The notes beneath the pieces were generated by a model, which was not told the DNA's origin, did not search any database, and saw only the letters and a program-made list of their open reading frames with translations. The translations under genes and the position numbers were made by a program. This document shows, in pieces, positions 1-64,000 of a DNA stretch of 64,000 bases (its first letter is position 1; every line of letters begins with the position of its first letter). Source of the stretch: Actinomadura atramentaria DSM 43919 (GTDB lineage: Bacteria > Actinomycetota > Actinomycetes > Streptosporangiales > Streptosporangiaceae); NCBI RefSeq assembly GCF_000381885.1, contig NZ_KB907208.1:310001-374000 (forward strand), given 5' to 3'.

Positions 1-1313
1 GGCTGCTGTGCGCCCTCGCGCTGTGCGACGGGAGCGCGCTGAGCGGCGCGGAGCTGGGCCGGCTCTTCGGCGCGGACGCGCCCGCCGTCGTCGCGGCCGC
101 GCGCGCCGTGCTGGAACCCGCCGTCCTCTCCGGGGCGGACGGCGGCTGCCGCCTGGACGCGGACGGCGCGTACGTGGACGTCCGCGAGTTCCGCGCGCGG
201 GCCCGGTGGGCGCGGGCGCTCGCGCACCGGCCCGTCGAGGGCTCCCCCGCCGGGCCGGGCGGCGCGGCGGCCGTGGTGTCGGCGTACCGGCGCGCGCTCG
301 CGCTGTGGACGGGCCGTCCGCCCGGCGACGTCCCCGCCCCGGCGGGGGACCTGCTGCTGGCCGAGCTGCGCCGCGTCCGCGAGGAGATCGCCGGGGTGCT
401 GCTGGCCGCCGGACGGCCCTGCGCCGTCATCGACGACGCGCGGCACTGGCTCGACCGCGACCCCGGCCACGAACGGATGCGGACGCTGCTGGAGACCGCC
501 CTGGACCGGGCCGCCGGGTCGGCCCGCTCGCGGCCCGGCGGCGGTCCGGCGCTCGACGCGCGGCGGCCGTCGCCCGCGCGGATCTACGACCACTTCCTGG
601 GCGGCAAGGACAACTACGCCGTGGACCGGGCCGCCGCCGCGGAGATCCGGGCGGCGGTCCCGGCCGCGCCGGGCGCCGCGCTGGCGAACCGGGCGTTCGT
701 CGGGCGCGCCGTCCGGTACGCGGCGGGGGCGGGGGTCCGGCAGTTCCTCGACGTCGGCGCGGGGCTGCCGACGCGCGCGAACGTCCACGAGATCGCGCGC
801 GCCGCGCTGCCCGGCGCGCGCGTCGTGTACGTCGACCGCGACCCCGTCGTGCTGAGCCACGGCCGGGCGCTGCTGGAGGACAGCGCGCACGTCGCCGTCG
901 TCGAGGGCGACCTGCGCGACCCGGCCGGGCTGCTGCGGACGCCCCGGCTGCGCGAGCTGATCGACGTGCGGGAGCCCGTCGGGGTGCTGCTGTGCGCGGT
1001 GCTGCACTTCCTGCCCGACGAGGACGACCCGTACGGGCTCGTCGAGAAGCTGACGGCGGAGTTCCCCTCGGGCAGCCACCTCATCGTCACGCACGGCGCG
1101 GACGACGCCGACGGCGCCGCCGCCGCGCTGGCCGTCTACCGGCGGGCCGGGGTTCCGCTGCGGCCGCGCGCGTGCGCCGAGGTGGCCCGGTTCTTCGCCG
1201 GGTTCGACGTGCTGGACCCCGGCGTCGTGCGCGCCGCCGCGTGGCGGCCCGACCCGGGCGACCCCGCCGACGCGCCGGGGCTGCTGTGGGGCGCGGTCGG
1301 CCGCCGTCCGTGA
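1..1313 (+). CDS. SARP/BTAD-like N-terminus fused to SAM-dependent methyltransferase (5' end cut off)
   Basis: The reading frame is open from the first bases of the window (frame starting at base 3), so the true start lies upstream. Bases 3 to about 215 encode a winged-helix-like segment resembling the DNA-binding part of AfsR/SARP regulators, with a late GCRLDADGAYVD-type beta hairpin. About 260-510 encode a helical segment like the bacterial transcriptional activation domain (BTAD). From about 565 comes a methyltransferase of the actinobacterial S-adenosyl-methyltransferase family (PF04672/DUF574), recognised by ARIYDHFLGGKDN, the SAM-binding FLDVGAGLPT and a VYVDRDPVVL acidic loop. A methyltransferase behind a SARP-type head is unusual. 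What it methylates cannot be told. An internal GTG at 108 would give a shorter protein, but the upstream frame is coherent. It ends 94 bp before the kinase gene. Confidence 0.75.
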   Translation, partial: LLCALALCDGSALSGAELGRLFGADAPAVVAAARAVLEPAVLSGADGGCRLDADGAYVDVREFRARARWARALAHRPVEGSPAGPGGAAAVVSAYRRALALWTGRPPGDVPAPAGDLLLAELRRVREEIAGVLLAAGRPCAVIDDARHWLDRDPGHERMRTLLETALDRAAGSARSRPGGGPALDARRPSPARIYDHFLGGKDNYAVDRAAAAEIRAAVPAAPGAALANRAFVGRAVRYAAGAGVRQFLDVGAGLPTRANVHEIARAALPGARVVYVDRDPVVLSHGRALLEDSAHVAVVEGDLRDPAGLLRTPRLRELIDVREPVGVLLCAVLHFLPDEDDPYGLVEKLTAEFPSGSHLIVTHGADDADGAAAALAVYRRAGVPLRPRACAEVARFFAGFDVLDPGVVRAAAWRPDPGDPADAPGLLWGAVGRRP

Positions 1314-1407
1314 TTCCGGACACGCGAGATCCCTGAACCCGGCGCTCTGTGCTGTCATCACATCCCGTGGAATTTCGTGATCTTACTTTCGGAGATGTGG
1401 TCGGCTG

Positions 1408-3183
1408 ATGGGCGAGTGGCGAGTCGAGGGGTTCACCGAGGTGCGCGAGCTGGGGCGCGGCGCGCAGGGGCGCGTCGTCCTCGCCCGGCACGACGACGCC
1501 GGGACGCCCGTCGCGATCAAGTACCTGACCGGTGCGTCCGCCGACCTCGACCGGCTGCGGGACGAGGCCGTGCTGCTCGGCCGCGTCGAGGACCCGCACG
1601 TCGCGCGGCTGTACCGGTTCGTCACCGGGCCGGACGGGGCGGCGATCGTCATGGAGGCGGTGGACGGCGTGCCGCTGCGGCGCGTCCTCGCCGAGCACGG
1701 GGCACTCGGGCCGGAGGCCGCGCTGGTCGTGCTGAAGGGGTCGCTGCTCGGGCTCGCGGCGGCGCACGCGGTCGGCGTCGTCCACCGGGACTACAAACCC
1801 GCGAACGTCGTCGTGCGCGGGGACGGGCTGAGCAAGCTCATCGACTTCGGGATCGCCGCGCCCGCCGGGGCGGACGGCGCGTCCGGGACGCCCGCGTACA
1901 TGCCGCCCGAGCAGTGGGCGGGACGGCCCGCCGGGCCCGCCGCCGACGTTTACGCCGCGACGTGCGTGTTCTTCGAGTGCGTGACGGGGCGCAAGCCGTT
2001 CGCCGCGCCCGGGGCGGACGGGCTGCGCGCGGCGCACCTGACCGCGCCCATTCCCGTCGCGGACGCGCCGCCGGAGCTGGGGGAACTGCTGCTGGCGGGG
2101 ATGGCCAAGGACCCGGCGCACCGGCCCGCGGGCGCGCTCGCGCTGCTCGCCGAGCTGGAACGCGTCGCGGGCGCGGGGTACGGGGCGGACTGGGAGGACC
2201 GGGGCGTGCGGCTGCTCGCGTCGGCGGCGGCCGCGCTCGCGGCGCTGTTCCCGCTCGCCGTGGCGGGGCTCGGCACCGCGCTCGGCGCGGGCGCGGGCGG
2301 CGCGGCGGGCGGTGGTGTCGCGGGGGCTGCGGGCGGTGCGGCGGGTGGGGGCGGTGCGGGGCTTCTCGCGGGGACCGGGGCGAAGGTCGCCGTCGCCGTC
2401 GTCGCGGCGGTCGCCGTCGCGGGGGGCGGCGCGGCCGCGTACACGGCGCGCGGGTCGGGCGGGCACGACGCGCCGCCCGCGAAGGGCGCGTCCCCGGCCG
2501 TCGCGCTCGCGGCGATGACGACGACCGAGCAGCACCTGGCCGTCAACGCCAAGTACGCGCGGGTGACCGGCCTCGCGGACGCGGGCGCGCAGGAGAAGGT
2601 CAACGCGGCGCTGCGCGCGCCGCTGGACTTCCACATCTCCTGGATGCGCCAGGCGAACAAGAGCATGCTCGTGCAGCCGGAGACGCGCGCGGAGTGCGGG
2701 ACGGCGGCCGTCGACACGAGCGTCAAGCTGGGCCTGAGCGGGCCGCGCCTGGTGTCGGCGCTCTACACGTTCGACGGCCGGACGTGCGCGCCGTCCGACG
2801 GGACGCTGCCCGGCTGGGCCGTCAACGCGGACCTGAAGACCGGCCGCCCGCTGACGACGGCCGACATCCTCAAACCGTCCGCGCTGACGGACGCGGGGAT
2901 CGCGGACCTGTTCCGCCGCCTGACGAGCACCGAGGAGGGCGTGTTCGGCCCGGACGGCTGCGCGGCGACGCGGCTGAAGCGCGCGGACTTCCTGCCCGGC
3001 CCGGCGAGCGGCGACGACCCGGCCGGGATTCCGGCGGCCGCGACGGTGTTCCTCGACCGCGACCACTTCGCCGTCAACTGGTCGGTGGAGGGCAGCGCGT
3101 GCATCCACGACGTGCTGACGGCCCCGTACGCGAAGGTCCGCGACCTGCTCAACCCGGACATCGCGGCCGCCCTGCCCGCCTGA
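1408..3183 (+). CDS. Membrane Ser/Thr protein kinase with C-terminal sensor-like domain
   Basis: Protein of 591 residues. The Hanks-type kinase domain spans about residues 8-260: glycine loop GRGAQG, ATP lysine K38 in VAIK, catalytic HRDYKPAN at 126-133, DFG at 146-148, and GTPAYMPPEQ at 160-169. Hydrophobic Ala/Gly-rich stretches at about 268-298 and 324-350 include at least one transmembrane helix. The remaining ~235 residues would lie outside the cell and contain several cysteines. The stretch beginning YARVTGLADAGAQEKVN resembles the RsiV-like DUF3298 family, so this part is probably a ligand sensor (inference). The gene converges on the GAP1-like gene, whose stop lies 4 bp away. It may phosphorylate parts of the neighbouring GTPase system; this rests on position alone. 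Confidence 0.88.
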   Translation: MGEWRVEGFTEVRELGRGAQGRVVLARHDDAGTPVAIKYLTGASADLDRLRDEAVLLGRVEDPHVARLYRFVTGPDGAAIVMEAVDGVPLRRVLAEHGALGPEAALVVLKGSLLGLAAAHAVGVVHRDYKPANVVVRGDGLSKLIDFGIAAPAGADGASGTPAYMPPEQWAGRPAGPAADVYAATCVFFECVTGRKPFAAPGADGLRAAHLTAPIPVADAPPELGELLLAGMAKDPAHRPAGALALLAELERVAGAGYGADWEDRGVRLLASAAAALAALFPLAVAGLGTALGAGAGGAAGGGVAGAAGGAAGGGGAGLLAGTGAKVAVAVVAAVAVAGGGAAAYTARGSGGHDAPPAKGASPAVALAAMTTTEQHLAVNAKYARVTGLADAGAQEKVNAALRAPLDFHISWMRQANKSMLVQPETRAECGTAAVDTSVKLGLSGPRLVSALYTFDGRTCAPSDGTLPGWAVNADLKTGRPLTTADILKPSALTDAGIADLFRRLTSTEEGVFGPDGCAATRLKRADFLPGPASGDDPAGIPAAATVFLDRDHFAVNWSVEGSACIHDVLTAPYAKVRDLLNPDIAAALPA

Positions 3184-3187
3184 CGCC

Positions 3188-6100
3188 TCAGGCGACCAGC
3201 CACCACACCAGCGCCACGACCACCAGCAGCACGACGACCGCGAAGGCCGTACATCCGAGGACCAGATCCGACGTCGTGTACTCGGGCTCACCGGGCGCCC
3301 GCCCACGACCGGACGCGGCGCCGGGCGCCTCACCCTCCGACGACTCGCCACCCGACCGCCCCGCCCCGCCGCCACCCATCCCGGCCCGGCGGGCCGGGGC
3401 GTCGCCGCCGTCCGGCCCGGTCCGGCGGGTCGGGAAGTCGTCACCGCCCGGCCCGGTCCGCCGCGGCGGGGCGCTGTCGCGGCCCTGGGCCGACCGGCGG
3501 GTCGGGGCATCGGCGCGGCCTTGCGCGGTTCGGCGGGTCGGGGGGTCGCCGCCCGGCTCGGCGCGTTGGGTCGAGGGGTCGGTGCTGCCCGGCCCAGGCC
3601 GGTGCGGCGGGGCGTCGTCGCGGCGGTGGGTCGATCGGCGGGTCGGGGCGTCGGTGCCGCCTTGCGCGGTCCGGCGGGTGGGGGAATCGTCGCCGTCCGG
3701 CCCGGTCCGGTGGGTCGGCGGGTTGGTGCTGCCCGGCGCGGTCCGGTGCGGCGGGGCGTTGCCGTGGTCCTGGGTCGATCGGCGGGTCGGGGCGTCGGTG
3801 CTTTGCGTGGTTCGGCCCGGCGGGGTGTCAGTGCCGCCTCGCGCGGGCCGGTGCGGCGGGGCGGCGGGATTGTCCTGCGCGGATCGGCGGGGCGGGGCGG
3901 TGCGGGGGCGGGTCAGGGAGCGGGCGGCGTCGCGCAGCGGCGGGTGGTCGCGGGCGGCGGGGGACGCCAGGACGCCGTCGCGTTCGGCCGGGGTGAGCGC
4001 GGGGCGGCCGAACGCGGCCCGCAGCAGCCGCCGCAGCGCGGCCTCCTGCGCGGCCTGGTCGTCGGGGAAGCGCGCGGCGACCGCCGCCGCGAGGTAGCCG
4101 TGCGCCGGCAGCGCCGCCGACAGGCCGGGGTCGCCCGCGCGGGCCTCGACGGCGGCCAGCAGCCGGTCGGTGTCGGCCGCGTCGACGGGGTTGTGCGCGA
4201 TCCAGCCCACGAGGTCGGCGGTGCGGACGCGGGCGAGCAGGCCGCCCCGCGCGTCCGCCGCGCCCGGCAGGTCCCCGAGCAGCAGCGCGAGCGCGGGATC
4301 GGGGACGGCGAGGCCGACCAGGACCATGAGCAGCTCGGGGTCCGGGTCGACGGCCCGGTCCACGACGTGCAGGACGTCCGCGCCGAGCAGCGCCGGGCCG
4401 TACGACAGGCGCAGCGCCGCGTCGTACAGCATCGTCCGCTGCAGCGCGGGCACGCTCGCCTGCACCCGCAGCAGGCCGCGGCTCTCCACGATCGCGCGGT
4501 GCCGCTCCCGCGCGGCCCGCCCGTGCCGCTCGTCCGCGAGCCGCCGCAACTCCGGCAGGACGGGCCCCAGCTCGTGCATCCGATGCCGGTCGAGCGCGTC
4601 CGCGCACGCGGCGAGCACTCCGGTGGCATCCCCCGCCTCGCCCGACTGCCCGCGCCCGCTCCCGCCCGCCCGCGCGCCCGCCGCCGCGCCCGCGGAGCCG
4701 CCCGACCGCCCGCCCGCCGGGTCGCCCGCCGGGCCGAGCGCGGGATCGCCTGTCGGGTCGCCTGTCTGGTAGCCCGCCGCGCCGGGCGCGGGCTCGTCCG
4801 CCCTCCGACCCGCCGCGCCGCGCGCCCGGCCGCGCCCGGCACCGCGAGCCCGGCCGCCTTCCGGGTCGCCCGCAGGCTCGTCCGCCCGGTCTCGCGCCGC
4901 GCCCGCCCGAGTACCCAGCGAGTCACCCGCCGCGCCGCCCGCCGACGCGCGCTCCGAACCGCCCACCGCGTCGCCCGCTCGACCGCGTCCACGGCCGCGA
5001 GTCCGCCCACCTTCCGGGTCGTCTGCGGGCTCGTCCGCCGGACGACCTGCCGCGTCGCGCGCTCGGTCGTATTCGGCGCTGCGCGTCCGGTCGCCTTCCG
5101 GGTCATCTGTGGGCTCGTCCGCCTGGCGACCCGCCGCGCCGCCCGCCCGGCCGCGCCCGGCACCGCGAGTCCACTCGCTTTCCGGGTCGTCTGCGGGCTC
5201 GTCCGCCCGGCGACCTGCCGCGTCGCGGGCCCGGCCGCGCCCGGCGCTGTGCGTCCGGTCGCCTTCTGGGCGGTCCGTGGGATCGTCGGCCCGGCCGCGT
5301 CCACCGCCCCGAATTCGCCTGCCTTCTGGGCCGTCTGCGGGATCGTCGGCCCGGCGGCCCGCCGCGTCGCGGGCCCGGCCGCGCCCGGCGTCGCGCGTCC
5401 GGTCGCTTCCCGGGGTGTCCGCATCGTCGGTCCGGTCGCGCGCTCGGTCGTGTCCGGCGTCGCGCGTGCGGGCGCTTGCCGGGCCGTTCGTCGCGCCGCG
5501 CGCGGGGTCGTTCGGACGGCCGCGTGCGGGGCGGTCTTCCGGGTCGTCGGCCGCGTTGGTCGGTGGGTTCTCCGGACGGCGTGCGGGGTCGAGCCGGGGG
5601 ACGCCCGCCCGGTCGGTCGGGTCGTCGGTCGGATCGTTCGGTGGGGTGCTCGCCCGGTCGTCCGTGTGGTCGCGCGCGGGGGTGTCTGGGGGGCGGTGCG
5701 TTCGTTCGGGCCAGGGGTTGCGCGTGCGGTCGCCGGTCTGGTCGTTCGGGGGGTCTTGCTCGGGGTCGTCTGCTTGGCGGGGCGAGGGGAGGCGGAGACC
5801 GCGGGTCGTGTTGCTCGCCGTTCCGGGTGGGGTGGCGCCGCCTCGGGCCGCGTCTTCAGTGGGGCGGGGCGGTGTTTCGGGGCGGTGGCCGGGGAACGCG
5901 CGGGTCAGGCGGGTCAGGGCGTCGGGGGCGGCGTCCAGGAAGGGGAGCGGGTCGGCGCTGGTCGCGAGGGTGCGGATGACGCGGGGGAGGTTCGGGGCGC
6001 GGCGCAGGATCTCCAGGTACGCGTCGACCGCGTCGTCCAGGAAGGGGTCGGGCGGCGGGCCGGTCAGGGCGAGGGTGTGCGCGCCGGGGCGGCCGCCGCG

Positions 6101-6838
6101 GCTGAAGAACAGCCGGATGCGGTGGTCCGCGGTGGCGCTGGTCCACGTCGAGGCCGACAGCGCGGTGCGCATCCCGTAGGGGAGGAGCGCGACGACCGCG
6201 TCGAGGAACCGCAGCCGGGCGTCGAGCGGCAGGCCCGCGTCGGGGACGAGGCAGACGGGCCGGCCGGTGAGCAGCAGCGCGGCGGCCGTCATCGCCGGGG
6301 CGGTGATGTCGGCGGCGATCTCGGCGGCCGACAGTTCCGGCACGGACACCCGCAGCAGCGCGCCCCCGGCCGGGACGGAAACGGGCGGACCCGCGCTCAG
6401 CCCCGTCCGGCGGCCGGGCGCGGGACGAGGCGAGGGCTCGCGGCGGGACGCGGCGTCGAACCCGGCGTTCAGCGCGTCATGGAGCGCGGCGTACGAGACG
6501 GGCCGCGCCGCGAGCGCCGCGTACGGGACGCAGAACAGCCGAGTCCCCGGCTGCGGCCGCCCGTACCGGTCCTCCGCCGCCCACTCCTGCCGCGCGACGG
6601 TCAGGTACGCGCCGTCGCCCGACCCGGCGCGGGCGAGCGTGACCTGCGGCAGCGTCTCCAGCGTCCCGGGGTCGTAGCGCCCGGCGATCTCGGCGAAGTC
6701 GGCCGCGCCGAGCCGTCCGGCGCTGCACGCCAGGACCTCCTGCCGCTGGGTGGCGGGCGAGTGGCCGAACAGCGCCCACTCCGCGGCGACCGGGACCGCC
6801 GCGTCCTCGGGCGTCGGGCCGCCCAACGGGTCCTTCAC
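3188..6838 (-). CDS. GAP1-like tail-anchored protein with long disordered repeats
   Basis: A 1216-residue protein with a GTG start preceded by an AGGGGG ribosome site. Residues 1 to about 320 align by eye with the N-terminus of the next gene upstream (6905-8896): shared LPQVT, FCVPYA, LLLTGRPV, LPYGMRTALSA and TWTSATA..IRL stretches. Residues about 735-985 match the second helical domain of the same paralogue (ADAL, HGYLA, LLRAAFG). I assign both to the GTPase-associated protein 1 family (GAP1-N2 and GAP1-M/C in Pfam, from memory). Between the domains sit about 400 residues of Arg/Asp/Gly-rich repeats, and a second Pro/Arg/Thr repeat runs about 986-1165. The final ~22 residues form one transmembrane helix followed by only a few residues, so the protein should be tail-anchored with its bulk in the cytoplasm. 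Last gene of the leftward GTPase operon, 66 bp behind its paralogue. Confidence 0.75.
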   Translation of the reverse strand: MKDPLGGPTPEDAAVPVAAEWALFGHSPATQRQEVLACSAGRLGAADFAEIAGRYDPGTLETLPQVTLARAGSGDGAYLTVARQEWAAEDRYGRPQPGTRLFCVPYAALAARPVSYAALHDALNAGFDAASRREPSPRPAPGRRTGLSAGPPVSVPAGGALLRVSVPELSAAEIAADITAPAMTAAALLLTGRPVCLVPDAGLPLDARLRFLDAVVALLPYGMRTALSASTWTSATADHRIRLFFSRGGRPGAHTLALTGPPPDPFLDDAVDAYLEILRRAPNLPRVIRTLATSADPLPFLDAAPDALTRLTRAFPGHRPETPPRPTEDAARGGATPPGTASNTTRGLRLPSPRQADDPEQDPPNDQTGDRTRNPWPERTHRPPDTPARDHTDDRASTPPNDPTDDPTDRAGVPRLDPARRPENPPTNAADDPEDRPARGRPNDPARGATNGPASARTRDAGHDRARDRTDDADTPGSDRTRDAGRGRARDAAGRRADDPADGPEGRRIRGGGRGRADDPTDRPEGDRTHSAGRGRARDAAGRRADEPADDPESEWTRGAGRGRAGGAAGRQADEPTDDPEGDRTRSAEYDRARDAAGRPADEPADDPEGGRTRGRGRGRAGDAVGGSERASAGGAAGDSLGTRAGAARDRADEPAGDPEGGRARGAGRGRARGAAGRRADEPAPGAAGYQTGDPTGDPALGPAGDPAGGRSGGSAGAAAGARAGGSGRGQSGEAGDATGVLAACADALDRHRMHELGPVLPELRRLADERHGRAARERHRAIVESRGLLRVQASVPALQRTMLYDAALRLSYGPALLGADVLHVVDRAVDPDPELLMVLVGLAVPDPALALLLGDLPGAADARGGLLARVRTADLVGWIAHNPVDAADTDRLLAAVEARAGDPGLSAALPAHGYLAAAVAARFPDDQAAQEAALRRLLRAAFGRPALTPAERDGVLASPAARDHPPLRDAARSLTRPRTAPPRRSAQDNPAAPPHRPARGGTDTPPGRTTQSTDAPTRRSTQDHGNAPPHRTAPGSTNPPTHRTGPDGDDSPTRRTAQGGTDAPTRRSTHRRDDAPPHRPGPGSTDPSTQRAEPGGDPPTRRTAQGRADAPTRRSAQGRDSAPPRRTGPGGDDFPTRRTGPDGGDAPARRAGMGGGGAGRSGGESSEGEAPGAASGRGRAPGEPEYTTSDLVLGCTAFAVVVLLVVVALVWWLVA
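4640..5500 (-). repeat. 84-bp coding repeats inside the large GAP1-like gene
   Basis: The protein repeats a 28-residue unit about six times with variation: ADEPADDPEG, then a variable pair and TR, then GAGRGRARDAAGRR. The DNA keeps the phase (84 bp, a multiple of three), so copy number can change without a frameshift. The unit alternates acidic and basic patches and has no predicted fold. A different, 12-13-residue PTRRTxxGxxD repeat is encoded at about 3390-3900. Confidence 0.7.
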
Positions 6839-6904
6839 GAACCGGCCCCCTCACGGGTCGCCACGGGTACTGAGAGCTTGCGGGTCCTGCGACGGCGGGC
6901 GCGG

Positions 6905-8896
6905 TCACCCGGTGACGAGCGCGAGCGCGAGGCCGAGGACCGCCCCGGTCGCCGCCGCCGCGCCGAGGACGAGCACGAGCATCCGGAACGCGGTGCTCTC
7001 GTACAGCCGTCCCGGATGTAAAGCGGGGTCCCCGGCGGCGGCCGGCGGCGCGTTCTGCCGGTCCCCGCTCTCCTCCCGGCGGCCGGACCGCCGCAGCCGG
7101 GGCAGCCGCAGCCCGCCCTGCTTGTCGCCGGTCGGCGGGTCGGGCGGCGGGGGCGGCGGCCAGGCGCCCATCTGCTGCGTGGGGGCGGGCGCGGGCGGGC
7201 GCGGCGGGGGCAGCTTCTTGTCGACGTCCTTGCCGAGCCCGGCACCGCGCAGCAGCCCGAGCAGGTACTCCTCGACGAGGACGTCCCACGCGTCCGGCTC
7301 CCCGCACAGCGCGAGCGCCGCGCCGAGCAGCGCGGGCGTCGCCAGGTCCCGCCGCGAGCCGACGACCTCGCGGAACTCGGCGCGGCCGAGCGGCCCCGAC
7401 CCGTACGCGGCCCGCAGCAGCGCTGTCAGCCGCTTGCGCTGCTCGTCCGGCCGGTCCGGTTTGAGCCGCGCGACGACGGGCGCGAGGTAGCCGTGCGCCT
7501 GGAGCGCCTGGACGAGTTCGCCGTTGGGCTCGGACCCGCCGCGCCGGGCGAGCGCGTCGCACGCCGTCTCGGCCGTCACCGGGTCGGCGGTGCGCACGGC
7601 GACCTCGGTCAGGACGGCCTCCCCGAGCCCGCCGAGGACGCTGTTCAGCATCTTGTTCCCGAGCTTCCACCCCACGGTGAGCTGCACTTCGGCGGACGCG
7701 ATGCCGCGCAGGTCGTACAGCGCGTACAGCAGCGGCTGGTGCAGCCCGCCCGCGGCCCGCTCGATCTGCGCGAGTTCGGCCGTGTCGACGTGCCGGAACG
7801 CGAGCTGGACCAGCAGCACGTACAGCGCCTGCGCGTCCTGCGCGCGGACGCCCCGCCGGGGCGTGAGCATCCGCCGCCGGTCGATGACCTCCCAGTGCGC
7901 GGCCGCGTCGGCGGCGGCCCGCGTCCCGCCGGCCGCGTACGACAGGCGGCGGACGGCGTCCTCCAGGTCGTCGGCGCGCCCGTCGAGCGCGTCCGCGCAG
8001 CGCGCCAGCAGGTCCGCGACGCTCTCCCCGCCGCCCGGCAGCGGCGGCGGGAGCTGCAGCGGCTCGCGGGCGCGGTTGAGCAGCAGCAGGACCTCGCGCC
8101 GGTCGGCGGGCCCGAACCCGAGCTGCCGCTTCTCCCCGGCCATCAGCTCCAGCAGTTCGAGCCGGGAGCGCCCGGCGACGAGGTCGATGTACCGCAGCGC
8201 CGCGTCCGCCTCGCGGGGGATGTCGGGCGGCTCGTTCCACACGACGGTGTGCGCGTTCTCGCGCTCGTGCCGCGCGAACGCGAGCCGGATCTGGTGCTCG
8301 GCGGTGCTGCTCGTCCACGTCGCGGCGGAGAACTTCGTGCGCATCCCGTACGGGAGGATCGCGGTGACGGCGTCGACGAACCGCAGCCGGTCCAGCAGCG
8401 GCACCGAGTCCGCGCCGACGACCTGCACGGGCCCGCCGGTGAGCAGCAGCGCCGCCGTCCGCACGACGACCCGGTCCATCCGGTCCGCGAGCGGCTGCGG
8501 GTCCGGCGGCGGCAGCTCGATCGCGGCGGGCCCGGCCGCCGGGAGCCGCAGCGCGTCGCACGCCCGGTACAGCGCCTCGTACGACACCGCGCGCTCCGCG
8601 AGCAGCGCGTAGGGGACGCAGTACAGCCGCGTCACCACGACGTCGCGGCCGACCGCGTCGTGCTCCTCGGACTCCTCCTCGATCGACAGCGTCAGGTGCG
8701 CGTTGTCGCCGGACGCGGCGCGCGCGACCGTCACCTGCGGCAGCCGCTCGGGCGTCCCCGGCGAGAACCGCTGGTTCATCGCGGAGAAGTCGTCGCGCTT
8801 GAAGACGTCCCCGCCGCACTTCAGCACCTCGTAGGCGCGGCCGCCGGGCCGCTTGCCGATCAGCGCCCACTGGACGGGCGCCGCCGCGCGGCTCAC
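6905..8896 (-). CDS. GAP1-like tail-anchored partner of the GTPase
   Basis: A 663-residue protein. Its GTG start (8896-8894) overlaps the TGA stop of the GTPase gene (GTGA), so the two are translationally coupled and probably made in fixed ratio. The N-terminal domain (about 1-290) contains WALIGKRPGG, LPQVTVA, LYCVPYALLA, LPYGMRTKFSAATW and IRLAFARHE. The second, all-helical domain (about 310-560) contains the VQALQAHGYLA motif. A Pro-rich linker (about 563-635) leads to a C-terminal transmembrane helix ending in LALALVTG. It is paralogous to the 1216-residue protein downstream but lacks the repeats. I read it as a GAP1-family protein, known from prokaryotic GTPase-centred conflict or signalling cassettes; its biochemical role is not established. 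It probably holds the GTPase at the membrane. Confidence 0.78.
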   Translation of the reverse strand: MSRAAAPVQWALIGKRPGGRAYEVLKCGGDVFKRDDFSAMNQRFSPGTPERLPQVTVARAASGDNAHLTLSIEEESEEHDAVGRDVVVTRLYCVPYALLAERAVSYEALYRACDALRLPAAGPAAIELPPPDPQPLADRMDRVVVRTAALLLTGGPVQVVGADSVPLLDRLRFVDAVTAILPYGMRTKFSAATWTSSTAEHQIRLAFARHERENAHTVVWNEPPDIPREADAALRYIDLVAGRSRLELLELMAGEKRQLGFGPADRREVLLLLNRAREPLQLPPPLPGGGESVADLLARCADALDGRADDLEDAVRRLSYAAGGTRAAADAAAHWEVIDRRRMLTPRRGVRAQDAQALYVLLVQLAFRHVDTAELAQIERAAGGLHQPLLYALYDLRGIASAEVQLTVGWKLGNKMLNSVLGGLGEAVLTEVAVRTADPVTAETACDALARRGGSEPNGELVQALQAHGYLAPVVARLKPDRPDEQRKRLTALLRAAYGSGPLGRAEFREVVGSRRDLATPALLGAALALCGEPDAWDVLVEEYLLGLLRGAGLGKDVDKKLPPPRPPAPAPTQQMGAWPPPPPPDPPTGDKQGGLRLPRLRRSGRREESGDRQNAPPAAAGDPALHPGRLYESTAFRMLVLVLGAAAATGAVLGLALALVTG

Positions 8897-9900
8897 CGGC
8901 CCGTCCCGGCGGCGCGGGCGGCCGGGGCGGCGCGGTGCGCGGCGGCCAGGCTGCGGCCGAGCCACAGCAGCGGCTCGACGACGTTGATCGGGTGGATCGT
9001 GCCGCGCACCCGGACCGCCTTGGACGACTCGGCCTCCGGCAGCAGGTTCTGGTAGTCGTCGCGGTCGAACCGGCCGACGCGCGGGTCCACGTAGAAGCCC
9101 ACCGCCGACGTCACGAAGAACCGGACCCGCTCCGGCCGGAAGTACTGGATGAGCGTGTTGTGGACGAGTTCGGCGTTGCCCGTCGCCGACACCCCGCACA
9201 GCGCGCGGAACAGGTCGCGCGCGTCTTCCTCCTCGACCTTGGGGAAGCCCAGCGGGTCGTCGGGGTCGACGGTGACGAGCCGGAGCTTCTCGGCGGTCTC
9301 CATGACGCGGATCTCGTCGAACTTGGTGATGCACACCGCGACGTGGTGCGGCAGCATGCCGTCCGCGAACTCCGGCGACTCCAGCATGCGGTTGGCGAGC
9401 TGCGACAGGACGCCGTGCAGGTAGTCGAACGCGTCCCCGTCCTCGAACTCGCGGACCGGGTCGAACAGGAACACGATCCCGCGGCTGTTCACCAGGTTGT
9501 CCACCAGCTCGCCGTGGACGCCCGCGTACCCGGAGTGCTCCTGGTCGAACAGCTCGCCGGACGGGTCGAGCAGGTCCAGCCCGATCCGGACGTCCTGCGG
9601 CGGCCGGCGGCGCAGCGCGAACCGCTTCGCCCGCTCCGCCGCCCCGACCAGGTACCACCGGTACCGCTCGATGCCGCGCGTCGCCGCCGGGAAGTGGCCC
9701 TGCGTCGCCAGCGACCCGGTCAGCCGGATCAGCGCGTCCGTGGACGGGCCGTTCGCGCCGACGACCTTCCAGCCGTCCTGCCGCCGGTTCAGCGCGATGT
9801 GCAGCGCCGCGAGGAACGTGGTCTTGCCGCTGCCCGGCGGCCCCCACATCGCGATGTTGTGCTCGGGCCGCGCCGGGGGCAGGCCGCGTTCCGGTTCCAT
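8893..9900 (-). CDS. P-loop GTPase of a GAP1-type system
   Basis: A 335-residue protein. The start was chosen at ATG 9900 because GAAGGAGA lies just upstream; a longer open frame upstream has no such site and overlaps the preceding gene. Walker A is GPPGSGKTT at residues 20-28. LDLLDPSGE fits the switch II/Walker B (DxxG) position, and ITKFDE fits the TKxD guanine-specificity motif. The sequence FLFDPVREF and the long helical C-terminus resemble TRAFAC-class GTPases found beside GAP1 proteins. No membrane segment is seen, so membrane attachment would come from the coupled GAP1 protein. It lies 32 bp after the vWA-like gene and overlaps the next gene by four bases. GTP rather than ATP specificity is inferred from TKxD. 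Confidence 0.82.
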   Translation of the reverse strand: MEPERGLPPARPEHNIAMWGPPGSGKTTFLAALHIALNRRQDGWKVVGANGPSTDALIRLTGSLATQGHFPAATRGIERYRWYLVGAAERAKRFALRRRPPQDVRIGLDLLDPSGELFDQEHSGYAGVHGELVDNLVNSRGIVFLFDPVREFEDGDAFDYLHGVLSQLANRMLESPEFADGMLPHHVAVCITKFDEIRVMETAEKLRLVTVDPDDPLGFPKVEEEDARDLFRALCGVSATGNAELVHNTLIQYFRPERVRFFVTSAVGFYVDPRVGRFDRDDYQNLLPEAESSKAVRVRGTIHPINVVEPLLWLGRSLAAAHRAAPAARAAGTGR

Positions 9901-9932
9901 GTGCGGGTCTCCTTCGATGGGCCGGGACCGCC

Positions 9933-11321
9933 TCAGGGCGTCCCGATGGGGAACGGAAGGCGCTGCGCGGCGGCGGGCGCCAGGCCCAGCGACGCGGCCA
10001 GCCGCCGCGCGTCCACGGCCGCGAGCGGGGCGGGGGCGTCGCGGCCGAGCTGCCGCCAGACGTCGTCGGCCTCCTCGGGCCGGTCGTGGATCGCGCCGAA
10101 CGCGATCCCGGGGTAGGTCCGCAGCGTCCCGAGCGCGCGCGCCCAGTCGTTGCGGGCGGGGCACGGCAGGATCTCCGACGGGTGGACGCGCGGCGGGAAC
10201 GGCGGCCGCGCGCCGAGCGCGAGCACCGCCGTGCGGACGTCCCGGCCGGGCGGCCCGAGCCGCCGCGCGACCTCGGTGAGCGCGCACTCCAGCGCGGCCG
10301 CGCGCGGGTAGCCGCGCGGCGGCGGGTCGCTGTGCGCGGCGGCGTCCAGCGCCTCCAGCGCCCGCGCCGCGCCGCCCTCCCAGATCCGGACGGCGACGGG
10401 CTCGTCGGGCGCGCGCCGCTCGAACGCGTGCGGGCCGTAGGTGAGGACGGACACCCGCAGCCGGTCGCGCAGGTCGTCGGCGGCGCTGGCGACGACCTGC
10501 TCGGCGCGGGCGAGGCGGTCGGCGTCGCGCTCGTCGCCGTCGCCCTGCTCGACGGCGACGACGAGGTGCGCGGCGGTGACGCGCGGCGGCATCCGGTCGG
10601 GGACGGACGCGACGAGCGCCTCCCACTCCCGCTCGTCGGGGACGACGGCAGCGTCGGCGTCGGGCAGCCGGAACCGGACCCGGCCGGGCCCGCGCAGCTC
10701 GGCGTCCAGGGTGTACCGGCCGGGCGCGAGCCGCACCGCGTCCTTCTTGACGAGGGAGTACCGCCGCTCCTTGCCGGACGCGACGACGGCGAGGACGGTG
10801 CCGTGCTCGTCGGCGACCTCCACGTCCACCGCGAGCGGGTTGGAGTCGCCGCGCCGCGCGCCGACCGGGAAGAGCTGCCGCGTGCCGAGGCCGAGCCGCC
10901 CCTCGGGGGTGGGGTTGAGCGTCACCAGGTCGTACCAGCGGGTCAGCGGCGTGTGGGCGATGACGTCGCGGAGCAGTTCGCCGAGCCGCACGTCGCTGCT
11001 GACGGCGACGGCGTGCGGGTGGGCGGCGCGCAGCGCGTCGAGGGCGGCGGCGCCGCGCGCGCCCTCGGGGAAGGTGTTGACGAGCAGCAGCCCGGTGGGC
11101 CGGGGCGTCCGGACGGCGCGCAGCAGCGCGTCATCGGTGGCCAGTTCGTCCCACGGGATGACGGGCCGGGACCGGCCGCGCGGGGTGTCGGCGGCGTCGC
11201 GGTGCAGGTCCCAGCGGACGAGCCCCTCGGCGGCGAGGTCGGCGACGAGCAGCGGACGCTCCCCGCTCAGGTCCGCGATGGCGGCGGCCGCGGCCTTGCG
11301 GACCTCGTCGGGTTCGATCAA
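9933..11321 (-). CDS. vWA-like protein, first gene of the GTPase operon
   Basis: A 462-residue protein. The start is set at TTG 11321-11319 because AAGGGAGGA (11339-11331) lies nine bases upstream; an in-frame GTG at 11390 lacks a comparable site. The N-terminal ~115 residues are unassigned. A beta-rich segment (about 150-220) contains PLAVDVEVADEHGTVLAV and LAPGRYTLDAEL and looks like a beta-sandwich. The C-terminal half (about 250-430) has a von Willebrand A-like layout: hydrophobic strand HLVVAVEQ, a following helix, LRVSVLTYG, a YPRAAALECALTEVARRL helix and TAVLALG. The usual DxSxS metal site is not present (EQGDG instead), so metal-dependent adhesion may be lost. Assignment to vWA is by pattern only. 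Its place at the head of the operon suggests a core subunit. Confidence 0.6.
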   Translation of the reverse strand: MIEPDEVRKAAAAAIADLSGERPLLVADLAAEGLVRWDLHRDAADTPRGRSRPVIPWDELATDDALLRAVRTPRPTGLLLVNTFPEGARGAAALDALRAAHPHAVAVSSDVRLGELLRDVIAHTPLTRWYDLVTLNPTPEGRLGLGTRQLFPVGARRGDSNPLAVDVEVADEHGTVLAVVASGKERRYSLVKKDAVRLAPGRYTLDAELRGPGRVRFRLPDADAAVVPDEREWEALVASVPDRMPPRVTAAHLVVAVEQGDGDERDADRLARAEQVVASAADDLRDRLRVSVLTYGPHAFERRAPDEPVAVRIWEGGAARALEALDAAAHSDPPPRGYPRAAALECALTEVARRLGPPGRDVRTAVLALGARPPFPPRVHPSEILPCPARNDWARALGTLRTYPGIAFGAIHDRPEEADDVWRQLGRDAPAPLAAVDARRLAASLGLAPAAAQRLPFPIGTP

Positions 11322-11400
11322 CGACGGTCGTCCTCCCTTGACGCGGGTGATTTCCGAACGCGCGAAAGCCTGACCGTCCGCACGGTCCACCAGTTACCGA

Positions 11401-11406
11401 ATTATC
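11401..11406 (-). promoter_or_regulatory. Candidate -10 element of the GTPase operon
   Basis: GATAAT on the minus strand, 80 bp upstream of the TTG start, is the only near-consensus -10 hexamer in the 227-bp divergent region 11322-11548. A partial -35 (TGTCAT) lies about 19 bp upstream of it. For the divergent DUF4407 gene, TAGGGT at 11503-11508 is a weaker candidate. Both are visual calls. Confidence 0.3.
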
Positions 11407-11548
11407 CTCCGGGGGTCTGTGGCGGATGACACACAATGGCCGGACATGGCCATCCCTATCGTCCCGGTCAGCGCGGCCCCTCGGCGGTGCTCGGGGCGCG
11501 TCTAGGGTGGAACCGGCCGCGCGGCCCCTGTTTCCTGGAGGGGAATGG

Positions 11549-13030
11549 ATGAAGGGCTTCCTGATCAACCTTTCCGGGGCCAGACCGGAGATCCTCGACA
11601 AGTGCCCGACCGAGCGCGGGAAATTCGAGGGCATCGGCGGCGCCGTGCTCATCACCAGCTCGCTCGCGGCCCTGTCGATGTGGTTCGCGCTGACGACGGC
11701 GGTCGGGCTGAACGCCGTGGTCTCGGTGGTGCCCGCGGCGGCGTGGGGTCTGGCGATCATGAGCCTGGACCGCTGGCTGGTGACGTCGATCCCCGCGGAC
11801 GGGGCGCGGCGGTGGCGGCTCGCGGTCCCGCGCATTCTCCTGGCGCTGCTGCTGGGGTTCGTCGTCTCGACGCCGCTGGTGCTCCAGATCTTCAAGTCCG
11901 AGATCGACGCGCAGATCACCGAGATCAAGCAGCACCGCGCGGACGACTTCCAGGCCCGCCAGCGGGACGGGGAGATCGGCAAGCAGGTCGTGTCGCTGCG
12001 CGGGCAGGTCGCCGCGCGGCAGAAGGTGGTCGACAGCAACGGGGACGTCCCGGTCGATCCGGCGACCGATCCGAAGGTCAAGGCCCTCACCGCCGAACGG
12101 GACAAACAGCAGCAGGAAACCACGAAGCTCTATAAAGAATGGCAGTGCCAGCTCTACGGCGGCGCGAACTGCCCGCGCAAGGGCGACGGCCCGCTCGCGC
12201 AGGCCAGTAAGAAGGCGTACGACGAGGCGCAGGGCCGCGTCAACGATCTCAACGCGCAGATCGACGCGCGCAAGAAGCAGCTCTCGTCCGACGACGAGCA
12301 GTCCAAGCGGGCGCGCGTCGACCAGGCCAAGCAGGACCTGCCGAAACTCCAGGAGCAACTGGACGCGGCCGTCCGGCGGCAGGCCGACCTGCAGCGCGCG
12401 TTCGACGCCGAGAACAAGGCGGACGGCGGCCTGCTCATCCGCCTTCAGGCGCTCGACCAGGCGTCCGGCAAGGACCTCACGCTGAACGGCGCGCGGCTGC
12501 TGCTGTTCCTGCTGTTCCTCGTCATCGAGTGCCTGCCGGTGTCGGTGAAGCTGATGCAGAAGCCGGGGAACTACGAGCGCGTCCTCGCGCTGGCGGCGCG
12601 GCGCGAGTACCAGGACGCGCGGGACAGCCTCAGCCCCGTCCCGACCGCGCACGGCGGGCACGCCGCGTCGTCGGTGCGCGACATCTGGACGCGCGACCGC
12701 GACGCGCCCGATCCCGCCGCGCCCGCCGCCGACGCCGAGAAGGCCGCGGCCGAGCCCGAGCGGCCGACGCGCGTCCAGGAGCCGTGGGACGAGACCGACC
12801 CGGCCGGGCCGCGCGGTTTCGACGTGCCGCGGCCCGCGCCGCCCGCCCGGCCCGCGGAGCGGATGAACGGCACCGCGACGCGGTACGACAGCGCGCCGCC
12901 CGCCGAGGAGCCGATCTCGCCCGACGACACGGCGCTGCGCGCGATGGACGCGGGCCGCGCCGACCGCGACGACGACCTGTCCGGCGACTCGGGCGGCATC
13001 GAGCTGTACCCCGACAACGACCCGTACTGA
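11549..13030 (+). CDS. DUF4407 membrane/coiled-coil protein
   Basis: A 493-residue protein; ATG 11549 follows GGAGGGG by five bases. Two hydrophobic segments lie at about 30-73, with SLDRW after them, a pattern typical of the DUF4407 family. A third is at about 92-114 and a fourth at about 312-335 (LLLFLLFLVIECLPV). Between helices three and four lie about 195 residues of charged, heptad-like sequence with a Cys pair (CQLYGGANC), probably an external coiled coil. The C-terminal 150 residues are Pro/Ala/Asp-rich and disordered, ending in LYPDNDPY. It is divergent from the GTPase operon and seven bases ahead of a kinase gene, so it could be a membrane scaffold or sensor of the same system (inference from position). 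The acidic Ser/Thr-containing tail is a plausible kinase substrate. Confidence 0.75.
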   Translation: MKGFLINLSGARPEILDKCPTERGKFEGIGGAVLITSSLAALSMWFALTTAVGLNAVVSVVPAAAWGLAIMSLDRWLVTSIPADGARRWRLAVPRILLALLLGFVVSTPLVLQIFKSEIDAQITEIKQHRADDFQARQRDGEIGKQVVSLRGQVAARQKVVDSNGDVPVDPATDPKVKALTAERDKQQQETTKLYKEWQCQLYGGANCPRKGDGPLAQASKKAYDEAQGRVNDLNAQIDARKKQLSSDDEQSKRARVDQAKQDLPKLQEQLDAAVRRQADLQRAFDAENKADGGLLIRLQALDQASGKDLTLNGARLLLFLLFLVIECLPVSVKLMQKPGNYERVLALAARREYQDARDSLSPVPTAHGGHAASSVRDIWTRDRDAPDPAAPAADAEKAAAEPERPTRVQEPWDETDPAGPRGFDVPRPAPPARPAERMNGTATRYDSAPPAEEPISPDDTALRAMDAGRADRDDDLSGDSGGIELYPDNDPY

Positions 13031-13037
13031 GCCGCCC

Positions 13038-14879
13038 GTGGTGGAACGCGTGGGACGCGATCGGCTGCTCAACGGCCGGTACCGGCTGCTGGACCGGCTC
13101 GGCACCGGCGGGATGGGCAGCGTGTGGTCGGCCGAGGACACCGTCCTCGGCCGGACCGTCGCGCTCAAGGAGCTGACGCACCACCTGTCGGGGCCGGACC
13201 TCGCCGAGCGGCGCGCGCGGGCGCTCCGCGAGGCGCGCGCGCTCGCCCAGGCGGAGGACCCGGCGATCGTCCAGATCTACGACGTGTTCGTCGAGCGGGA
13301 CGATCCGTGGCTGGTGATGCGTTACCTTTCCGGGCCTTCGCTGGCCGATCTCGTCGCGCAGGAGCCGCAGGACGAGTACAGCGTCGCCCGCATCGGGCTG
13401 CGCGTGCTGCGCGCGCTGACCGCCGCGCACGGGGCCGGGGTGCTGCACCGCGACGTCAAGCCCGCGAACATCCTGCTCGACGGGGCCGGGCTCGCGTACC
13501 TGGTCGACTTCGGCATCGCGCACATCAGCGGCGCGACGGCGCTGACGGCCGCGAACACCGTCCTCGGCACGTTGGAGTACATGGCGCCCGAACGCATCCG
13601 GGGCGAGGCGGTCGGGCCGCCGTCCGACCTGTGGTCGCTCGGGGTCACGCTGTTCTACGCGCTGGAGGGGCGGTCGCCGTTCCGGCCGGGCGGGGAGGAC
13701 GCCGCCGCGACGATCTGGGCGATCATGAGCGGGCCGGTGCCGCGCCCGGCCCGGCCGGGGCCGCTCGCGGACGCCGTCGCGGGGCTGCTGGAACGCGACC
13801 CGGACGCGCGGCTGCGCGCACCGGAACTGGACGCGGCACTCCGCGCGGCCCTCACGGCACGCCCCCGCACCCTCCCCGACCACGGACGGCCGGACCGGCG
13901 CGGGCCCGGATACCGGCCGCCTGACCCTTACGCGCCTGATCCCTACGCGCCCGACCCGTACGCGCAGGACGCCTACGCGCCGGACCGGCGCGCGCCCGAC
14001 CGCGCCTCCGACCGCCCGGCCGACCGCCGCGCGCCCGCGGACCGGACGCCGGACCGCCGCGCGCCGGACCGTGCGTCTGATCGTGCTTCGGGCCACCCGT
14101 CCGACCGCGCCTCCGACCGCCCGGCCGATCGCGCCCCCGGCCCGGCGTCCGACCGTCCCTCGGCGCGCGACCGTCGTTCGTCCGACGACCGCGCGGCCGG
14201 GCGCGCGCCGCGCCGGGGGCTGTCGGCGCGCGATCCGGGCGGGCGCGACGAACCCACGCGCGCCGCGCCGGCGCCCCGCGTCCCCGGCCCGTCGCCCGAC
14301 GCGGGCCGGATCGCGCGGGCCGTGCGGGGCCTGCCGCCCGCCGACGCCGCCGCCGAGCTGCGCCGCCGCCCGCCCGCCGTCGTCCGGGACGTCCTCGCGG
14401 GGCTCGGCCCGGCCGCCGGTCCCGTCCTGCTCGCGCTGCCCGGCGAGACCGCCGCGCAGGTCCTGGCCGTGTCGGGCCCCCGGACGGCGGCCGTCCTCCT
14501 GGACGCGATGGCACCCTGGCCGGACCGCGCCGCCCACGTCGTCCGGATGCTGTCCACGACGCACACCGCCCGCGCGTTCGGCTACCTGAGCGAGGCCGGG
14601 GCGGGCGCGCTCGCCGCCGCGATGCCGCCCCGCGACGCCGCCCGCGTCCTCGGCGGGACGGACCTGCGCGCGGCGGCGGCCGTCCTCGGCGCGCTCCCGG
14701 TCCCCGCCGCCGCGCGGATCGTGGACGCGATGGCGGTGCGGCAGGCGTGCGCGGTGCTCGGCTACGTCCCGTCCGACACGGTCGCGGCGATCGTGCGGGC
14801 GTCGGCGGGCGGGCGCGGCGACCGGCTGCTGGCCGGGCTGAGCGGCCCCGTCCGCACCCAGGTGCTGCGCCACCTCTGA
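13038..14879 (+). CDS. Ser/Thr protein kinase fused to MgtE_N/FliG-like helical repeats
   Basis: A 613-residue protein starting GTG 13038, seven bases after the DUF4407 stop; no clear ribosome site is seen, which suggests coupling. The kinase domain (about 8-270) has GTGGMG at 22-27, K44 in [12 protein letters not shown] at 138-145, DFG at 158-160 and EYMAPE. A low-complexity linker (about 295-395) carries DPYAP repeats followed by Asp/Arg/Pro/Ser dipeptides. The C-terminal ~200 residues are short helical repeats ([38 protein letters not shown]) like the MgtE N-terminal or FliG-type superhelix, normally a protein-docking or Mg-sensing module. No transmembrane helix is evident. I infer that this end docks to a partner in the GTPase/DUF4407 system. 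Confidence 0.85.
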
Positions 14880-14923
14880 CGCGGGGTACGTACCCGGACG
14901 AGGACGACACCGAGGGGGCGCGC

Positions 14924-15925
14924 ATGCGGGCGTGGGAGGTCGTGGAGCCGGGGCCGATCGAGGACGGGCCGCTGCGGCTCGTCGAGCGGCCGGCGCCCGA
15001 GCCGGGGCCGGGCGAGCTGCTGGTGCGCGTGCGGGCGTGCGGCGTGTGCCGCACGGACCTGCACGTCGCGGAGGGCGACCTGCCCGTTCGCAAACCGCGC
15101 GTGACGCCGGGCCACGAGGTCGTGGGCGAGGTCGCGGGGCTCGGCCCGGGCGCGGCCGGGTTCGCGGAAGGCGACCGCGTGGGCGTCGCGTGGCTCCGGC
15201 ACACCGACGGGACCTGCCGGTACTGCCGCCGGGGCGCGGAGAACCTGTGCCCGGCGTCGCGGTACACCGGCTGGGACGCGGACGGCGGGTACGCCGAGTA
15301 CACGACCGTCCCGGCGGCGTTCGCCTACCGGCTGCCCGCGGAGATCGGCGACGTCGCGCTCGCGCCGCTGCTGTGCGCGGGCATCATCGGGCACCACGCG
15401 CTGCGCCGCGCGTCACTGCCGCCGGGCGGGCGGCTCGGCCTGTACGGCTTCGGCGGCAGCGCCCACCTGTGCGCGCAGGTCGCGCTGGCCGAGGGCGCGA
15501 CGGTCCACGTCCTCACGCGCGGCGACGCGGCGCGGGAACTCGCCCTCTCGCTCGGCGCCGCGTCGGCCCGCGACGCCTACGACGCCCCGCCGGAGCCGCT
15601 GGACGCGGCGATCCTCTTCGCGCCCGCCGGCGAACTCGTCCCGGTCGCCCTCCAGGCCCTCGACCGCGGCGGCGTCCTGGCCGTCGCGGGTATCCACCTG
15701 AGCGACGTCCCGCCGCTGAACTACGAACGCGACCTCTTCTACGAGCGCGAACTGCGCACGGTCACGTCGAACACCCGCGAGGACGGCCGCGAGTTCCTGG
15801 CCCTCGCCGCCCGCCACGACGTCCGCGCCACGACCCGCACGTACCCCCTCGAATCCGCCCAAGAAGCCCTTCAGGACCTCAAGGCGGGCCGCTTCCCCGG
15901 CGCCGCCGTCCTCACCACGGACTGA
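14924..15925 (+). CDS. Zinc-dependent alcohol dehydrogenase family protein
   Basis: A 333-residue medium-chain dehydrogenase; ATG 14924 follows GAGGGGG. The catalytic zinc site is seen as CGVCRTDLH and GHEVVGEV. The structural zinc site keeps cysteines around CRYC and NLCPAS, somewhat reduced compared with the classical CxxCxxCx7C. The nucleotide-binding [10 protein letters not shown] motif lies mid-protein. It most resembles the AdhA/propanol-preferring group; the substrate cannot be predicted. It stands 44 bp after the kinase gene, in the same direction, but its function suggests it is unrelated to that system. It converges on the sigma-factor gene with 21 bp between stops. Confidence 0.85.
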
Positions 15926-15946
15926 CGACGGCCGCGTCCTGCGGGG

Positions 15947-16834
15947 TCAGGGGTCCTCGGTGACGCCGTTGAGCTTGTCGGGGTTGAGGACCGTGTAGAC
16001 GCCCGCGACCGTCGAGCCGTCCTCGCTCAGGTCCAGCACCATGACCGCGAACGGCGCGTCGTGGTCGAACAGCACCGCCGAGGGGTCGCCGTTGACGGTG
16101 CGGTACCGGACGTCCACGTCCTCGGCGACGCGCCGCGCGGCGACGCCCGCGATGACCCGCGCGACGTTCCCGCGCCCCCGCACCGGCCGCAGCGCCGACC
16201 GCGCCTTGCCGCCGCCGTCCGACCACAGCACGACGTCCGGCGCGAGCAGTTCCAGCAGCGCCGCCAGGTCCCCGCCGAGCGCCGCCGCGATGAACCGCTC
16301 GGTCACCCGCCGCTGGAGCCGCCGGTCCGTCGAGTACCGGGGCCGCCGCGCCCGGACGTGCTCGCGCGCCCGGTGCGCGAGCTGCCGCACCGCCGACGGG
16401 GACCGCTCCAGGATCTCCGCGATCTCCGCGTGCGCGTAGCCGAACACCTCGTTGAGGACGAACACAGCCCGCTCCAGCGGCGTCAGCGTCTCCAGCACCA
16501 CCAGCAGCGCCATCGACACCGCCTCGACGCGCTCGGCGGTGTCGTCCCCGGTGACGACCGGCTCCGGCAGCCACGGCCCGACATAGGTCTCCCGCCGCCG
16601 GTGGACGCTCGACTGCCGCGCCAGCGCCGTGTTCACCGCGACCCGCACCAGGTACGCGCGCGGGTTCCCGATCTCCGCCGCGCCGGGCGCGGAGCACCGC
16701 GCCGCCCACGCCAGCCACGCGTCCTGCAGCACGTCCTCGGTGTCGGCGACGCTGCCGAGCAGGTTGTAGACGACCGAGAACAGCAGCTCGCGGTGCGCGG
16801 CGAACGCCTCGACGGCGGTGTCGTCGACGGTCAT
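15947..16834 (-). CDS. ECF41-family RNA polymerase sigma factor (SigJ-like)
   Basis: A 295-residue protein; the ATG at 16834 is preceded by GGGAGG. Sigma region 2 is at about 10-75 (YNLLGSVADTEDVLQDAWLAW) and region 4 at about 115-165 (LTPLERAVFVLNEVFGYAHAEIA). The linker has YVGPWLPEP, and the SnoaL-like C-terminal domain (about 175-295) ends in the NPDKL motif; both are signatures of ECF41. In that group the C-terminal domain replaces an anti-sigma factor and modulates activity. The gene is divergent from the hemerythrin-MFS pair, and sigma factors of this group commonly control the adjacent divergent operon and themselves. See the repeats at 16886-16935. Confidence 0.9.
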   Translation of the reverse strand: MTVDDTAVEAFAAHRELLFSVVYNLLGSVADTEDVLQDAWLAWAARCSAPGAAEIGNPRAYLVRVAVNTALARQSSVHRRRETYVGPWLPEPVVTGDDTAERVEAVSMALLVVLETLTPLERAVFVLNEVFGYAHAEIAEILERSPSAVRQLAHRAREHVRARRPRYSTDRRLQRRVTERFIAAALGGDLAALLELLAPDVVLWSDGGGKARSALRPVRGRGNVARVIAGVAARRVAEDVDVRYRTVNGDPSAVLFDHDAPFAVMVLDLSEDGSTVAGVYTVLNPDKLNGVTEDP

Positions 16835-16885
16835 GGGCGCCTCCCTGGGGTCGTGCCTCGCTGACAAGAGGGGCGGCGCGCCCCG

Positions 16886-16935
16886 GAATGTGACATCGGA
16901 AGCCGCGAATGTGACGTGTCCCTCAACGTGTCACG
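16886..16935. promoter_or_regulatory. Repeated TGTGAC/GTCACA motifs between sigma factor and hemerythrin genes
   Basis: GAATGTGAC occurs at 16886-16894 and again at 16907-16915, exactly 21 bp apart. An inverted copy TGTCACG is at 16929-16935. ECF41 promoters are known for a TGTCACA-type -35 element, so these may be -35 elements on both strands (two reading toward the sigma gene, one toward the hemerythrin gene). CGTC at 16948-16951 could be the -10 of the rightward one, but its 12-bp spacer is shorter than expected. Confidence 0.45.
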
Positions 16936-17014
16936 TTCCCGGCCGCGCGTCCCCTCTCCATTGGCGTCACGGGTCCACCGGCCCGTGCTCCGCGAACCGA
17001 TGAGGACAACCCGC

Positions 17015-17608
17015 ATGATCGACACCTCGATGATGTACGCCGTCCACGACGCCTTCCAGCGGGACGCCGACCGCCTCGCCGCCCTGGCCCGGCGCGAGCC
17101 GCGCTCGGCCCGCGCGGTCTGGCCGCGCCTCACCCGCTTCCTGCACATCCACCACACCGCCGAGGACACGCATCTGTGGCCGATCCTGCGCGACCGTGTC
17201 GCGGGCGGCCCCGGCGCAACCGTCCTGGACCGGATGGAGGCCGAGCACGCCGGGCTCACCGTCCTGCTCGGCGCGGCGGCCGGCGCGCTCGCCGCCGCCG
17301 AACCCCCGCCCGACCTGGCCGAGCACGCCGACCGGCTCGCCGCCGCCCTCACCGACCACTGCGACCACGAGGAGGAGCAGGCGCTCCCGCTCGTCCAGGA
17401 GCATCTGACGCCCGGCGAGTGGCGCGCGTTCGGCGATGAGCAGCGGCGGCGGCTCGGCGCGGGCATCGCGACGTTCCTGCCGTGGGTCCTCGACGGCGCG
17501 GACGCCCCGACGCGCCGGGCCGTCCTCGGCACGCTCCCGCCGCCCGCCCGCGTCCTGTACCGCGCGGTGCTGCGGCCGTCCTACGCCGCCCGGGAGGCCG
17601 TCCGATGA
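17015..17608 (+). CDS. Hemerythrin-domain protein
   Basis: A 197-residue protein; ATG 17015 was chosen because GAGGA lies eight bases upstream, although ATG 17000 is also in frame. His and acidic residues typical of an HHE di-iron site are seen in FLHIHHTAEDTHLW, EAEHAGL and DHCDHEEEQALPLV. Such proteins bind O2 or NO or sense oxidative conditions. Its stop overlaps the ATG of the MFS gene (ATGA). Position divergent from an ECF41 sigma factor suggests joint induction with the exporter under redox or chemical stress (inference). Confidence 0.82.
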   Translation: MIDTSMMYAVHDAFQRDADRLAALARREPRSARAVWPRLTRFLHIHHTAEDTHLWPILRDRVAGGPGATVLDRMEAEHAGLTVLLGAAAGALAAAEPPPDLAEHADRLAAALTDHCDHEEEQALPLVQEHLTPGEWRAFGDEQRRRLGAGIATFLPWVLDGADAPTRRAVLGTLPPPARVLYRAVLRPSYAAREAVR

Positions 17609-19056
17609 ACCCGTCGTTCCTCGCCACCGGACGCGGGAAGCTCACCCTCGCCCTGCTGTGCGTCATCGCGTTCCTCGACTTCATCGACGCCTCGATCGTC
17701 AACGTCGCGCTGCCCGCCATGCGCGCCGACCTGCACTTCTCCGTCCAGAGCCTGCAATGGGTGCCGAGCGGCTACCTGCTCGCCTACGGCGGGTTCATGC
17801 TGCTCGGCGGGCGGCTGGCCGACCTGCTCGGCCGCCGCCGCGTCCTGGTCGCCGGGACGGTCCTGTTCGCCGCGTCGTCGCTGGCCGGGGGCCTCGCCGG
17901 CAGCGCGGGCGTCCTCGTCGGCGCGCGGCTCGCGCAGGGCGTCGGCGCGGCGCTGATGCTGCCCGCCGCGCTGTCCATCCTCACCACCGCGTTCCGCGAG
18001 GGCTCCGACCGGGACCGCGCGCTCGGCGTGTGGGGCGGCGTCGCCGGGCTCGCGTCCGCCGCCGGGGTGCTGCTCGGCGGGCTGCTCACCGACGGGCCCG
18101 GCTGGCGGTGGGTGATGCTGGTGAATCCGCCGGTCAGCGTCCTGGCGCTGGTCGGCGTGTTCGCGCTCGTCGAGCGGGACGGCCCGGCGCGGCGGCCGCA
18201 GGGCTTCGACGCGCTCGGCTCCGCGCTCGTGACGGGCGGGATGCTGCTGCTCGTCTACACGCTGGTCAAGGCCCCGGACGTCGGCTGGTCCGCGACCCGC
18301 ACCATTGCCGGGCTCGGCGGCTCGCTGGCGCTGCTCGCCCTGTTCGCCGTGAACGAGTCGCTGGTCCGCGCGCCGCTGCTGCCGCTGTCGCTGTTCCGGA
18401 TCAGGGGGCTCGCGGCGGCGGACGTCACCCAGCTCGTCACGCTCGCCGGATTCGGGTCGATGTTCTTCTTCCTCAGCCTCTACATGGAGAACGTCCTCGG
18501 CTACACGCCCATGCAGACCGGGTCGGCGTACCTGCCGCTGTGCGTGGGCGGCGGGATCTCCGCCGGGATCTCCTCGCGGCTCATCTCCCGCGTCGGGACG
18601 CGGCCGCTGATCATCGGCGGGCTCGTCGTCGCGGCGGCCGGGCTGTTCTGGCTCTCCCGGATTCCGGCGGACGGGACGTACGTCCGCGACCTGCTCCCCG
18701 GCACCGTCGTCGCGTCGCTCGGGCTCGGCGCGGTGTTCGTCGCCGTGACGTCCGCCGCGAACGCGGGCGTGCCCGCCGAGCGGGCCGGGCTCGCGGCGGC
18801 GCTGCTCAACGCGTCCCAGCAGCTCGGCGGCGCGCTCGGGCTGGCGATCTTCTCGGCGCTCGCGACGGCTCGCACCGGCGACCTGTTCGCCCGGCACGCG
18901 CCCGCGCCCGAGGCGCTGACCGGCGGATTCCAGCGCGCCCTGCTGGCCTGCTGCCTGGCGCTCGTCGCGGCGGCCGTCGTCGCCCTGTGGACGAGCAACA
19001 CCCGCAGCTCCGCCGAGGCCCCCGCCCCCGAGGCGGCCCCGGAACCCGTCGCCTGA
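17605..19056 (+). CDS. MFS drug exporter, DHA2 (EmrB/QacA) family
   Basis: A 483-residue, 14-helix transporter. The motif IDASIVNVALP in helix 1 and LGGRLADLLGRRRVL after helix 2 are the DHA2 signatures, and WRWVMLVNPPVSV marks the antiporter region. It is translationally coupled to the hemerythrin gene by an ATGA overlap. It probably exports hydrophobic toxic compounds using the proton gradient; the substrate is unknown. A strong hairpin follows the stop. Confidence 0.9.
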   Translation: MNPSFLATGRGKLTLALLCVIAFLDFIDASIVNVALPAMRADLHFSVQSLQWVPSGYLLAYGGFMLLGGRLADLLGRRRVLVAGTVLFAASSLAGGLAGSAGVLVGARLAQGVGAALMLPAALSILTTAFREGSDRDRALGVWGGVAGLASAAGVLLGGLLTDGPGWRWVMLVNPPVSVLALVGVFALVERDGPARRPQGFDALGSALVTGGMLLLVYTLVKAPDVGWSATRTIAGLGGSLALLALFAVNESLVRAPLLPLSLFRIRGLAAADVTQLVTLAGFGSMFFFLSLYMENVLGYTPMQTGSAYLPLCVGGGISAGISSRLISRVGTRPLIIGGLVVAAAGLFWLSRIPADGTYVRDLLPGTVVASLGLGAVFVAVTSAANAGVPAERAGLAAALLNASQQLGGALGLAIFSALATARTGDLFARHAPAPEALTGGFQRALLACCLALVAAAVVALWTSNTRSSAEAPAPEAAPEPVA

Positions 19057-19065
19057 CCGCCCGCG

Positions 19066-19092
19066 CGGGCGGCCCCGCGCCGGGGCCGCCCG
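19066..19092 (+). terminator. GC-rich hairpin after the MFS gene
   Basis: A perfect 12-bp stem (CGGGCGGCCCCG, 19066-19077, with 19081-19092) around a CGC loop, ten bases after the stop. There is no U-run, as often in actinobacteria. Confidence 0.65.
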
Positions 19093-19135
19093 CGCGCATC
19101 ATTGAAGCCCGCCCCCGGCGGGAAGGGCCTCTGAC

Positions 19136-19366
19136 ATGCGCATCAACGATCTGAGCCCGCAGCAGCAGAAGCTCTACACCGCCGTCGTCGAACTGGAGGC
19201 CGAGGGCCGCCCCGGCTTCGTCCAGGACGTCGCCGCGCGCGCCGGAATGGACGCCGACGCGGCCCGCCCGATCCTGCGCACCCTCCTGGACGGCGCGGAA
19301 CTCGTCCACGAGGTCCCCTCCGACCCCGACATGGGCCCCGAATACCGAACCCAACAACGCGGCTGA
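19136..19366 (+). CDS. Small winged-helix-like protein
   Basis: A 76-residue protein with ATG 19136 preceded by GGGAAGGG. The pattern of helices LSPQQQKLYTAVVELEAEG and FVQDVAARAGMDADAARPILRTLLDG fits a single small winged helix, as in stand-alone MarR/Rrf2-like fragments. No ligand or partner domain is present. It lies alone between a terminator and the convergent DUF5682 gene (15 bp between stops). Function unknown. Confidence 0.6.
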   Translation: MRINDLSPQQQKLYTAVVELEAEGRPGFVQDVAARAGMDADAARPILRTLLDGAELVHEVPSDPDMGPEYRTQQRG

Positions 19367-19381
19367 CCACGCCCGCGCAGG

Positions 19382-22075
19382 TCAGGTGCCGAGCAGTGTC
19401 GCTATCGCCTCGGCCGACGCGGGGTGCGTCGTCAGGAGGGGGAGCGCCGTGGACGCGGGCGGGGTCGTCGCCACGCCCAGGAGCGCCGCCACCGCGTCCG
19501 CCGTCGCGGGATGCTCCGACAACAGGCCCGCCGCAGGTCCCGAGACGGCGACCGGCGCGGCCGCCGGGCGGCGTTCCCAGGGCGGCGTCCACGCGTCCAG
19601 CGCCGGAAGGCCCGCCGGGAACGTCCGGCCCGCCTCGCGCACCAGCACCGGCACCAGGTCCGCCGCCTGGTCCCGCAGCGTCGTGATCAGCACGGGCAGC
19701 CACGGCAGCAGCACGTCGTCGGGCAGCCGCCCGAACGCCTTGGAGATCACCTCCACCACGACCGGCGCGAGCGCGGGCGCGGCCTCCAGCGCCTGCACGA
19801 ACCCGCTCAGGTACTGCGGGAACACCGGCACGGTCAGCGGGTTGTCCAGCAGCGCGTCGCACCGCGCCCGCAGCTCGTCCCGCGACAGCAGCCCCACCTG
19901 GTACCGCGCGACCCACTGCAGCGCGACCTTGGCGGGCGCCTCGGGATGCGACTGCCGGACGGCCAGTTCGAGCTGCGCCCGGTCGCAGCCGAGCGACAGC
20001 GCCAGCCCCTCCATCCCGAACAGGAACCCGAGCATCGCCGCGACCTGCCGGACCCCGGTGTCCTCGTCGGCGAACGCGGTCGGCAGCAGCGTGCAGTACT
20101 GCGCGTACCCGGTCGTGACGAACCGCTCGCACCACGGCGGCAGCGCGGGCTCGGTCGCGCGGAAGTGCGCGAGCAGCCGCCGGGCGCGGCGCAGGACGTC
20201 CGGCGCGTCGTCCACGGTGCGCTCGGCGGCGAGCAGGTCCGTCCCGCGCGCGCCCAGCTCGTCGGCGAACCGGCGGCCCTTGAGGTACAGCAGCGCGTCC
20301 TCGACGGCCGCCAGCGCCGTCGCGGCCGTCGCCCCGGGCGCGTGGACGGACCGCCGCAGCCGCCCCTCCAGCACCTGCTCGACCGTCACGCCCTCGTACC
20401 CCAGCTCCACGAGCGCCCGCTGGTTGCGGCCGATCGCCAGGTCCCAGCTCTCCTGCACCGGCTCCTCGCCGAGCCGCCGCGCGCCCATGATCGGCCGCAC
20501 CGCGTCGCCCGGCAGCAGCCGCCGCAGCATCCACAGCAGGTCCGAGCACGGCCGCAGATCAGGGTCGGCGTTGAGGTCGAGCAGGGCGCGCTGGATCGTC
20601 CGGGCCTTCAGATCGAGGCCGAGCGGTTCCAGCCGGTCCAGGACGTCCCGGGCCAGCGGCGGCAGCGCGGCGTATCCGACCTGCCCGATCCGGTCGCCGC
20701 CGAGCAGGATCTCGCAGAGCCGCCGCACGTCGCGGCGGCCCGGCACGACGTCCTTCTCGATGCAGGTGACGGCCGCGTCCTGGAAGTCGTACGGCGTCGG
20801 CCGCGCCCGGTCCCGCATCCCGGCGAGCAGGATCGACGTCTCGAACACCGCGATGGCGTCGGCGGTGCTCGCCGGGTACCCGTTGCGGCGGGCCAGCCGG
20901 ACGATGTCGACGCTCCAGCCGAGCAGTTCCGCCTCGTCCAGCCCGTCCAGCGCGGGAGGCCGCTCCAGGAACGCGGTCAGCCGGTCCGCGACGGGCGCGG
21001 CCGGCGCGGGTTTCGCGCGCGCGGTGTCCGGCGACCCGTCCAGCCGGAACGGCTTGACGCGCGCCCGCCGCAGCGCCTTCTGCCACGTCGCGGCGGCGAT
21101 CGACACCGAGCCCGGCGCGAGCCCGAACTGCGCCTCGATCGCCGAGTGGCTCGACGGGATCAGCCCGTACAGCCACCGCGTCCCCGTGCGCGGCGACACC
21201 TCGAACGCGGCCGTCGAACCGCTCCCGAACTGCTCGACGCGGCTCGCCGCGTGGTACGCCCCGCACACGTACAGGCAGTCGCCCGGGTCGGTGCCGGACG
21301 CGGCCAGGTGCTCGCGCATCCGCGTCCACATGTACCGCTCGCGGTCCTCGTTGCGGCGGCCGTCGTCGCCGTCCGGCCGCAGCCGCCGGAACAGGCTGCC
21401 GATCATGACCATGACCTGCCGGTACGTCGTGTAGTCCGCGCCCGACAGCGGCTGCTCGACGTACTGGTCCCACCACTCGGACCAGTGCCGCACCCGCCCG
21501 TGCCGCAGCAGGTGCTCCTCCAGTTCGGCGAACCCGGGCCGCAGGTCGCCGATCTCGACGCCGACCGCGTCGCCGTGCAGCCCGGCCTCGTCCGCCGACG
21601 ATTCGGCGGGCTCGCGCGGCGTCCACTGGAACACGTGGTCCGCCGACCGGTCCACCGGGACCAGCTCCACGCCCGGCGTCTCCAGCGCGTACGCGATGGC
21701 CTGGTACTCCGCCGAAGCCTCGGTGATCGGCGCGACGACGCTCAGCGGCCCCCAGTCCGCCGGATGCCCGTCCAGCTCGGACGCGAAAGCCTGCAACGCC
21801 ACCGGCAGCTTGCAGTGCCGCAGTTCCTCCAGCAGCGGCGCGAGGTCCTCGCACAGCTCCAGGTAGACGACCTTCGGCCGCTTCTCCCGCAGCCGCCGCG
21901 CCATCGCCAGCGCGGACGCGGGGGAGTGGTGGCAGACCGGGAAGACCTCCAGTTCCTCCGCGAGCGCCCGGTCGACGTCGTCCACCATGCCCGCGAGGAT
22001 CTCCGGCACCGCCCCGCCCGCGACGGCCCCGGCGGCGTCGAGCAGCCGTTCCCGGAGCGCGGCGAACGGGCTCAC
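19382..22075 (-). CDS. DUF5682 family protein (YehM-like), last gene of MoxR/vWA operon
   Basis: An 897-residue protein. Its GTG start (22075) overlaps the stop of the MoxR gene (GTGA). The N-terminus has the DUF5682 hallmark VFPVCHHSPASALAM (about residue 45 on), followed by VVYLELCEDL and LPVALQAFASE, a TraB/TIKI-like pattern suggesting a hydrolase-type fold. DCLYVCGAYHAASR is a second conserved His/Cys stretch. The C-terminal half is helical, ending in short repeated motifs with LLSEHPATADAVAALLG and LLTTHPASAEAIATLLG. The family is known only from co-occurrence with MoxR ATPase, vWA and SWIM proteins; no biochemical function is established. The E. coli counterpart group would be yehLMPQ. 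Cytoplasmic, with no signal or membrane segment. Confidence 0.8.
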   Translation of the reverse strand: MSPFAALRERLLDAAGAVAGGAVPEILAGMVDDVDRALAEELEVFPVCHHSPASALAMARRLREKRPKVVYLELCEDLAPLLEELRHCKLPVALQAFASELDGHPADWGPLSVVAPITEASAEYQAIAYALETPGVELVPVDRSADHVFQWTPREPAESSADEAGLHGDAVGVEIGDLRPGFAELEEHLLRHGRVRHWSEWWDQYVEQPLSGADYTTYRQVMVMIGSLFRRLRPDGDDGRRNEDRERYMWTRMREHLAASGTDPGDCLYVCGAYHAASRVEQFGSGSTAAFEVSPRTGTRWLYGLIPSSHSAIEAQFGLAPGSVSIAAATWQKALRRARVKPFRLDGSPDTARAKPAPAAPVADRLTAFLERPPALDGLDEAELLGWSVDIVRLARRNGYPASTADAIAVFETSILLAGMRDRARPTPYDFQDAAVTCIEKDVVPGRRDVRRLCEILLGGDRIGQVGYAALPPLARDVLDRLEPLGLDLKARTIQRALLDLNADPDLRPCSDLLWMLRRLLPGDAVRPIMGARRLGEEPVQESWDLAIGRNQRALVELGYEGVTVEQVLEGRLRRSVHAPGATAATALAAVEDALLYLKGRRFADELGARGTDLLAAERTVDDAPDVLRRARRLLAHFRATEPALPPWCERFVTTGYAQYCTLLPTAFADEDTGVRQVAAMLGFLFGMEGLALSLGCDRAQLELAVRQSHPEAPAKVALQWVARYQVGLLSRDELRARCDALLDNPLTVPVFPQYLSGFVQALEAAPALAPVVVEVISKAFGRLPDDVLLPWLPVLITTLRDQAADLVPVLVREAGRTFPAGLPALDAWTPPWERRPAAAPVAVSGPAAGLLSEHPATADAVAALLGVATTPPASTALPLLTTHPASAEAIATLLGT

Positions 22076-23184
22076 GACAGCGTCCCGAGCGCGTCCCGGC
22101 CGCCCTCCAGGAACTCCTGCCACGGCGCGTCGTCCTTCCCGCGCGGCTCCACGACGCCGTGCCAGAACTTGTTCATGATCGCCAGGTCCTCGGGCGCGCG
22201 CCGCACCAGCGACCCGACCAGCGACCCGCCGAGCGTCCGCGCCGTCAGCGCGCCGTCGCCGAAGAACCGGCTGTGCAGGATCGCGTCCTCCAGCACGCCG
22301 ATCTGCTCGGCCGTGGACAGCGCCGACTCCAGCTTGTCGTCGTCGCCCGTCGCGGCGGCGGACGCGGCCCGCAGGTCGGCGAAGCTCTCCAGCAGGATGT
22401 CCAGCAGGCTCGGCGGCAGCTCCACCTCGATGCGGTGCCGCCGCAGCAGCTCCGCCGTCCGGAACCGGACGATCTCCGCCTCGCTCTTCTTGCTCGTCAC
22501 CACCGGGATGCGCACGAAGTTGAACCGCCGCTTCAGCGCCGACGACAGGTCGTTGACGCCCCGGTCGCGGCTGTTGGCCGTCGCGATGATCGAGAAGCCC
22601 GGCTTGGCGAAGACGATGTTGTCGTCGTCCAGTTCGGGGATGGACACGTACTTCTCTGACAGGATCGAGATCAGCGCGTCCTGGACGTCGCTGGTGGAGC
22701 GCGTCAGCTCCTCGAACCGGCCGATCACGCCGCGCTCCATCGCCGTCATGATCGGGGACGGGATCATCGACTCCCGCGACTGCCCTTTGGCGATCACCAT
22801 CGAGACGTTCCACGAGTACTTGACGTGGTCCTCGGTGGTCCCGGCCGTCCCCTGGACGACCAGCGTCGAGTTCCCCGAGATCGCCGCCGACAGCAGCTCG
22901 GCCAGCCAGCTCTTCCCGGTGCCGGGGTCGCCGATGAGCAGCAGGCCCCGGTCGGACGCGAGCGTGACGATGCTCCGCTCCACGAAACTGCGGTCGCCGA
23001 ACCACTTCTGCGGGATCTCCCGGTCCAGCCCGTCGGCCCGCTCGGACCCGAGCACGAAGATCCGCACCATGCGCGGGCTGAGCCGCCACGAGAACGGGCG
23101 GGGCGCGTCGTCGACCGACTCCAGGTACGCCAGTTCCTCGGCGTACTTGACCTCGGCGGGGGCGCGCAGCATCTCGTCGGTCAT
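22072..23184 (-). CDS. MoxR-type AAA+ ATPase (YehL-like)
   Basis: A 370-residue protein; ATG 23184 follows TAAGGAGA. Walker A is GDPGTGKS at residues 85-92. Sensor 1 is seen as IIATANSRDRG, and the arginine-finger region as LSSALKRRFNF. The Walker B region reads GVIGRFEELTR, which departs from the usual DE pair by having EE preceded by F. MoxR ATPases act as chaperones that remodel or insert metal into partner vWA proteins, and a vWA gene lies 12 bp upstream in the same operon. Coupled to the DUF5682 gene downstream. Confidence 0.88.
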   Translation of the reverse strand: MTDEMLRAPAEVKYAEELAYLESVDDAPRPFSWRLSPRMVRIFVLGSERADGLDREIPQKWFGDRSFVERSIVTLASDRGLLLIGDPGTGKSWLAELLSAAISGNSTLVVQGTAGTTEDHVKYSWNVSMVIAKGQSRESMIPSPIMTAMERGVIGRFEELTRSTSDVQDALISILSEKYVSIPELDDDNIVFAKPGFSIIATANSRDRGVNDLSSALKRRFNFVRIPVVTSKKSEAEIVRFRTAELLRRHRIEVELPPSLLDILLESFADLRAASAAATGDDDKLESALSTAEQIGVLEDAILHSRFFGDGALTARTLGGSLVGSLVRRAPEDLAIMNKFWHGVVEPRGKDDAPWQEFLEGGRDALGTLS

Positions 23185-23196
23185 CGCAGTGTCTCC

Positions 23197-24453
23197 TTAG
23201 CCGAGGAAGTTCTTGAGTTCGGTCACGAGTTTGTTGATGTGCCCCGAGATCAGGGGCGTGCCGAGCGCCTTGAAGCGCTGGCGGAACCAGGGGTTGACCT
23301 CCTGGCGGCCCGAGCTGTTCACCGACCCGACCGGGATGAACCGGACGCCGGAGCGGTGGACGGCCTCGATGCCCTCGAACAGCGGCTGGGACCTGTCGAA
23401 CTCGTAGAAGTCCGAGATCCACACCAGGACGGTGTTCTTCGGGTCCGCGATCTTCGGCCGGGCCATCGCCATCGCGACCGGTCCGTCGTTGCCGCCGCCG
23501 AGCTTCGTCCGCAGCAGCACCTCGAACGGGTCGTGGACCCACGGCGTCAGGTCCAGCGCGCGCGTGTCGTAGGCGATGAGGTGGACGTCCACCTTCGGCA
23601 GGCCCGCGAAGATGGACGCCAGGATCGTGCAGTTCACCATCGAGTCGACCATCGAGCCGGACTGGTCCACCACGACGATGAGCCGGGCGGGCGTCGTGCG
23701 CTTGGCCGTGTGCTTGTAGAAGAGGCGGTCGACGTACAGCCGCTCGGCCTCCGGGTCCCAGTTGGTGAGGTTCTTCCAGATCGTCCGGTCCAGGTCGAGG
23801 TTGCGGAAGACGCGCTTGGGCGGGACGGACCGGTCGACCGCGCCCGCGCTCGTCTGCTGCACCTGCGTGCGGAGCACCTGCGCGACGTCGTCCACGTAGC
23901 GGCGGATCAGCGCCTTCGCGTTGGCGAGCGCGACGCCCGAAAGGTTCGACTTGTCGCGCAGCAGCTGCTCGACCAGCGACATGCTCGGCGTCAGCCGCGA
24001 CGCCAGCGCCGGGTCCGCCAGGACCTCGCGCAGCCGCATCCGCGACACCAGCTCGCCCTCGACCCGCGCGAGCGTGCCCGACAGGCCGCCGCCCCCGCCG
24101 AACGCCGAGGTCAGCCAGCGCGCGTCCTGCTGCCAGCCCGCGAGCTGCGTCGCGCTGACGCTGCCGGAGCCCGTCGCGAACGCGTTGAGCAGCAGCTTCG
24201 ACGCCAGCGCCGCGCGCCGGACGCGCAGGTCCGCGTCGTCCTCGCCGCTCAGCGCCGCGAACTCCGCCGCCAGCTCCGGATGCCGCTGGACGACGTTGTC
24301 CACCGAGACGCCCGGATCGAGCAGCGCGGCGGGCAGCCCGAGATCGTCCAGGACCGCGACGCTCGATGCCTCCAGCGACGGCTGCTCCTCCGCGTCGAAC
24401 AGGCGCGCCAGCAGCCGCCAGTACAGCACCTGCCTCCGGTTATCGTCGCTCAT
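23197..24453 (-). CDS. vWA-domain protein with intact MIDAS (YehP-like)
   Basis: A 418-residue protein. The ATG at 24453 overlaps the preceding stop (ATGA). An N-terminal helical region (about 1-230) precedes a von Willebrand A domain with the metal site VVVDQSGSM at about residue 265, GGGNDGP for the second loop, and VLVWISDFYEF for the third aspartate. It lacks a signal peptide and membrane helix. It is the probable client of the MoxR ATPase encoded next. The context matches MoxR-vWA pairs in which ATP hydrolysis controls the state of the vWA protein. Confidence 0.88.
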   Translation of the reverse strand: MSDDNRRQVLYWRLLARLFDAEEQPSLEASSVAVLDDLGLPAALLDPGVSVDNVVQRHPELAAEFAALSGEDDADLRVRRAALASKLLLNAFATGSGSVSATQLAGWQQDARWLTSAFGGGGGLSGTLARVEGELVSRMRLREVLADPALASRLTPSMSLVEQLLRDKSNLSGVALANAKALIRRYVDDVAQVLRTQVQQTSAGAVDRSVPPKRVFRNLDLDRTIWKNLTNWDPEAERLYVDRLFYKHTAKRTTPARLIVVVDQSGSMVDSMVNCTILASIFAGLPKVDVHLIAYDTRALDLTPWVHDPFEVLLRTKLGGGNDGPVAMAMARPKIADPKNTVLVWISDFYEFDRSQPLFEGIEAVHRSGVRFIPVGSVNSSGRQEVNPWFRQRFKALGTPLISGHINKLVTELKNFLG

Positions 24454-25832
24454 GCCCGCAGCAGCCTTCCCGCGCGCTCCCGCAGGACCGCGACCGAGTC
24501 CCCGGCCTTCGCCTCGGCCTTCTGGACCTTCGGGTCCGTGGGGCCGAGCGCCCAGTCGCCGTTGTGCGCCTCGACGGGGGCCTTGCGGACGGTCGCCCGC
24601 ACGGCGAGGGGCCGCACCGACCAGCCGCCCGCATCCGAGCGCAGCAGCCCGATGCACACCGACGACGCCTTGACCAGCGCTTCCGTCAGCGGGCCCGCCG
24701 CCGGGAGCCGGTCGGTCTCCACCGCGAGCGACTGCCCGTCCAGCTCGAACCGGCCGTCCTTCACGCGGTAGCCCTCCAGCAGCACCGGCTCGGAGATCCG
24801 CACCGGATGCCGGTCCAGCGGCGGGACGGGCGGGGCCAGCGCCGCCGCCAGCCCGACGCGCGCCGTGACGAACGGGTCCGCCGGATCGCCCGCCGCCGCG
24901 CGCTCGTCGTCCCAGATCAGATCGCCGCCGGGCGTCAGCGGCAGGTCCGTCACGACGAGCCCGCGCCGCTCCGCGAGCGCGCCGAGCAGTACCGGGAACC
25001 CGGCGAGCAGCCGCCACACGGCCGGGCCGACGATCGTGTCGGTCTTGGGCGCGAGCAGGGACGTCCGCACGAGCCGCGACGACCCGCCCGATTCCTCCAG
25101 GATCGCGTGGACCTCGACGCCCACCGCCGTCGGATGCTCGTGGACGTCCACGCCCAGCGGCAGCAGCCGCCCCGACACCGCCCGTGCCGCCGCCGCCGAC
25201 CACGGGCCGCGCGCCGCGAGCAGCACCGCCCGCGTCCACAGGTCGGCCCACCGGCGGACGGGCAGCCGCTCCAGCGTCCCCACCGGGCACGACGCCCGCA
25301 GCTCCCCGGCCAGCCCGTCGAGCAGGACGCCGAGCCGCCGCAGCGCCGGTTCCGCCAGCACCGCCTCGACGGTCCGGTCCGCGCCGGACACCAGGTCGTG
25401 GTCGACGCCGCGCCAGCCGGTGACGGCCAACTCCGTCAGCCACGCGCGGCAGCCGCCGAGCAGGTTGGCGTGCGCGTCGCCGGTCGCCGCGTCGGCGTCC
25501 CAGGCGGCGCGCTCCCGGCCCAGCGCCTCGTCCGCGCTCGCCAGCAGCGCGTCGTGGACCGCGCCGAGCACCGCCGCGCGGCCGCCCGCCAGCGCGGCCA
25601 GCGCGTCCTCGGCGACGGAACCGGCGGTGACCTTCGCGGCCGCGTCCGCCGCCGCGCCGCCGAGCGGCGTCGCGCCGACCGCCCCGGCCAGCGCCGCGAG
25701 CGCCGCCTCGCGCTCCTCGTCCAGCCGGGCGAGGCCGTGGACGAGCGCGTCGTCGAAGCCGTCCACCGCGGCCAGCGCCTCGGCGACGCCGTCCGGCGCG
25801 TCCGCCAGCGCCGCGATCTGCGCGCCCCGCAT
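24450..25832 (-). CDS. Uncharacterised protein of the SWIM/vWA/MoxR operon
   Basis: A 460-residue protein. The ATG at 25832 shares its A with the stop of the SWIM gene (TGATG), and its own stop overlaps the vWA start (ATGA). It is Ala-rich and helical at the N-terminus (about 1-110), with a mixed alpha/beta C-terminus containing LLPLGVDVHEHPTAVGVEVHA, DLPLTPGGDLIWDDE and EPVLLEGYRVKDGRFELDG. No catalytic motif is recognised. In some relatives it might be joined to the SWIM domain as one longer YehQ-like protein; here it is a separate gene. Tight coupling on both sides says it is an obligate subunit. Confidence 0.7.
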   Translation of the reverse strand: MRGAQIAALADAPDGVAEALAAVDGFDDALVHGLARLDEEREAALAALAGAVGATPLGGAAADAAAKVTAGSVAEDALAALAGGRAAVLGAVHDALLASADEALGRERAAWDADAATGDAHANLLGGCRAWLTELAVTGWRGVDHDLVSGADRTVEAVLAEPALRRLGVLLDGLAGELRASCPVGTLERLPVRRWADLWTRAVLLAARGPWSAAAARAVSGRLLPLGVDVHEHPTAVGVEVHAILEESGGSSRLVRTSLLAPKTDTIVGPAVWRLLAGFPVLLGALAERRGLVVTDLPLTPGGDLIWDDERAAAGDPADPFVTARVGLAAALAPPVPPLDRHPVRISEPVLLEGYRVKDGRFELDGQSLAVETDRLPAAGPLTEALVKASSVCIGLLRSDAGGWSVRPLAVRATVRKAPVEAHNGDWALGPTDPKVQKAEAKAGDSVAVLRERAGRLLRA

Positions 25833-26314
25833 CAGCTCGCCCCCGCCGGGAACCAGTGCGCCTCCGGGACGGGCCCCGCCGTCACGGGCAGTTCCAGATA
25901 GCCGAGGTGCCGCAGGAACCGGCTGAACACCGCCGCGGCGGGCGCCTGCTCCTTGACCCCGTCGAGCCGGTCCACCAGGTCGTCGCCCTCGCCGACGTCG
26001 GCCTTCAGGTACCGGGCGACGCGCTCCAGCCCGTACTGCAGCACGGCCTCCTTGACGAGCGCCTGGAGGTGCTTGCACAGATAGCCCGCGCCGAGCCCGC
26101 CGCAGGGCCGGTTGTTGTTGGTGCTGCAACTGAACGCGTGCGTCGCCGCCGCGACGGACGACACGTACACCCGCGCGACGTCCGACCCGCTCGACACGAC
26201 CCCCTGGAGCCGGCCGTCCGCCAGCTCCACGAACGGGACCTTCGCGAGCTTGCGCGCCCGCGCGGGCGGCACGACCCGCACCGCGCTGCGCCGCTCCCAC
26301 GACCGATCGACCAT
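25832..26314 (-). CDS. SWIM zinc-finger protein, first gene of MoxR/vWA operon
   Basis: A 160-residue protein starting ATG 26314. The zinc ligands appear as C63, C71, C80 and H82, ending in the typical CKHLQAL. The first pair is spaced C-x7-C rather than the canonical CxC, so this is a variant SWIM finger. Such fingers bind DNA or protein. It heads the five-gene coupled operon; no clear promoter hexamers stand out in 26315-26389. In E. coli the SWIM protein of the related group is YehQ. Confidence 0.78.
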   Translation of the reverse strand: MVDRSWERRSAVRVVPPARARKLAKVPFVELADGRLQGVVSSGSDVARVYVSSVAAATHAFSCSTNNNRPCGGLGAGYLCKHLQALVKEAVLQYGLERVARYLKADVGEGDDLVDRLDGVKEQAPAAAVFSRFLRHLGYLELPVTAGPVPEAHWFPAGAS

Positions 26315-26389
26315 GACGGGCAGACCACCCCACCTCGAACCAGCGGATTCAACGCGGCGAACGCTAGCGGGGCGGTCTGACAGCGGGCA

Positions 26390-26596
26390 CTAGCCCAGGG
26401 CGATCGCGATGAGAACGAGACCCGTCGCGAACAGCCCGATCCGTTTCGCCTTGCACGCCGCGTCGGACGGCTCGTTGGCCTCCGGAATCCGGTACCGCCA
26501 CGCGGAGGTCTTCCAGTAGAGCTTCCGCTGGTCCAATCCGCCGACGATGAAACAGCAGATCGCCAGGAACAGCAGGAGGAACCTCAGTTTCCCCAC
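26390..26596 (-). CDS. Small membrane protein, DUF6199-like, short paralogue
   Basis: A 68-residue protein with a GTG start one base after the upstream gene's stop. Two transmembrane helices (about 4-20 and 52-67) flank a loop DQRKLYWKTSAWRYR...EANEPSD that is nearly the same as in the upstream protein. This loop resembles the DUF6199 family. It appears to be a shortened tandem duplicate. Function unknown. Confidence 0.65.
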   Translation of the reverse strand: MGKLRFLLLFLAICCFIVGGLDQRKLYWKTSAWRYRIPEANEPSDAACKAKRIGLFATGLVLIAIALG

Positions 26597-26597
26597 G

Positions 26598-27131
26598 TCA
26601 GCACGGCCCTTCGTCCACGGACGTGCTGACGGAATGGCTCCACGGCTCGTCGTCGGTGAGCGACAGCTTGTCGTCCACTTCCACGGTGAGGCACACCGGG
26701 TTCTTGCCGGAACGGTTCGTCAGCTCGTATTTGCTCAGGCCCATCGGGCGGACCTTGACGTTCCCGTCGCCCTCTTCGGTGACGACGCGGTAGACGCGGG
26801 ACGTCGCCCCGTACGACGAGCCGAGCCCCGACGACGTCGCGTCCTGGCCCAGCCGCAGCGCCGCCGAATGCGCGACCATGCTGACCTTGGACGCCGAGTA
26901 GTCCCGCGAGCCCTCGTAACCCGTCATCGTGATGGCGAGGACCAGCAGTATCGCGCCGCTCACGAAATACCCGACGCGGCTCAGGCCGAGCGCGGTGTCG
27001 GACGGCTCGTTCGCCTCCGGATTCCGGTACTGCCAGGCGGCCGTCTTCCAGTAGATCTTCCGCTGGTCCATGAAACCGAGCACGAAGCACAGGACCGACA
27101 GGCCGACGACAAGGACGATGAGAGCGACCAT
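26598..27131 (-). CDS. Membrane protein with DUF6199-like loop and extracytoplasmic domain
   Basis: A 177-residue protein, ATG 27131 after GGAAGGA. Helix 1 (about 2-20), loop DQRKIYWKTAAWQYR...EANEPSD, helix 2 (about 50-67), then about 110 residues probably outside the cell, ending in a lone C-terminal Cys (VDEGPC). Paralogue of the next gene over its first 68 residues. No known function; the pair is probably co-transcribed. Confidence 0.68.
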   Translation of the reverse strand: MVALIVLVVGLSVLCFVLGFMDQRKIYWKTAAWQYRNPEANEPSDTALGLSRVGYFVSGAILLVLAITMTGYEGSRDYSASKVSMVAHSAALRLGQDATSSGLGSSYGATSRVYRVVTEEGDGNVKVRPMGLSKYELTNRSGKNPVCLTVEVDDKLSLTDDEPWSHSVSTSVDEGPC

Positions 27132-27231
27132 TGGCTCGTCCTTCCGATGGGGTCGTCTCCGGTCAGACGCGGCGCGTCATCGAACGGTTCGCTACGGTCG
27201 TGATATCGCCGTACGACGAGCTGGGGGACGG

Positions 27232-27798
27232 ATGAGCGACGAGACGGAACGCCTCACGGGCTTCCTGTACGAGATGGGCGTGCTCAAGCGCTACAAGCGC
27301 ACGGGCTGGCTCGTCGCCGGAGTCAACGATCCCGAGAGCATCGCGGACCACTCGTTCCGCGCCGCGCTCATCGCGAGCGTCCTGGCCGTCATGGAGGGCG
27401 CGAACCCGGAACGCGCCGCCATTCTGAGCCTTTTCCACGACACGCAGGAGACCCGCCTCACCGATCTGCCGCACTCGGCCCGTCCGTACGTGACGAAAGT
27501 CCCGAACGAGCAGGTCACGGCCCATCAGATGCGCGGCGTGCCGGAGCCGGTGGCCGCGATGGTCAGCGGCGTCGTGACGGAGTACGAGGCCGAGTCGAGC
27601 CCGGAGGCCCGCTGCGCCCGCGACGCGGACAAACTCGAATGCCTGATTCAGGCCGTCGAATACCGCGAGCACGGGAACAACAATACCCAGGGTTGGATCG
27701 ACACGGCCCTCGCCCAACTCCAGACGGAATCCGCCAAGCAGATCGCGGCGAAAGCCCTTACGACCCCGTCCCTCGAATGGGTGGCGGACACTCGGTGA
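27232..27798 (+). CDS. HD-domain hydrolase (YfbR/HDDC2-like 5'-nucleotidase)
   Basis: A 188-residue protein, ATG 27232. Metal ligands are visible: H40 in IADHSFRAA, H69-D70 in LFHDTQE, and the distal aspartate in RDADKLE (131-133). Length and motif spacing fit YfbR/HDDC2 proteins, which remove phosphate from (deoxy)nucleoside monophosphates. Its last 41 bases overlap the end of the convergent TetR gene. Confidence 0.82.
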   Translation: MSDETERLTGFLYEMGVLKRYKRTGWLVAGVNDPESIADHSFRAALIASVLAVMEGANPERAAILSLFHDTQETRLTDLPHSARPYVTKVPNEQVTAHQMRGVPEPVAAMVSGVVTEYEAESSPEARCARDADKLECLIQAVEYREHGNNNTQGWIDTALAQLQTESAKQIAAKALTTPSLEWVADTR

Positions 27799-28414
27799 GG
27801 GGACCGCGCAACGCGCTGTCCGGGGCGAGCAGGCCCATGCCGAACAGGTCGATGACCTGGTCGATCAGCGCGTCCGCCCGCGCGGCGTCGAGATAGCCGT
27901 CCACGAACATCTGCGAAAGGCCGTAGACCAGCGCCTGCGCGGCGACCAGGACGAGCGCCGGGTCCGCCGCGCGCAGCTCGCCGCGCCGCTGCGCGTCGGC
28001 GATCATCGCCGTGATGTCGTCGGTGAACGCGCGGTGCCCCTCGTCGAGGACGGGCGCGCGGTCGGCGTTGAACACCGCGCCGCGCAGCAGCGCGAACCGG
28101 TGCGGGTGGTCGAGCGCGTAGTGGACGAACGCGCGGCCCAGCGCGCGGAACGGCAGGGGGTCGTCCGAGTCCACCGCGGCGGTGTAGATCCGGGTGAAGT
28201 CCACGGCGACGGCCTCGGTGACGGCGGCCAGCAGCGCCGCCCGGTCGGGGAAGTGCCGGAACGGCGCGGAGGGGGAGACGCCCGCGCGGCGCGCGACCTC
28301 GCGGACGGTGACGGCGTCGGCCCCCGACTCGTCCAGCAGCCGGACGGCGTGCTCGATCAGCGTCTCCGGCAGGGAGCCGTGGTGGTAGGGCCGTCCGGCG
28401 GTCCGCGCGCTCAT
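27758..28414 (-). CDS. TetR family repressor next to carotenoid oxygenase
   Basis: A 218-residue protein; ATG 28414 chosen at MSARTAGRP, a usual TetR N-terminus (27 bp of upstream open frame would run toward the operator). The helix-turn-helix is VREVARRAGVSPSAPFRHFPD at about residues 36-57. The C-terminal ligand domain contains FALLRGAVF and AAQALVYGLSQMFVDG, a common TetR_C form. It is divergent from the carotenoid oxygenase gene with two palindromes between, so it probably represses that gene and itself. Confidence 0.85.
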   Translation of the reverse strand: MSARTAGRPYHHGSLPETLIEHAVRLLDESGADAVTVREVARRAGVSPSAPFRHFPDRAALLAAVTEAVAVDFTRIYTAAVDSDDPLPFRALGRAFVHYALDHPHRFALLRGAVFNADRAPVLDEGHRAFTDDITAMIADAQRRGELRAADPALVLVAAQALVYGLSQMFVDGYLDAARADALIDQVIDLFGMGLLAPDSALRGPLTECPPPIRGTGS

Positions 28415-28455
28415 ACGGCCAGTCGTACCACACCTTGACACCCGCTCCGCGGCCG

Positions 28456-28498
28456 GATGTAATCAATGCTCACATCAAATGTGTTCGCTGATCACATT
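28456..28498. promoter_or_regulatory. Two 21-bp imperfect palindromes: probable TetR operators
   Basis: Operator 1 is GATGT-N11-ACATC at 28456-28476; operator 2 is AATGTG-N9-CACATT at 28478-28498. They are the same length and start 22 bp apart, two turns of the helix, so two dimers would bind the same face. Operator 2 ends at the ribosome site (GGAG) of the oxygenase gene, so binding would block its transcription. Confidence 0.6.
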
Positions 28499-28507
28499 GG
28501 AGCGCGC

Positions 28508-29935
28508 ATGGACCTGCGGCACGGGGGCTGGGCCCGCGAAGTCGACGCCGAACTCCGCCCGACCCAGGGGAGCGTCCCGGACGGACTCGCCGGAACGCTC
28601 TACCGCAACGGCGCGGGCAACCACCTCTCGGACTACATGATCGACGGGGACGGCCTGGTCAGCGCCGTGACGTTCGCGCCCGGCGGCCCGGTGCGCGCCC
28701 GCTCCCGCTATGTGCGCACGCCGTCCTACCGGGCCGCCCTCGACACCCGCGAGGGCGACGGGCCGCCGCTGCGCCTCGGCGGCGCCAACGCCGCGGGCGG
28801 CCGGCTCCGCAACATGCTCAGCCCGCCGATCTCGCAGGCCAACACGTCCGTCGCGGTGATCGACGGGCGGCTGCTCGCGCTCTGGGAGGCCGACGAGCCG
28901 TGGGAACTGGTGCCCGGCTCGCTCGAAACCCTCGGCCGGTGCGACCTCGGCGGCGCGCTGGAACCGACCGGCCGCGCCGCCCGCCGCACCGGCCGCCCCT
29001 ACTCGGCGCACCCGTGCTGGGACGCGGCCACCGGTGAGGTGTGGAACTTCGGCTGCCTGTACGGGCCGACGCCGAACCTGCACATCTACCGCACTCCGCG
29101 CGTCGGGAGGACAGAACACGTCCGCACGATCCGCCTGCCGCGCCGCTTCATGGTCCACGACTTCGCGATGACGGCGACGCACCTCGTCTTCTGCCTCGGC
29201 CCCGTCATCCTCGACATGCGCGCGCTGCTCTCCGGCCGCGAACCGGCGTTCCACGCGATGCGCTGGCACGCGGACGAGCCGACGCGCATCCTGCTCGTCC
29301 CACGCGACGGCGGCCGCTTCCGCGTCATCGAAACGGACCCGTGGTTCCAGTGGCATTTCGCCGGGGCCTACGACGACGGCACCGACATCGTCTTCGACCT
29401 GGTGCGGTTCCGTTCCTGGTCGGTGATGCACGAGGCGCTCAGCAGCATGAGCCACCTGACGGACCCGTCCGGCTTCCCGATCGGCCGCCTGTGGCGCTAC
29501 CGCGTGGGCCCGTCCGGGAAAGTCGAGTCGCATCAGCTCCACCGCCTGCCGCTGGAATTCCCGACCATCGACCCCCGCCGCGCGGCCGGGACGCACCGCG
29601 ACGTCTACGGAGCCGCCGCCTGCGACCTGTCGTTCGGCGTGGCCTTCTCCGCGGTGGCCCGCTACGACACCGAAATCGGCGAGGCCGACGTCTTCGACTA
29701 CGGCGAGGGCTACATGGCGAGCGAGCCCCTGTTCGTCCCCCGCGACAAGGACGAATTGAACGACGAGGGCTGGCTGATCTCCTACGTCAACCACATCACC
29801 ACGGGTTCGACGGACATCGCGGTCTTCAACGCAAAGGCGGTAGCCGACGGCCCCGTCTGCACGCTGCCGGTACCGGAAAGCCTCGGCTACACCTTCCACG
29901 GCCAGTGGGTAGAACACCCCACGGCACGCCTCTGA
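28508..29935 (+). CDS. Carotenoid cleavage oxygenase (RPE65 family)
   Basis: A 475-residue protein. ATG 28508 follows GGAG by five bases; an earlier ATG at 28466 lies within the operator region. The four iron-binding histidines are seen at H168 (YSAHP), H217 (MVHDFAMT), H283 (WHFAGAY) and H464 (YTFHGQW), each in the typical beta-propeller setting. It should cleave a double bond of a carotenoid, apocarotenoid or stilbene-like compound with O2. No carotenoid synthesis genes lie nearby, so the substrate may come from elsewhere. Under control of the divergent TetR. Confidence 0.9.
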   Translation: MDLRHGGWAREVDAELRPTQGSVPDGLAGTLYRNGAGNHLSDYMIDGDGLVSAVTFAPGGPVRARSRYVRTPSYRAALDTREGDGPPLRLGGANAAGGRLRNMLSPPISQANTSVAVIDGRLLALWEADEPWELVPGSLETLGRCDLGGALEPTGRAARRTGRPYSAHPCWDAATGEVWNFGCLYGPTPNLHIYRTPRVGRTEHVRTIRLPRRFMVHDFAMTATHLVFCLGPVILDMRALLSGREPAFHAMRWHADEPTRILLVPRDGGRFRVIETDPWFQWHFAGAYDDGTDIVFDLVRFRSWSVMHEALSSMSHLTDPSGFPIGRLWRYRVGPSGKVESHQLHRLPLEFPTIDPRRAAGTHRDVYGAAACDLSFGVAFSAVARYDTEIGEADVFDYGEGYMASEPLFVPRDKDELNDEGWLISYVNHITTGSTDIAVFNAKAVADGPVCTLPVPESLGYTFHGQWVEHPTARL

Positions 29936-29993
29936 CGCCATCCGCCACCGTCACCGCCGCCGCACGATCTCAACGAACCGGGAGCCCCACGCG

Positions 29994-30860
29994 ATGGCCG
30001 CCACCCAACGAATCACGTCATTCCAACGAGCCGGCCTGACCTTCGACGTCACCGACCAAGGCCCACTGGACGGGGAGGTGATCATCCTCCTCCACGGCTT
30101 CCCGCAGTCGTCCTCGTCCTGGAACGAACTGGCCCCCCTTCTCCACGCCGAGGGCTACCGCACCCTGGCCCCCAACCAGCGCGGCTACTCCCCAAGAGCA
30201 AGACCGAAAGGCAGACTCGCCTACCGCTTGAAAGCCACCACCGAAGACGCCCTAGCGTTGATCAATGTGGTGGGCCAAGGCCACCCGGTCCACGTAATAG
30301 GCCACGACTGGGGCGCAGCCGTGGCCTGGTCCCTAGCCTCAACTCACCCAGAGGCCGTAAAAACCCTGACGGCCCTCTCAGTCCCACACCCGGCAGCGTT
30401 CATGCGCTCCCTCTTCACCAGCACCCAGTTCTTGCGGTCCTGGTACATGTTCGCCTTCCAGATCCCCTGGCTCCCGGAGCAAGTGGCCCTCTGGCTGGCC
30501 AGAACATCAAGACCCCGCATGATCACCGGCATGGCGGCCACCGGCCAGACAGCGGTGAACGCGGCCCGCGACATCGACTACATGACAACCCCAGGCACCC
30601 TGACGGCCGCCATGAACTGGTACCGAGCCATGCCCTTCGGCTCCCCCTCCCAACTAAGGAGGATCAAGGTCCCCACCCTCTACATCTACAGCGACAAAGA
30701 CACAGCCCTAGGCCCCAAAGCAGCCAAACTAACGGCCAACTACATAACGGCCCCCTACACCTTCCACACCCTCAAGGGCATAGGCCACTGGATCCCAGAA
30801 CAGGCCCCCAAGGAGGTAGCCGCCCTACTCCACCCCCACCTATCCCGCCACCACACCTGA
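29994..30860 (+). CDS. Alpha/beta hydrolase, epoxide hydrolase-like
   Basis: A 288-residue protein. The oxyanion motif HGFP is at 34-37, the nucleophile aspartate is D105 in GHDWGA, the acid lies in YIYSDKDTALG and the base histidine in GIGHWIPEQAP. An Asp nucleophile points to epoxide hydrolase or haloalkane dehalogenase rather than esterase. It lies 58 bp after the carotenoid oxygenase gene and could share its transcript, acting on an oxidised product (inference). Codon use is odd for the window: AGA, AGG, CTA and ATA are frequent, which suggests recent acquisition or relaxed selection. Confidence 0.85.
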   Translation: MAATQRITSFQRAGLTFDVTDQGPLDGEVIILLHGFPQSSSSWNELAPLLHAEGYRTLAPNQRGYSPRARPKGRLAYRLKATTEDALALINVVGQGHPVHVIGHDWGAAVAWSLASTHPEAVKTLTALSVPHPAAFMRSLFTSTQFLRSWYMFAFQIPWLPEQVALWLARTSRPRMITGMAATGQTAVNAARDIDYMTTPGTLTAAMNWYRAMPFGSPSQLRRIKVPTLYIYSDKDTALGPKAAKLTANYITAPYTFHTLKGIGHWIPEQAPKEVAALLHPHLSRHHT

Positions 30861-30954
30861 CCCCAACACGCACCCGGCCACCTCCAAAGACCAGGCACCA
30901 AAGCCGCGCCAGAAGTCCCCTCGCCCCGGCAGGCCGCCACCACTGACGCCGAAC

Positions 30955-30986
30955 CGTCTCCCAGCCAAACGGGGGCCTGGGAGACG
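30955..30986. terminator. Hairpin between convergent hydrolase and DinB-like genes
   Basis: CGTCTCCCAG (30955-30964) pairs perfectly with CTGGGAGACG (30977-30986), a 10-bp stem. The hairpin is symmetrical and can serve both convergent genes. The rest of 30861-31056 shows no gene. Confidence 0.55.
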
Positions 30987-31056
30987 ACCACGCGCGCCAA
31001 CACCACCGACCGAACGCCAGCCACCGAGGCCCGCCCTCGCGAGGCCGTGGCCGCGG

Positions 31057-31590
31057 CTACTCTCCAGTCGCCCCGTCGATCCGTTCGCGTAGCAGATCCG
31101 CATGCCCGTTGTGCCGCGCATACTCCTCGATCATGTGCGTAAGAACCCACCGCAGCGAGTACGCGGACCCGTTCCGCCGATGCACCCCGGCGACGTCCAG
31201 CGATTCAGCCGAAGCCACGACCTCCCGAGACCGCGCACATGCCTCGCGCCACAACCGAAACGCCTCGTCGGGATCAGCATCGTCGACCGCGAAGTCAACG
31301 TCCTGCCGACGATCGTCAGCCCAATAGAACGGCCGAACGTCCTCGCCGCCCACGACGCCCAGAAACCAACCCCGCTCGACGTCGGTCATATGCCGAACGA
31401 GCCCGAGCAGCGACAGCTCCGAAGGCGGCACAGCCCGCACCCGAAGCTGCGCCGCGCTCAACCCAGAGCACTTCCAAGCCAACGTCTCCCGCTGATACTC
31501 CAGGAACCCGCACAAGACCGCCCGCTCATCCCCCTCATGCGGCGGATCAACCCGCAAGTCCTCACCCACGCACCCATCATCCCAGCCCAC
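31057..31590 (-). CDS. DinB/DUF664 family protein
   Basis: A 177-residue protein with a GTG start at 31590; a second in-frame GTG at 31569 is possible, and neither has a clear ribosome site. The four-helix DinB fold is suggested by LSLLGLVRHMTDVERGWF, a conserved first metal histidine, and the distal WVLTHMIEEYARHNGHAD with two histidines. DUF664 members include thiol-dependent (mycothiol, bacillithiol) transferases. The exact reaction cannot be assigned. Confidence 0.8.
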   Translation of the reverse strand: MGWDDGCVGEDLRVDPPHEGDERAVLCGFLEYQRETLAWKCSGLSAAQLRVRAVPPSELSLLGLVRHMTDVERGWFLGVVGGEDVRPFYWADDRRQDVDFAVDDADPDEAFRLWREACARSREVVASAESLDVAGVHRRNGSAYSLRWVLTHMIEEYARHNGHADLLRERIDGATGE

Positions 31591-31768
31591 ACGCGCCCAA
31601 GCGACCGCTCAAAGACCCAGCCCGCAACCGCCCACCCACCCACCCACCCAGCGCCAGGCACCAACACCGCAATACGTCAACTGCGATGCCCACCGATCAG
31701 GTGTAAATACTCTCTTATTACTCGCATGAGTCTTGCTGAAGTCGCCGGGCCACGCTCGACGCAACTCG

Positions 31769-32875
31769 TCACACAGTGCGTGGTCTTCGGGCGAGAAGGT
31801 TTCGCAGCTGGCCTTCCGCCGTACGGCCAGCTCTGCTGAAGACTTCCATCTGCGGTTCCGAGAGGGTCTTCGAGCCAAGCCCTGACAAGGCAAGGACTGC
31901 GGCGAGTGTCTGTTCTTGGCCAGCGCGCAGTTGTGCGCGCACGACGGAGTGCGCTAGGACGTCTCGGGCCGCGTAGGAATCGGTGGAGGCGACCTGGACG
32001 GTCGCGTCCCGCAGTTCGGCGGTGCCGCAATGGGGCCTGTTGGTCGTCAGGTCGAGGGTGGCCAGGGCGAGGCGGGTCCGGAATGCCGCGGTTGTTGGTT
32101 CATACCGGCCGATCAGGGTGAGCGTTTGGGACACGACATGATCCAACGCCGACGGGGCCTTCGGGTGACAGGAGATGAGCAGGATTTCCGCGACCGCCGT
32201 CTCCCAAGGTTCGGTGGGAGAGCTGGATTCGACCGTCTCGATGGCCTGTTGGGTGCGACCTTGTTCGAGTAGCGACATGATCTTGATCTGGCGGCCGTCG
32301 AGGAGGCGGTTGCCGATGCCGCGGTGTGTGGCCAGGGCGTCGGCGGCTTCGATCCAGCGGCCTTGACGGGCCAGTGCTCGGGCTCCGTCGGTGAGGACGG
32401 TGATCCAGAGTTCGGTGCAGATCTTGCGGTGGTCGTCGTCGGTCTGGATCAGTGGGCCGAAGTCGATGTCGTGGTCAGCAATGACGGTCGTGCCGCGTTG
32501 CTGGGCTGCCTGGTAGAGCCGTTGAAGGATGTCGAAGGCGCTGCCTCCGTCGCCTTCCCGGATGAGCAGCCGGGCGATGTTGACCAGTGGCATCAGCGCC
32601 ATCACGGCGGTGTCCTGGTCGAGGTGGCCGGCTTCGGCGAAGATCCGGTGTTGTCGCCAGCACAGGGCGGCAGCGAGGTCGGGGAGTCCGACGTCGCTGG
32701 CGATGAGGGCGGCGTAGTTGAGGACGCCGCTGGCGCGGGCCACCAGCTGGTGGTGGCCCGCGTCGGGCGGTTGGACAGTCAGCGCAGTGAGTTTGGTGAT
32801 GCGGTCAGTCAGGGGAAGGCCGGGTGGTTTGGGACGGCACACCAGCGGGATCATGCTGGCGATCACGGGATTCAT
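31769..32875 (-). CDS. Helical-repeat protein at end of lanthipeptide operon
   Basis: A 368-residue protein; ATG 32875 follows GGGGAG. The whole length is helical with TPR-like spacing (LPLVNIARLLIREGDGGSAF, ALARQGRWIEAADALATH, MSLLEQGRTQQAIETVE), and it lacks any DNA-binding domain. It recalls the C-terminal half of XRE regulators such as the one at 38481. Only 15 bp separate it from the methyltransferase gene, so it belongs to the lanthipeptide operon. Possible roles are regulation, scaffolding of the modification enzymes, or immunity; none can be shown from sequence. Confidence 0.6.
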   Translation of the reverse strand: MNPVIASMIPLVCRPKPPGLPLTDRITKLTALTVQPPDAGHHQLVARASGVLNYAALIASDVGLPDLAAALCWRQHRIFAEAGHLDQDTAVMALMPLVNIARLLIREGDGGSAFDILQRLYQAAQQRGTTVIADHDIDFGPLIQTDDDHRKICTELWITVLTDGARALARQGRWIEAADALATHRGIGNRLLDGRQIKIMSLLEQGRTQQAIETVESSSPTEPWETAVAEILLISCHPKAPSALDHVVSQTLTLIGRYEPTTAAFRTRLALATLDLTTNRPHCGTAELRDATVQVASTDSYAARDVLAHSVVRAQLRAGQEQTLAAVLALSGLGSKTLSEPQMEVFSRAGRTAEGQLRNLLARRPRTV

Positions 32876-32890
32876 CGCGCTGCTCCCCTG

Positions 32891-34927
32891 CTACGTCCAG
32901 TCGACAACGAGACGGCTGTAGGTCTTGTCGATGATGAAGCGCGGGTCGGTGCTCTTGAGCAGGTCGCGTCGGTCGGCGGTGGCCATGCGGAAGCCGGGCT
33001 CGGGCGCGCTGTTGCCGTAGTCGCGGTCCCACTCGGTGATCGCGGAGACGACCTGCTCGGCGAGTTCCTGGCCTCCGGTGCCGTGGCCGATGACGCCGAT
33101 CTCCCAGTACCGTCCATCGCCGTCTTCTCCTTCGCGGACGGTGAGGTAGGCGAGGGCCCCGCCGTCGAGAGCGGCCATGGACCCCCAGCCGAAGTGCGGG
33201 GTGAAGCCGGGCCGCTGGCCGGGCATGCGGGACAGGCCGTTGGGCAGGGCGCACGCCAGCCACAGGTAGACCCACTGCCAGGGTGAGCCCTGCCGGAACT
33301 TCACGCCGGTGTAGATCTTGTGGGCGGGCGTGTCGAGAATGGTGCGCATCGCCTCCCGGTCCACCTGCTGCTCGCTGAAGGTTTCCAGGCGGACGTTCCC
33401 TTCTCCCTCGTGCGGTACGAGGGTGTAGATGTCGTCGCAAACGCCCCTGCGCAGAGGGACGAAGGTCGCCATCTCGCACGACACGGTCTTCCAGGTGTCG
33501 CCGTCGGCCTCGAACGCGAACGAGCGGGAGATGCTGCCGCGAATCCGCATGGGGATGACGAGCCGTCCACCGGGGACGAGCTGGTCCAGGACTCTGGACG
33601 GGACGTCGCCGGCGCCGACGGTGAACTGGATGCGGTCGTAGGGACCGTGTTCGGGGAGTCCGGCCGCGCCGTCGGCCAGCAGCGCGGTGACGTTGTGGGC
33701 CCCGGCGTCGGTCAGGTTGGCGGCGGCGTTGGCGACGAGGTCGGCGTCGACGTCCACGGTCCAGACCTTGCCGCCGGGTGCGACCAGGCGGCCGAGGAGA
33801 GCGGCGTTGTAGCCGGTCGCGGCTCCGGCCTCCAGGACGTTGTGGCCGGGCCGGGCGTCGAGCTGCTCCAGCTGGGTGGCGACGATGGACGGCGCGGAAA
33901 TGCAGGAGATCATCTCGCCGTCGGTGTCGTGCTTGATCGCGATGGCGTCATTGACGTACGCGGCTTCGGGGTCGGCGTCCGGCACGAAGGCGTGGCGTTC
34001 GGTGCGGCAGAACGCCTCGATGATCGCGGGAGCGCGGAGGTGGCCGGACTCGGTGAGCCTGGTGACCATGGCGTCGCGCAGGTCAGCGGTGGTGGTGATG
34101 GTGGTCTCCATGGTCGTGAGGTTAGGGGCGGTGGTGCTGGTCGAGCCGGTGAACGCGGCGGACGGTTCGTCATCGGTGAAGGCGACCTGCCGCGCGAGCC
34201 ACGCCGCGGCTGCCTGTTCGGCGACCGGCACCGCGGCCCGGTTGAACGCGAAGACGATGTGGTGGGCGAGGACGGCCCGCAGGCCGCGCGTCAGCCGGCC
34301 GTGGCGGGCGAGCCGCGCAAGACGGCTGCCCGCGTCGGCGAAAGCGGCGACGCGTTCGCGCCAGCCCGGCTCGGCGGTATCTCGCTGGGCGGCGTCGGCG
34401 TTCATGAGGCGGCGCATCGCGGTGATCGCCGTCCCGCTGGTCAGGGTGTCGGGCGGGTCGATCGTCGGTCGGTGACGCGCGAACCTCGCCCACACGTCGC
34501 CGATCTCGAAAGGGTCGAGACCGGCGGCGCGGTGCATGGACGACAGCAGCAAAACGCAGCGTTCCCGGGCGTAAGGGCTGCCGGTCTCCGCCAGGGCCGC
34601 GGGGCTGTCGGCACAGAACAGATCGTGAGCGACGGTCATGCCGTGCGGGCCGCCGAACGCGTCGGTCTCGGGCTCGTAGACACCCCCGACCCAGTCGGCC
34701 GCCACCTCGTCGGCGACAAGGTGGTTGAGCAAGTCCCTGGCGGATCGGTCGGTGCGCAGTCGGAGCATGCCCTCCTTGCGCAAGAAGTGGAACCGGTGTT
34801 CGGACAGGGCGGCGGCGAGCGCGGTGGCGTCCTGCGGACTCGGCCCGTTGCCGCCTGGGAAGGAGACGGTGGCGTGCCACCAATCCTGTTCCGCGAGGAG
34901 AGGCAGGTTCTCGTCGTTCCAGTTCAT
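32891..34927 (-). CDS. LanB elimination domain fused to FxLD-system PIMT-like methyltransferase
   Basis: A 678-residue fusion, ATG 34927. Residues 1 to about 265 are a thiopeptide-type/SpaB_C elimination domain (DWWHATVSFPGG, LRKEGMLRLRT, HDLFCADSPAAL), which in class I lanthipeptide synthesis removes glutamate from glutamylated Ser/Thr. From about residue 273 follows a protein-L-isoaspartate O-methyltransferase-like domain, with VLEAGAATG at 364-372 as SAM motif I and the upstream RHAFVPD typical of this family. This matches the FxLD-system methyltransferase group. Related lanthipeptide PIMT homologues methylate a core aspartate to make aspartimide or isoaspartate. The last ~130 residues (from TGVKFRQGSPWQWV on) form a further conserved region. 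It lies 38 bp downstream of lanC. Confidence 0.85.
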   Translation of the reverse strand: MNWNDENLPLLAEQDWWHATVSFPGGNGPSPQDATALAAALSEHRFHFLRKEGMLRLRTDRSARDLLNHLVADEVAADWVGGVYEPETDAFGGPHGMTVAHDLFCADSPAALAETGSPYARERCVLLLSSMHRAAGLDPFEIGDVWARFARHRPTIDPPDTLTSGTAITAMRRLMNADAAQRDTAEPGWRERVAAFADAGSRLARLARHGRLTRGLRAVLAHHIVFAFNRAAVPVAEQAAAAWLARQVAFTDDEPSAAFTGSTSTTAPNLTTMETTITTTADLRDAMVTRLTESGHLRAPAIIEAFCRTERHAFVPDADPEAAYVNDAIAIKHDTDGEMISCISAPSIVATQLEQLDARPGHNVLEAGAATGYNAALLGRLVAPGGKVWTVDVDADLVANAAANLTDAGAHNVTALLADGAAGLPEHGPYDRIQFTVGAGDVPSRVLDQLVPGGRLVIPMRIRGSISRSFAFEADGDTWKTVSCEMATFVPLRRGVCDDIYTLVPHEGEGNVRLETFSEQQVDREAMRTILDTPAHKIYTGVKFRQGSPWQWVYLWLACALPNGLSRMPGQRPGFTPHFGWGSMAALDGGALAYLTVREGEDGDGRYWEIGVIGHGTGGQELAEQVVSAITEWDRDYGNSAPEPGFRMATADRRDLLKSTDPRFIIDKTYSRLVVDWT

Positions 34928-34965
34928 GCGTCGTGTTCGCTCCAGCTCAGTGAGTAGGCGGGCGG

Positions 34966-36036
34966 TCAGGCGATCAACAGAGCACGGGTCCAGCCGGTGG
35001 CGTCCGTGCCGTCCAGTGCCAGCCGGGCGCCCGCGCGGCCTTCGAGGAAGCCCGGCTTGGTCAGCGCGCCGATCTCGCTGTCCACGCGTCGGCGGAGGTA
35101 TTCGATGTGCGCGGCGAAACGGTGTGGGGTGCGACTGTCGGCTGCGATCGACCTGGTCACGGTAAGGACACCCGCCCAGCCGTGGCACAGTGACACGTCG
35201 GTGATCAGGTTGAGATGGCCCGTGTCGGTGAGCGCGGCGAGCGCACGGTCTTCGGCTGCTTGCCTGCGCGCTGAATCATCCAGGGCGATCGCAGCCAGTT
35301 GGAGAGCACGAACGACGCCGAGAGCCCCGTAGCACCACGACGGTCGCAAGGGGATGGACGGCGCCGGCTCGCCGTCTGTGATCTGGTCGCGCGTGGTCCA
35401 GTAGGAGGCGCCGTACCGATCCAGCCATCCCGCGAACCTGTCGATTGCCGCGAGCTGCCCTTCTACTTCGACGCCCTGGCCGGTGGCCAGCGACAGCAAC
35501 GCCAACGGGCCGGCGATGCCGTGCGCCATGCCGTTGTTGCTGTGGCCTCCGACGATCGGCTCGTGCCCGGGGCCGTCGGCCGACCACCAGCCCGGCAGCA
35601 GCCGGCCGTCGCTTTCGACCGGACGCGCTAGCGACACCAGCGCGGTCAGCACTTCCTCGATCAGCCCCGACCGGCTTGGCCGGGACAAGAGCAGCGCTCC
35701 CAGGCCGGTCAGACCACGGATGAGATCGAACTCGGCCAGATGCGGAAGGCGGCCCGCTTCACGTCTCCGGAGAGCGGCGGCCAAGCGCGCGGCCACTACA
35801 CGGTCAACCGCGTTCTGAAGAGTGAGGTCCGTTCGCTGAGCACAACGAAGCACGAACTCCAGTGCCGGAGCACCATGGAACAGCGACGCGTTCGCGCCGA
35901 CGCTCACGCCGTCCGTCACCGCCATGGCCAGGAGCCGCTTCGCGGCGGTGTGGTCGCCGCGCTCGATGTGCAGCAGCGCCACGCCCAGCGCACCCTCGGA
36001 CAATGCTTGCGCCTTCGGCGGGTCGACCGAGGTCAT
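34966..36036 (-). CDS. lanC: Lanthionine synthetase C-like cyclase
   Basis: A 356-residue protein. ATG 36036 overlaps the lanB stop (ATGA). The LanC toroid is marked by GMAHGIAGP (H172), and by the zinc ligands C235 in WCYG, C284 and H285 in CHGWAG. It catalyses addition of precursor cysteines to dehydroalanine/dehydrobutyrine to form (methyl)lanthionine rings. Length is slightly below the usual ~400. Generic symbol; no locus-specific name exists. Confidence 0.9.
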   Translation of the reverse strand: MTSVDPPKAQALSEGALGVALLHIERGDHTAAKRLLAMAVTDGVSVGANASLFHGAPALEFVLRCAQRTDLTLQNAVDRVVAARLAAALRRREAGRLPHLAEFDLIRGLTGLGALLLSRPSRSGLIEEVLTALVSLARPVESDGRLLPGWWSADGPGHEPIVGGHSNNGMAHGIAGPLALLSLATGQGVEVEGQLAAIDRFAGWLDRYGASYWTTRDQITDGEPAPSIPLRPSWCYGALGVVRALQLAAIALDDSARRQAAEDRALAALTDTGHLNLITDVSLCHGWAGVLTVTRSIAADSRTPHRFAAHIEYLRRRVDSEIGALTKPGFLEGRAGARLALDGTDATGWTRALLIA

Positions 36037-38063
36037 CGGTTCGCCCGCATGGCGACGACGATGCTGTGGGCCCGGCCACCTATCCAGCCGTCCGCGTCCG
36101 CAGGCGGCGGCTCGTGGAATATCGCGACCGGGAAGGCCGACAGGTGGGCGCGCAGCAGGTCCAGGTCCATGTCGCGCGTGAGGTCGAGCCGGAGGTGCTG
36201 ATCGTCCATGGCCAAGAGCACGCAGGACGGTACGCCGGCCCGGGTCCGCCAAGAATGGAGATGTTCGCCCCATTGATCAAACGATGCGTGGCGGTCTGGC
36301 AGGGCGCGGGCGCGCAGCTGCCAGCGGGCGGTGGTCAGGACGCTGCGCCGGTGGTGCAGGGCCGGGGTGTACGGCAGGGTCCACGCCGCTCCCCAGTCGA
36401 ACCACGTCACCTGCGGGGTGGCGGCCCGGCTGATCTCGGCCAGGAACCGGACCAGCGGCGGCGTGAAGTTGTTCCAGACGAAGTTGATCGCGGTCGGCGT
36501 CAGCAACTCCACGTGCTCCCCGGTGGCCGCGATGGCGAGGTACAGCCGTCCGTCCTGGAGGCCGACCGCGAGGTCGCCGGGGCCGAGGGCTTGATCCTCG
36601 TCGTGCCGGAACTCGCCGACGCTGACCAGTCGCGGCAGCACCTGCGGGGCACGCGTGAGCAGGTCCGCCTCGATACGCGCGGGAGGGAAGGACAGCTGGG
36701 CCTGCACCGCTCCCGGGTCGACGGTGGGGAGATCGACGTGGTCGGCGGCGGCTTGCGGAAGCAGGTACCAGAACCGTCCGGTCATCGTGCCCGCCGCCCG
36801 GGAGACGGTTTGGACCCCGAGCCGGAAGTCGCCCGCGTCCAGCGCCGTCAGCGACCGGGCATGGACCTGCGCGCATACCTCGAAGTGGGGCGCGAGAACG
36901 GTCGGCCGCTCACCCGCCGACGCCTCCAGCTCCTCGATCATCGCCTCAGTGAGGATGACCGAACGGCGGCCTTCGACGGCTGCGGTTCCGGCGAGCTCCA
37001 ACAGCAGGCGGTCGCGCCGAGACATCGGACGTGGCGGCTCGGACACCGACCCGAACCCTTCCGGCAGACCCAGCCCACGATCCGGGTCGATCAGCTGCTC
37101 CAGACCGACCTCCGCGCCCTCGCCGAAGCGGTCGGCGAACCGCTCGGCATAGTGCGTCCAGGCCCGCGTTCCGGTGGGACAGGTCGTCAACCTGGCCAGC
37201 ACGGTCGCCGCCGTCTCCAGTTCCACCGCGACCGTCTCCGGCAGTCGCACCTCGGCGTCCAGGCGCACGTCCACCGCCGCGTTCAGCTCGCCGGCTGCCA
37301 AAATGCCGGTCGGCAGGTTATCGGCCGGATCGGCGAGCGTGGCCGGGGCCCGGAGCTGCGACACCAGCAGGCGGGTGCGCAGCAGCTCCGCTACGAAGGC
37401 GGCCGTTCGATCGTCACCGACGTCGGGGAATTCGGCGGCGAGCTTGCCGACCAGGTCCGCGTGCCGGATCGGGGACCGGGCGGCGTCCAGCACCAGCGAG
37501 ACCGCCGCCGTAAGCGCCATCGAGAACTCCGACGCTCCCTGAGATGGGACGTACACCCGGCCGCCTCGCACACGCGCCAGGGTGTTGACGCGCACTTCGA
37601 CGTCGGCCATCAGCGCGGCGTCCGCCTCCCGCATGCGGATCGCCGCGTCCACCGCGACCGGATCGGCCCGCCGGACGACAACGTGCCGGTCCCCGACGCG
37701 CACTGCCGCACTACCGCCGAAGCCGACCAGGCTGACGCCCGCGAACAACCCGAACGGAGTGGAACGGTGCGCGTACCGGATCGCGTACCTGGCGACCGCG
37801 AGCGCCGCCCGCCGCGCCCGGCGCGCCTTCACCGGCCGTCCGCCCAGGATCGACCCGACCTGCCGGGCCAGGTCCGGGCTGGCGCCGGTGACCGTCTCCC
37901 GGAACGTCGCGTCCGCCCAGACGGGAGCGAGCCAGTCCCGCCACTGCTTAGTGGAGGCATCCGGTCTCGGCCACGCGGGCAGATCCGGGGCCTGGAGATT
38001 CACTGCGGCCCGCAGCATTCCCGTGCCGGTGCGCCGGTACAGCCGACGCCGTGACCTCGTCAT
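36033..38063 (-). CDS. lanB: Lantibiotic dehydratase, glutamylation part only (split LanB)
   Basis: A 676-residue protein, ATG 38063 with GGAG eight bases upstream. The N-terminus carries class I LanB features: RYAIRYAHRSTPFGLFAGVSLV and, late, TPTAINFVWNNFTPPLVRFL. It ends where the glutamylation domain ends; the elimination domain is supplied by the first part of the protein at 32891-34927. It should transfer glutamate from Glu-tRNA to Ser/Thr of the precursor core. Coupled to lanC. 65 bp separate it from the precursor gene. Confidence 0.88.
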   Translation of the reverse strand: MTRSRRRLYRRTGTGMLRAAVNLQAPDLPAWPRPDASTKQWRDWLAPVWADATFRETVTGASPDLARQVGSILGGRPVKARRARRAALAVARYAIRYAHRSTPFGLFAGVSLVGFGGSAAVRVGDRHVVVRRADPVAVDAAIRMREADAALMADVEVRVNTLARVRGGRVYVPSQGASEFSMALTAAVSLVLDAARSPIRHADLVGKLAAEFPDVGDDRTAAFVAELLRTRLLVSQLRAPATLADPADNLPTGILAAGELNAAVDVRLDAEVRLPETVAVELETAATVLARLTTCPTGTRAWTHYAERFADRFGEGAEVGLEQLIDPDRGLGLPEGFGSVSEPPRPMSRRDRLLLELAGTAAVEGRRSVILTEAMIEELEASAGERPTVLAPHFEVCAQVHARSLTALDAGDFRLGVQTVSRAAGTMTGRFWYLLPQAAADHVDLPTVDPGAVQAQLSFPPARIEADLLTRAPQVLPRLVSVGEFRHDEDQALGPGDLAVGLQDGRLYLAIAATGEHVELLTPTAINFVWNNFTPPLVRFLAEISRAATPQVTWFDWGAAWTLPYTPALHHRRSVLTTARWQLRARALPDRHASFDQWGEHLHSWRTRAGVPSCVLLAMDDQHLRLDLTRDMDLDLLRAHLSAFPVAIFHEPPPADADGWIGGRAHSIVVAMRANR

Positions 38064-38128
38064 CACCCACACTCCAATCCTGGGCATCCACTCGTTGGGA
38101 CAGGCGACGCTCTTCCCGGTCCGGTTGG

Positions 38129-38317
38129 CTACGAGGTCGTGCAAGCGCTCGGGCACGAGCTTCCGCACGTGTCGCCTGTGCTGCACATCAAGACGGTCTC
38201 GGCCGCCGGAGTGCCCTCGATGAAGGTGATGTCGAGCTCGAACGGCGCGAACGCCGGTCCGCCGCTGCCGGAATCGTTCTGCTGCTGACCGGCCTGCTGG
38301 GAGGTCGAGGTGCTCAT
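38129..38317 (-). CDS. lanA: FxLD-family lanthipeptide precursor
   Basis: A 62-residue peptide; ATG 38317. The leader is Gln/Ser-rich and carries FELD at 26-29 in FAPFELDITFIEG, the FxLD box bound by the class I enzymes. The core is about residues 36-62, with cysteines 45, 51, 55 and 59 and Ser/Thr at 36, 41, 46, 47, 50, 53, 54, 57, 60, 61 and 62. Up to four thioether rings are possible. The only core aspartate is D49 in GDTC, the natural target for the PIMT-like methyltransferase of the cluster. First gene of the leftward operon and divergent from the XRE regulator. Confidence 0.9.
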   Translation of the reverse strand: MSTSTSQQAGQQQNDSGSGGPAFAPFELDITFIEGTPAAETVLMCSTGDTCGSSCPSACTTS

Positions 38318-38450
38318 GTCGTGTGCTCCGTTCGCTCGGGAACCGGCGCGTGGGAAATCCACACCCGGTGGTCTGGTGCGCCGACCAGGTTGCGGCTCCA
38401 GTGAACGACGCTCGCCCCGCGGCCGACTATCGTCTGGGGGGTCGCCGAGC

Positions 38451-38468
38451 GTTTAACCGGTTTAACCG
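38451..38468. promoter_or_regulatory. Tandem 9-bp repeat upstream of XRE regulator
   Basis: GTTTAACCG occurs twice without a gap (38451-38459, 38460-38468), 12 bp before the regulator ATG. The junction contains the palindrome AACCGGTT. It is AT-rich against a GC-rich background and may be the operator of the regulator, or a -10-like element. The 163-bp divergent region 38318-38480 holds no other gene; GACTAT at 38425-38430 is another weak -10 candidate. Confidence 0.4.
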
Positions 38469-38480
38469 AGCGGGGTTCCG

Positions 38481-39839
38481 ATGCCGAGGGCGCCAGTTCA
38501 GCGCTCCCCCAACCACCGTCTGCGCGAGATGATCGCCGCGAGCGGCCTGAGCTACGACGCCGTGGCCCGTGCGGTCGTCCGCATCGCCGCCGAGAACGGC
38601 GAGGTGTTGCGAACGAACAAGTCCGCAGTGGCGCACTGGGTCGCGGGCACCGAACCCGGCGAGCGAACGGTCGCCTACCTGGCCGAAGTCCTATCGAGGC
38701 GGGCCGGGCGACCGGTGACGCCCGCGCAGCTCGGGTTCACCGCCACCGGCCCTGAGCTGGCCGGCGCGCAGCCGATCGAAACCGCCGCCCTGCTCGGCCG
38801 CGCCGACATCGACCACCGCAACTTCCTGGCGGCGGCCGTCTTCACCGCCGCCGACGTGACGATGCCCCTGGACTACGACCACGAGCCGGTCGCCCGCCTC
38901 TTACGGGCACGCACCGGCCGAGCCCGCGTCGGTGCCGAAGAGGTCATGGTGGTCCGGCAGATCACCAAAGCGTTCACGGCCGCCGACGAGGTTCTCGGCG
39001 GAGGGCACGGCCTGTCCACGGTCGCCGCCTACCTCGCCGACACCGCCGCTCCCATGCTGTCCGGCCGCTTCACCAGCGACACAATCCGAAGAGACGCGTT
39101 CGGAGCCGCCGCGGAACTGGCGTGGCTACTCGGCTGGAAACACCATGACCTCGGGCATGAAGGCGCGGCTCAGCGGTACTACCTGCTCGGCTTCCAACTC
39201 GCCGTCGAAGCCGACCCTCACGCCCACACCGCGTGGATGATGCGCGCCGTCGCCCACCAGGCCCTCAGCCTCAAGCAACCGAACAACAGCCGCGACCTCA
39301 TCCAGGCAGCCCTTGAGCGCGCCAACGGCCACGCCGACGGTGCCACGCAGGCGCTCCTGCACATCACGCACGCCCGCGCCCACGCCGCCCTCGGCGACAA
39401 GACGGACGCCGCCCGCGCGCTGCTCGCCGCCGAAGACGCCCTCGCCCGCGACGACGAGCCGCAGCCGTCCTACTCCCTGCTCATGGGCCCGGCAGCCGGA
39501 ACGGTCGACTCCCACACCGCCCGAACCCTGACCGAGATCGGCGACCACATCGGCACCGAGGCCCGACACCGTGCCGCTTTCACTTCCTGGGACCCAGTCG
39601 CCTTCCCGCGCGTTCATCTGCTCACCCACATGGACCTGGGCGACTGCCTCGCAGCCCAGGCCCGGGCCGACGAGGCGGTCGCGGCGTGGAGCCGCGCACT
39701 GGACCTCGCCGAGGGAATGGACTCGGCGCGCAGCCGGTCGGCGTTCGCCTCGATCCGGCATACCCTCGCCGTCTACCGGCGTCGTGGCGTACCGGGCGCC
39801 GGCCTGCTGGAGCAGCGAATCCGGCACGCACCCGTCTGA
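38481..39839 (+). CDS. XRE-like regulator with TPR-type C-terminus
   Basis: A 452-residue protein, ATG 38481. The N-terminal helix-turn-helix (about 10-75) has NHRLREMIAASGLSYDAVAR and NKSAVAHWVAG, and the remaining ~370 residues form helical repeats (AHTAWMMRAVAHQALSL, ARAHAALGDKTDAARALLAA, ALDLAEGMD). This architecture is common in actinobacterial pathway regulators. Being divergent from the FxLD precursor, it is the probable regulator of the cluster. It runs into the Nudix gene with 13 bp between. Confidence 0.8.
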   Translation: MPRAPVQRSPNHRLREMIAASGLSYDAVARAVVRIAAENGEVLRTNKSAVAHWVAGTEPGERTVAYLAEVLSRRAGRPVTPAQLGFTATGPELAGAQPIETAALLGRADIDHRNFLAAAVFTAADVTMPLDYDHEPVARLLRARTGRARVGAEEVMVVRQITKAFTAADEVLGGGHGLSTVAAYLADTAAPMLSGRFTSDTIRRDAFGAAAELAWLLGWKHHDLGHEGAAQRYYLLGFQLAVEADPHAHTAWMMRAVAHQALSLKQPNNSRDLIQAALERANGHADGATQALLHITHARAHAALGDKTDAARALLAAEDALARDDEPQPSYSLLMGPAAGTVDSHTARTLTEIGDHIGTEARHRAAFTSWDPVAFPRVHLLTHMDLGDCLAAQARADEAVAAWSRALDLAEGMDSARSRSAFASIRHTLAVYRRRGVPGAGLLEQRIRHAPV

Positions 39840-39852
39840 AAGGATCGCCGAC

Positions 39853-40329
39853 GTGACCGATTCCGCCCTGCCCCCTGCCCTCGACTCCCACACACTTCTC
39901 GTCGCGGCTGTCATCGTTCACGACCGGGCCGCCGACCAAGTGCTGCTGCTCCAACGCGGACCCGACGCCAAGTTCGCCCCACGCCACTGGGACCTCCCCG
40001 TCGGCAAGGCCGACAAGGGCGAGGTCGTGACGGCCACAGCAGCCCGCGAACTGAGAGAAGAGACGGGCCTCGTCGTTAATCCGGTCGAGTTGAAGGTGGC
40101 GGGCATCATCCACGGCGCGTGGGGAGTGGAAGCACCCAACGGCTTCCTCACGGTCGTGTTCGTCACCCACAACTGGGACGGCGACCCGGTGAACGCCGAA
40201 CCGCAAAAGCACTCACAGGTGGCCTGGCATCCGGTGGACAAAGTACCGACGGAGTTCGTGTCGACAACCCGAGCGGCGCTGGTGAACTACCTGAGCGGCG
40301 GACCGATGGTGTCCGCAGAAGGCTTCTGA
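39853..40329 (+). CDS. Nudix hydrolase
   Basis: A 158-residue protein; GTG 39853 preceded by AAAGGA. A complete Nudix box spans residues 51-73 with E57, RELREE at 65-70 and the closing TGL. It hydrolyses nucleoside diphosphate linked to X; the substrate is unknown. It follows the XRE regulator and probably shares its transcript, a frequent pairing in actinobacteria. Confidence 0.87.
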   Translation: MTDSALPPALDSHTLLVAAVIVHDRAADQVLLLQRGPDAKFAPRHWDLPVGKADKGEVVTATAARELREETGLVVNPVELKVAGIIHGAWGVEAPNGFLTVVFVTHNWDGDPVNAEPQKHSQVAWHPVDKVPTEFVSTTRAALVNYLSGGPMVSAEGF

Positions 40330-40367
40330 GAACGACCCGATCCCGGGTTTCTCGCGTCGAAACGCGA

Positions 40368-40400
40368 AACGGCCGGGCGCCCCCGCGGCGTCCGGCCGTT
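40368..40400. terminator. Bidirectional hairpin between Nudix and phytase-like genes
   Basis: AACGGCCGG (40368-40376) pairs with CCGGCCGTT (40392-40400), and the inner bases extend the stem to about 14 bp with one G-T pair. Flanking A and T bases make it terminator-like in both directions. Confidence 0.65.
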
Positions 40401-40411
40401 CCCACGCGGGC

Positions 40412-41734
40412 TCAGTGCAGCGGGCCCGACAGCCGTACCGTGATCAGCGTCGTCTGCGCGCCGCTGTCGATCAGGCGGCCGTTCGCGTCGAAGGCGCCCG
40501 GACCGTCCGTCATCCCGAAGTCGTTGTCGTTGATGACGGCGACCGTCCACGGGTTGAGGACCGCGATGCCCTCGACCTTCTTCGGTGCGCCCGGGACCTT
40601 GTTGAAGTCGATCGCGAGCCGCTTGGACAGGACCGGAACACCGGCGGCGGCAGGGTCGGGCAGCGCTTCCAGAGAAGGCGTCGTGGCGGTCGCGTCCCAG
40701 CGCGTCCCGAGGATGTTGCTGCGGCGGTTCAACACGACCCGGTTCAGGCGGAACGCGTTGTCCGTCCGCTCCTGGACGAGCAGCGTCTCCGGCCCGATCG
40801 CCGCCAGCGCCGAGATCTTGAGGTCACTGGTGTCCGTCGCGGACGGGTCCACGACCGACACCGCGTCGAACCGGTACGCGTACTCGGCCGTCACCTTGTG
40901 GAGGCGCGGCGAGAAGCGCAGCAGCCGCGTCGTGCGCGACGCGTTCCCCACGGCCTTCGACGGGTTCGACAGCGGACTCTGCAGCGCGATCACCAGGTCC
41001 CCGCCCGGCAGCACCGTCAGCCCCTCGAATCCGCGGTTCCCCTTGCGCGCGAGGAAGATCGACGGCAGCGCCTCGACCACCGGGTAGTCCGCCCCGGTCA
41101 GCGCCAGCCCCTTCGGGACGTACCGGGCGAGCACCCGCCCCTTCGCCGACACGTGGACCAGCGACGGGCTGTACTCGTCCACCAGCCAGAACGTTCCATC
41201 GTGCGCGGGAACGATCCCTTCGGTGTCCAGCCCGTTCGGGTTCAGCTCCAGTTTCGTGGACGCGTTGTAGTCGTAGGGCACCTCGTCGCGCCCCGGCTGG
41301 TTGGACAGCCCGGTCACCGGCTTGCCGTGCGCCGTCAGGATCGGGATCGCCTTGACGACGTCGAGCCGCTTGCCGTGGACCCGCACCTTGACGATCGCCG
41401 GATCGAAGCCCGGGACGGGGAACGTCCGCCGGTCCGCCCCGTCCACCTTGATCTGCCCGTTGGGCCCGCGGTCGGTGACGGTCCAGAACTCGCCGGGCCG
41501 CCCGGCCGGGTACAGGTCGCTGCCGATGCCGCCCAGGTCCACGCCGCGGTCGTCCGCGACGGACCCGGGCAGCAGCGCGTTGGAGAACTCGCCGAGGGGG
41601 ATGTCGGGCAGCGTCGCCGTGCCCGTGACGGTGCCGCGCAGGCCGGCGGACGGCGCGGCGTGGGCGGCGGTCGGCGTCAGCAGCGCGGCGGCGAGCGCCG
41701 CGGCGGTCAGCCCGCGAAGGATCGGTCGTGCCAT
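40412..41734 (-). CDS. Secreted phytase-like esterase-domain protein
   Basis: A 440-residue protein; ATG 41734 with GAGGAG ten bases upstream. A signal peptide (about 1-27, AALLTPTAAHA cleavage site) predicts export. The mature part is rich in beta-propeller-like strands: EFWTVTDRGPNGQI, LDTEGIVPAHDGTFWLVDEYSPSLVHV, GFEGLTVLPGGDLVIALQ and KKVEGIAVLNPWTVAVINDNDFG. These match the family named 'esterase-like activity of phytase' (PF13449). The real substrate is not known. Confidence 0.82.
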   Translation of the reverse strand: MARPILRGLTAAALAAALLTPTAAHAAPSAGLRGTVTGTATLPDIPLGEFSNALLPGSVADDRGVDLGGIGSDLYPAGRPGEFWTVTDRGPNGQIKVDGADRRTFPVPGFDPAIVKVRVHGKRLDVVKAIPILTAHGKPVTGLSNQPGRDEVPYDYNASTKLELNPNGLDTEGIVPAHDGTFWLVDEYSPSLVHVSAKGRVLARYVPKGLALTGADYPVVEALPSIFLARKGNRGFEGLTVLPGGDLVIALQSPLSNPSKAVGNASRTTRLLRFSPRLHKVTAEYAYRFDAVSVVDPSATDTSDLKISALAAIGPETLLVQERTDNAFRLNRVVLNRRSNILGTRWDATATTPSLEALPDPAAAGVPVLSKRLAIDFNKVPGAPKKVEGIAVLNPWTVAVINDNDFGMTDGPGAFDANGRLIDSGAQTTLITVRLSGPLH

Positions 41735-41841
41735 GAAAGTCGTGCTCCTCGGCGAGACGTGAAGATACGTCCGAGACGGTCCACGAAACGCGTGAACCGG
41801 CACTGGCCGCGCCGTGAACGCGTCTGGAACCTCGCAGGTCA

Positions 41842-42222
41842 TCAGTACTGGTCGAGCACGAGCTGCGTCTTCAGGACGTCCCCGTGGTACAGCCAGCCGT
41901 GGGCGTCCGCGACGGCGATGGCGTCGCTGTGCAACGTGGCCGCGTCGTCGTAGTCGTCCGTTTTGAGCGACAGTTCGACGACGTACTCGGAGCCGATCGG
42001 CACGACCTCGATGCCCGACCGCGCGGCCGCCGAACCGGTGATCCCGAACGCCGACTTCACCGCCGACGTCGGATCGTGGGACGCGTCCAGCGCTGCCGAG
42101 GTCAGGTTGATCTTCACTTCGTACGTCGGCGTCGCGTTGGACGCGGCGTGCGCGGGCGAGGCGAGCGCCGAGACGGCGAACAGCGACCCGGCGGCCAGGC
42201 GCACCAGCGACATGATGGTCAT
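41842..42222 (-). CDS. Small secreted protein of unknown function
   Basis: A 126-residue protein starting at ATG 42222 (ATG 42213 also possible). A signal peptide ends at ASPAHA. The mature ~100 residues are beta-rich (YEVKINLTSAAL, YVVELSLKTDDYDD, GWLYHGDVLKTQLVL), with no Cys. It lies 107 bp upstream of the phytase-like gene in the same direction. I do not recognise the family. Confidence 0.6.
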   Translation of the reverse strand: MTIMSLVRLAAGSLFAVSALASPAHAASNATPTYEVKINLTSAALDASHDPTSAVKSAFGITGSAAARSGIEVVPIGSEYVVELSLKTDDYDDAATLHSDAIAVADAHGWLYHGDVLKTQLVLDQY

Positions 42223-42327
42223 GCCGGAACTTTCACCCGCCCGGATGATCGCCGCGTGTACGGGATGTGAACCGCTCGCACGCCCCGCGAACACGTAGGC
42301 TCCGGTGAGCCGTAGGAAGGGGAACCG

Positions 42328-43209
42328 GTGTTCATCGGCATGCTGACGGCCGTCGCGGCGTCGCTCTGCTACGGCACCGGCTCGGTGCTCCAGGCCGTCG
42401 GCTCGCGCCGCTCGGCGCGGCAGGGCGCGGACGGGACCACCGGCTACGGCGGCCCCAGCCTGGCGTCCACCGCAAAAGCGGTCGTGACCTGGGAGTTCAT
42501 CGTCGGAACCGTGCTGGACGCGGTCGGGTTCGGGCTCGGCGCGCTGGCCGCGCGGCTGCTGCCGCTGTTCCTGTCCCAGACGGTGATCAGCGCGAACCTG
42601 GTCGTCACCGCGCTCCTCAGCGTCCGCATGCTGGGACTGCGGCTCACCCGCGCCGAGTGGACGTCGATCGGTGTCGTGTGCGGCGCGCTGGTCCTGCTCG
42701 CCGGGGCGGCCGGGGACGAGGGCCATCCGCACACGGCGATCAGCACGCACTGGTGGCTGCTCGCGCTGTCGGTGCTGCTCGTCGCGGTCGGGACGGCGCT
42801 CGTCCGGTGGCTCGGCGCGCGCGCCGCGATCATCGCGGGCCTGCTGTCCGGGCTGGGGTTCGGCGCGGTCGGCGTCGGCGTCCGGGTGCTGAACGGCGCG
42901 GACCCGCTGGACGTGCGGCAACTCCTCGGCGACCCCGCCCTCTACGCCATCGCCGTCGCCGGGATCGGCGGCATGTACCTGCACACGGTCGCGCTGCAGA
43001 TCGGGTCGGTGAACGCGGCGACGGCCGCGCTGGTCGTCGGCGAAACGGTCGTTCCGGGCGCGCTCGGGGTGCTGTGGCTGGGCGACGAGTCGCGTCCCGG
43101 CTTCGCCTGGCTCGCGGCGGTCGGCTTCGCCGTGGCCGTCGCGGGCGCGGTCGCGGTGGCGTGGTTCGGGTCGGCCGAGTCCGAGGAGCGCGTGGCCGAA
43201 TTCGGCTAG
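42328..43209 (+). CDS. EamA/DMT-type permease
   Basis: A 293-residue integral membrane protein; GTG 42328 after AGGAAGGGGA. About nine to ten hydrophobic helices, with the first (TAVAASLCYGTGSVLQAVG) and the LFLSQTVISANLVVTALLSVRMLG repeat typical of drug/metabolite-type permeases. Substrate unknown. It stands alone, divergent from the small secreted protein. Confidence 0.8.
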   Translation: MFIGMLTAVAASLCYGTGSVLQAVGSRRSARQGADGTTGYGGPSLASTAKAVVTWEFIVGTVLDAVGFGLGALAARLLPLFLSQTVISANLVVTALLSVRMLGLRLTRAEWTSIGVVCGALVLLAGAAGDEGHPHTAISTHWWLLALSVLLVAVGTALVRWLGARAAIIAGLLSGLGFGAVGVGVRVLNGADPLDVRQLLGDPALYAIAVAGIGGMYLHTVALQIGSVNAATAALVVGETVVPGALGVLWLGDESRPGFAWLAAVGFAVAVAGAVAVAWFGSAESEERVAEFG

Positions 43210-43281
43210 CCCGGACGCGCGTCCGCCGTGTCACACTGCGGACGGGAGCGCGGCCCGACGCGCTCGGCCCGGGAGGCGCGC

Positions 43282-44484
43282 GTGGACCGAGAGGCATTAC
43301 TCGTCATGGGCGGCGACCGCCACGCCGAGGACGCGGAGCTGCGCGCCCGCGGCCCGGCCGTCCGGGTGGACGTCCTCGGGGTCGAAGCCTGGGCCGTCAG
43401 CGACCCCGCCCTGCTCAAACGCCTGCTGACCGACCCGCGCGTGTCCAAGAGCGCGCACCGGCACTGGCCGAAGTTCCCCGACGAGATCGTCGGCGTCTGG
43501 CCGCTGGACCTGTGGGTCGCCGTCCAGAGCATGTTCACCGCGTACGGCGACGACCACCGCCGCCTCCGCCGCCTGGTCAGCCCCGCGTTCACCGCCCGCC
43601 GGACGGCCGCGCTCGTCCCGCGCATCGAGCGGATCACCGCGGACCTGCTGGACGGCCTCGCCGGCCGCGACCAGCCCGTCGACCTGCGCGAACACTTCGC
43701 CTACCCGCTGCCGATCACCGTGATCAGCGAGCTGATGGGGCTGCCCGCCGAGGCCGGGCCCGGCTTCCGCCGCATGGTCGACAAGGTCTTCGACACCACT
43801 CTCACCCGCGACGAGCAGGCCGCGAACACCCGCGAGCTGTACGCGCTGCTCGGCGGGCTCGTCGCCGAGAAACGCGCGCAACCCGCCGACGACATGACGT
43901 CCGTGCTGATCGACGCGCGGGACGAGGACGGCTCCGTCCTCACCGAGCGGGAACTCCTGGACACGCTCCTGCTCGTGATCTCGGCGGGCCACGAGACCAC
44001 CGTCAACCTGCTCGACCAGGCCGTCGCCGCCCTGCTCGCCGACCCTGAACAGCTCGCCCACGTCCGGGAGGGCCGGGCCGCCTGGAGCGACGCCGTCGAG
44101 GAGGCCCTGCGGTACGAGGCGCCCGTCGCGAACCTGCCGCTGCGCTACGCCGTCGAGGACATCGCCCTGCCCGGCGGCCGGACGATCCGGCGGGGCGAGG
44201 CGATCATCGCCGCCTACGCCGCTGCCGGCCGCCACCCGGACCTGAACGGCGGCGACCCGGACCGGTTCGACGTCACCCGGCCCACCAAGGAGCACCTGGC
44301 CTTCGGCCACGGCGTCCACTTCTGCCTGGGCGCGCCGCTCGCCCGCGCGGAGGCGGCCGTCGCGCTGCCCGCGCTGTTCGGACGTTTCCCGGGCCTCCGG
44401 CTGGCCGTCCCCGCGGCCGAGCTGCGGCCGAACGCGGGGTTCATCTCCAACGGGCACGAGGCGCTGCCCGTCTACCTGGAGTGA
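43282..44484 (+). CDS. Cytochrome P450
   Basis: A 400-residue enzyme. GTG 43282 follows GGGAGG by five bases; longer starts lack a site. The oxygen-activation helix has AGHETT at 235-240, EEALRYEAP contains the ExxR pair, and the haem ligand is C348 in [15 protein letters not shown]. It is a soluble bacterial class I type needing a separate ferredoxin, and none is adjacent. The substrate is unknown. It converges on the kinase-TPR gene with one base between stops. Confidence 0.92.
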
Positions 44485-44485
44485 G

Positions 44486-46084
44486 TCAGGCGCGGCGGAC
44501 GTGCTCGATCTCCGCCAGCATCTCGCTGTTCCCGAGGTCGCGGGCGATCGGTTCGGCCTCGGCGCACAGCTCGGCGGCGCCGGACGGGTCGTGCAGCGCC
44601 TTGCGGCAGCGCGCCAGGTTGATCAGCGCCCAGCCCTCGACGGTGCGGTTGCCGGTGTTGCGGGCGATCTCCAGGCTCTCCCGGTAGGCCGGTTCGGCCG
44701 CCGCCGGGTCGTCCTTCCGCAGGGCGCAGTTTCCGAGGTTGTCCCAGCTCCACGCGACGAGTTCGAGGTAGCCGATCTCCAGCGCGAGGTCGCGGGTCTC
44801 GGTGAAGACCTCGGCGGCGCGGTCGAGCTGGCCGTCCCGCAGCAGCGCGCCGCCGAGCCCGTCCCCGGCCCAGCCCTGGACGTCCCGCAGCCCGTGCTCG
44901 GCGGCGAAGTCCCGGGCCCGCCCGTACAGCTCGATCGCGCGCTGCAGCCTGCCGGTGCTGCGCGCCCAGTGCCCGAGGTGCGTCAGACTCCACGCCTGCA
45001 TGGCGAGTTCGCCGAGTTGGACGCCGACGCCCAGCGCCTCGGCCGAGTAGCGCCCGGCCAGCTCGTGGTCGTCGCGCCGCCGGGCGCAGTGGGCCAGGCC
45101 GTCCAGCGCCCAGCCCTCCAGGTCGCGCGCGCCGTGCTCGGCGGCCAGCTCCCGCCCGCGCGCGTACCAGCGCTCGGTCTGCTCCAGGGCGCCGCGGTCG
45201 CGGGCGTCGCGCGCGGCGTCGAGCAGCAGCCGGATGCCGTCCGCCGCGTCGGGGAACTCGGGCGCGAGCGCGTCGATCTGCCGCGCCAGCGCCTCGGCGC
45301 GGCCGTGCTCACCGCGATCCAGCGCGGCCCGGTACGACTCGCGGACGGCGTCCGGACCGAGCGCGCTCTCGATCCTCTCGACCAGCTCGTGCGCCTGCGG
45401 CCGCGCCGCCGGGTCACGCGCCAGCGCCGCCTCGATCACGCCCGCGAACTCCTGGGGGAGCGGCACATCGTCCCCGCCGGTGGCCGCGAACTTCATGACC
45501 ACGCCCCACCCGTAGACGTCCGTGGCCCGCTCAGCCGTCCGCCCCTCCTGAACCTCCGGCGCGATGAACGCGGGCGACCCGACGACGCCGTACGTCATCC
45601 GAGTCATCCCGGCGACCAACGCGATCCCGAGGTCGATCACCACGGGCTCGCCGTCGACCAGCATGACGTTGCTCGGCTTGATGTCCCGATGGATCACGTC
45701 GACCTGTTGAAGACTCTGCAGCGCGAGGGCCAACCCGACCCCCAACCGCCGCAGCTCGCCCCACCCCAACGCCCCCCGCCGCGCGACGACGTCCTCGACC
45801 GTCAGCCCCTCGACGTACCGCGTGGCGACGAACGCCGGTGCGCCGTCGAGCGCGTAGTCGAGAATCCGCGCGACATGCGGACTCTGAATCCGCCGCAGCG
45901 CCTCGATCTCCCGCCGCAACCGCGGCAGGCCCTGCGGATGCCGGGCGATGTGCTCCCGCATGACCTTCACGGCGGCCATCCGCCCGTCCTCACCGCGAGC
46001 GAGGAACACTTCCCCCATCCCGCCCGCCCCCAGCGGACGCAACACCTCGTACCGACCAATGACCGAAGGCAGCGGATGACCCAT
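44486..46084 (-). CDS. Ser/Thr kinase with C-terminal TPR array
   Basis: A 532-residue protein; ATG 46084. The kinase domain (about 10-250) has GAGGMGEV, K40, HRDIKPSN at 132-139 and EVQEGR for the APE region. The DFG motif is DLG (151-153), a conservative change seen in some active kinases. Residues about 270-532 form TPR-like repeats in which WALDGLAHCAR, WSLTHLGHWAR, WAGDGLGGALL, WSWDNLGNCAL and WALINLARCRK recur every ~40 residues. No transmembrane helix, so it is cytosolic. The TPR part probably binds substrate or partner proteins. Confidence 0.88.
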   Translation of the reverse strand: MGHPLPSVIGRYEVLRPLGAGGMGEVFLARGEDGRMAAVKVMREHIARHPQGLPRLRREIEALRRIQSPHVARILDYALDGAPAFVATRYVEGLTVEDVVARRGALGWGELRRLGVGLALALQSLQQVDVIHRDIKPSNVMLVDGEPVVIDLGIALVAGMTRMTYGVVGSPAFIAPEVQEGRTAERATDVYGWGVVMKFAATGGDDVPLPQEFAGVIEAALARDPAARPQAHELVERIESALGPDAVRESYRAALDRGEHGRAEALARQIDALAPEFPDAADGIRLLLDAARDARDRGALEQTERWYARGRELAAEHGARDLEGWALDGLAHCARRRDDHELAGRYSAEALGVGVQLGELAMQAWSLTHLGHWARSTGRLQRAIELYGRARDFAAEHGLRDVQGWAGDGLGGALLRDGQLDRAAEVFTETRDLALEIGYLELVAWSWDNLGNCALRKDDPAAAEPAYRESLEIARNTGNRTVEGWALINLARCRKALHDPSGAAELCAEAEPIARDLGNSEMLAEIEHVRRA

Positions 46085-46212
46085 CGAACGAGCGTAATGC
46101 GCCCGCCCATCCGCCGGCGCCGACGCCCGAGTCCGCATGTGGCCTGCGCCGACGCCCGATTCCGATCGCCCTAGGATGTCCCCACCGCGAGGACATCGGT
46201 GAGAGGGGCTCG

Positions 46213-46611
46213 ATGGCCCGGACGCACATGCAGATCGGCGAGGTCGCCGAACGGACCGGCCTGAGCCTGCGCACCATCCGCTACTACGGGGAGGTCGGCC
46301 TCGCCCCGCCGACGGCCCGCTCGCAGGGCGGGTTCCGCCTCTACACCGAGGACGACGTCGCCCGGCTGCACGTGATCATGCGGATGAAGCCGCTCGGGTT
46401 CAGCCTGGAGGAGATGCGCGAGCTGCTGGAGGTCCTGGACGGGCTGGCGGCCGAGGAGACCGCCGCGCCCGACCGCGGGGCGCGGCTCGGGAAGCTGGCC
46501 GCCTACCACGGCCTGGTCGAGGAACGCACCGCCGAGCTCCGGGCCCGCCTGGCGGACGCCGAGGGGTTCGCCGGCGCGCTCGCGGACGCACTCGGACGCC
46601 ACCGCGCGTGA
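46213..46611 (+). CDS. MerR family transcriptional regulator
   Basis: A 132-residue protein; ATG 46213 with GAGAGGGG upstream. The N-terminal helix-turn-helix (QIGEVAERTGLSLRTIRYY, then RLYTEDDVARLHVI) is a clear MerR domain, followed by a dimerisation helix. No Cys residues, so metal sensing is unlikely. Its target may be itself or the convergent MFS gene 15 bp away. Confidence 0.88.
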   Translation: MARTHMQIGEVAERTGLSLRTIRYYGEVGLAPPTARSQGGFRLYTEDDVARLHVIMRMKPLGFSLEEMRELLEVLDGLAAEETAAPDRGARLGKLAAYHGLVEERTAELRARLADAEGFAGALADALGRHRA

Positions 46612-46626
46612 AGCGGGGCGCCCGGA

Positions 46627-47991
46627 TCACCCGCCTGCGGGACCCCGGCGACGTCCGTCCCGTGAACCGCCCGGCGCGTCGGGCGACGCCGGGAGGGCGA
46701 GGGAGAGCGCGGCGGCGCCGACCATCACGACCGCCATCATCCCGAAGGCGGTGCCGGGCGTCGCCGCCGCCGGGACGGCGGTGAGGACGGCCAGCCCGAG
46801 CGCGCCGCCGACCTGCTTGGCGGTGTTCAGCAGCCCGGACGCGGCCCCGGCGTCGCGCTCCTCGACGCCGGCGGCGGCGATGGCGGTGAGCGGCGTGGTG
46901 AGCAGCCCGCCGCCGAGGGACATCGGGACGGCGGGGCCGAGCACGCCCGAGAGGTAACCGCCGCCGCTCCGCGCCTGCCACGCGAAGCCCGCCGCGGCGA
47001 GGAGCGCTCCGGCGATGACGAGCGTCCGCCCGTCGACGCGCTCCATGAGCCGGGGCGTCGCCCGCAGCCCGACGAGCACGGTCAGCAGCGTGTGGGGGAG
47101 GAAGCCGAATCCGGTCCGCAGCGCCGAGTAGTGCAGGACGTCCTGCATGTAAAGGGTGAGGAAGTACCACATCGGCACCTGGAAGCACGCGCCGGTGAGC
47201 AGCATCACCGCGTTGCCGACCGCGACGGAGCGGACGCGCAGCAACCTCGGCGGGAGCAGCGGTTCGCGCGCCGCCCGCGCTTCGATGAGCGCGAACGCCG
47301 TGATCAGGACGGCGGCGGCGGTCAGGGCGCGGGCCGCCGCCGGGCCGCCCCTGACGCCGTAGGCCAGCAGCGCCAGCCCGGCGGTGGCGGTGACCGCGCC
47401 GGGAAGATCGAGCCCGCCGGGCCGCCCGCCGCCCCGCCGCGCGGGCAGTCGGACGGCCAGCACGGCGGCGACCGCGCCGAGCGGGACGTTGACCAGCAGA
47501 ATCCAGCGCCAGGACAGCGCGACGGTGAGGACGCCGCCGAGCAGGTTCCCCGCGGCCCCGCCGACGAGCCCGACCGCCGTCCAGACCGCGAGGGCGCGGG
47601 TGCGCGCCGGACCGGCGGCGAAGGTCGTGGTGAGGACGGTCAGCGTGGCCGGGGCGAGGACGGCCGCGCCGAGGCCCTGCGCCGCGCGGGCGGCGATGAG
47701 CCACGCCGGGCCGCCCGCCAGCCCGCCGACCAGGCTGGGCAGCGTGAACAGGGCGAGGCCCGCGACGAAGACGCGCCGGACGCCGTACAGGTCGGCGAGG
47801 CGTCCGCCCGGCAGCAGGAACCCGGCGAACGCGAGCGTGTACGCGCCGGCGACCCACGGCAGGCGGTCGGCCGGGACGTCCAGCGATGTGCGGATCGCGG
47901 GCAGTGCGACGTTCACCACCGAGACGTCGAGCACCACCATGAACTGGGCGGCGCAGGCCAGGACGAGCCAGGACGTCGCGTGTCTGCCCAT
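46627..47991 (-). CDS. MFS drug exporter, DHA2 family
   Basis: A 454-residue transporter with about 14 helices. DVSVVNVALP in helix 1, LPGGRLADLYGVRRVF after helix 2 and WRWILLVNVPLG show the DHA2 family. It is divergent from a TetR gene with palindromes between, so it is probably induced when its substrate releases TetR. Paralogous in family to the exporter at 17605 but with a different control system. Confidence 0.9.
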   Translation of the reverse strand: MGRHATSWLVLACAAQFMVVLDVSVVNVALPAIRTSLDVPADRLPWVAGAYTLAFAGFLLPGGRLADLYGVRRVFVAGLALFTLPSLVGGLAGGPAWLIAARAAQGLGAAVLAPATLTVLTTTFAAGPARTRALAVWTAVGLVGGAAGNLLGGVLTVALSWRWILLVNVPLGAVAAVLAVRLPARRGGGRPGGLDLPGAVTATAGLALLAYGVRGGPAAARALTAAAVLITAFALIEARAAREPLLPPRLLRVRSVAVGNAVMLLTGACFQVPMWYFLTLYMQDVLHYSALRTGFGFLPHTLLTVLVGLRATPRLMERVDGRTLVIAGALLAAAGFAWQARSGGGYLSGVLGPAVPMSLGGGLLTTPLTAIAAAGVEERDAGAASGLLNTAKQVGGALGLAVLTAVPAAATPGTAFGMMAVVMVGAAALSLALPASPDAPGGSRDGRRRGPAGG

Positions 47992-48011
47992 GCGCGGCTC
48001 CTTGGCAGATC

Positions 48012-48082
48012 AATGTGAGCACATTCGTTTGCCGACACGCTACGGACGCTAGACTCGGCGGTCAATCCAATGTGTACGCATC
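48012..48082. promoter_or_regulatory. Two AATGTG-type palindromes between MFS and TetR genes
   Basis: A perfect-armed palindrome AATGTG-AG-CACATT is at 48012-48025, 21 bp before the MFS start. A weaker copy AATGTG-TA-CGCATC is at 48069-48082, just before the TetR start. Both share the half-site and 2-bp spacer and are 57 bp apart, so they probably bind the TetR protein and control both genes. Confidence 0.6.
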
Positions 48083-48100
48083 GAACAAAGGGGGCGGCCG

Positions 48101-48712
48101 ATGGACCGGCGGACCCGGGGACCGGGCGCGCAGCACGCGGCGCGGCGGCGGGAGATCGCCGACGCCGTGCTGGCGATCGTCGCCGAACGCGGGCTCCAGG
48201 CGGTCTCGCTCACCGAGGTCGCCGCGCGGGCGGGCGTCTCACCCGGCCGCGTGCAGCACTACTTCCCCGCCAAGCAGGGACTCGTGGAGGCGGCCTTCGA
48301 GCGGTCCAACGAGGTGAGCGCCGCCCGGATCAGGTCTTTGGTCGGCGACGATCTCGACCGGGCCGCGCCCCGGTCGGTGCTGACGACCGTGCTGACCGAG
48401 CTCCTCGCCCGCGACGACGAGACGCGGGCGCACATGCGCGTCCGCCAGTCGTTCACCGCCCTGGCCCTCAGCGACGAGGCCATCGCCGACCGGATGCGCG
48501 CCGAGTACGACCGCCTCCACCGCCGGCTCGCCGGCCTGCTGGGCCGGGACGCGGACGCCGGGCTGCTCGTCCCCGGCACCGATCCCGTTGACGCGGCGGT
48601 CGCGCTGGTCGCGCTCGCCGAAGGGCTGGCCTATTACGTCCTCGTCGGCATCACCGGGCCGGAGGCCGCGCGAGAACAGGTTCTGGCCGCCGTCGCCGCC
48701 CGCTACCGGTGA
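48101..48712 (+). CDS. TetR family regulator of the divergent MFS exporter
   Basis: A 203-residue protein; ATG 48101. The helix-turn-helix is LTEVAARAGVSPGRVQHYFP at about residues 46-65. The C-terminal domain has MRVRQSFTALALSDEAIADRM and a hydrophobic dimer helix. Its stop is 7 bp from the convergent SulP stop. Confidence 0.87.
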   Translation: MDRRTRGPGAQHAARRREIADAVLAIVAERGLQAVSLTEVAARAGVSPGRVQHYFPAKQGLVEAAFERSNEVSAARIRSLVGDDLDRAAPRSVLTTVLTELLARDDETRAHMRVRQSFTALALSDEAIADRMRAEYDRLHRRLAGLLGRDADAGLLVPGTDPVDAAVALVALAEGLAYYVLVGITGPEAAREQVLAAVAARYR

Positions 48713-48719
48713 GCCTCGG

Positions 48720-50210
48720 TCAGTGGCTCCCGGCCAGCTCCCCGGACAGGGTGCCGTGCATGCGGGCGCTGTCCTCGTTGAGTCCGACGATCTCGACGGT
48801 CTTGCCGCGCTGGGCGTACTTGGCGGTGACGGCGTCGAGCGCGGCGACGCTGGAGGCGTCCCAGACATGGGCGTCGGTCAGGTCGACGACGACGCGGTCG
48901 GGGTCGCCCGCGTAGTCGAACCGGTGGACCAGGTCGTTGCTGGACGCGAAGAACAGCTCTCCGGTGACGGCGTACACGACCTGCCCGCCCTCGGGGTCGG
49001 TGACGGCCGAGACCTCGACCAGGTGCGCGACGCGGCGCGCGAACACCACCATCGCGGTGACCGACCCGACGACCACGCCGATCGCCAGGTTGTGCGTCGC
49101 GACGACCACGGCGACGGTGATCAGCATGACGGCGGTCTCCCCGACCGGCATCCGCCGGAGGGTGGCGGGCCTGACCGAGTGCCAGTCGAACGTGCCGACC
49201 GACACCAGGACCATGACGGCGACGAGCGCGGCCATCGGGATCGTGGAGACGACGGAGCCGAGGGCGATGCACAGCGTCATCAGGAACGCCCCGGCCAGGA
49301 ACGTCGAGAGCCGGGTGCGCGCCCCGTTGCGGACGTTGATCATCGTCTGCCCGATCATCGCGCAGCCGCCCATGCCGCCGAGGAACCCGGTGACGATGTT
49401 GGCGACGCCCTGCCCGATGGACTCGCGGGTCTTGTTGGACGGGGTGTCGGTGATGTCGTCGACGAGCTTGGCCGTCATCAGCGACTCCATCAGCCCGACC
49501 AGCGCGAACGCCAGCGCGTACGGCGCGATCGTCGTCAGGGTGCCGAAGGTGAACGGCACGTCGGGGACGCCGGGCGTCGGCAGCGAGGACGGCAGTGCGC
49601 CCTTGTCGCCCACGGTCGGCACGGCGATCCCGGCGGCGACGGTGATGGCGGTCAGGATGACGATCGACACCAGCGGCGCGGGAACGGCCCTGGTGACGCG
49701 CGGGAACAGCACCATCAGCGCCAGCCCGCCGACCACCAGCGGGTAAACGGCCCACGGCACGTTCTTCAACTCGGGCACCTGGGCCATGAAGATCAAGATG
49801 GCGAGCGCGTTGACGAACCCGACCATCACGCTGCGCGGCACGAACCGCATCAGCCGGGCCACGCCCAGCGCGCCGAGCGCGATCTGGAAGACCCCGGCCA
49901 GCACGACGGTCGCGAACAGGTAGCCCAGCCCGTGCTCGCGGACGACGGGCGCCACGACCAGCGCGACCGCCCCGGTCGCCGCCGAGATCATCGCGGGCCG
50001 CCCGCCGACGACCGAGATCGTGACGGCCATCGTGCAGGCCGCGAACAGCCCGATCCGCGGATCGACGCCCGCGATGACCGAGAACGAGATCGCCTCGGGG
50101 ATCAGCGCCAACGCGACCACCAGCCCGGACAGCACCTCGGTCCGCACGAGCTTCGCGGTGATCGGATACGTCGGCCGCGGACGGCGCGCCAGCACGGCGG
50201 AAAGACTCAC
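48720..50210 (-). CDS. SulP family anion transporter with STAS domain
   Basis: A 496-residue protein. The membrane part (about 20-395) has the SulP signature (LALIPEAISFSVIAGVDP) and GGMGGCAMIGQTMINVRNG. The cytoplasmic STAS domain (about 410-496) has VVDLTDAHVWDASSVAALD, with the conserved DxS. It transports sulfate, bicarbonate or another anion; no carbonic anhydrase domain is fused. A TTAGGG-type element on the minus strand near 50346-50353 might belong to its promoter. Confidence 0.9.
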   Translation of the reverse strand: MSLSAVLARRPRPTYPITAKLVRTEVLSGLVVALALIPEAISFSVIAGVDPRIGLFAACTMAVTISVVGGRPAMISAATGAVALVVAPVVREHGLGYLFATVVLAGVFQIALGALGVARLMRFVPRSVMVGFVNALAILIFMAQVPELKNVPWAVYPLVVGGLALMVLFPRVTRAVPAPLVSIVILTAITVAAGIAVPTVGDKGALPSSLPTPGVPDVPFTFGTLTTIAPYALAFALVGLMESLMTAKLVDDITDTPSNKTRESIGQGVANIVTGFLGGMGGCAMIGQTMINVRNGARTRLSTFLAGAFLMTLCIALGSVVSTIPMAALVAVMVLVSVGTFDWHSVRPATLRRMPVGETAVMLITVAVVVATHNLAIGVVVGSVTAMVVFARRVAHLVEVSAVTDPEGGQVVYAVTGELFFASSNDLVHRFDYAGDPDRVVVDLTDAHVWDASSVAALDAVTAKYAQRGKTVEIVGLNEDSARMHGTLSGELAGSH

Positions 50211-50549
50211 GACACTCCAGATTCATGCGCCGACAGCGGCGAAAAGCCCGCGCGACGTGCGGGGGAGGACTCCAACGCCCGGCGATCACCCGGACCGCCG
50301 AAACGACAGGCCGGCATCCGGCGAACCATCGCGGACTCGCCCCTACCCTAACGTCACAGGAGAGTCTGCGGATTCCACCACCTCACCGACCGGCCGCCAG
50401 CCGCCGCCCCGAGACCCAGCATGCCCACCGCCGCCCGGGGAACGCCGCACATGAGTTCGTCGACGACGCGCTGAACGACCGGAACACAAATGGAACACGG
50501 AATGCGGCACACGGCATGGCCGCTGATGCCACACCGCCGATAAACGACC
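50211..50549. other. Intergenic region without a recognised gene
   Basis: About 340 bp between the SulP start and the tRNA terminator. Open frames here have no family resemblance, and one of them runs into the tRNA. It is slightly less GC-rich than its surroundings, with GGAACAC-like repeats around 50470-50510. I see no integrase or attachment-site copy of the tRNA end. Confidence 0.5.
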
Positions 50550-50588
50550 AACGGCCCGCCCCCAGCTCACACTGGAGTTCGGGCCGTT
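50550..50588 (-). terminator. Hairpin downstream of tRNA-Arg
   Basis: AACGGCCCG (50550-50558) pairs with CGGGCCGTT (50580-50588), with an inner CCAG/CTGG stem. It lies 10 bp past the tRNA 3' end on the minus strand and is followed by a weak T-rich stretch. Confidence 0.6.
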
Positions 50589-50598
50589 CGCTACGGGG

Positions 50599-50670
50599 TG
50601 CCCCCTGCAGGATTCGAACCTGCGCACACGGCTCCGGAGGCCGTTGCTCTATCCCCTGAGCTAAGGGGGC
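50599..50670 (-). tRNA. tRNA-Arg(CCG)
   Basis: Full cloverleaf of 72 nt on the minus strand: acceptor GCCCCCT/AGGGGGC, D stem GCTC/GAGC, anticodon stem ACGGC/GCCGT with loop CTCCGGA giving anticodon CCG (reads CGG), variable loop of four bases, T stem GCAGG/CCTGC with TTCGAAT loop, and discriminator A. The 3' CCA is not fully encoded (ACCC). A tRNA-Arg next to the ArgS-related nrtL gene is a familiar actinobacterial neighbourhood. Confidence 0.95.
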
Positions 50671-50778
50671 GGTGCCGCTGGTGAGCGGCGTGGGAAAAGG
50701 CTACCAGGACTGGCGGGTGGTCGCGCACCTCGTTTGTTCGGCGTGCGGGGGCGCGGGGGGTGGGCTACCTTCGAGGCC

Positions 50779-51162
50779 GTGAGCGAGCCACTGGGACGCG
50801 TGCTGGTCGTCGACGACGACGAGGTCATCCGGCAGCTCATCGCGGTCAACCTCCAGTTGGAGGGCTTCGAGGTCGAGACCGCCGTGGACGGGCAGGACTG
50901 CCTGGACCGCGTGCTGGACGTCCGCCCCGACGTGATCACGCTGGACGTGATGATGCCGCGCCTGGACGGCTGGGTCACCGCGAGCCGGCTGCGGGAGAAC
51001 GCCGAGACCAGCGGCATCCGCGTCGTCATGATCACCGCGCGGGCGCAGGAGCACGACGTGCGGCGCGGGCACGAGATCGGCGTGGACGCCTACGTGACGA
51101 AGCCGTTCGACCCGAATCAGCTCATCCAGACCGTCCGTAAACTCGCTGCCGTGTCCAGATAA
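50779..51162 (+). CDS. Stand-alone response-regulator receiver protein
   Basis: A 127-residue protein starting GTG 50779. The acidic pocket is DDD at 12-14 and the phospho-acceptor is D56 in ITLDVMMP; MITARA holds the switch threonine and TKPF the conserved lysine. There is no output domain and no kinase nearby, so it probably works by protein contact, like CheY-type receivers. It stands 21 bp ahead of nrtL in the same direction. Confidence 0.88.
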   Translation: MSEPLGRVLVVDDDEVIRQLIAVNLQLEGFEVETAVDGQDCLDRVLDVRPDVITLDVMMPRLDGWVTASRLRENAETSGIRVVMITARAQEHDVRRGHEIGVDAYVTKPFDPNQLIQTVRKLAAVSR

Positions 51163-51183
51163 TGGTCAGATAGTCTCACCAGG

Positions 51184-51873
51184 GTGACCCCTGCCGAGCT
51201 GGGCGCCGCGCTCGCGGCGGTCGCCGGCGGCGCGCTCGCGCCCCGCGACGTGCCGTTGAGCGTCCGCGGCCCCGGCGTCTACGCCACCTCGCTCGCGCTG
51301 CGGCTGCGCCTGGACCCCCAGGTCACGGCCGAGCGCGTCCGCGCGCTGCCCGGCGTGGAGCGCGTCGAGGGCGACGGAATGCTCGTCATCGCCGTCGATC
51401 CGGCGCGGGTCGTCAGCGGCGTCCTCGCCGAGGGCGACGCCTACGCCGCCGCGGAGGTTCCGCAGGCGCCGTGGAAGGACGGCCCCCGCGTCTTCGGCGA
51501 CCCCGGCTTCGAGGTCCGGTACGCGTACGCCCGCGCCGCATGGGTCGGCCGCTGGGCCGAAGACCTTCACGTCGAGGAAGGACCACCGGCCCCGGAGACC
51601 GCGCAGGAACGCAGGTTCACCGAGGTCGTGGCCGATCTTCCCTGCCGCGCGCGGCAGGCCGAACGGGAACAGGACCCCCGCCCGTTCGCCTTGTGTCTGG
51701 AGCGGCTCGCCGCCGCCTACCACGACGTCCACGAGCGGTGTCCCGCGCTGCCGAAGGGCGACGAGAAACCCGGGGCGGTGCACGCGGCCCGCGTCACGCT
51801 GGCGCGGGCGGCGCGCATCGCCTTGGGCAACGGACTGAAAACGATCGGCGAGACTCCGCGGGAGCGGATATGA
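51184..51873 (+). CDS. nrtL: ArgS-related anticodon-binding protein NrtL
   Basis: A 229-residue protein starting GTG 51184. The N-terminal half resembles the start of arginyl-tRNA synthetase ([14 protein letters not shown]). The C-terminal half is a DALR-type anticodon-binding helical bundle ([43 protein letters not shown]). The catalytic HIGH/KMSKS core is absent, so it cannot charge tRNA. This matches the actinobacterial NrtL family that sits upstream of lysA; its role is not settled. It may bind tRNA-Arg, whose CCG isoacceptor lies close by. Confidence 0.78.
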
Positions 51874-51892
51874 CGAGCGGGGGAATGAGCGG

Positions 51893-53284
51893 ATGAGCAG
51901 GGTCCATCCTGCGGGCGGACGGCACGCGGACGTGCTGCCCGAAGACCACCCGGTGCCGCCGCCGGCGGACCTGAACGCGCTGGCCGACGAGGTCTGGCCG
52001 CGCGGCGCGCGCCGGACGGACGGCGCGCTGACGGTCGGCGGCGTGGACGTCCGGGACCTGGCGCGCGAGTACGGCACGCCGCTGTACGTGTACGACGAGG
52101 ACGACGTCCGGGCCCGCGCCCGCGAGTACGCGCAGGCGTTCCACGACGGCAGCGTCCACTACGCGGGCAAGGCGTTCCTCTGCACGGCGGTGGCCCGCTG
52201 GGTCCACGAGGAGGGCCTGGGCCTGGACGTGTGCAGCGGCGGCGAGCTGGCCGTCGCGCTGCGCGCCGGGTTCCCGCCGGAGAAGATCACGCTGCACGGC
52301 AACAACAAGTCGGTGGCGGAGCTGGCGCAGGCGGTGGACGCGGGCGTCGGCCACATCGTCGTCGACTCCTTCGAGGAGATCGCCAGGCTCGGCCATCTCG
52401 CGCGCGAGCGGGGTGTGCGGCCGAAGGTCATGGTGCGCGTGACGACGGGCGTGGAGGCTCACACCCATGAGTTCATCGCGACCGCCCACGACGACCAGAA
52501 GTTCGGGTTCTCGCGGAGTTCCGGCGCGGCGCTGGAGGCGGTCCGCCGCGTCCTGGCGCTGCCGGAGCTGGAGCTGGTCGGCCTGCACTCGCACATCGGG
52601 TCGCAGATCTTCGACCCGGACGGTTTCGAGGTCGCCGCGCACCGCCTGGCGGAGCTGCTGGTCGCGATCCGCGACGAGCACGGCCTGGAGCTGCCGGAGC
52701 TGGACCTCGGCGGCGGCTACGGCATCGCGTACACGCCGGGCGACGAGCCGATCGACCCCAAGACGATGGCCGACAGCCTCCGCGACATCGTGGCGCGCGA
52801 GTGCCGCGCGTACGGGCTGGCGATGCCGCGGCTGACGGTCGAGCCGGGCCGGGCGATCATCGGCCCGGGCGGCGTGACGGTGTACGAGGTCGGGACGGTC
52901 AAGGACGTCGAGGGCATCCGCACGTACGTCTCGGTGGACGGCGGGATGAGCGACAACCTGCGGACGGCGTTGTACGGCGCGGAGTACTCGTGCGTGCTGG
53001 CCAGCCGGGAATCGGATGCCGCGCCCATGTTGGGCAGGCTTGTCGGAAAGCACTGCGAGAGCGGCGATATCGTCGTCCGTGACCTGTGGTTGCCCGAAGA
53101 TCTTACGGCGGGCGACCTGGTGGCCGTCGCCGCGACCGGTGCGTACTGTCGCTCGATGGCGAGCAACTACAACCATGTCCCCAAGCCCGCCGTCGTGGCG
53201 GTGCGAAGCGGCAGGTCGAGGGTCATCGTCCGCCGGGAGACCGCGGACGACCTGCTGCGGCTCGATGCGGAGGTCGAAGGGTGA
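51893..53284 (+). CDS. lysA: Diaminopimelate decarboxylase
   Basis: A 463-residue PLP enzyme, ATG 51893. PLP lysine K93 lies in [22 protein letters not shown] and GGGYGIAY are the family's barrel motifs, and CESGDIV supplies the active-site Cys from the partner subunit. It converts meso-diaminopimelate to lysine. Its stop overlaps the hom start (GTGA), which places it first in the lysA-hom-thrC-thrB set. Confidence 0.96.
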
Positions 53285-54579
53285 AACCGTTGCGGGTGGC
53301 GCTGCTGGGGTGCGGTGTCGTCGGCACCCAGGTCGTGCGGCTGCTGGAGGAGCAGCGCGCGGACCTGGCTGCCCGGGTGGGCGCCCCGCTGGAGCTGGCC
53401 GGGGTCGCGGTGCGCCGCCCCGACCGGGTCCGCGCGGGGGTCGATCCGAAGCTGCTGACGACGGACGCCGAGGGGCTCGTCACCCGCGACGACGTGGACA
53501 TCGTGATCGAGGTGATCGGCGGCATCGAGCCCGCCCGGTCGCTGCTGCTCGCCGCGATGAAGACCGGCAAGTCGGTCATCTCCGCGAACAAGGCGCTGCT
53601 GGCGGAGGACGGCGCGACGCTGTTCGCCGCCGCCCGCGAGTCCGGCGCGGACCTGTACTACGAGGCGTCGGTGGCGGGCGCGATCCCGCTGCTGCGCCCG
53701 CTGCGGGAATCCCTCGTCGGGGACCGGGTGCAGCGCGTGCTCGGCATCGTCAACGGCACGACGAACTACATCCTCGACCAGATGGACACGCACGGCGCGG
53801 GCTTCGAGGAGGCCCTGGAGGAGGCGCAGGAGCTGGGCTACGCCGAGGCCGACCCGACGGCCGACGTGGAGGGCTTCGACGCCGCCGCCAAGGCCGCGAT
53901 CCTCGCGCAGCTCGCGTTCCACACGCCGGTGACGGCCGCGGACGTCCACCGCGAGGGCATCACCGAGGTGTCCGCCGCCGACGTCGCGGGCGCGAAGGAG
54001 ATGGACAGCGTCGTCAAGCTGCTGGCCATCTGCGAGCGCGTCCCCGGCGGCGACGGCGTGGACCGGGGCGTCTCGGTGCGCGTCTACCCGGCGATGATCC
54101 CGCGCAGCCATCCGCTCGCCAGCGTCCGCGAGGCGTACAACGCGGTGTTCGTCGAGGCGCAGTCGGCGGGGTCGCTGATGTTCTACGGCGCGGGCGCGGG
54201 CGGGGCCCCGACCGCGTCGGCGATCCTCGGGGACCTCGTCGCCGTCGCCCGCAACAAGGTGGCGGGCACGCCGGGGCCGGTCGAGGTGACGTACGCGTCG
54301 CTGCCCGTCCTGCCGATGGGGGAGACCGTCACCCGCTACTACGTGCAGCTCGACGTGGCCGACCGGTCCGGCGTGCTGGCGACCGTCGCGGAGGAGTTCG
54401 CGCGCAACGGCGTGTCGATCCAGGCCGTCCGCCAGGAGGGCTCGGGGGACGACGCGCAGCTCGTCATCGTCACCCACCGGGCGTCCGACGCGGCCCTGTC
54501 GGCGACGGTCGAGACGCTGCGCGAGTTCGACAGCGTCCGCCGGGTCGCCAGCGTCATGCGCGTCGAGGGCGACGAGTAG
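53281..54579 (+). CDS. hom: Homoserine dehydrogenase
   Basis: A 432-residue protein; the GTG start at 53281 overlaps the lysA stop. NAD(P)-binding GCGVVGTQV is at the N-terminus; [14 protein letters not shown] and [11 protein letters not shown] followed by [15 protein letters not shown] are catalytic-region signatures. A C-terminal ACT domain (from about residue 350, [19 protein letters not shown]) suggests feedback inhibition by threonine. It reduces aspartate semialdehyde to homoserine. Confidence 0.96.
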
Positions 54580-54643
54580 CCGCGCGGCCTTGCCCCTGCC
54601 TTTACACTTGCCCGCAAGACCGCAGGTCATCCGAGGAGATCGA

Positions 54644-55711
54644 GTGAACGCGACCGCCCGCGCCTGGCGCGGCCTCATCGAGGAGTACCGCGACCGGCTG
54701 CCGGTGACGGCGGAGACGCCGGTCATCACCCTGCTGGAGGGCGGCACGCCGCTCGTCCCGGCGCAGCGGGTGTCGCAGCTCACCGGCTGCGAGGTGTACC
54801 TCAAGGTGGAGGGCGCCAACCCCACCGGTTCGTTCAAGGACCGCGGGATGACGATGGCCATCAGCAAGGCGGCCGAGGACGGCGCGAAGGCGGTGATCTG
54901 CGCCTCCACCGGCAACACGTCGGCGTCGGCCGCCGCGTACGCGGTGCGCGCGGGCATGACGTGCGCGGTGCTCGTCCCGCAGGGCAAGATCGCGATGGGC
55001 AAGCTGGCGCAGGCGCTCGTCCACGGCGCGCGGCTGCTCCAGGTGGACGGGAACTTCGACGACTGCCTGGAACTGGCCCGCAAGCTGTCGGTGGACTACC
55101 CGGTCGCGCTGGTCAACTCGGTCAACAAGTACCGGCTGCAGGGGCAGAAGACCGCCGCGTTCGAGATCGTGGACGCGCTCGGCGACGCCCCGGACGTCCA
55201 CTGCCTGCCCGTCGGGAACGCGGGGAACATCTCCGCCTACTGGATGGGTTACAAGGAGTACGCGGCGGGCTCCGTCGCGTCCCGCACGCCCCGGATGCTG
55301 GGTTTCCAGGCGTCCGGCGCGGCCCCGTTCGTCAAGGGCGAGCCGGTGCTGAACCCGCGGACCATCGCGACCGCGATCCGCATCGGCAACCCCGCCTCGT
55401 GGGACCTGGCCATCGCCGCGCGCGACGAGTCCGGCGGCGCGATCGACTCGGTCACCGACCGGCAGATCCTCGCCGCGTACCGGCTGCTGGCCGCCGAGGA
55501 GGGCGTGTTCGTCGAGCCCGCGTCGGCGGCGAGCGTGGCCGGGCTGCTCCAGGCCGTCCAGAACGGCGTGGTGGAGCGCGGCTCCAAGATCGTCTGCACG
55601 GTGACCGGAAACGGCCTCAAGGACCCCGACTGGGCGATCTCCGGCGCTCCTGCGCCGACGACCGTCAAGGTCGACGCGCACTCGGCGGCGTCGGCGCTGG
55701 GCCTGACGTGA
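54644..55711 (+). CDS. thrC: Threonine synthase
   Basis: A 355-residue protein, GTG 54644 with GAGGAG upstream. The PLP lysine is K65 in [22 protein letters not shown] binds the phosphate and [12 protein letters not shown] the cofactor. It converts O-phosphohomoserine to threonine. Length and motifs fit the short bacterial class. Its stop overlaps the thrB start. Confidence 0.96.
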
Positions 55712-56664
55712 CCGCGCGGCCGGAGCCGGTCACCGTCGAGGCCCCGGCGACGAGCGCGAACCTCGGGCCCGGCTTCGACTCCCTCGGCCTCGCGCTGGAA
55801 CTGCGCGACGAGGTCACCGTCGAGATCGACCCGGCGGGGACGGACTTCTCCGGCGTCGCGATCGAGGTGTCCGGCGAGGGCGCGGAGGTCGCGGACCGGG
55901 GCGAGCACCACCTGATCGTCAAGGTGCTGCGGCGCGCGCTCGCCGAGATCGACGCGCTCGCGCCGAAGGCGCTGGGCGACGTCGCGGGCGTGCGCTTGAC
56001 GTGCGTGAACCGCGTCCCGCACAGCCGGGGCCTCGGCTCGTCGTCGGCGGCGATCGTCGCGGGGATCGCGGCGGCGCGCACCCTGCACCCGCACGGCGCG
56101 CTGTTCGGCGACGACGCCGCGCTGCGCCTCGCCACCGACATCGAAGGGCATCCCGACAACGTCGCGCCGTGCGTGGCGGGCGGCCTGACGGTCGCGTGGA
56201 CGACGCCGGACGGGCCGCGCCTGGTCCGGCTCGACCCGGCGGTCGACGGCGTCACGGTCTTCGTCCCCGAGCACCGGGTGCCGACCGAGCGGGCGCGCGG
56301 GCTGCTGCCCGACACCGTCCCGCACGGCGACGCCGCCGCCAACGCGGGCCGGGCCGCGCTGCTCGTCGCCGCGCTCACCGGCGGACTGGACGCCTCGGTG
56401 CTCCTGGACGCCACCGAGGACCGGCTGCACCAGGATTACCGCGCGCCCGCGATGCCGGAATCGGCGGCGCTCGTCGCGCGGCTGCGGGAAGCGGGCGTCC
56501 CGGCGGTCATTTCCGGGGCAGGACCTACTGTCCTGGCCTTCACAACCGCATCACGACTTGATTCGATAGATGGGGAAGCGGGTAATGGCTGGCACGTGTA
56601 CCGGTTGGACGTCGCCCCCCGCGGCGTGCGCGTCCGACCGGGCGTGACCGGCGCCTGGACCTGA
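55708..56664 (+). CDS. thrB: Homoserine kinase
   Basis: A 318-residue GHMP kinase; GTG 55708 overlaps the thrC stop. [14 protein letters not shown] near the N-terminus and the ATP loop [12 protein letters not shown] are diagnostic. It phosphorylates homoserine for ThrC. The order hom-thrC-thrB is the usual actinobacterial one. Codons near 56530-56590 are less GC-rich than the rest, without a frame change. Confidence 0.95.
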
Positions 56665-57082
56665 GCCGGCTCGGGCCGGGCGCGGGTCGGCGGGACACCG
56701 CGATCCGCCAGGTAAAATGCGAACACAACGACCTCTGGGGAATAGCAGTGCGCCCTGGTGATGTTAGGCTGAATGCCGCACCAGATGCCCCGTTCGGGGC
56801 TGTGTGCTCGTCAGCCGTGCGTCACTCCGCGTGGGTCACGCGTACCCGGCTTCCCAAGACCGTGACAACCCGTTGTCCGGCATTCCACCGAAACTGCGGA
56901 CGTGGCGGTACTGGGAGAATCTGCGAGCAACCCGTCCCGTCCACCATCTGGCCATGCCACCAAATCGCCGGCAACGGTCCCACCGCGACCGGCGTAGCCC
57001 GACTCGGCGCCCCCGCCGGGCCGCACCACCGGGTTGACTGGCCGATCGCCGGCCAACGCCCGCTCCCTGGGAAGGACCCTTA
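56665..57082 (+). promoter_or_regulatory. Long leader region upstream of rho
   Basis: 418 bp without a convincing gene. TAAAAT at 56713-56718 is a good -10 element (with GGGACA about 15 bp upstream as a weak -35), which would give an RNA leader of about 360 nt before rho. It is C-rich with relatively few G-runs between 56870 and 57000, a composition expected of Rho-loading RNA. An ATG-type frame of about 77 codons from 56804 has Arg-rich, non-family sequence and I do not call it. Autoregulation of rho through this leader is inference from E. coli. Confidence 0.45.
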
Positions 57083-59044
<1,962 letters not shown>

Positions 59045-59052
59045 CCGACCGC

Positions 59053-59088
59053 TGAACGCCCCGTCCGGGTTTCCGGGCGGGGCGTTCA
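59053..59088. terminator. Strong bidirectional hairpin after rho
   Basis: A 16-bp stem (59053-59068 with 59073-59088, one T-G pair) around a GTTT loop. It starts nine bases after the rho stop and can also serve the convergent gene whose stop is at 59105. Confidence 0.75.
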
Positions 59089-59104
59089 GCGTTTCCGCGC
59101 GGGT

Positions 59105-59719
59105 TCAGGGCGCGAGGACGCGGTAGTCGTCCAAGCGCATGTGGAGCTGCGCGGCCCGGAGCCAGGGCAGCAGCGGGTCGTCGAAGGTGAGGGTGGCGCG
59201 CCGCATCGGGGCGGGGCCGAGGATCGTCGGGTGGTACAGGATGCCCGAGACGGCGGCGGGCCGGGGACGGTCGGCGGTGAGCGCGACGTGGCCGTCGCGC
59301 AGGTGCGGGCAGAGCCGGACGGAGCGGTCCACGCAGTCCGGGCACACGGGCGGGTGCGAGGTGAGGACGGGAGAGGGCCACGGGTCCTCGCGGTACTCGG
59401 CGGCCGACAGCAGCCAGCGGGCGTCCGTCCCGCACGGCGTGCCGCAGACCTGGCAGAGGAGCCGGCGCATGGCGCGGCGCTGCCGCAGGTGGTGGACGTT
59501 CTTGAACAGCGGGCGGCCGACGCCGGGACTGGAGGTGTTGCGCGCCCACAGGACGCCGTGGCGGTCGCGGTCGAGGACGGTCTCGTCGGCGTAGGCGATC
59601 CCGCGTTCGCCAGAAATGATCGTGGCCGGGGGAGCCTCTTCCGACGACCACGCGGTGATGAAGGGGACGACGCCCCAACGCGCGCTCGCGGCGGGAGTGG
59701 ACTGCTGTGGGGAAGGCAT
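59105..59719 (-). CDS. Uncharacterised protein with Cys pairs
   Basis: A 204-residue protein, ATG 59719. The middle contains CQVCGTPCG and, 45 residues on, CPDCVDRSVRLCPH, which together suggest a zinc ribbon or knuckle. GERGIAYADETVLDRDRHGVLWAR and RPLFKNVHHLRQRRAM precede it. No known domain recognised. The ATG is directly preceded on the coding strand by nine C residues (59720-59728), and no clear ribosome site is visible, so start control is unusual. Codon pattern is normal for the window. Confidence 0.6.
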   Translation of the reverse strand: MPSPQQSTPAASARWGVVPFITAWSSEEAPPATIISGERGIAYADETVLDRDRHGVLWARNTSSPGVGRPLFKNVHHLRQRRAMRRLLCQVCGTPCGTDARWLLSAAEYREDPWPSPVLTSHPPVCPDCVDRSVRLCPHLRDGHVALTADRPRPAAVSGILYHPTILGPAPMRRATLTFDDPLLPWLRAAQLHMRLDDYRVLAP

Positions 59720-60026
59720 GGGGGGGGGAGTCCCTGTCTGGCTGAGGAGATTTCCGCGCGCGGACGCGCGGCTGGCTGGAATCGCGGCGGGAACTGATGC
59801 GGAGCGGCCCCGGAGGCCAATGGACGGAACTCCTCCGGGGCCGCCCCGCCGGTCGGGGCCGGTCCGCGCGTAGGGGCCGACCCGCGCGGCCACACCGGTC
59901 CCCGCCGGGTCTCGGACACCACCACGCACCGCCACACGGCCACCGCCCACGCACCGCTGTGCAGCCGCCGCCCACGCACCGCCGCGCGGCCACGCACCGC
60001 CGCGCGGCGACCGCACGCGCACCGCT

Positions 60027-60478
60027 GCGCAGACGCGGTTCGCGCCCGGCCGCGCGGGTGCGGTCCGCGTGCCATCGTGCGGATGCGGGTCGCGCACCGT
60101 CGTGCGGATGCGGGTCGCGTGCCATCGCGCGGACGCGGGTCGCGCACCGTCGCGCGGACGCGGGTCGCGCGCCCCCGTGCGGACGCAGCTCGCGCACCGC
60201 CGTGTGGACGCAGCTCGCGCGCCGCCGCTCGGCCGCGGGTCGCGCACCGCCGTGCAAACGCGGTTCGCGCACCTCGGATGCGGGTCGCGCGCCATCGTGC
60301 GGACGCGGCTCGCGCATCTTCGTGCGGACGCGGACCGCGCGCCATTGCGCGGATGCGGGTCGCGCACCTCCGTGGACGCGGTTCACGTCCCTCCGCGCGG
60401 ACGCGGGTCGTGCCGTTGTGTGGACGTGGGGTCATGCCGTCGTGTGGACGCGGATCGTGCGTCGTGCGGACGCTCTCC
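60027..60478. repeat. 25-bp minisatellite (about 17 imperfect units)
   Basis: Units of the form CGTGCGGACGCGGGTCGCGC followed by ACCGT follow one another; clean 25-bp units run at 60051-60250 (eight in a row) and 60296-60370, with 21-24-bp variants between and after. The first four bases vary between CGTG and CGCG, and the end between ACCGT and GCCAT. Since 25 is not a multiple of three, no frame stays constant, so this is not a coding repeat. The surrounding 59729-60714 holds no supported gene; 60480-60714 is GC-rich and degenerate. Confidence 0.75.
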
Positions 60479-60714
60479 GCGCCGCCGGTCGGATGCGCGT
60501 CGCGGTCGGCGTCGCGCGGTTCGGCCGTGCTTTCGCCGGTCGGCGCGGGTCGGTCGCGCCGTCGCCGGTCGGCTGCGCCGCCGTGGGGCGGGCGCGAGTC
60601 GGGCGTGCCGCTGTCGGGTGGACATGGTCGGGCGTGCGGCTGTCGTGCGGACATGAGTCGGGTGCGTCGTTGTCGGGCGGACGTGTCGTTGTCGGACGGA
60701 CGGGCGGGCCGTCG

Positions 60715-61116
60715 TCAGGCGGGCGCGGGCGTGGGCGCGGGCGCGGGCGCGGCGGGACCGTGGGGCGCGGGGACGGGGTCGGCCGACCCGCGACGGGCGG
60801 GCGCGGGTCCGGCCGTGTCGCGGTGGTCGCGGCGCGGTCCCGCCGGGTCCGCCGCCCCGTGGTGGGCGCCGGTGCGGGCGTCGGTGCGGGCGCGGGCGCG
60901 GGGATCGGCGTGGGCGAGTTCGATGGCCTCCTGCGCGTCGAGCTGGGCGCGCAGGTCGGCGGGGTCGTCGGCGATGAGCGTGCGCGCGAGGCCGCGCCGG
61001 GTCTCCCGGTCGCTGAGCGCCCGCCGCCGCGTCGCGCACAGCAGGACGCCGTGGCGACTCGTCCAGAAACTCCACCCGGGCCAAATGGCGCGAAGGTCCG
61101 ATTCTTCCGTATTCAC
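60715..61116 (-). CDS. Small conserved-type protein beside XRE/DUF397 locus
   Basis: A 133-residue protein; GTG 61116 is preceded by GAGGAG. The first ~75 residues look like a real fold (ESDLRAIWPGWSFWTSRHG, LLCATRRRALSDRETRRG, RTLIADDPADLRAQL). The last 50 are Ala/Pro/Asp-rich, ending PAPAPTPAPA, encoded by GC-only DNA that merges into the degenerate repeats. Divergent from the XRE regulator. Proteins with this WPxWxFWxSRHG start often sit near DUF397 loci in related actinomycetes (recollection, not checked). Confidence 0.6.
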   Translation of the reverse strand: MNTEESDLRAIWPGWSFWTSRHGVLLCATRRRALSDRETRRGLARTLIADDPADLRAQLDAQEAIELAHADPRARARTDARTGAHHGAADPAGPRRDHRDTAGPAPARRGSADPVPAPHGPAAPAPAPTPAPA

Positions 61117-61277
61117 GATGACTCTCCTCGAAATCAATTAACGAACTTCTCGGATACGTCTGGTGCCTGCTCGTGGGATCTGTCTACCCTGACGCTCAGC
61201 GCGGAGGAACACGTTTCGTCCGCCACTCGTGACCGTGTGTCTCCCCCGGTCCGCCTGTGAGAAAGGTGTGAGGAAGC

Positions 61278-62099
61278 ATGAGCGCCAACCCCAACAACCG
61301 CCCGACCTGGCTGCAGTACCTTGCCAACGAGCTGATCGCCTGGCGCGAACACCGCAACCTCACCCAGGAGGAACTCGCCGCAAAGATCAATTACTCGCCG
61401 TCGATGGTCAGCATGGTCGAGACCGCTCAGCGCCAGCCCAAGCCCGAGTTCATCCAGGCGTGCGACAACGTGATGGATACCAGTGGGGCGCTTCTGCGGC
61501 TCTACAAGGAACTCGTGATCCGAGAGTCGGTGCCGGACTTCGTGAACCGCTGGCGTGGGATCGAGGAGAGCGCGTCCGGACTCAACACCTTCCAGCTTTC
61601 GTTCATGCCCGGGATGTTGCAGACCCAGGAGTACGCCCGTGCCGTGCTTCGGCTTGGGTTGCCTACTGCTTCAGATGAGGAGATCGATACTCGAACGCTG
61701 GCCCGCATTGAACGCAAGAAGATCTTGACCGGCAACAAGCCGCCGATGTATGTCGCAATTCTGGACGAAGGCGTAATCCGTCGAGTGATGAAGAGCGTTG
61801 CCATTATGCGTGAGCAGGTGGAACACCTGATCGAGATGTGCGAACTTTCGCACGTCAGGGTCCAGATCGTCCCGGACGAAGTCGGCGGGTACGCTGGATT
61901 CGGTGGGCCGTTTACTCTCGCCACGCTCGATGGCGAGGAGATTGCCTTCCTTGACACGACACTCAGTGGCCATGTAGTCGAAGATCCGGGACACGTGGCC
62001 ATGATCAGGAACCGCTGGGAATCACTGCGAGCCGAAGCGCTGTCGCGCTCGGCATCGCTCAAGCTCATGAAGGACGTGGCAACGCAATGGACACTCTGA
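61278..62099 (+). CDS. XRE regulator with DUF5753 domain (WhiJ/Scr1-like)
   Basis: A 273-residue protein, ATG 61278. N-terminal helix-turn-helix (about 10-75: LANELIAWREHRNLTQEELA, INYSPSMVSMVETAQR). The DUF5753 domain (about 90-270) begins with FQLSFMPGMLQTQEYARAVL and has VRVQIVPDEVGGYAGFGGPF and the usual IAFLDT stretch. Proteins of this class pair with DUF397 proteins to control development or specialised metabolism. Here the last 13 bases overlap the first of six DUF397 genes. DNA is visibly less GC-rich at third positions than in the core genes. Confidence 0.9.
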   Translation: MSANPNNRPTWLQYLANELIAWREHRNLTQEELAAKINYSPSMVSMVETAQRQPKPEFIQACDNVMDTSGALLRLYKELVIRESVPDFVNRWRGIEESASGLNTFQLSFMPGMLQTQEYARAVLRLGLPTASDEEIDTRTLARIERKKILTGNKPPMYVAILDEGVIRRVMKSVAIMREQVEHLIEMCELSHVRVQIVPDEVGGYAGFGGPFTLATLDGEEIAFLDTTLSGHVVEDPGHVAMIRNRWESLRAEALSRSASLKLMKDVATQWTL

Positions 62100-62278
62100 C
62101 CTGGCGCAAGAGCACCCGCAGCGGGTTCAACAACAATGATTGCGTGGAGGTTGCTCGCGCTGCGGGGACCTTCTACACCCGCGACAGCAAGGACCCGGAC
62201 GGCCCCCGGCACAGCCTTCCGATCGCTGAGGCCGCCTCGTTCATCGAGGCGGTGAAGCGGGGTACATACGACCTGTGA
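62087..62278 (+). CDS. DUF397 protein, copy 1 (type A)
   Basis: 63 residues, starting MDTLTWRKSTRSGFNNNDC and ending in EAVKRGTYDL. The W-R-K-S-x-R-S opening, CVEVA, RDSKDPDGP and final F-I-x-x-V-K motifs define DUF397. Type A is marked by SGFNNNDCVEVARAAGTFY. It overlaps the XRE gene by 13 bases, so the two are co-translated. Confidence 0.92.
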   Translation: MDTLTWRKSTRSGFNNNDCVEVARAAGTFYTRDSKDPDGPRHSLPIAEAASFIEAVKRGTYDL

Positions 62279-62343
62279 CCCCGTTGGCTGGGTGGGCCGC
62301 CCCGTCCCGCCCAGCCTCTCCGAACAGGAAGGCCAGCGCGGCA

Positions 62344-62535
62344 ATGGACACTCTGACCTGGCGTAAAGCGAAGCGCAGCAACATCAACGGCGGCAACTGC
62401 GTGGAGTTGGCCCGCGCTGCGAACGTTTTTTATGCCCGCGACAGCAAGGCCACGGACGACCCTCAGCACGCCCTGTCACTTCCCGGGGCCGCCGCGTTCA
62501 TCGAGGCGGTGAAGCGGGGTATGTACGACCTGTGA
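62344..62535 (+). CDS. DUF397 protein, copy 2 (type B)
   Basis: 63 residues. Type B is marked by RSNINGGNCVELARAAN after WRKAKR, and the middle is diverged (SKATDDPQHALSLPG). It shares the MDTLTWRK opening with copy 1. A ribosome site AGGAAG lies upstream, and the spacer holds the hairpin 62286-62316. Confidence 0.92.
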   Translation: MDTLTWRKAKRSNINGGNCVELARAANVFYARDSKATDDPQHALSLPGAAAFIEAVKRGMYDL

Positions 62536-62597
62536 CTCCCCCCGGTCGGGCGGGTCGCCCTGTCCCGCCCAGCTCTCACGGGAAGACCGGTGAAGCG

Positions 62598-62792
62598 ATG
62601 CCCGACCTGGTCTGGCGCAAGAGTCTTCGCAGCAGTTTCGTGAAGAATGCAGAATGTGTGGAGGTCGCTCGCGCTGCGGGATCGTTCTACACCCGAGACA
62701 GCAAGGACCCGGACGGCCCTCGACACTGTCTCCCGCTGCCCGAGGCCGCCGCGTTCATCGCGGCGGTGAAGCGGGGTAGGTACGACCTGTGA
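62598..62792 (+). CDS. DUF397 protein, copy 3 (type A, diverged)
   Basis: 64 residues, one more than its sisters because of an inserted residue in RSSFVKNAECVEVA. The remaining FYTRDSKDPDGPRH matches copy 1, so it is type A. Upstream GGGAAG serves as the ribosome site. Confidence 0.92.
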   Translation: MPDLVWRKSLRSSFVKNAECVEVARAAGSFYTRDSKDPDGPRHCLPLPEAAAFIAAVKRGRYDL

Positions 62793-62851
62793 CCCCCGGC
62801 TGGGCGGGTCGCCCCGTCCCGCCCAGCCCCCACAGGAAGGCCGGAGACACG

Positions 62852-63043
62852 ATGTCCTCTTTAAGCTGGCGTAAGTCCACCCGCAGCAACATCAACGGCG
62901 GCGAGTGCGTGGAGCTGGCCCGCGAGGCGAACACCCTCCACGCCCGTGACAGCAAGGACCCCGAAGCTCCCCATCACCGCATCCCACTACCCGAAGCCGC
63001 CGCGTTCATCGCGGGGGTGAAGCGGGGTATGTACGACCTGTGA
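62852..63043 (+). CDS. DUF397 protein, copy 4 (type B)
   Basis: 63 residues with RSNINGGECVELAREANTL, almost the same as copy 6 (differences at the N-terminus and at GVKRGM versus AVKHGD). The near-identity points to a recent duplication or gene conversion. Confidence 0.92.
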   Translation: MSSLSWRKSTRSNINGGECVELAREANTLHARDSKDPEAPHHRIPLPEAAAFIAGVKRGMYDL

Positions 63044-63105
63044 CTCCCCCCGGTCGGGCGGATCGCCCCGTCCCGTCCGGCCCTCACAGGAAGACCGGTG
63101 AAGCG

Positions 63106-63297
63106 ATGTTCGACCTGACCTGGCGCAAGAGCACCCGCAGCGGGTTCAGCAACAACGAGTGTGTGGAGGTTGCTCGCGCTGCGGGGACGTTCTACGCCCG
63201 AGACAGCAAGGACCCGGAAGGCCCCAGGCACCGTCTCCTGATCGCGGAGGCCGCTGCGTTCATTGCGGCGGTGAAGCGGGGTACGTACGACCTGTGA
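63106..63297 (+). CDS. DUF397 protein, copy 5 (type A)
   Basis: 63 residues with RSGFSNNECVEVARAAGTFY, closest to copy 1; the ends also agree (AVKRGTYDL). Ribosome site AGGAAG. Confidence 0.92.
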   Translation: MFDLTWRKSTRSGFSNNECVEVARAAGTFYARDSKDPEGPRHRLLIAEAAAFIAAVKRGTYDL

Positions 63298-63360
63298 CCC
63301 CGTTGGCTGGGCGGGTCACCCCGTCCGCCCGGCCTCCCGCGCAGGAAGACTGGTAAAGCG

Positions 63361-63552
63361 ATGCCCTCTCTCACCTGGCGTAAGTCCACCCGCAGCAACA
63401 TCAACGGCGGCGAATGCGTGGAGCTGGCCCGTGAGGCGAACACCCTCCACGCCCGCGACAGCAAGGACCCCGAAGCCCCTCACCACCGAATCCCGCTCCC
63501 CGAAGCCGCCGCGTTCATCGCAGCCGTGAAACACGGCGACTACGATCTCTGA
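63361..63552 (+). CDS. DUF397 protein, copy 6 (type B)
   Basis: 63 residues, nearly the same as copy 4. It ends AAVKHGDYDL and is followed after eight bases by the partial gene at 63561 rather than by another hairpin spacer, so the array ends here. Confidence 0.92.
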   Translation: MPSLTWRKSTRSNINGGECVELAREANTLHARDSKDPEAPHHRIPLPEAAAFIAAVKHGDYDL

Positions 63553-63560
63553 CCCGCCGG

Positions 63561-64000
63561 ATGACTCTGATGCCTTCTGCACCGACACGCGATGCGGTCG
63601 ACCTGCGGTCCCAGCCTGTGGAAGAAGTGCTGGCCCGGGTGGAGCGGTCCCTTGGTGTGCGTCTTGTTCGAGACGGGCTGGTGCCCAAGCGCCGCACGCT
63701 CGGTGCGCGCACGGATCGTGAGACGTGGGTGCGGGTCGAGAGACGTCCGATGGCGCGCATCCGCGCCGAAGGGCAGGGGTGGAACGGCGTCGAGTGCGCG
63801 GCGCTCCTGCGCGGCGTGGCGAAGCCGGACTGGTGGGGCGGCGTCGCGTGGACGGACCCGGCGGGCCGTGCGATGTGGCGCGCGGACGAGACGAGCCTGC
63901 TCCCGGCCGCCCCGGTGAAACCGGCCGGGATCGTGACCGCTGATCCGAGGCTGCCGGACGAGTGGTGGTCGGCGCTGAACTCCTCACTGGACGCGCTGGG
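63561..64000 (+). CDS. Uncharacterised protein, 3' end beyond window
   Basis: Open from ATG 63561 (or ATG 63570) to the window edge, at least 146 codons, starting eight bases after copy 6 of DUF397. The sequence contains VEEVLARVERSLGVRLVRDGL, RTDRETWVRVERRP, WNGVECAALLRGVAKPDWWGG and PDEWWSALNSSLDAL, with many Trp. This reads like a real protein and may be the N-terminal part of a phosphotransferase-type enzyme, but I cannot name the family. Probably the last gene of the XRE/DUF397 operon. Confidence 0.6.
   Translation, partial: MTLMPSAPTRDAVDLRSQPVEEVLARVERSLGVRLVRDGLVPKRRTLGARTDRETWVRVERRPMARIRAEGQGWNGVECAALLRGVAKPDWWGGVAWTDPAGRAMWRADETSLLPAAPVKPAGIVTADPRLPDEWWSALNSSLDAL

Follow-up and report, generated by a model that had tools for sequence, protein, structure and literature searches.

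The six-gene locus described here lies in a 64,000-nucleotide window of Actinomadura atramentaria DNA (the window being the whole stretch analyzed) and is very likely a membrane signaling or defense system, of a known general type and in a distinct, undescribed form, because the six genes, which encode a switch, probable regulators, a kinase, and a membrane protein, stay together from genome to genome (Table 1). With regard to type, the case is about evenly balanced for a compact divergent subtype within the DO-GTPase/GAP1 systems, a class that Kaur et al. predicted (2020; PMC7159879); in such a subtype a membrane-tethered G-protein switch would receive kinase input, with a conflict role favored over ordinary signaling.

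Gene Organization of the Locus

The genes form two divergent sets, four leftward and two rightward, as originally predicted. Two finer details of that prediction were also borne out: the GTPase stop and the start of GAP1-like protein b share a 4-nt GTGA overlap (8896–8893), and transmembrane (TM) prediction places a hydrophobic tail anchor at the end of both GAP1-like proteins. A second kinase gene does exist at position 1408, but its proposed membership fails, as it is convergent with the locus and has no counterpart beside any other locus; it was therefore rejected as a component, and a system with kinases on both flanks is unsupported because this kinase is incidental. In locus L164, the region past the GAP genes holds an extra gene for an STK10-type kinase, separated from them by one further gene. 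Genes for a Methyltransf_19 protein and an alcohol dehydrogenase were likewise rejected as members, being found in close relatives only or scattered.

Table 1. Features of the locus and its neighboring kinase gene, in window coordinates.
Feature	Position	Strand	Length	Remark
Second kinase gene, outside the six-gene set	1408–3183			Convergent with locus
GAP1-like protein a gene	3188–6838	-	1216 aa	Tail-anchored
GAP1-like protein b gene	6905–8896	-	663 aa	Tail-anchored
GTGA overlap, GTPase stop/GAP1-like b start	8893–8896	-	4 nt	Seen in sequence
DO-GTPase gene	8893–9900	-	335 aa	PF19993
vWA-like gene	9933–11390	-	485 aa	No Pfam match
Divergent intergenic region, presumed bidirectional promoter	11391–11548	.	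158 bp	Spacing 134–774 bp in 28 loci
DUF4407 membrane protein gene	11549–13030	+	493 aa	PF14362
Ser/Thr kinase gene, MgtE_N-like C-terminal domain	13038–14879	+		PF00069, PF03448

The DO-GTPase

By sequence comparison, the GTPase is a DO-GTPase homologue, in agreement with the original assignment to a conflict-system type. It matches DO-GTPase2 (PF19993) in Pfam at 29.0 bits, above the cut-off of 27, and profile–profile alignment with the canonical DO-GTPase of the same host gives a probability of 98.7% (hhalign, E 2e-16) and covers the C-terminal PxNVxEPxxWL motif; unrelated decoys scored below 1%, and an AAA+ P-loop protein 32%. The nucleotide-binding motifs are recognizable as G1 (GPPGSGKT), G3 (DPSGE), G4 (TKFD), and G5 (TSA). 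DO-GTPases belong to the TRAFAC clade and have a Walker B glutamate, which is present in the window GTPase; in the family alignment the D and G of G3 are invariant, whereas this glutamate is not. The GTPase bears no zinc ribbon, and a PDB sequence search with its profile returned nothing useful.

The GAP1-Like Proteins

The two large proteins are, on the evidence of Pfam profiles, only distantly GAP1-like. The GAP1 link originally proposed for them stands through GAP1-M, which is weakly matched by 12 of the 31 family members (best 5e-4); GAP1-like protein a scores 16.2 bits against a cut-off of 24. The link does not extend to GAP1-N or GAP1-C: no match to GAP1-N1, GAP1-N2 (PF20013), or GAP1-C was found among the 31 members or the window proteins, and a six-frame search of the genome for GAP1-N2 recovered only a separate canonical copy. 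Any other Pfam family has a match in at most one of the 31 members. Whole-protein hhalign comparison with canonical GAP1 does not rise above decoys, which is a weak negative because the canonical profile is narrow (Actinomadura only), and a PDB sequence search with the GAP-like profile gave nothing useful. Protein a contains long in-frame inserts of tandem repeats rich in R, D, P, and G; relative to orthologues of 576–579 aa that have no insert, its N-terminal half is 54–55% and its C-terminal half 47% identical.

The missing GAP1-N and GAP1-C matches, the hhalign result, and the TagF and longin folds that structure comparison yields instead (see below) would suit a separate family of GTPase partners unrelated to GAP1, with the GTPase alone linking the locus to DO-GTPase systems. 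We consider this unlikely, given the recurrence of GAP1-M to the exclusion of other Pfam families, and given that the position just downstream of a DO-GTPase and the C-terminal TM segment are as in the GAP1-N2 systems, according to the main text of PMC7159879. A GAP-like gene lies directly downstream of the GTPase gene in the 44 loci examined, and in 23 of them the two overlap by 4 nt.

A moderately confident model of protein b (built from five sequences; pLDDT 72, pTM 0.45) has a longin-like N-terminal domain (beta-beta-alpha-beta-beta-beta-alpha), followed by an alpha/beta middle part, an all-helical C-terminal part, a disordered linker, and a C-terminal TM helix. The model shows three structural parts; by Pfam, M is matched in the family and N and C are not. 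In a Foldseek search against the PDB, TagF was the only match below 0.001 (E 2.7e-5); weaker matches were to TagF, the Lst4 longin domain (probability 0.98 at E 0.2), an FNIP2 complex (E 0.08), and PAS folds. The likeness to TagF, a T6SS repressor, and to longin/DENN-type regulators (Lst4, FLCN–FNIP) covers the N-terminal and middle parts of protein b; it has no parallel in sequence, with no Pfam match to DENN or TagF among the GAP-like proteins. The longin fold is PAS-like, is a known binder of GTPases, and forms the first of the three parts of the DENN module (PMC3521125). A longin-like N-terminal domain (resembling TagF, Lst4, and FNIP2) is a weak lead from modeling; if it holds, it would show how GAP1 proteins touch their GTPases.

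Taken further, the GAP-like proteins might be tail-anchored bacterial longin-plus-DENN-like regulators (longin N-terminal domain, alpha/beta GAP1-M, all-helical C-terminal part) that set the nucleotide state of the DO-GTPase on the membrane, as FLCN–FNIP/Lst4–Lst7 or DENN proteins do for eukaryotic GTPases. This is a speculative and quite improbable proposal; if true, GAP1 systems in general would be a prokaryotic counterpart of DENN-type regulation.

The vWA-Like Protein

The remaining leftward gene encodes a protein with a predicted N-terminal Hsp70/RNase H-like region, a beta-sandwich, and a degenerate vWA domain without a MIDAS; it is conserved in both compact and long loci (see below), and relatives of greater length have a zinc ribbon at the N-terminus. 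A poor model (pLDDT 54) resembles vWA folds, with Foldseek matches to vWF A3 (TMt 0.54), other vWA proteins, and factor B, as well as DnaK/Hsp70s, but there is no Pfam match and the MIDAS residues are missing, being replaced in the alignment of relatives by a conserved C..E..G pattern. The model also includes, at low confidence, a beta-rich stretch of about seven strands, with no fn3 match in Pfam. A PDB sequence search with the profile of this protein gave nothing useful.

The DUF4407 Protein and the Kinase

The first rightward product is a DUF4407 protein (PF14362 at 1.3e-78). Its gene likely starts at 11549 rather than 11426, and TM prediction gives three TM segments, a coiled coil, a fourth TM segment, and a disordered C-terminal tail, in keeping with the four-helix/coiled-coil protein that had been predicted. 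The adjacent kinase (PF00069 at 1.9e-44) has no TM segment, retains its catalytic residues as judged by motifs, and belongs to the compact architecture; the docking domain attributed to it corresponds to MgtE_N (PF03448 at 2.2e-9). From topology and linkage, it is reasonable to infer that the DUF4407 protein and the kinase form a sensory arm. In the literature search DUF4407 was met merely as a term, and the locus gives this domain a physical and evolutionary partner set.

Conservation and Co-Divergence

Of 59 relatives, close and distant, 22 have the GTPase, all of them in the genus; at family level, it is present in 33 of 121 genomes and 20 of 68 genera. Further out, a single other genus of the class has it, in two genomes, as does a linear Streptomyces plasmid of 678 kb. 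A. rayongensis and A. macra are among the nearest relatives found. Locus architectures, drawn from gene calls made in this analysis and from family profiles, show the divergent order kinase–DUF4407/vWA–GTPase–GAP(–GAP) in 28 loci, from the window, Actinomadura, and 14 other genera; loci from those other genera of the family have this order in 18 of 20 cases. The spacing between the divergent vWA and DUF4407 genes is 134–774 bp in the 28 loci. A longer operon, found in about 14 loci, encodes a DUF4407 protein, a radical-SAM protein, a 460-aa protein of unknown type, and a double AAA+ ATPase, then the vWA-like protein, GTPase, GAP-like protein, a weakly Hsp70-like protein, and a coiled-coil protein; DUF4407 orientation varies between the compact and long versions while linkage is kept.

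DUF4407 is present in all 22 GTPase-positive genomes vs. 2 of 14 GTPase-negative ones (Fisher p 7e-8, a value that overstates independence because the genomes are related); one GTPase-positive genome (G029) has a GTPase fragment only, and its DUF4407 gene is unlinked. DUF4407 also occurs in other operons that have no GTPase (L168–L175) and is thereby ruled out as an exclusive marker. Such operons, together with the Streptomyces form of the GTPase set, which has no DUF4407 and instead, next to a kinase, a VWA_2 protein that seems to carry a signal sequence, are what might be seen if the two divergent halves were unrelated neighbors grouped by chance. We hold this to be extremely improbable: the joint retention of both halves in 28 loci is very strong evidence for their co-conservation, on which the original prediction had staked itself; near-identical copies are excluded because GTPase identities among loci are 33–84%, and the components diverge in step.

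Pairwise distances for four components (the GTPase, DUF4407, vWA-like, and GAP-like proteins) are correlated with one another at r 0.88–0.97, vs. only 0.46–0.61 with the canonical GAP1-N2 protein encoded in these genomes; when the canonical distances are controlled for, the partial correlations come to 0.86–0.97. Part of this co-divergence stems from the compact/long subtype split, so the correlation shows inheritance as a unit rather than direct contact.

Comparison with Known Systems

As those systems are described in the main text of PMC7159879, the locus has in common with DO-GTPase/GAP1-N2 systems (especially theme 3) a DO-GTPase followed by a GAP1-type protein, a C-terminal TM segment on the latter, a kinase, a vWA-type protein, and a multicellular actinobacterial host. 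Unlike them, the window locus lacks GAP1-N2 (by Pfam), PP2C, a recognizable FNIII domain, and a zinc ribbon on the GTPase, and has DUF4407 and a kinase with MgtE_N. With respect to the theme 3 set of active kinase, PP2C, and standalone vWA, the kinase is present, no PP2C occurs among the genes scanned, and the vWA is degenerate. The GASH helical partner of the GAP1-N1 subtype has no Pfam match at E 1 among the window proteins. DUF4407 is absent from the main text of the same paper, the supplementary tables of which may list some of these loci. The host has a separate canonical GAP1-N2/Hsp70 system elsewhere (L089, at G000:C15). A literature search found no study of DO-GTPase/GAP1 systems beyond that of Kaur et al. 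and, in particular, no experimental work on the class.

The best evidence for a putative conflict role is indirect, by association, and lies in the domains shared with predicted MoxR-vWA-VMAP ternary conflict systems (main text of PMC7159879). In six loci (L035, L036, L037, L039, L117, and L165), the locus adjoins a gene for a MoxR-type AAA protein and one for a large vWA-type protein. Pfam VMAP domains occur with trypsin in L035, with caspase in L117, and away from the six-gene set in L167, and a weak VMAP-M0 match is seen in L036. A copy of the vWA-like protein is contained in the large protein of L036, L037, L039, and L165, and a DO-GTPase domain in that of L035 (with a kinase domain), L117, and L167. 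The window locus itself, unlike these systems, has no MoxR, VMAP, or peptidase.

A housekeeping or developmental membrane signaling switch (for envelope stress, hyphal growth, or specialized metabolism), conservon-like in function and unrelated to conflict with phages or rivals, is a substantial possibility, if short of probable. Conservons, comprising CvnA–D with a Ras-like GTPase, an MglB roadblock protein, and the histidine-kinase-like CvnA (PMC8510531, PMC13343842), likewise assemble a GTPase, a regulator, a kinase, and a membrane protein, and resemble the window locus as a membrane-linked G-protein switch with kinase-type input in actinomycetes. However, the locus has a DO-GTPase, GAP1-like proteins, and a Ser/Thr kinase instead, and no MglB roadblock, Ras-like GTPase, or CvnA-type histidine kinase was found among the window proteins. 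A link between DO-GTPases and membrane stress has been described (PMC11237479), DUF4407 is membrane-embedded, and the compact version has no recognizable toxic effector by Pfam or PADLOC (the latter gave generic kinase matches only in the window), all of which fit such a switch; a distribution covering between about a quarter and a third of family genomes fits signaling as well as defense. Against it, the patchy distribution and the parts common to VMAP ternary systems resemble conflict systems.

Proposed Mechanism and Significance

With the compact DO-GTPase/GAP1 subtype as the preferred reading, we infer a scheme that extends to how the complex forms, what the kinase targets, in which direction the GTPase is regulated, and what the trigger and the output are. 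The membrane-spanning DUF4407 protein and the kinase encoded next to it would constitute the input arm, and the kinase would phosphorylate one of the switch components. The DO-GTPase would cycle between GTP and GDP under the control of the two GAP1-like proteins, the tail anchors of which may hold it at the membrane, and the vWA-like protein might serve as an adaptor. Upon an envelope or intracellular threat, the triggered switch would alter its assembly state and thereby affect the membrane or recruit a partner, the favored role being conflict with phages or rival bacteria rather than ordinary signaling.

With this locus, a predicted class of GTPase-based conflict systems gains a subtype that is widely conserved and apparently undescribed, and the compact six-gene version, having no accessory genes, is amenable to tests of GTPase regulation, kinase input, and protection.

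Variant operons and repeat-encoded inserts

The GTPase set (vWA-like, DO-GTPase, and GAP-like genes) also occurs in a long operon version, in which the additional genes encode one protein each of the Fer4_12/radical-SAM, double AAA+, and coiled-coil types, one that is weakly Hsp70-like, and an unknown protein of 460 aa. The Streptomyces plasmid operon comprises the GTPase, a vWA domain protein, a kinase, and probable vWA-like and GAP-like genes, the last two assigned by position; the GTPase, vWA-like, and GAP-like genes are hypothetical in the existing annotation. A second recurrent DUF4407 operon type lacks the GTPase set and consists, head-to-tail, of a ~700-aa gene, a ~430–500-aa gene, and DUF4407. 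The repeats in the gene for GAP-like a (periods of 36/72/144 and 84/168 bp) encode long R/D/P/G-rich inserts that are absent from orthologues of 576–579 aa.

Features of the locus, its variants, and related genes (L-numbers, extracted loci)
Feature	Location	Description
Long operon version	L041, L042, L044, L046, L049, L052-L057, L159, L176
Linear-plasmid version, Streptomyces	L180 7172-16398 (NZ_CP109366.1)	One operon
Second recurrent DUF4407 operon type	L168, L169, L171, L172, L175, L179
Coding tandem repeats, GAP-like a gene	Window 3380-3802 and 4966-5295	In-frame
1835-aa protein	L167 4984-10491	WD40 repeats, AAA, DO-GTPase-like domain
1099-aa protein, A. macra	L035 11856-15155	Protein kinase domain fused to DO-GTPase2-like domain
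Leftward gene cluster	Window 19382-26314	4-5 kb from six-gene locus
MoxR-type AAA_5 gene	Window 22072-23184	Leftward, in cluster
CoxE-type vWA gene	Window 23197-24429	Leftward, in cluster
Canonical GAP1-N2 system, separate	L089 (G000:C15)	Window's own genome

Related systems and neighboring genes

The genes for the 1835-aa protein and the A. macra kinase fusion each neighbor MoxR and a trypsin-VMAP gene. In the leftward cluster of the window, a Pfam scan gave no match for either of the other two genes scanned.

Near the end of the window, six closely similar ~63-aa genes lie in tandem (62087–63552), preceded by a possible XRE-type regulator gene (61278–62099); their products share WRKSTRS...CVEVA and presumably resemble DUF397.

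In the canonical system of the host, GAP1-N2 is accompanied by genes for an Hsp70-like protein, a zinc-ribbon DO-GTPase, and a TM DO-GTPase; GAP1-N2 is present in 38 of 40 Actinomadura genomes.
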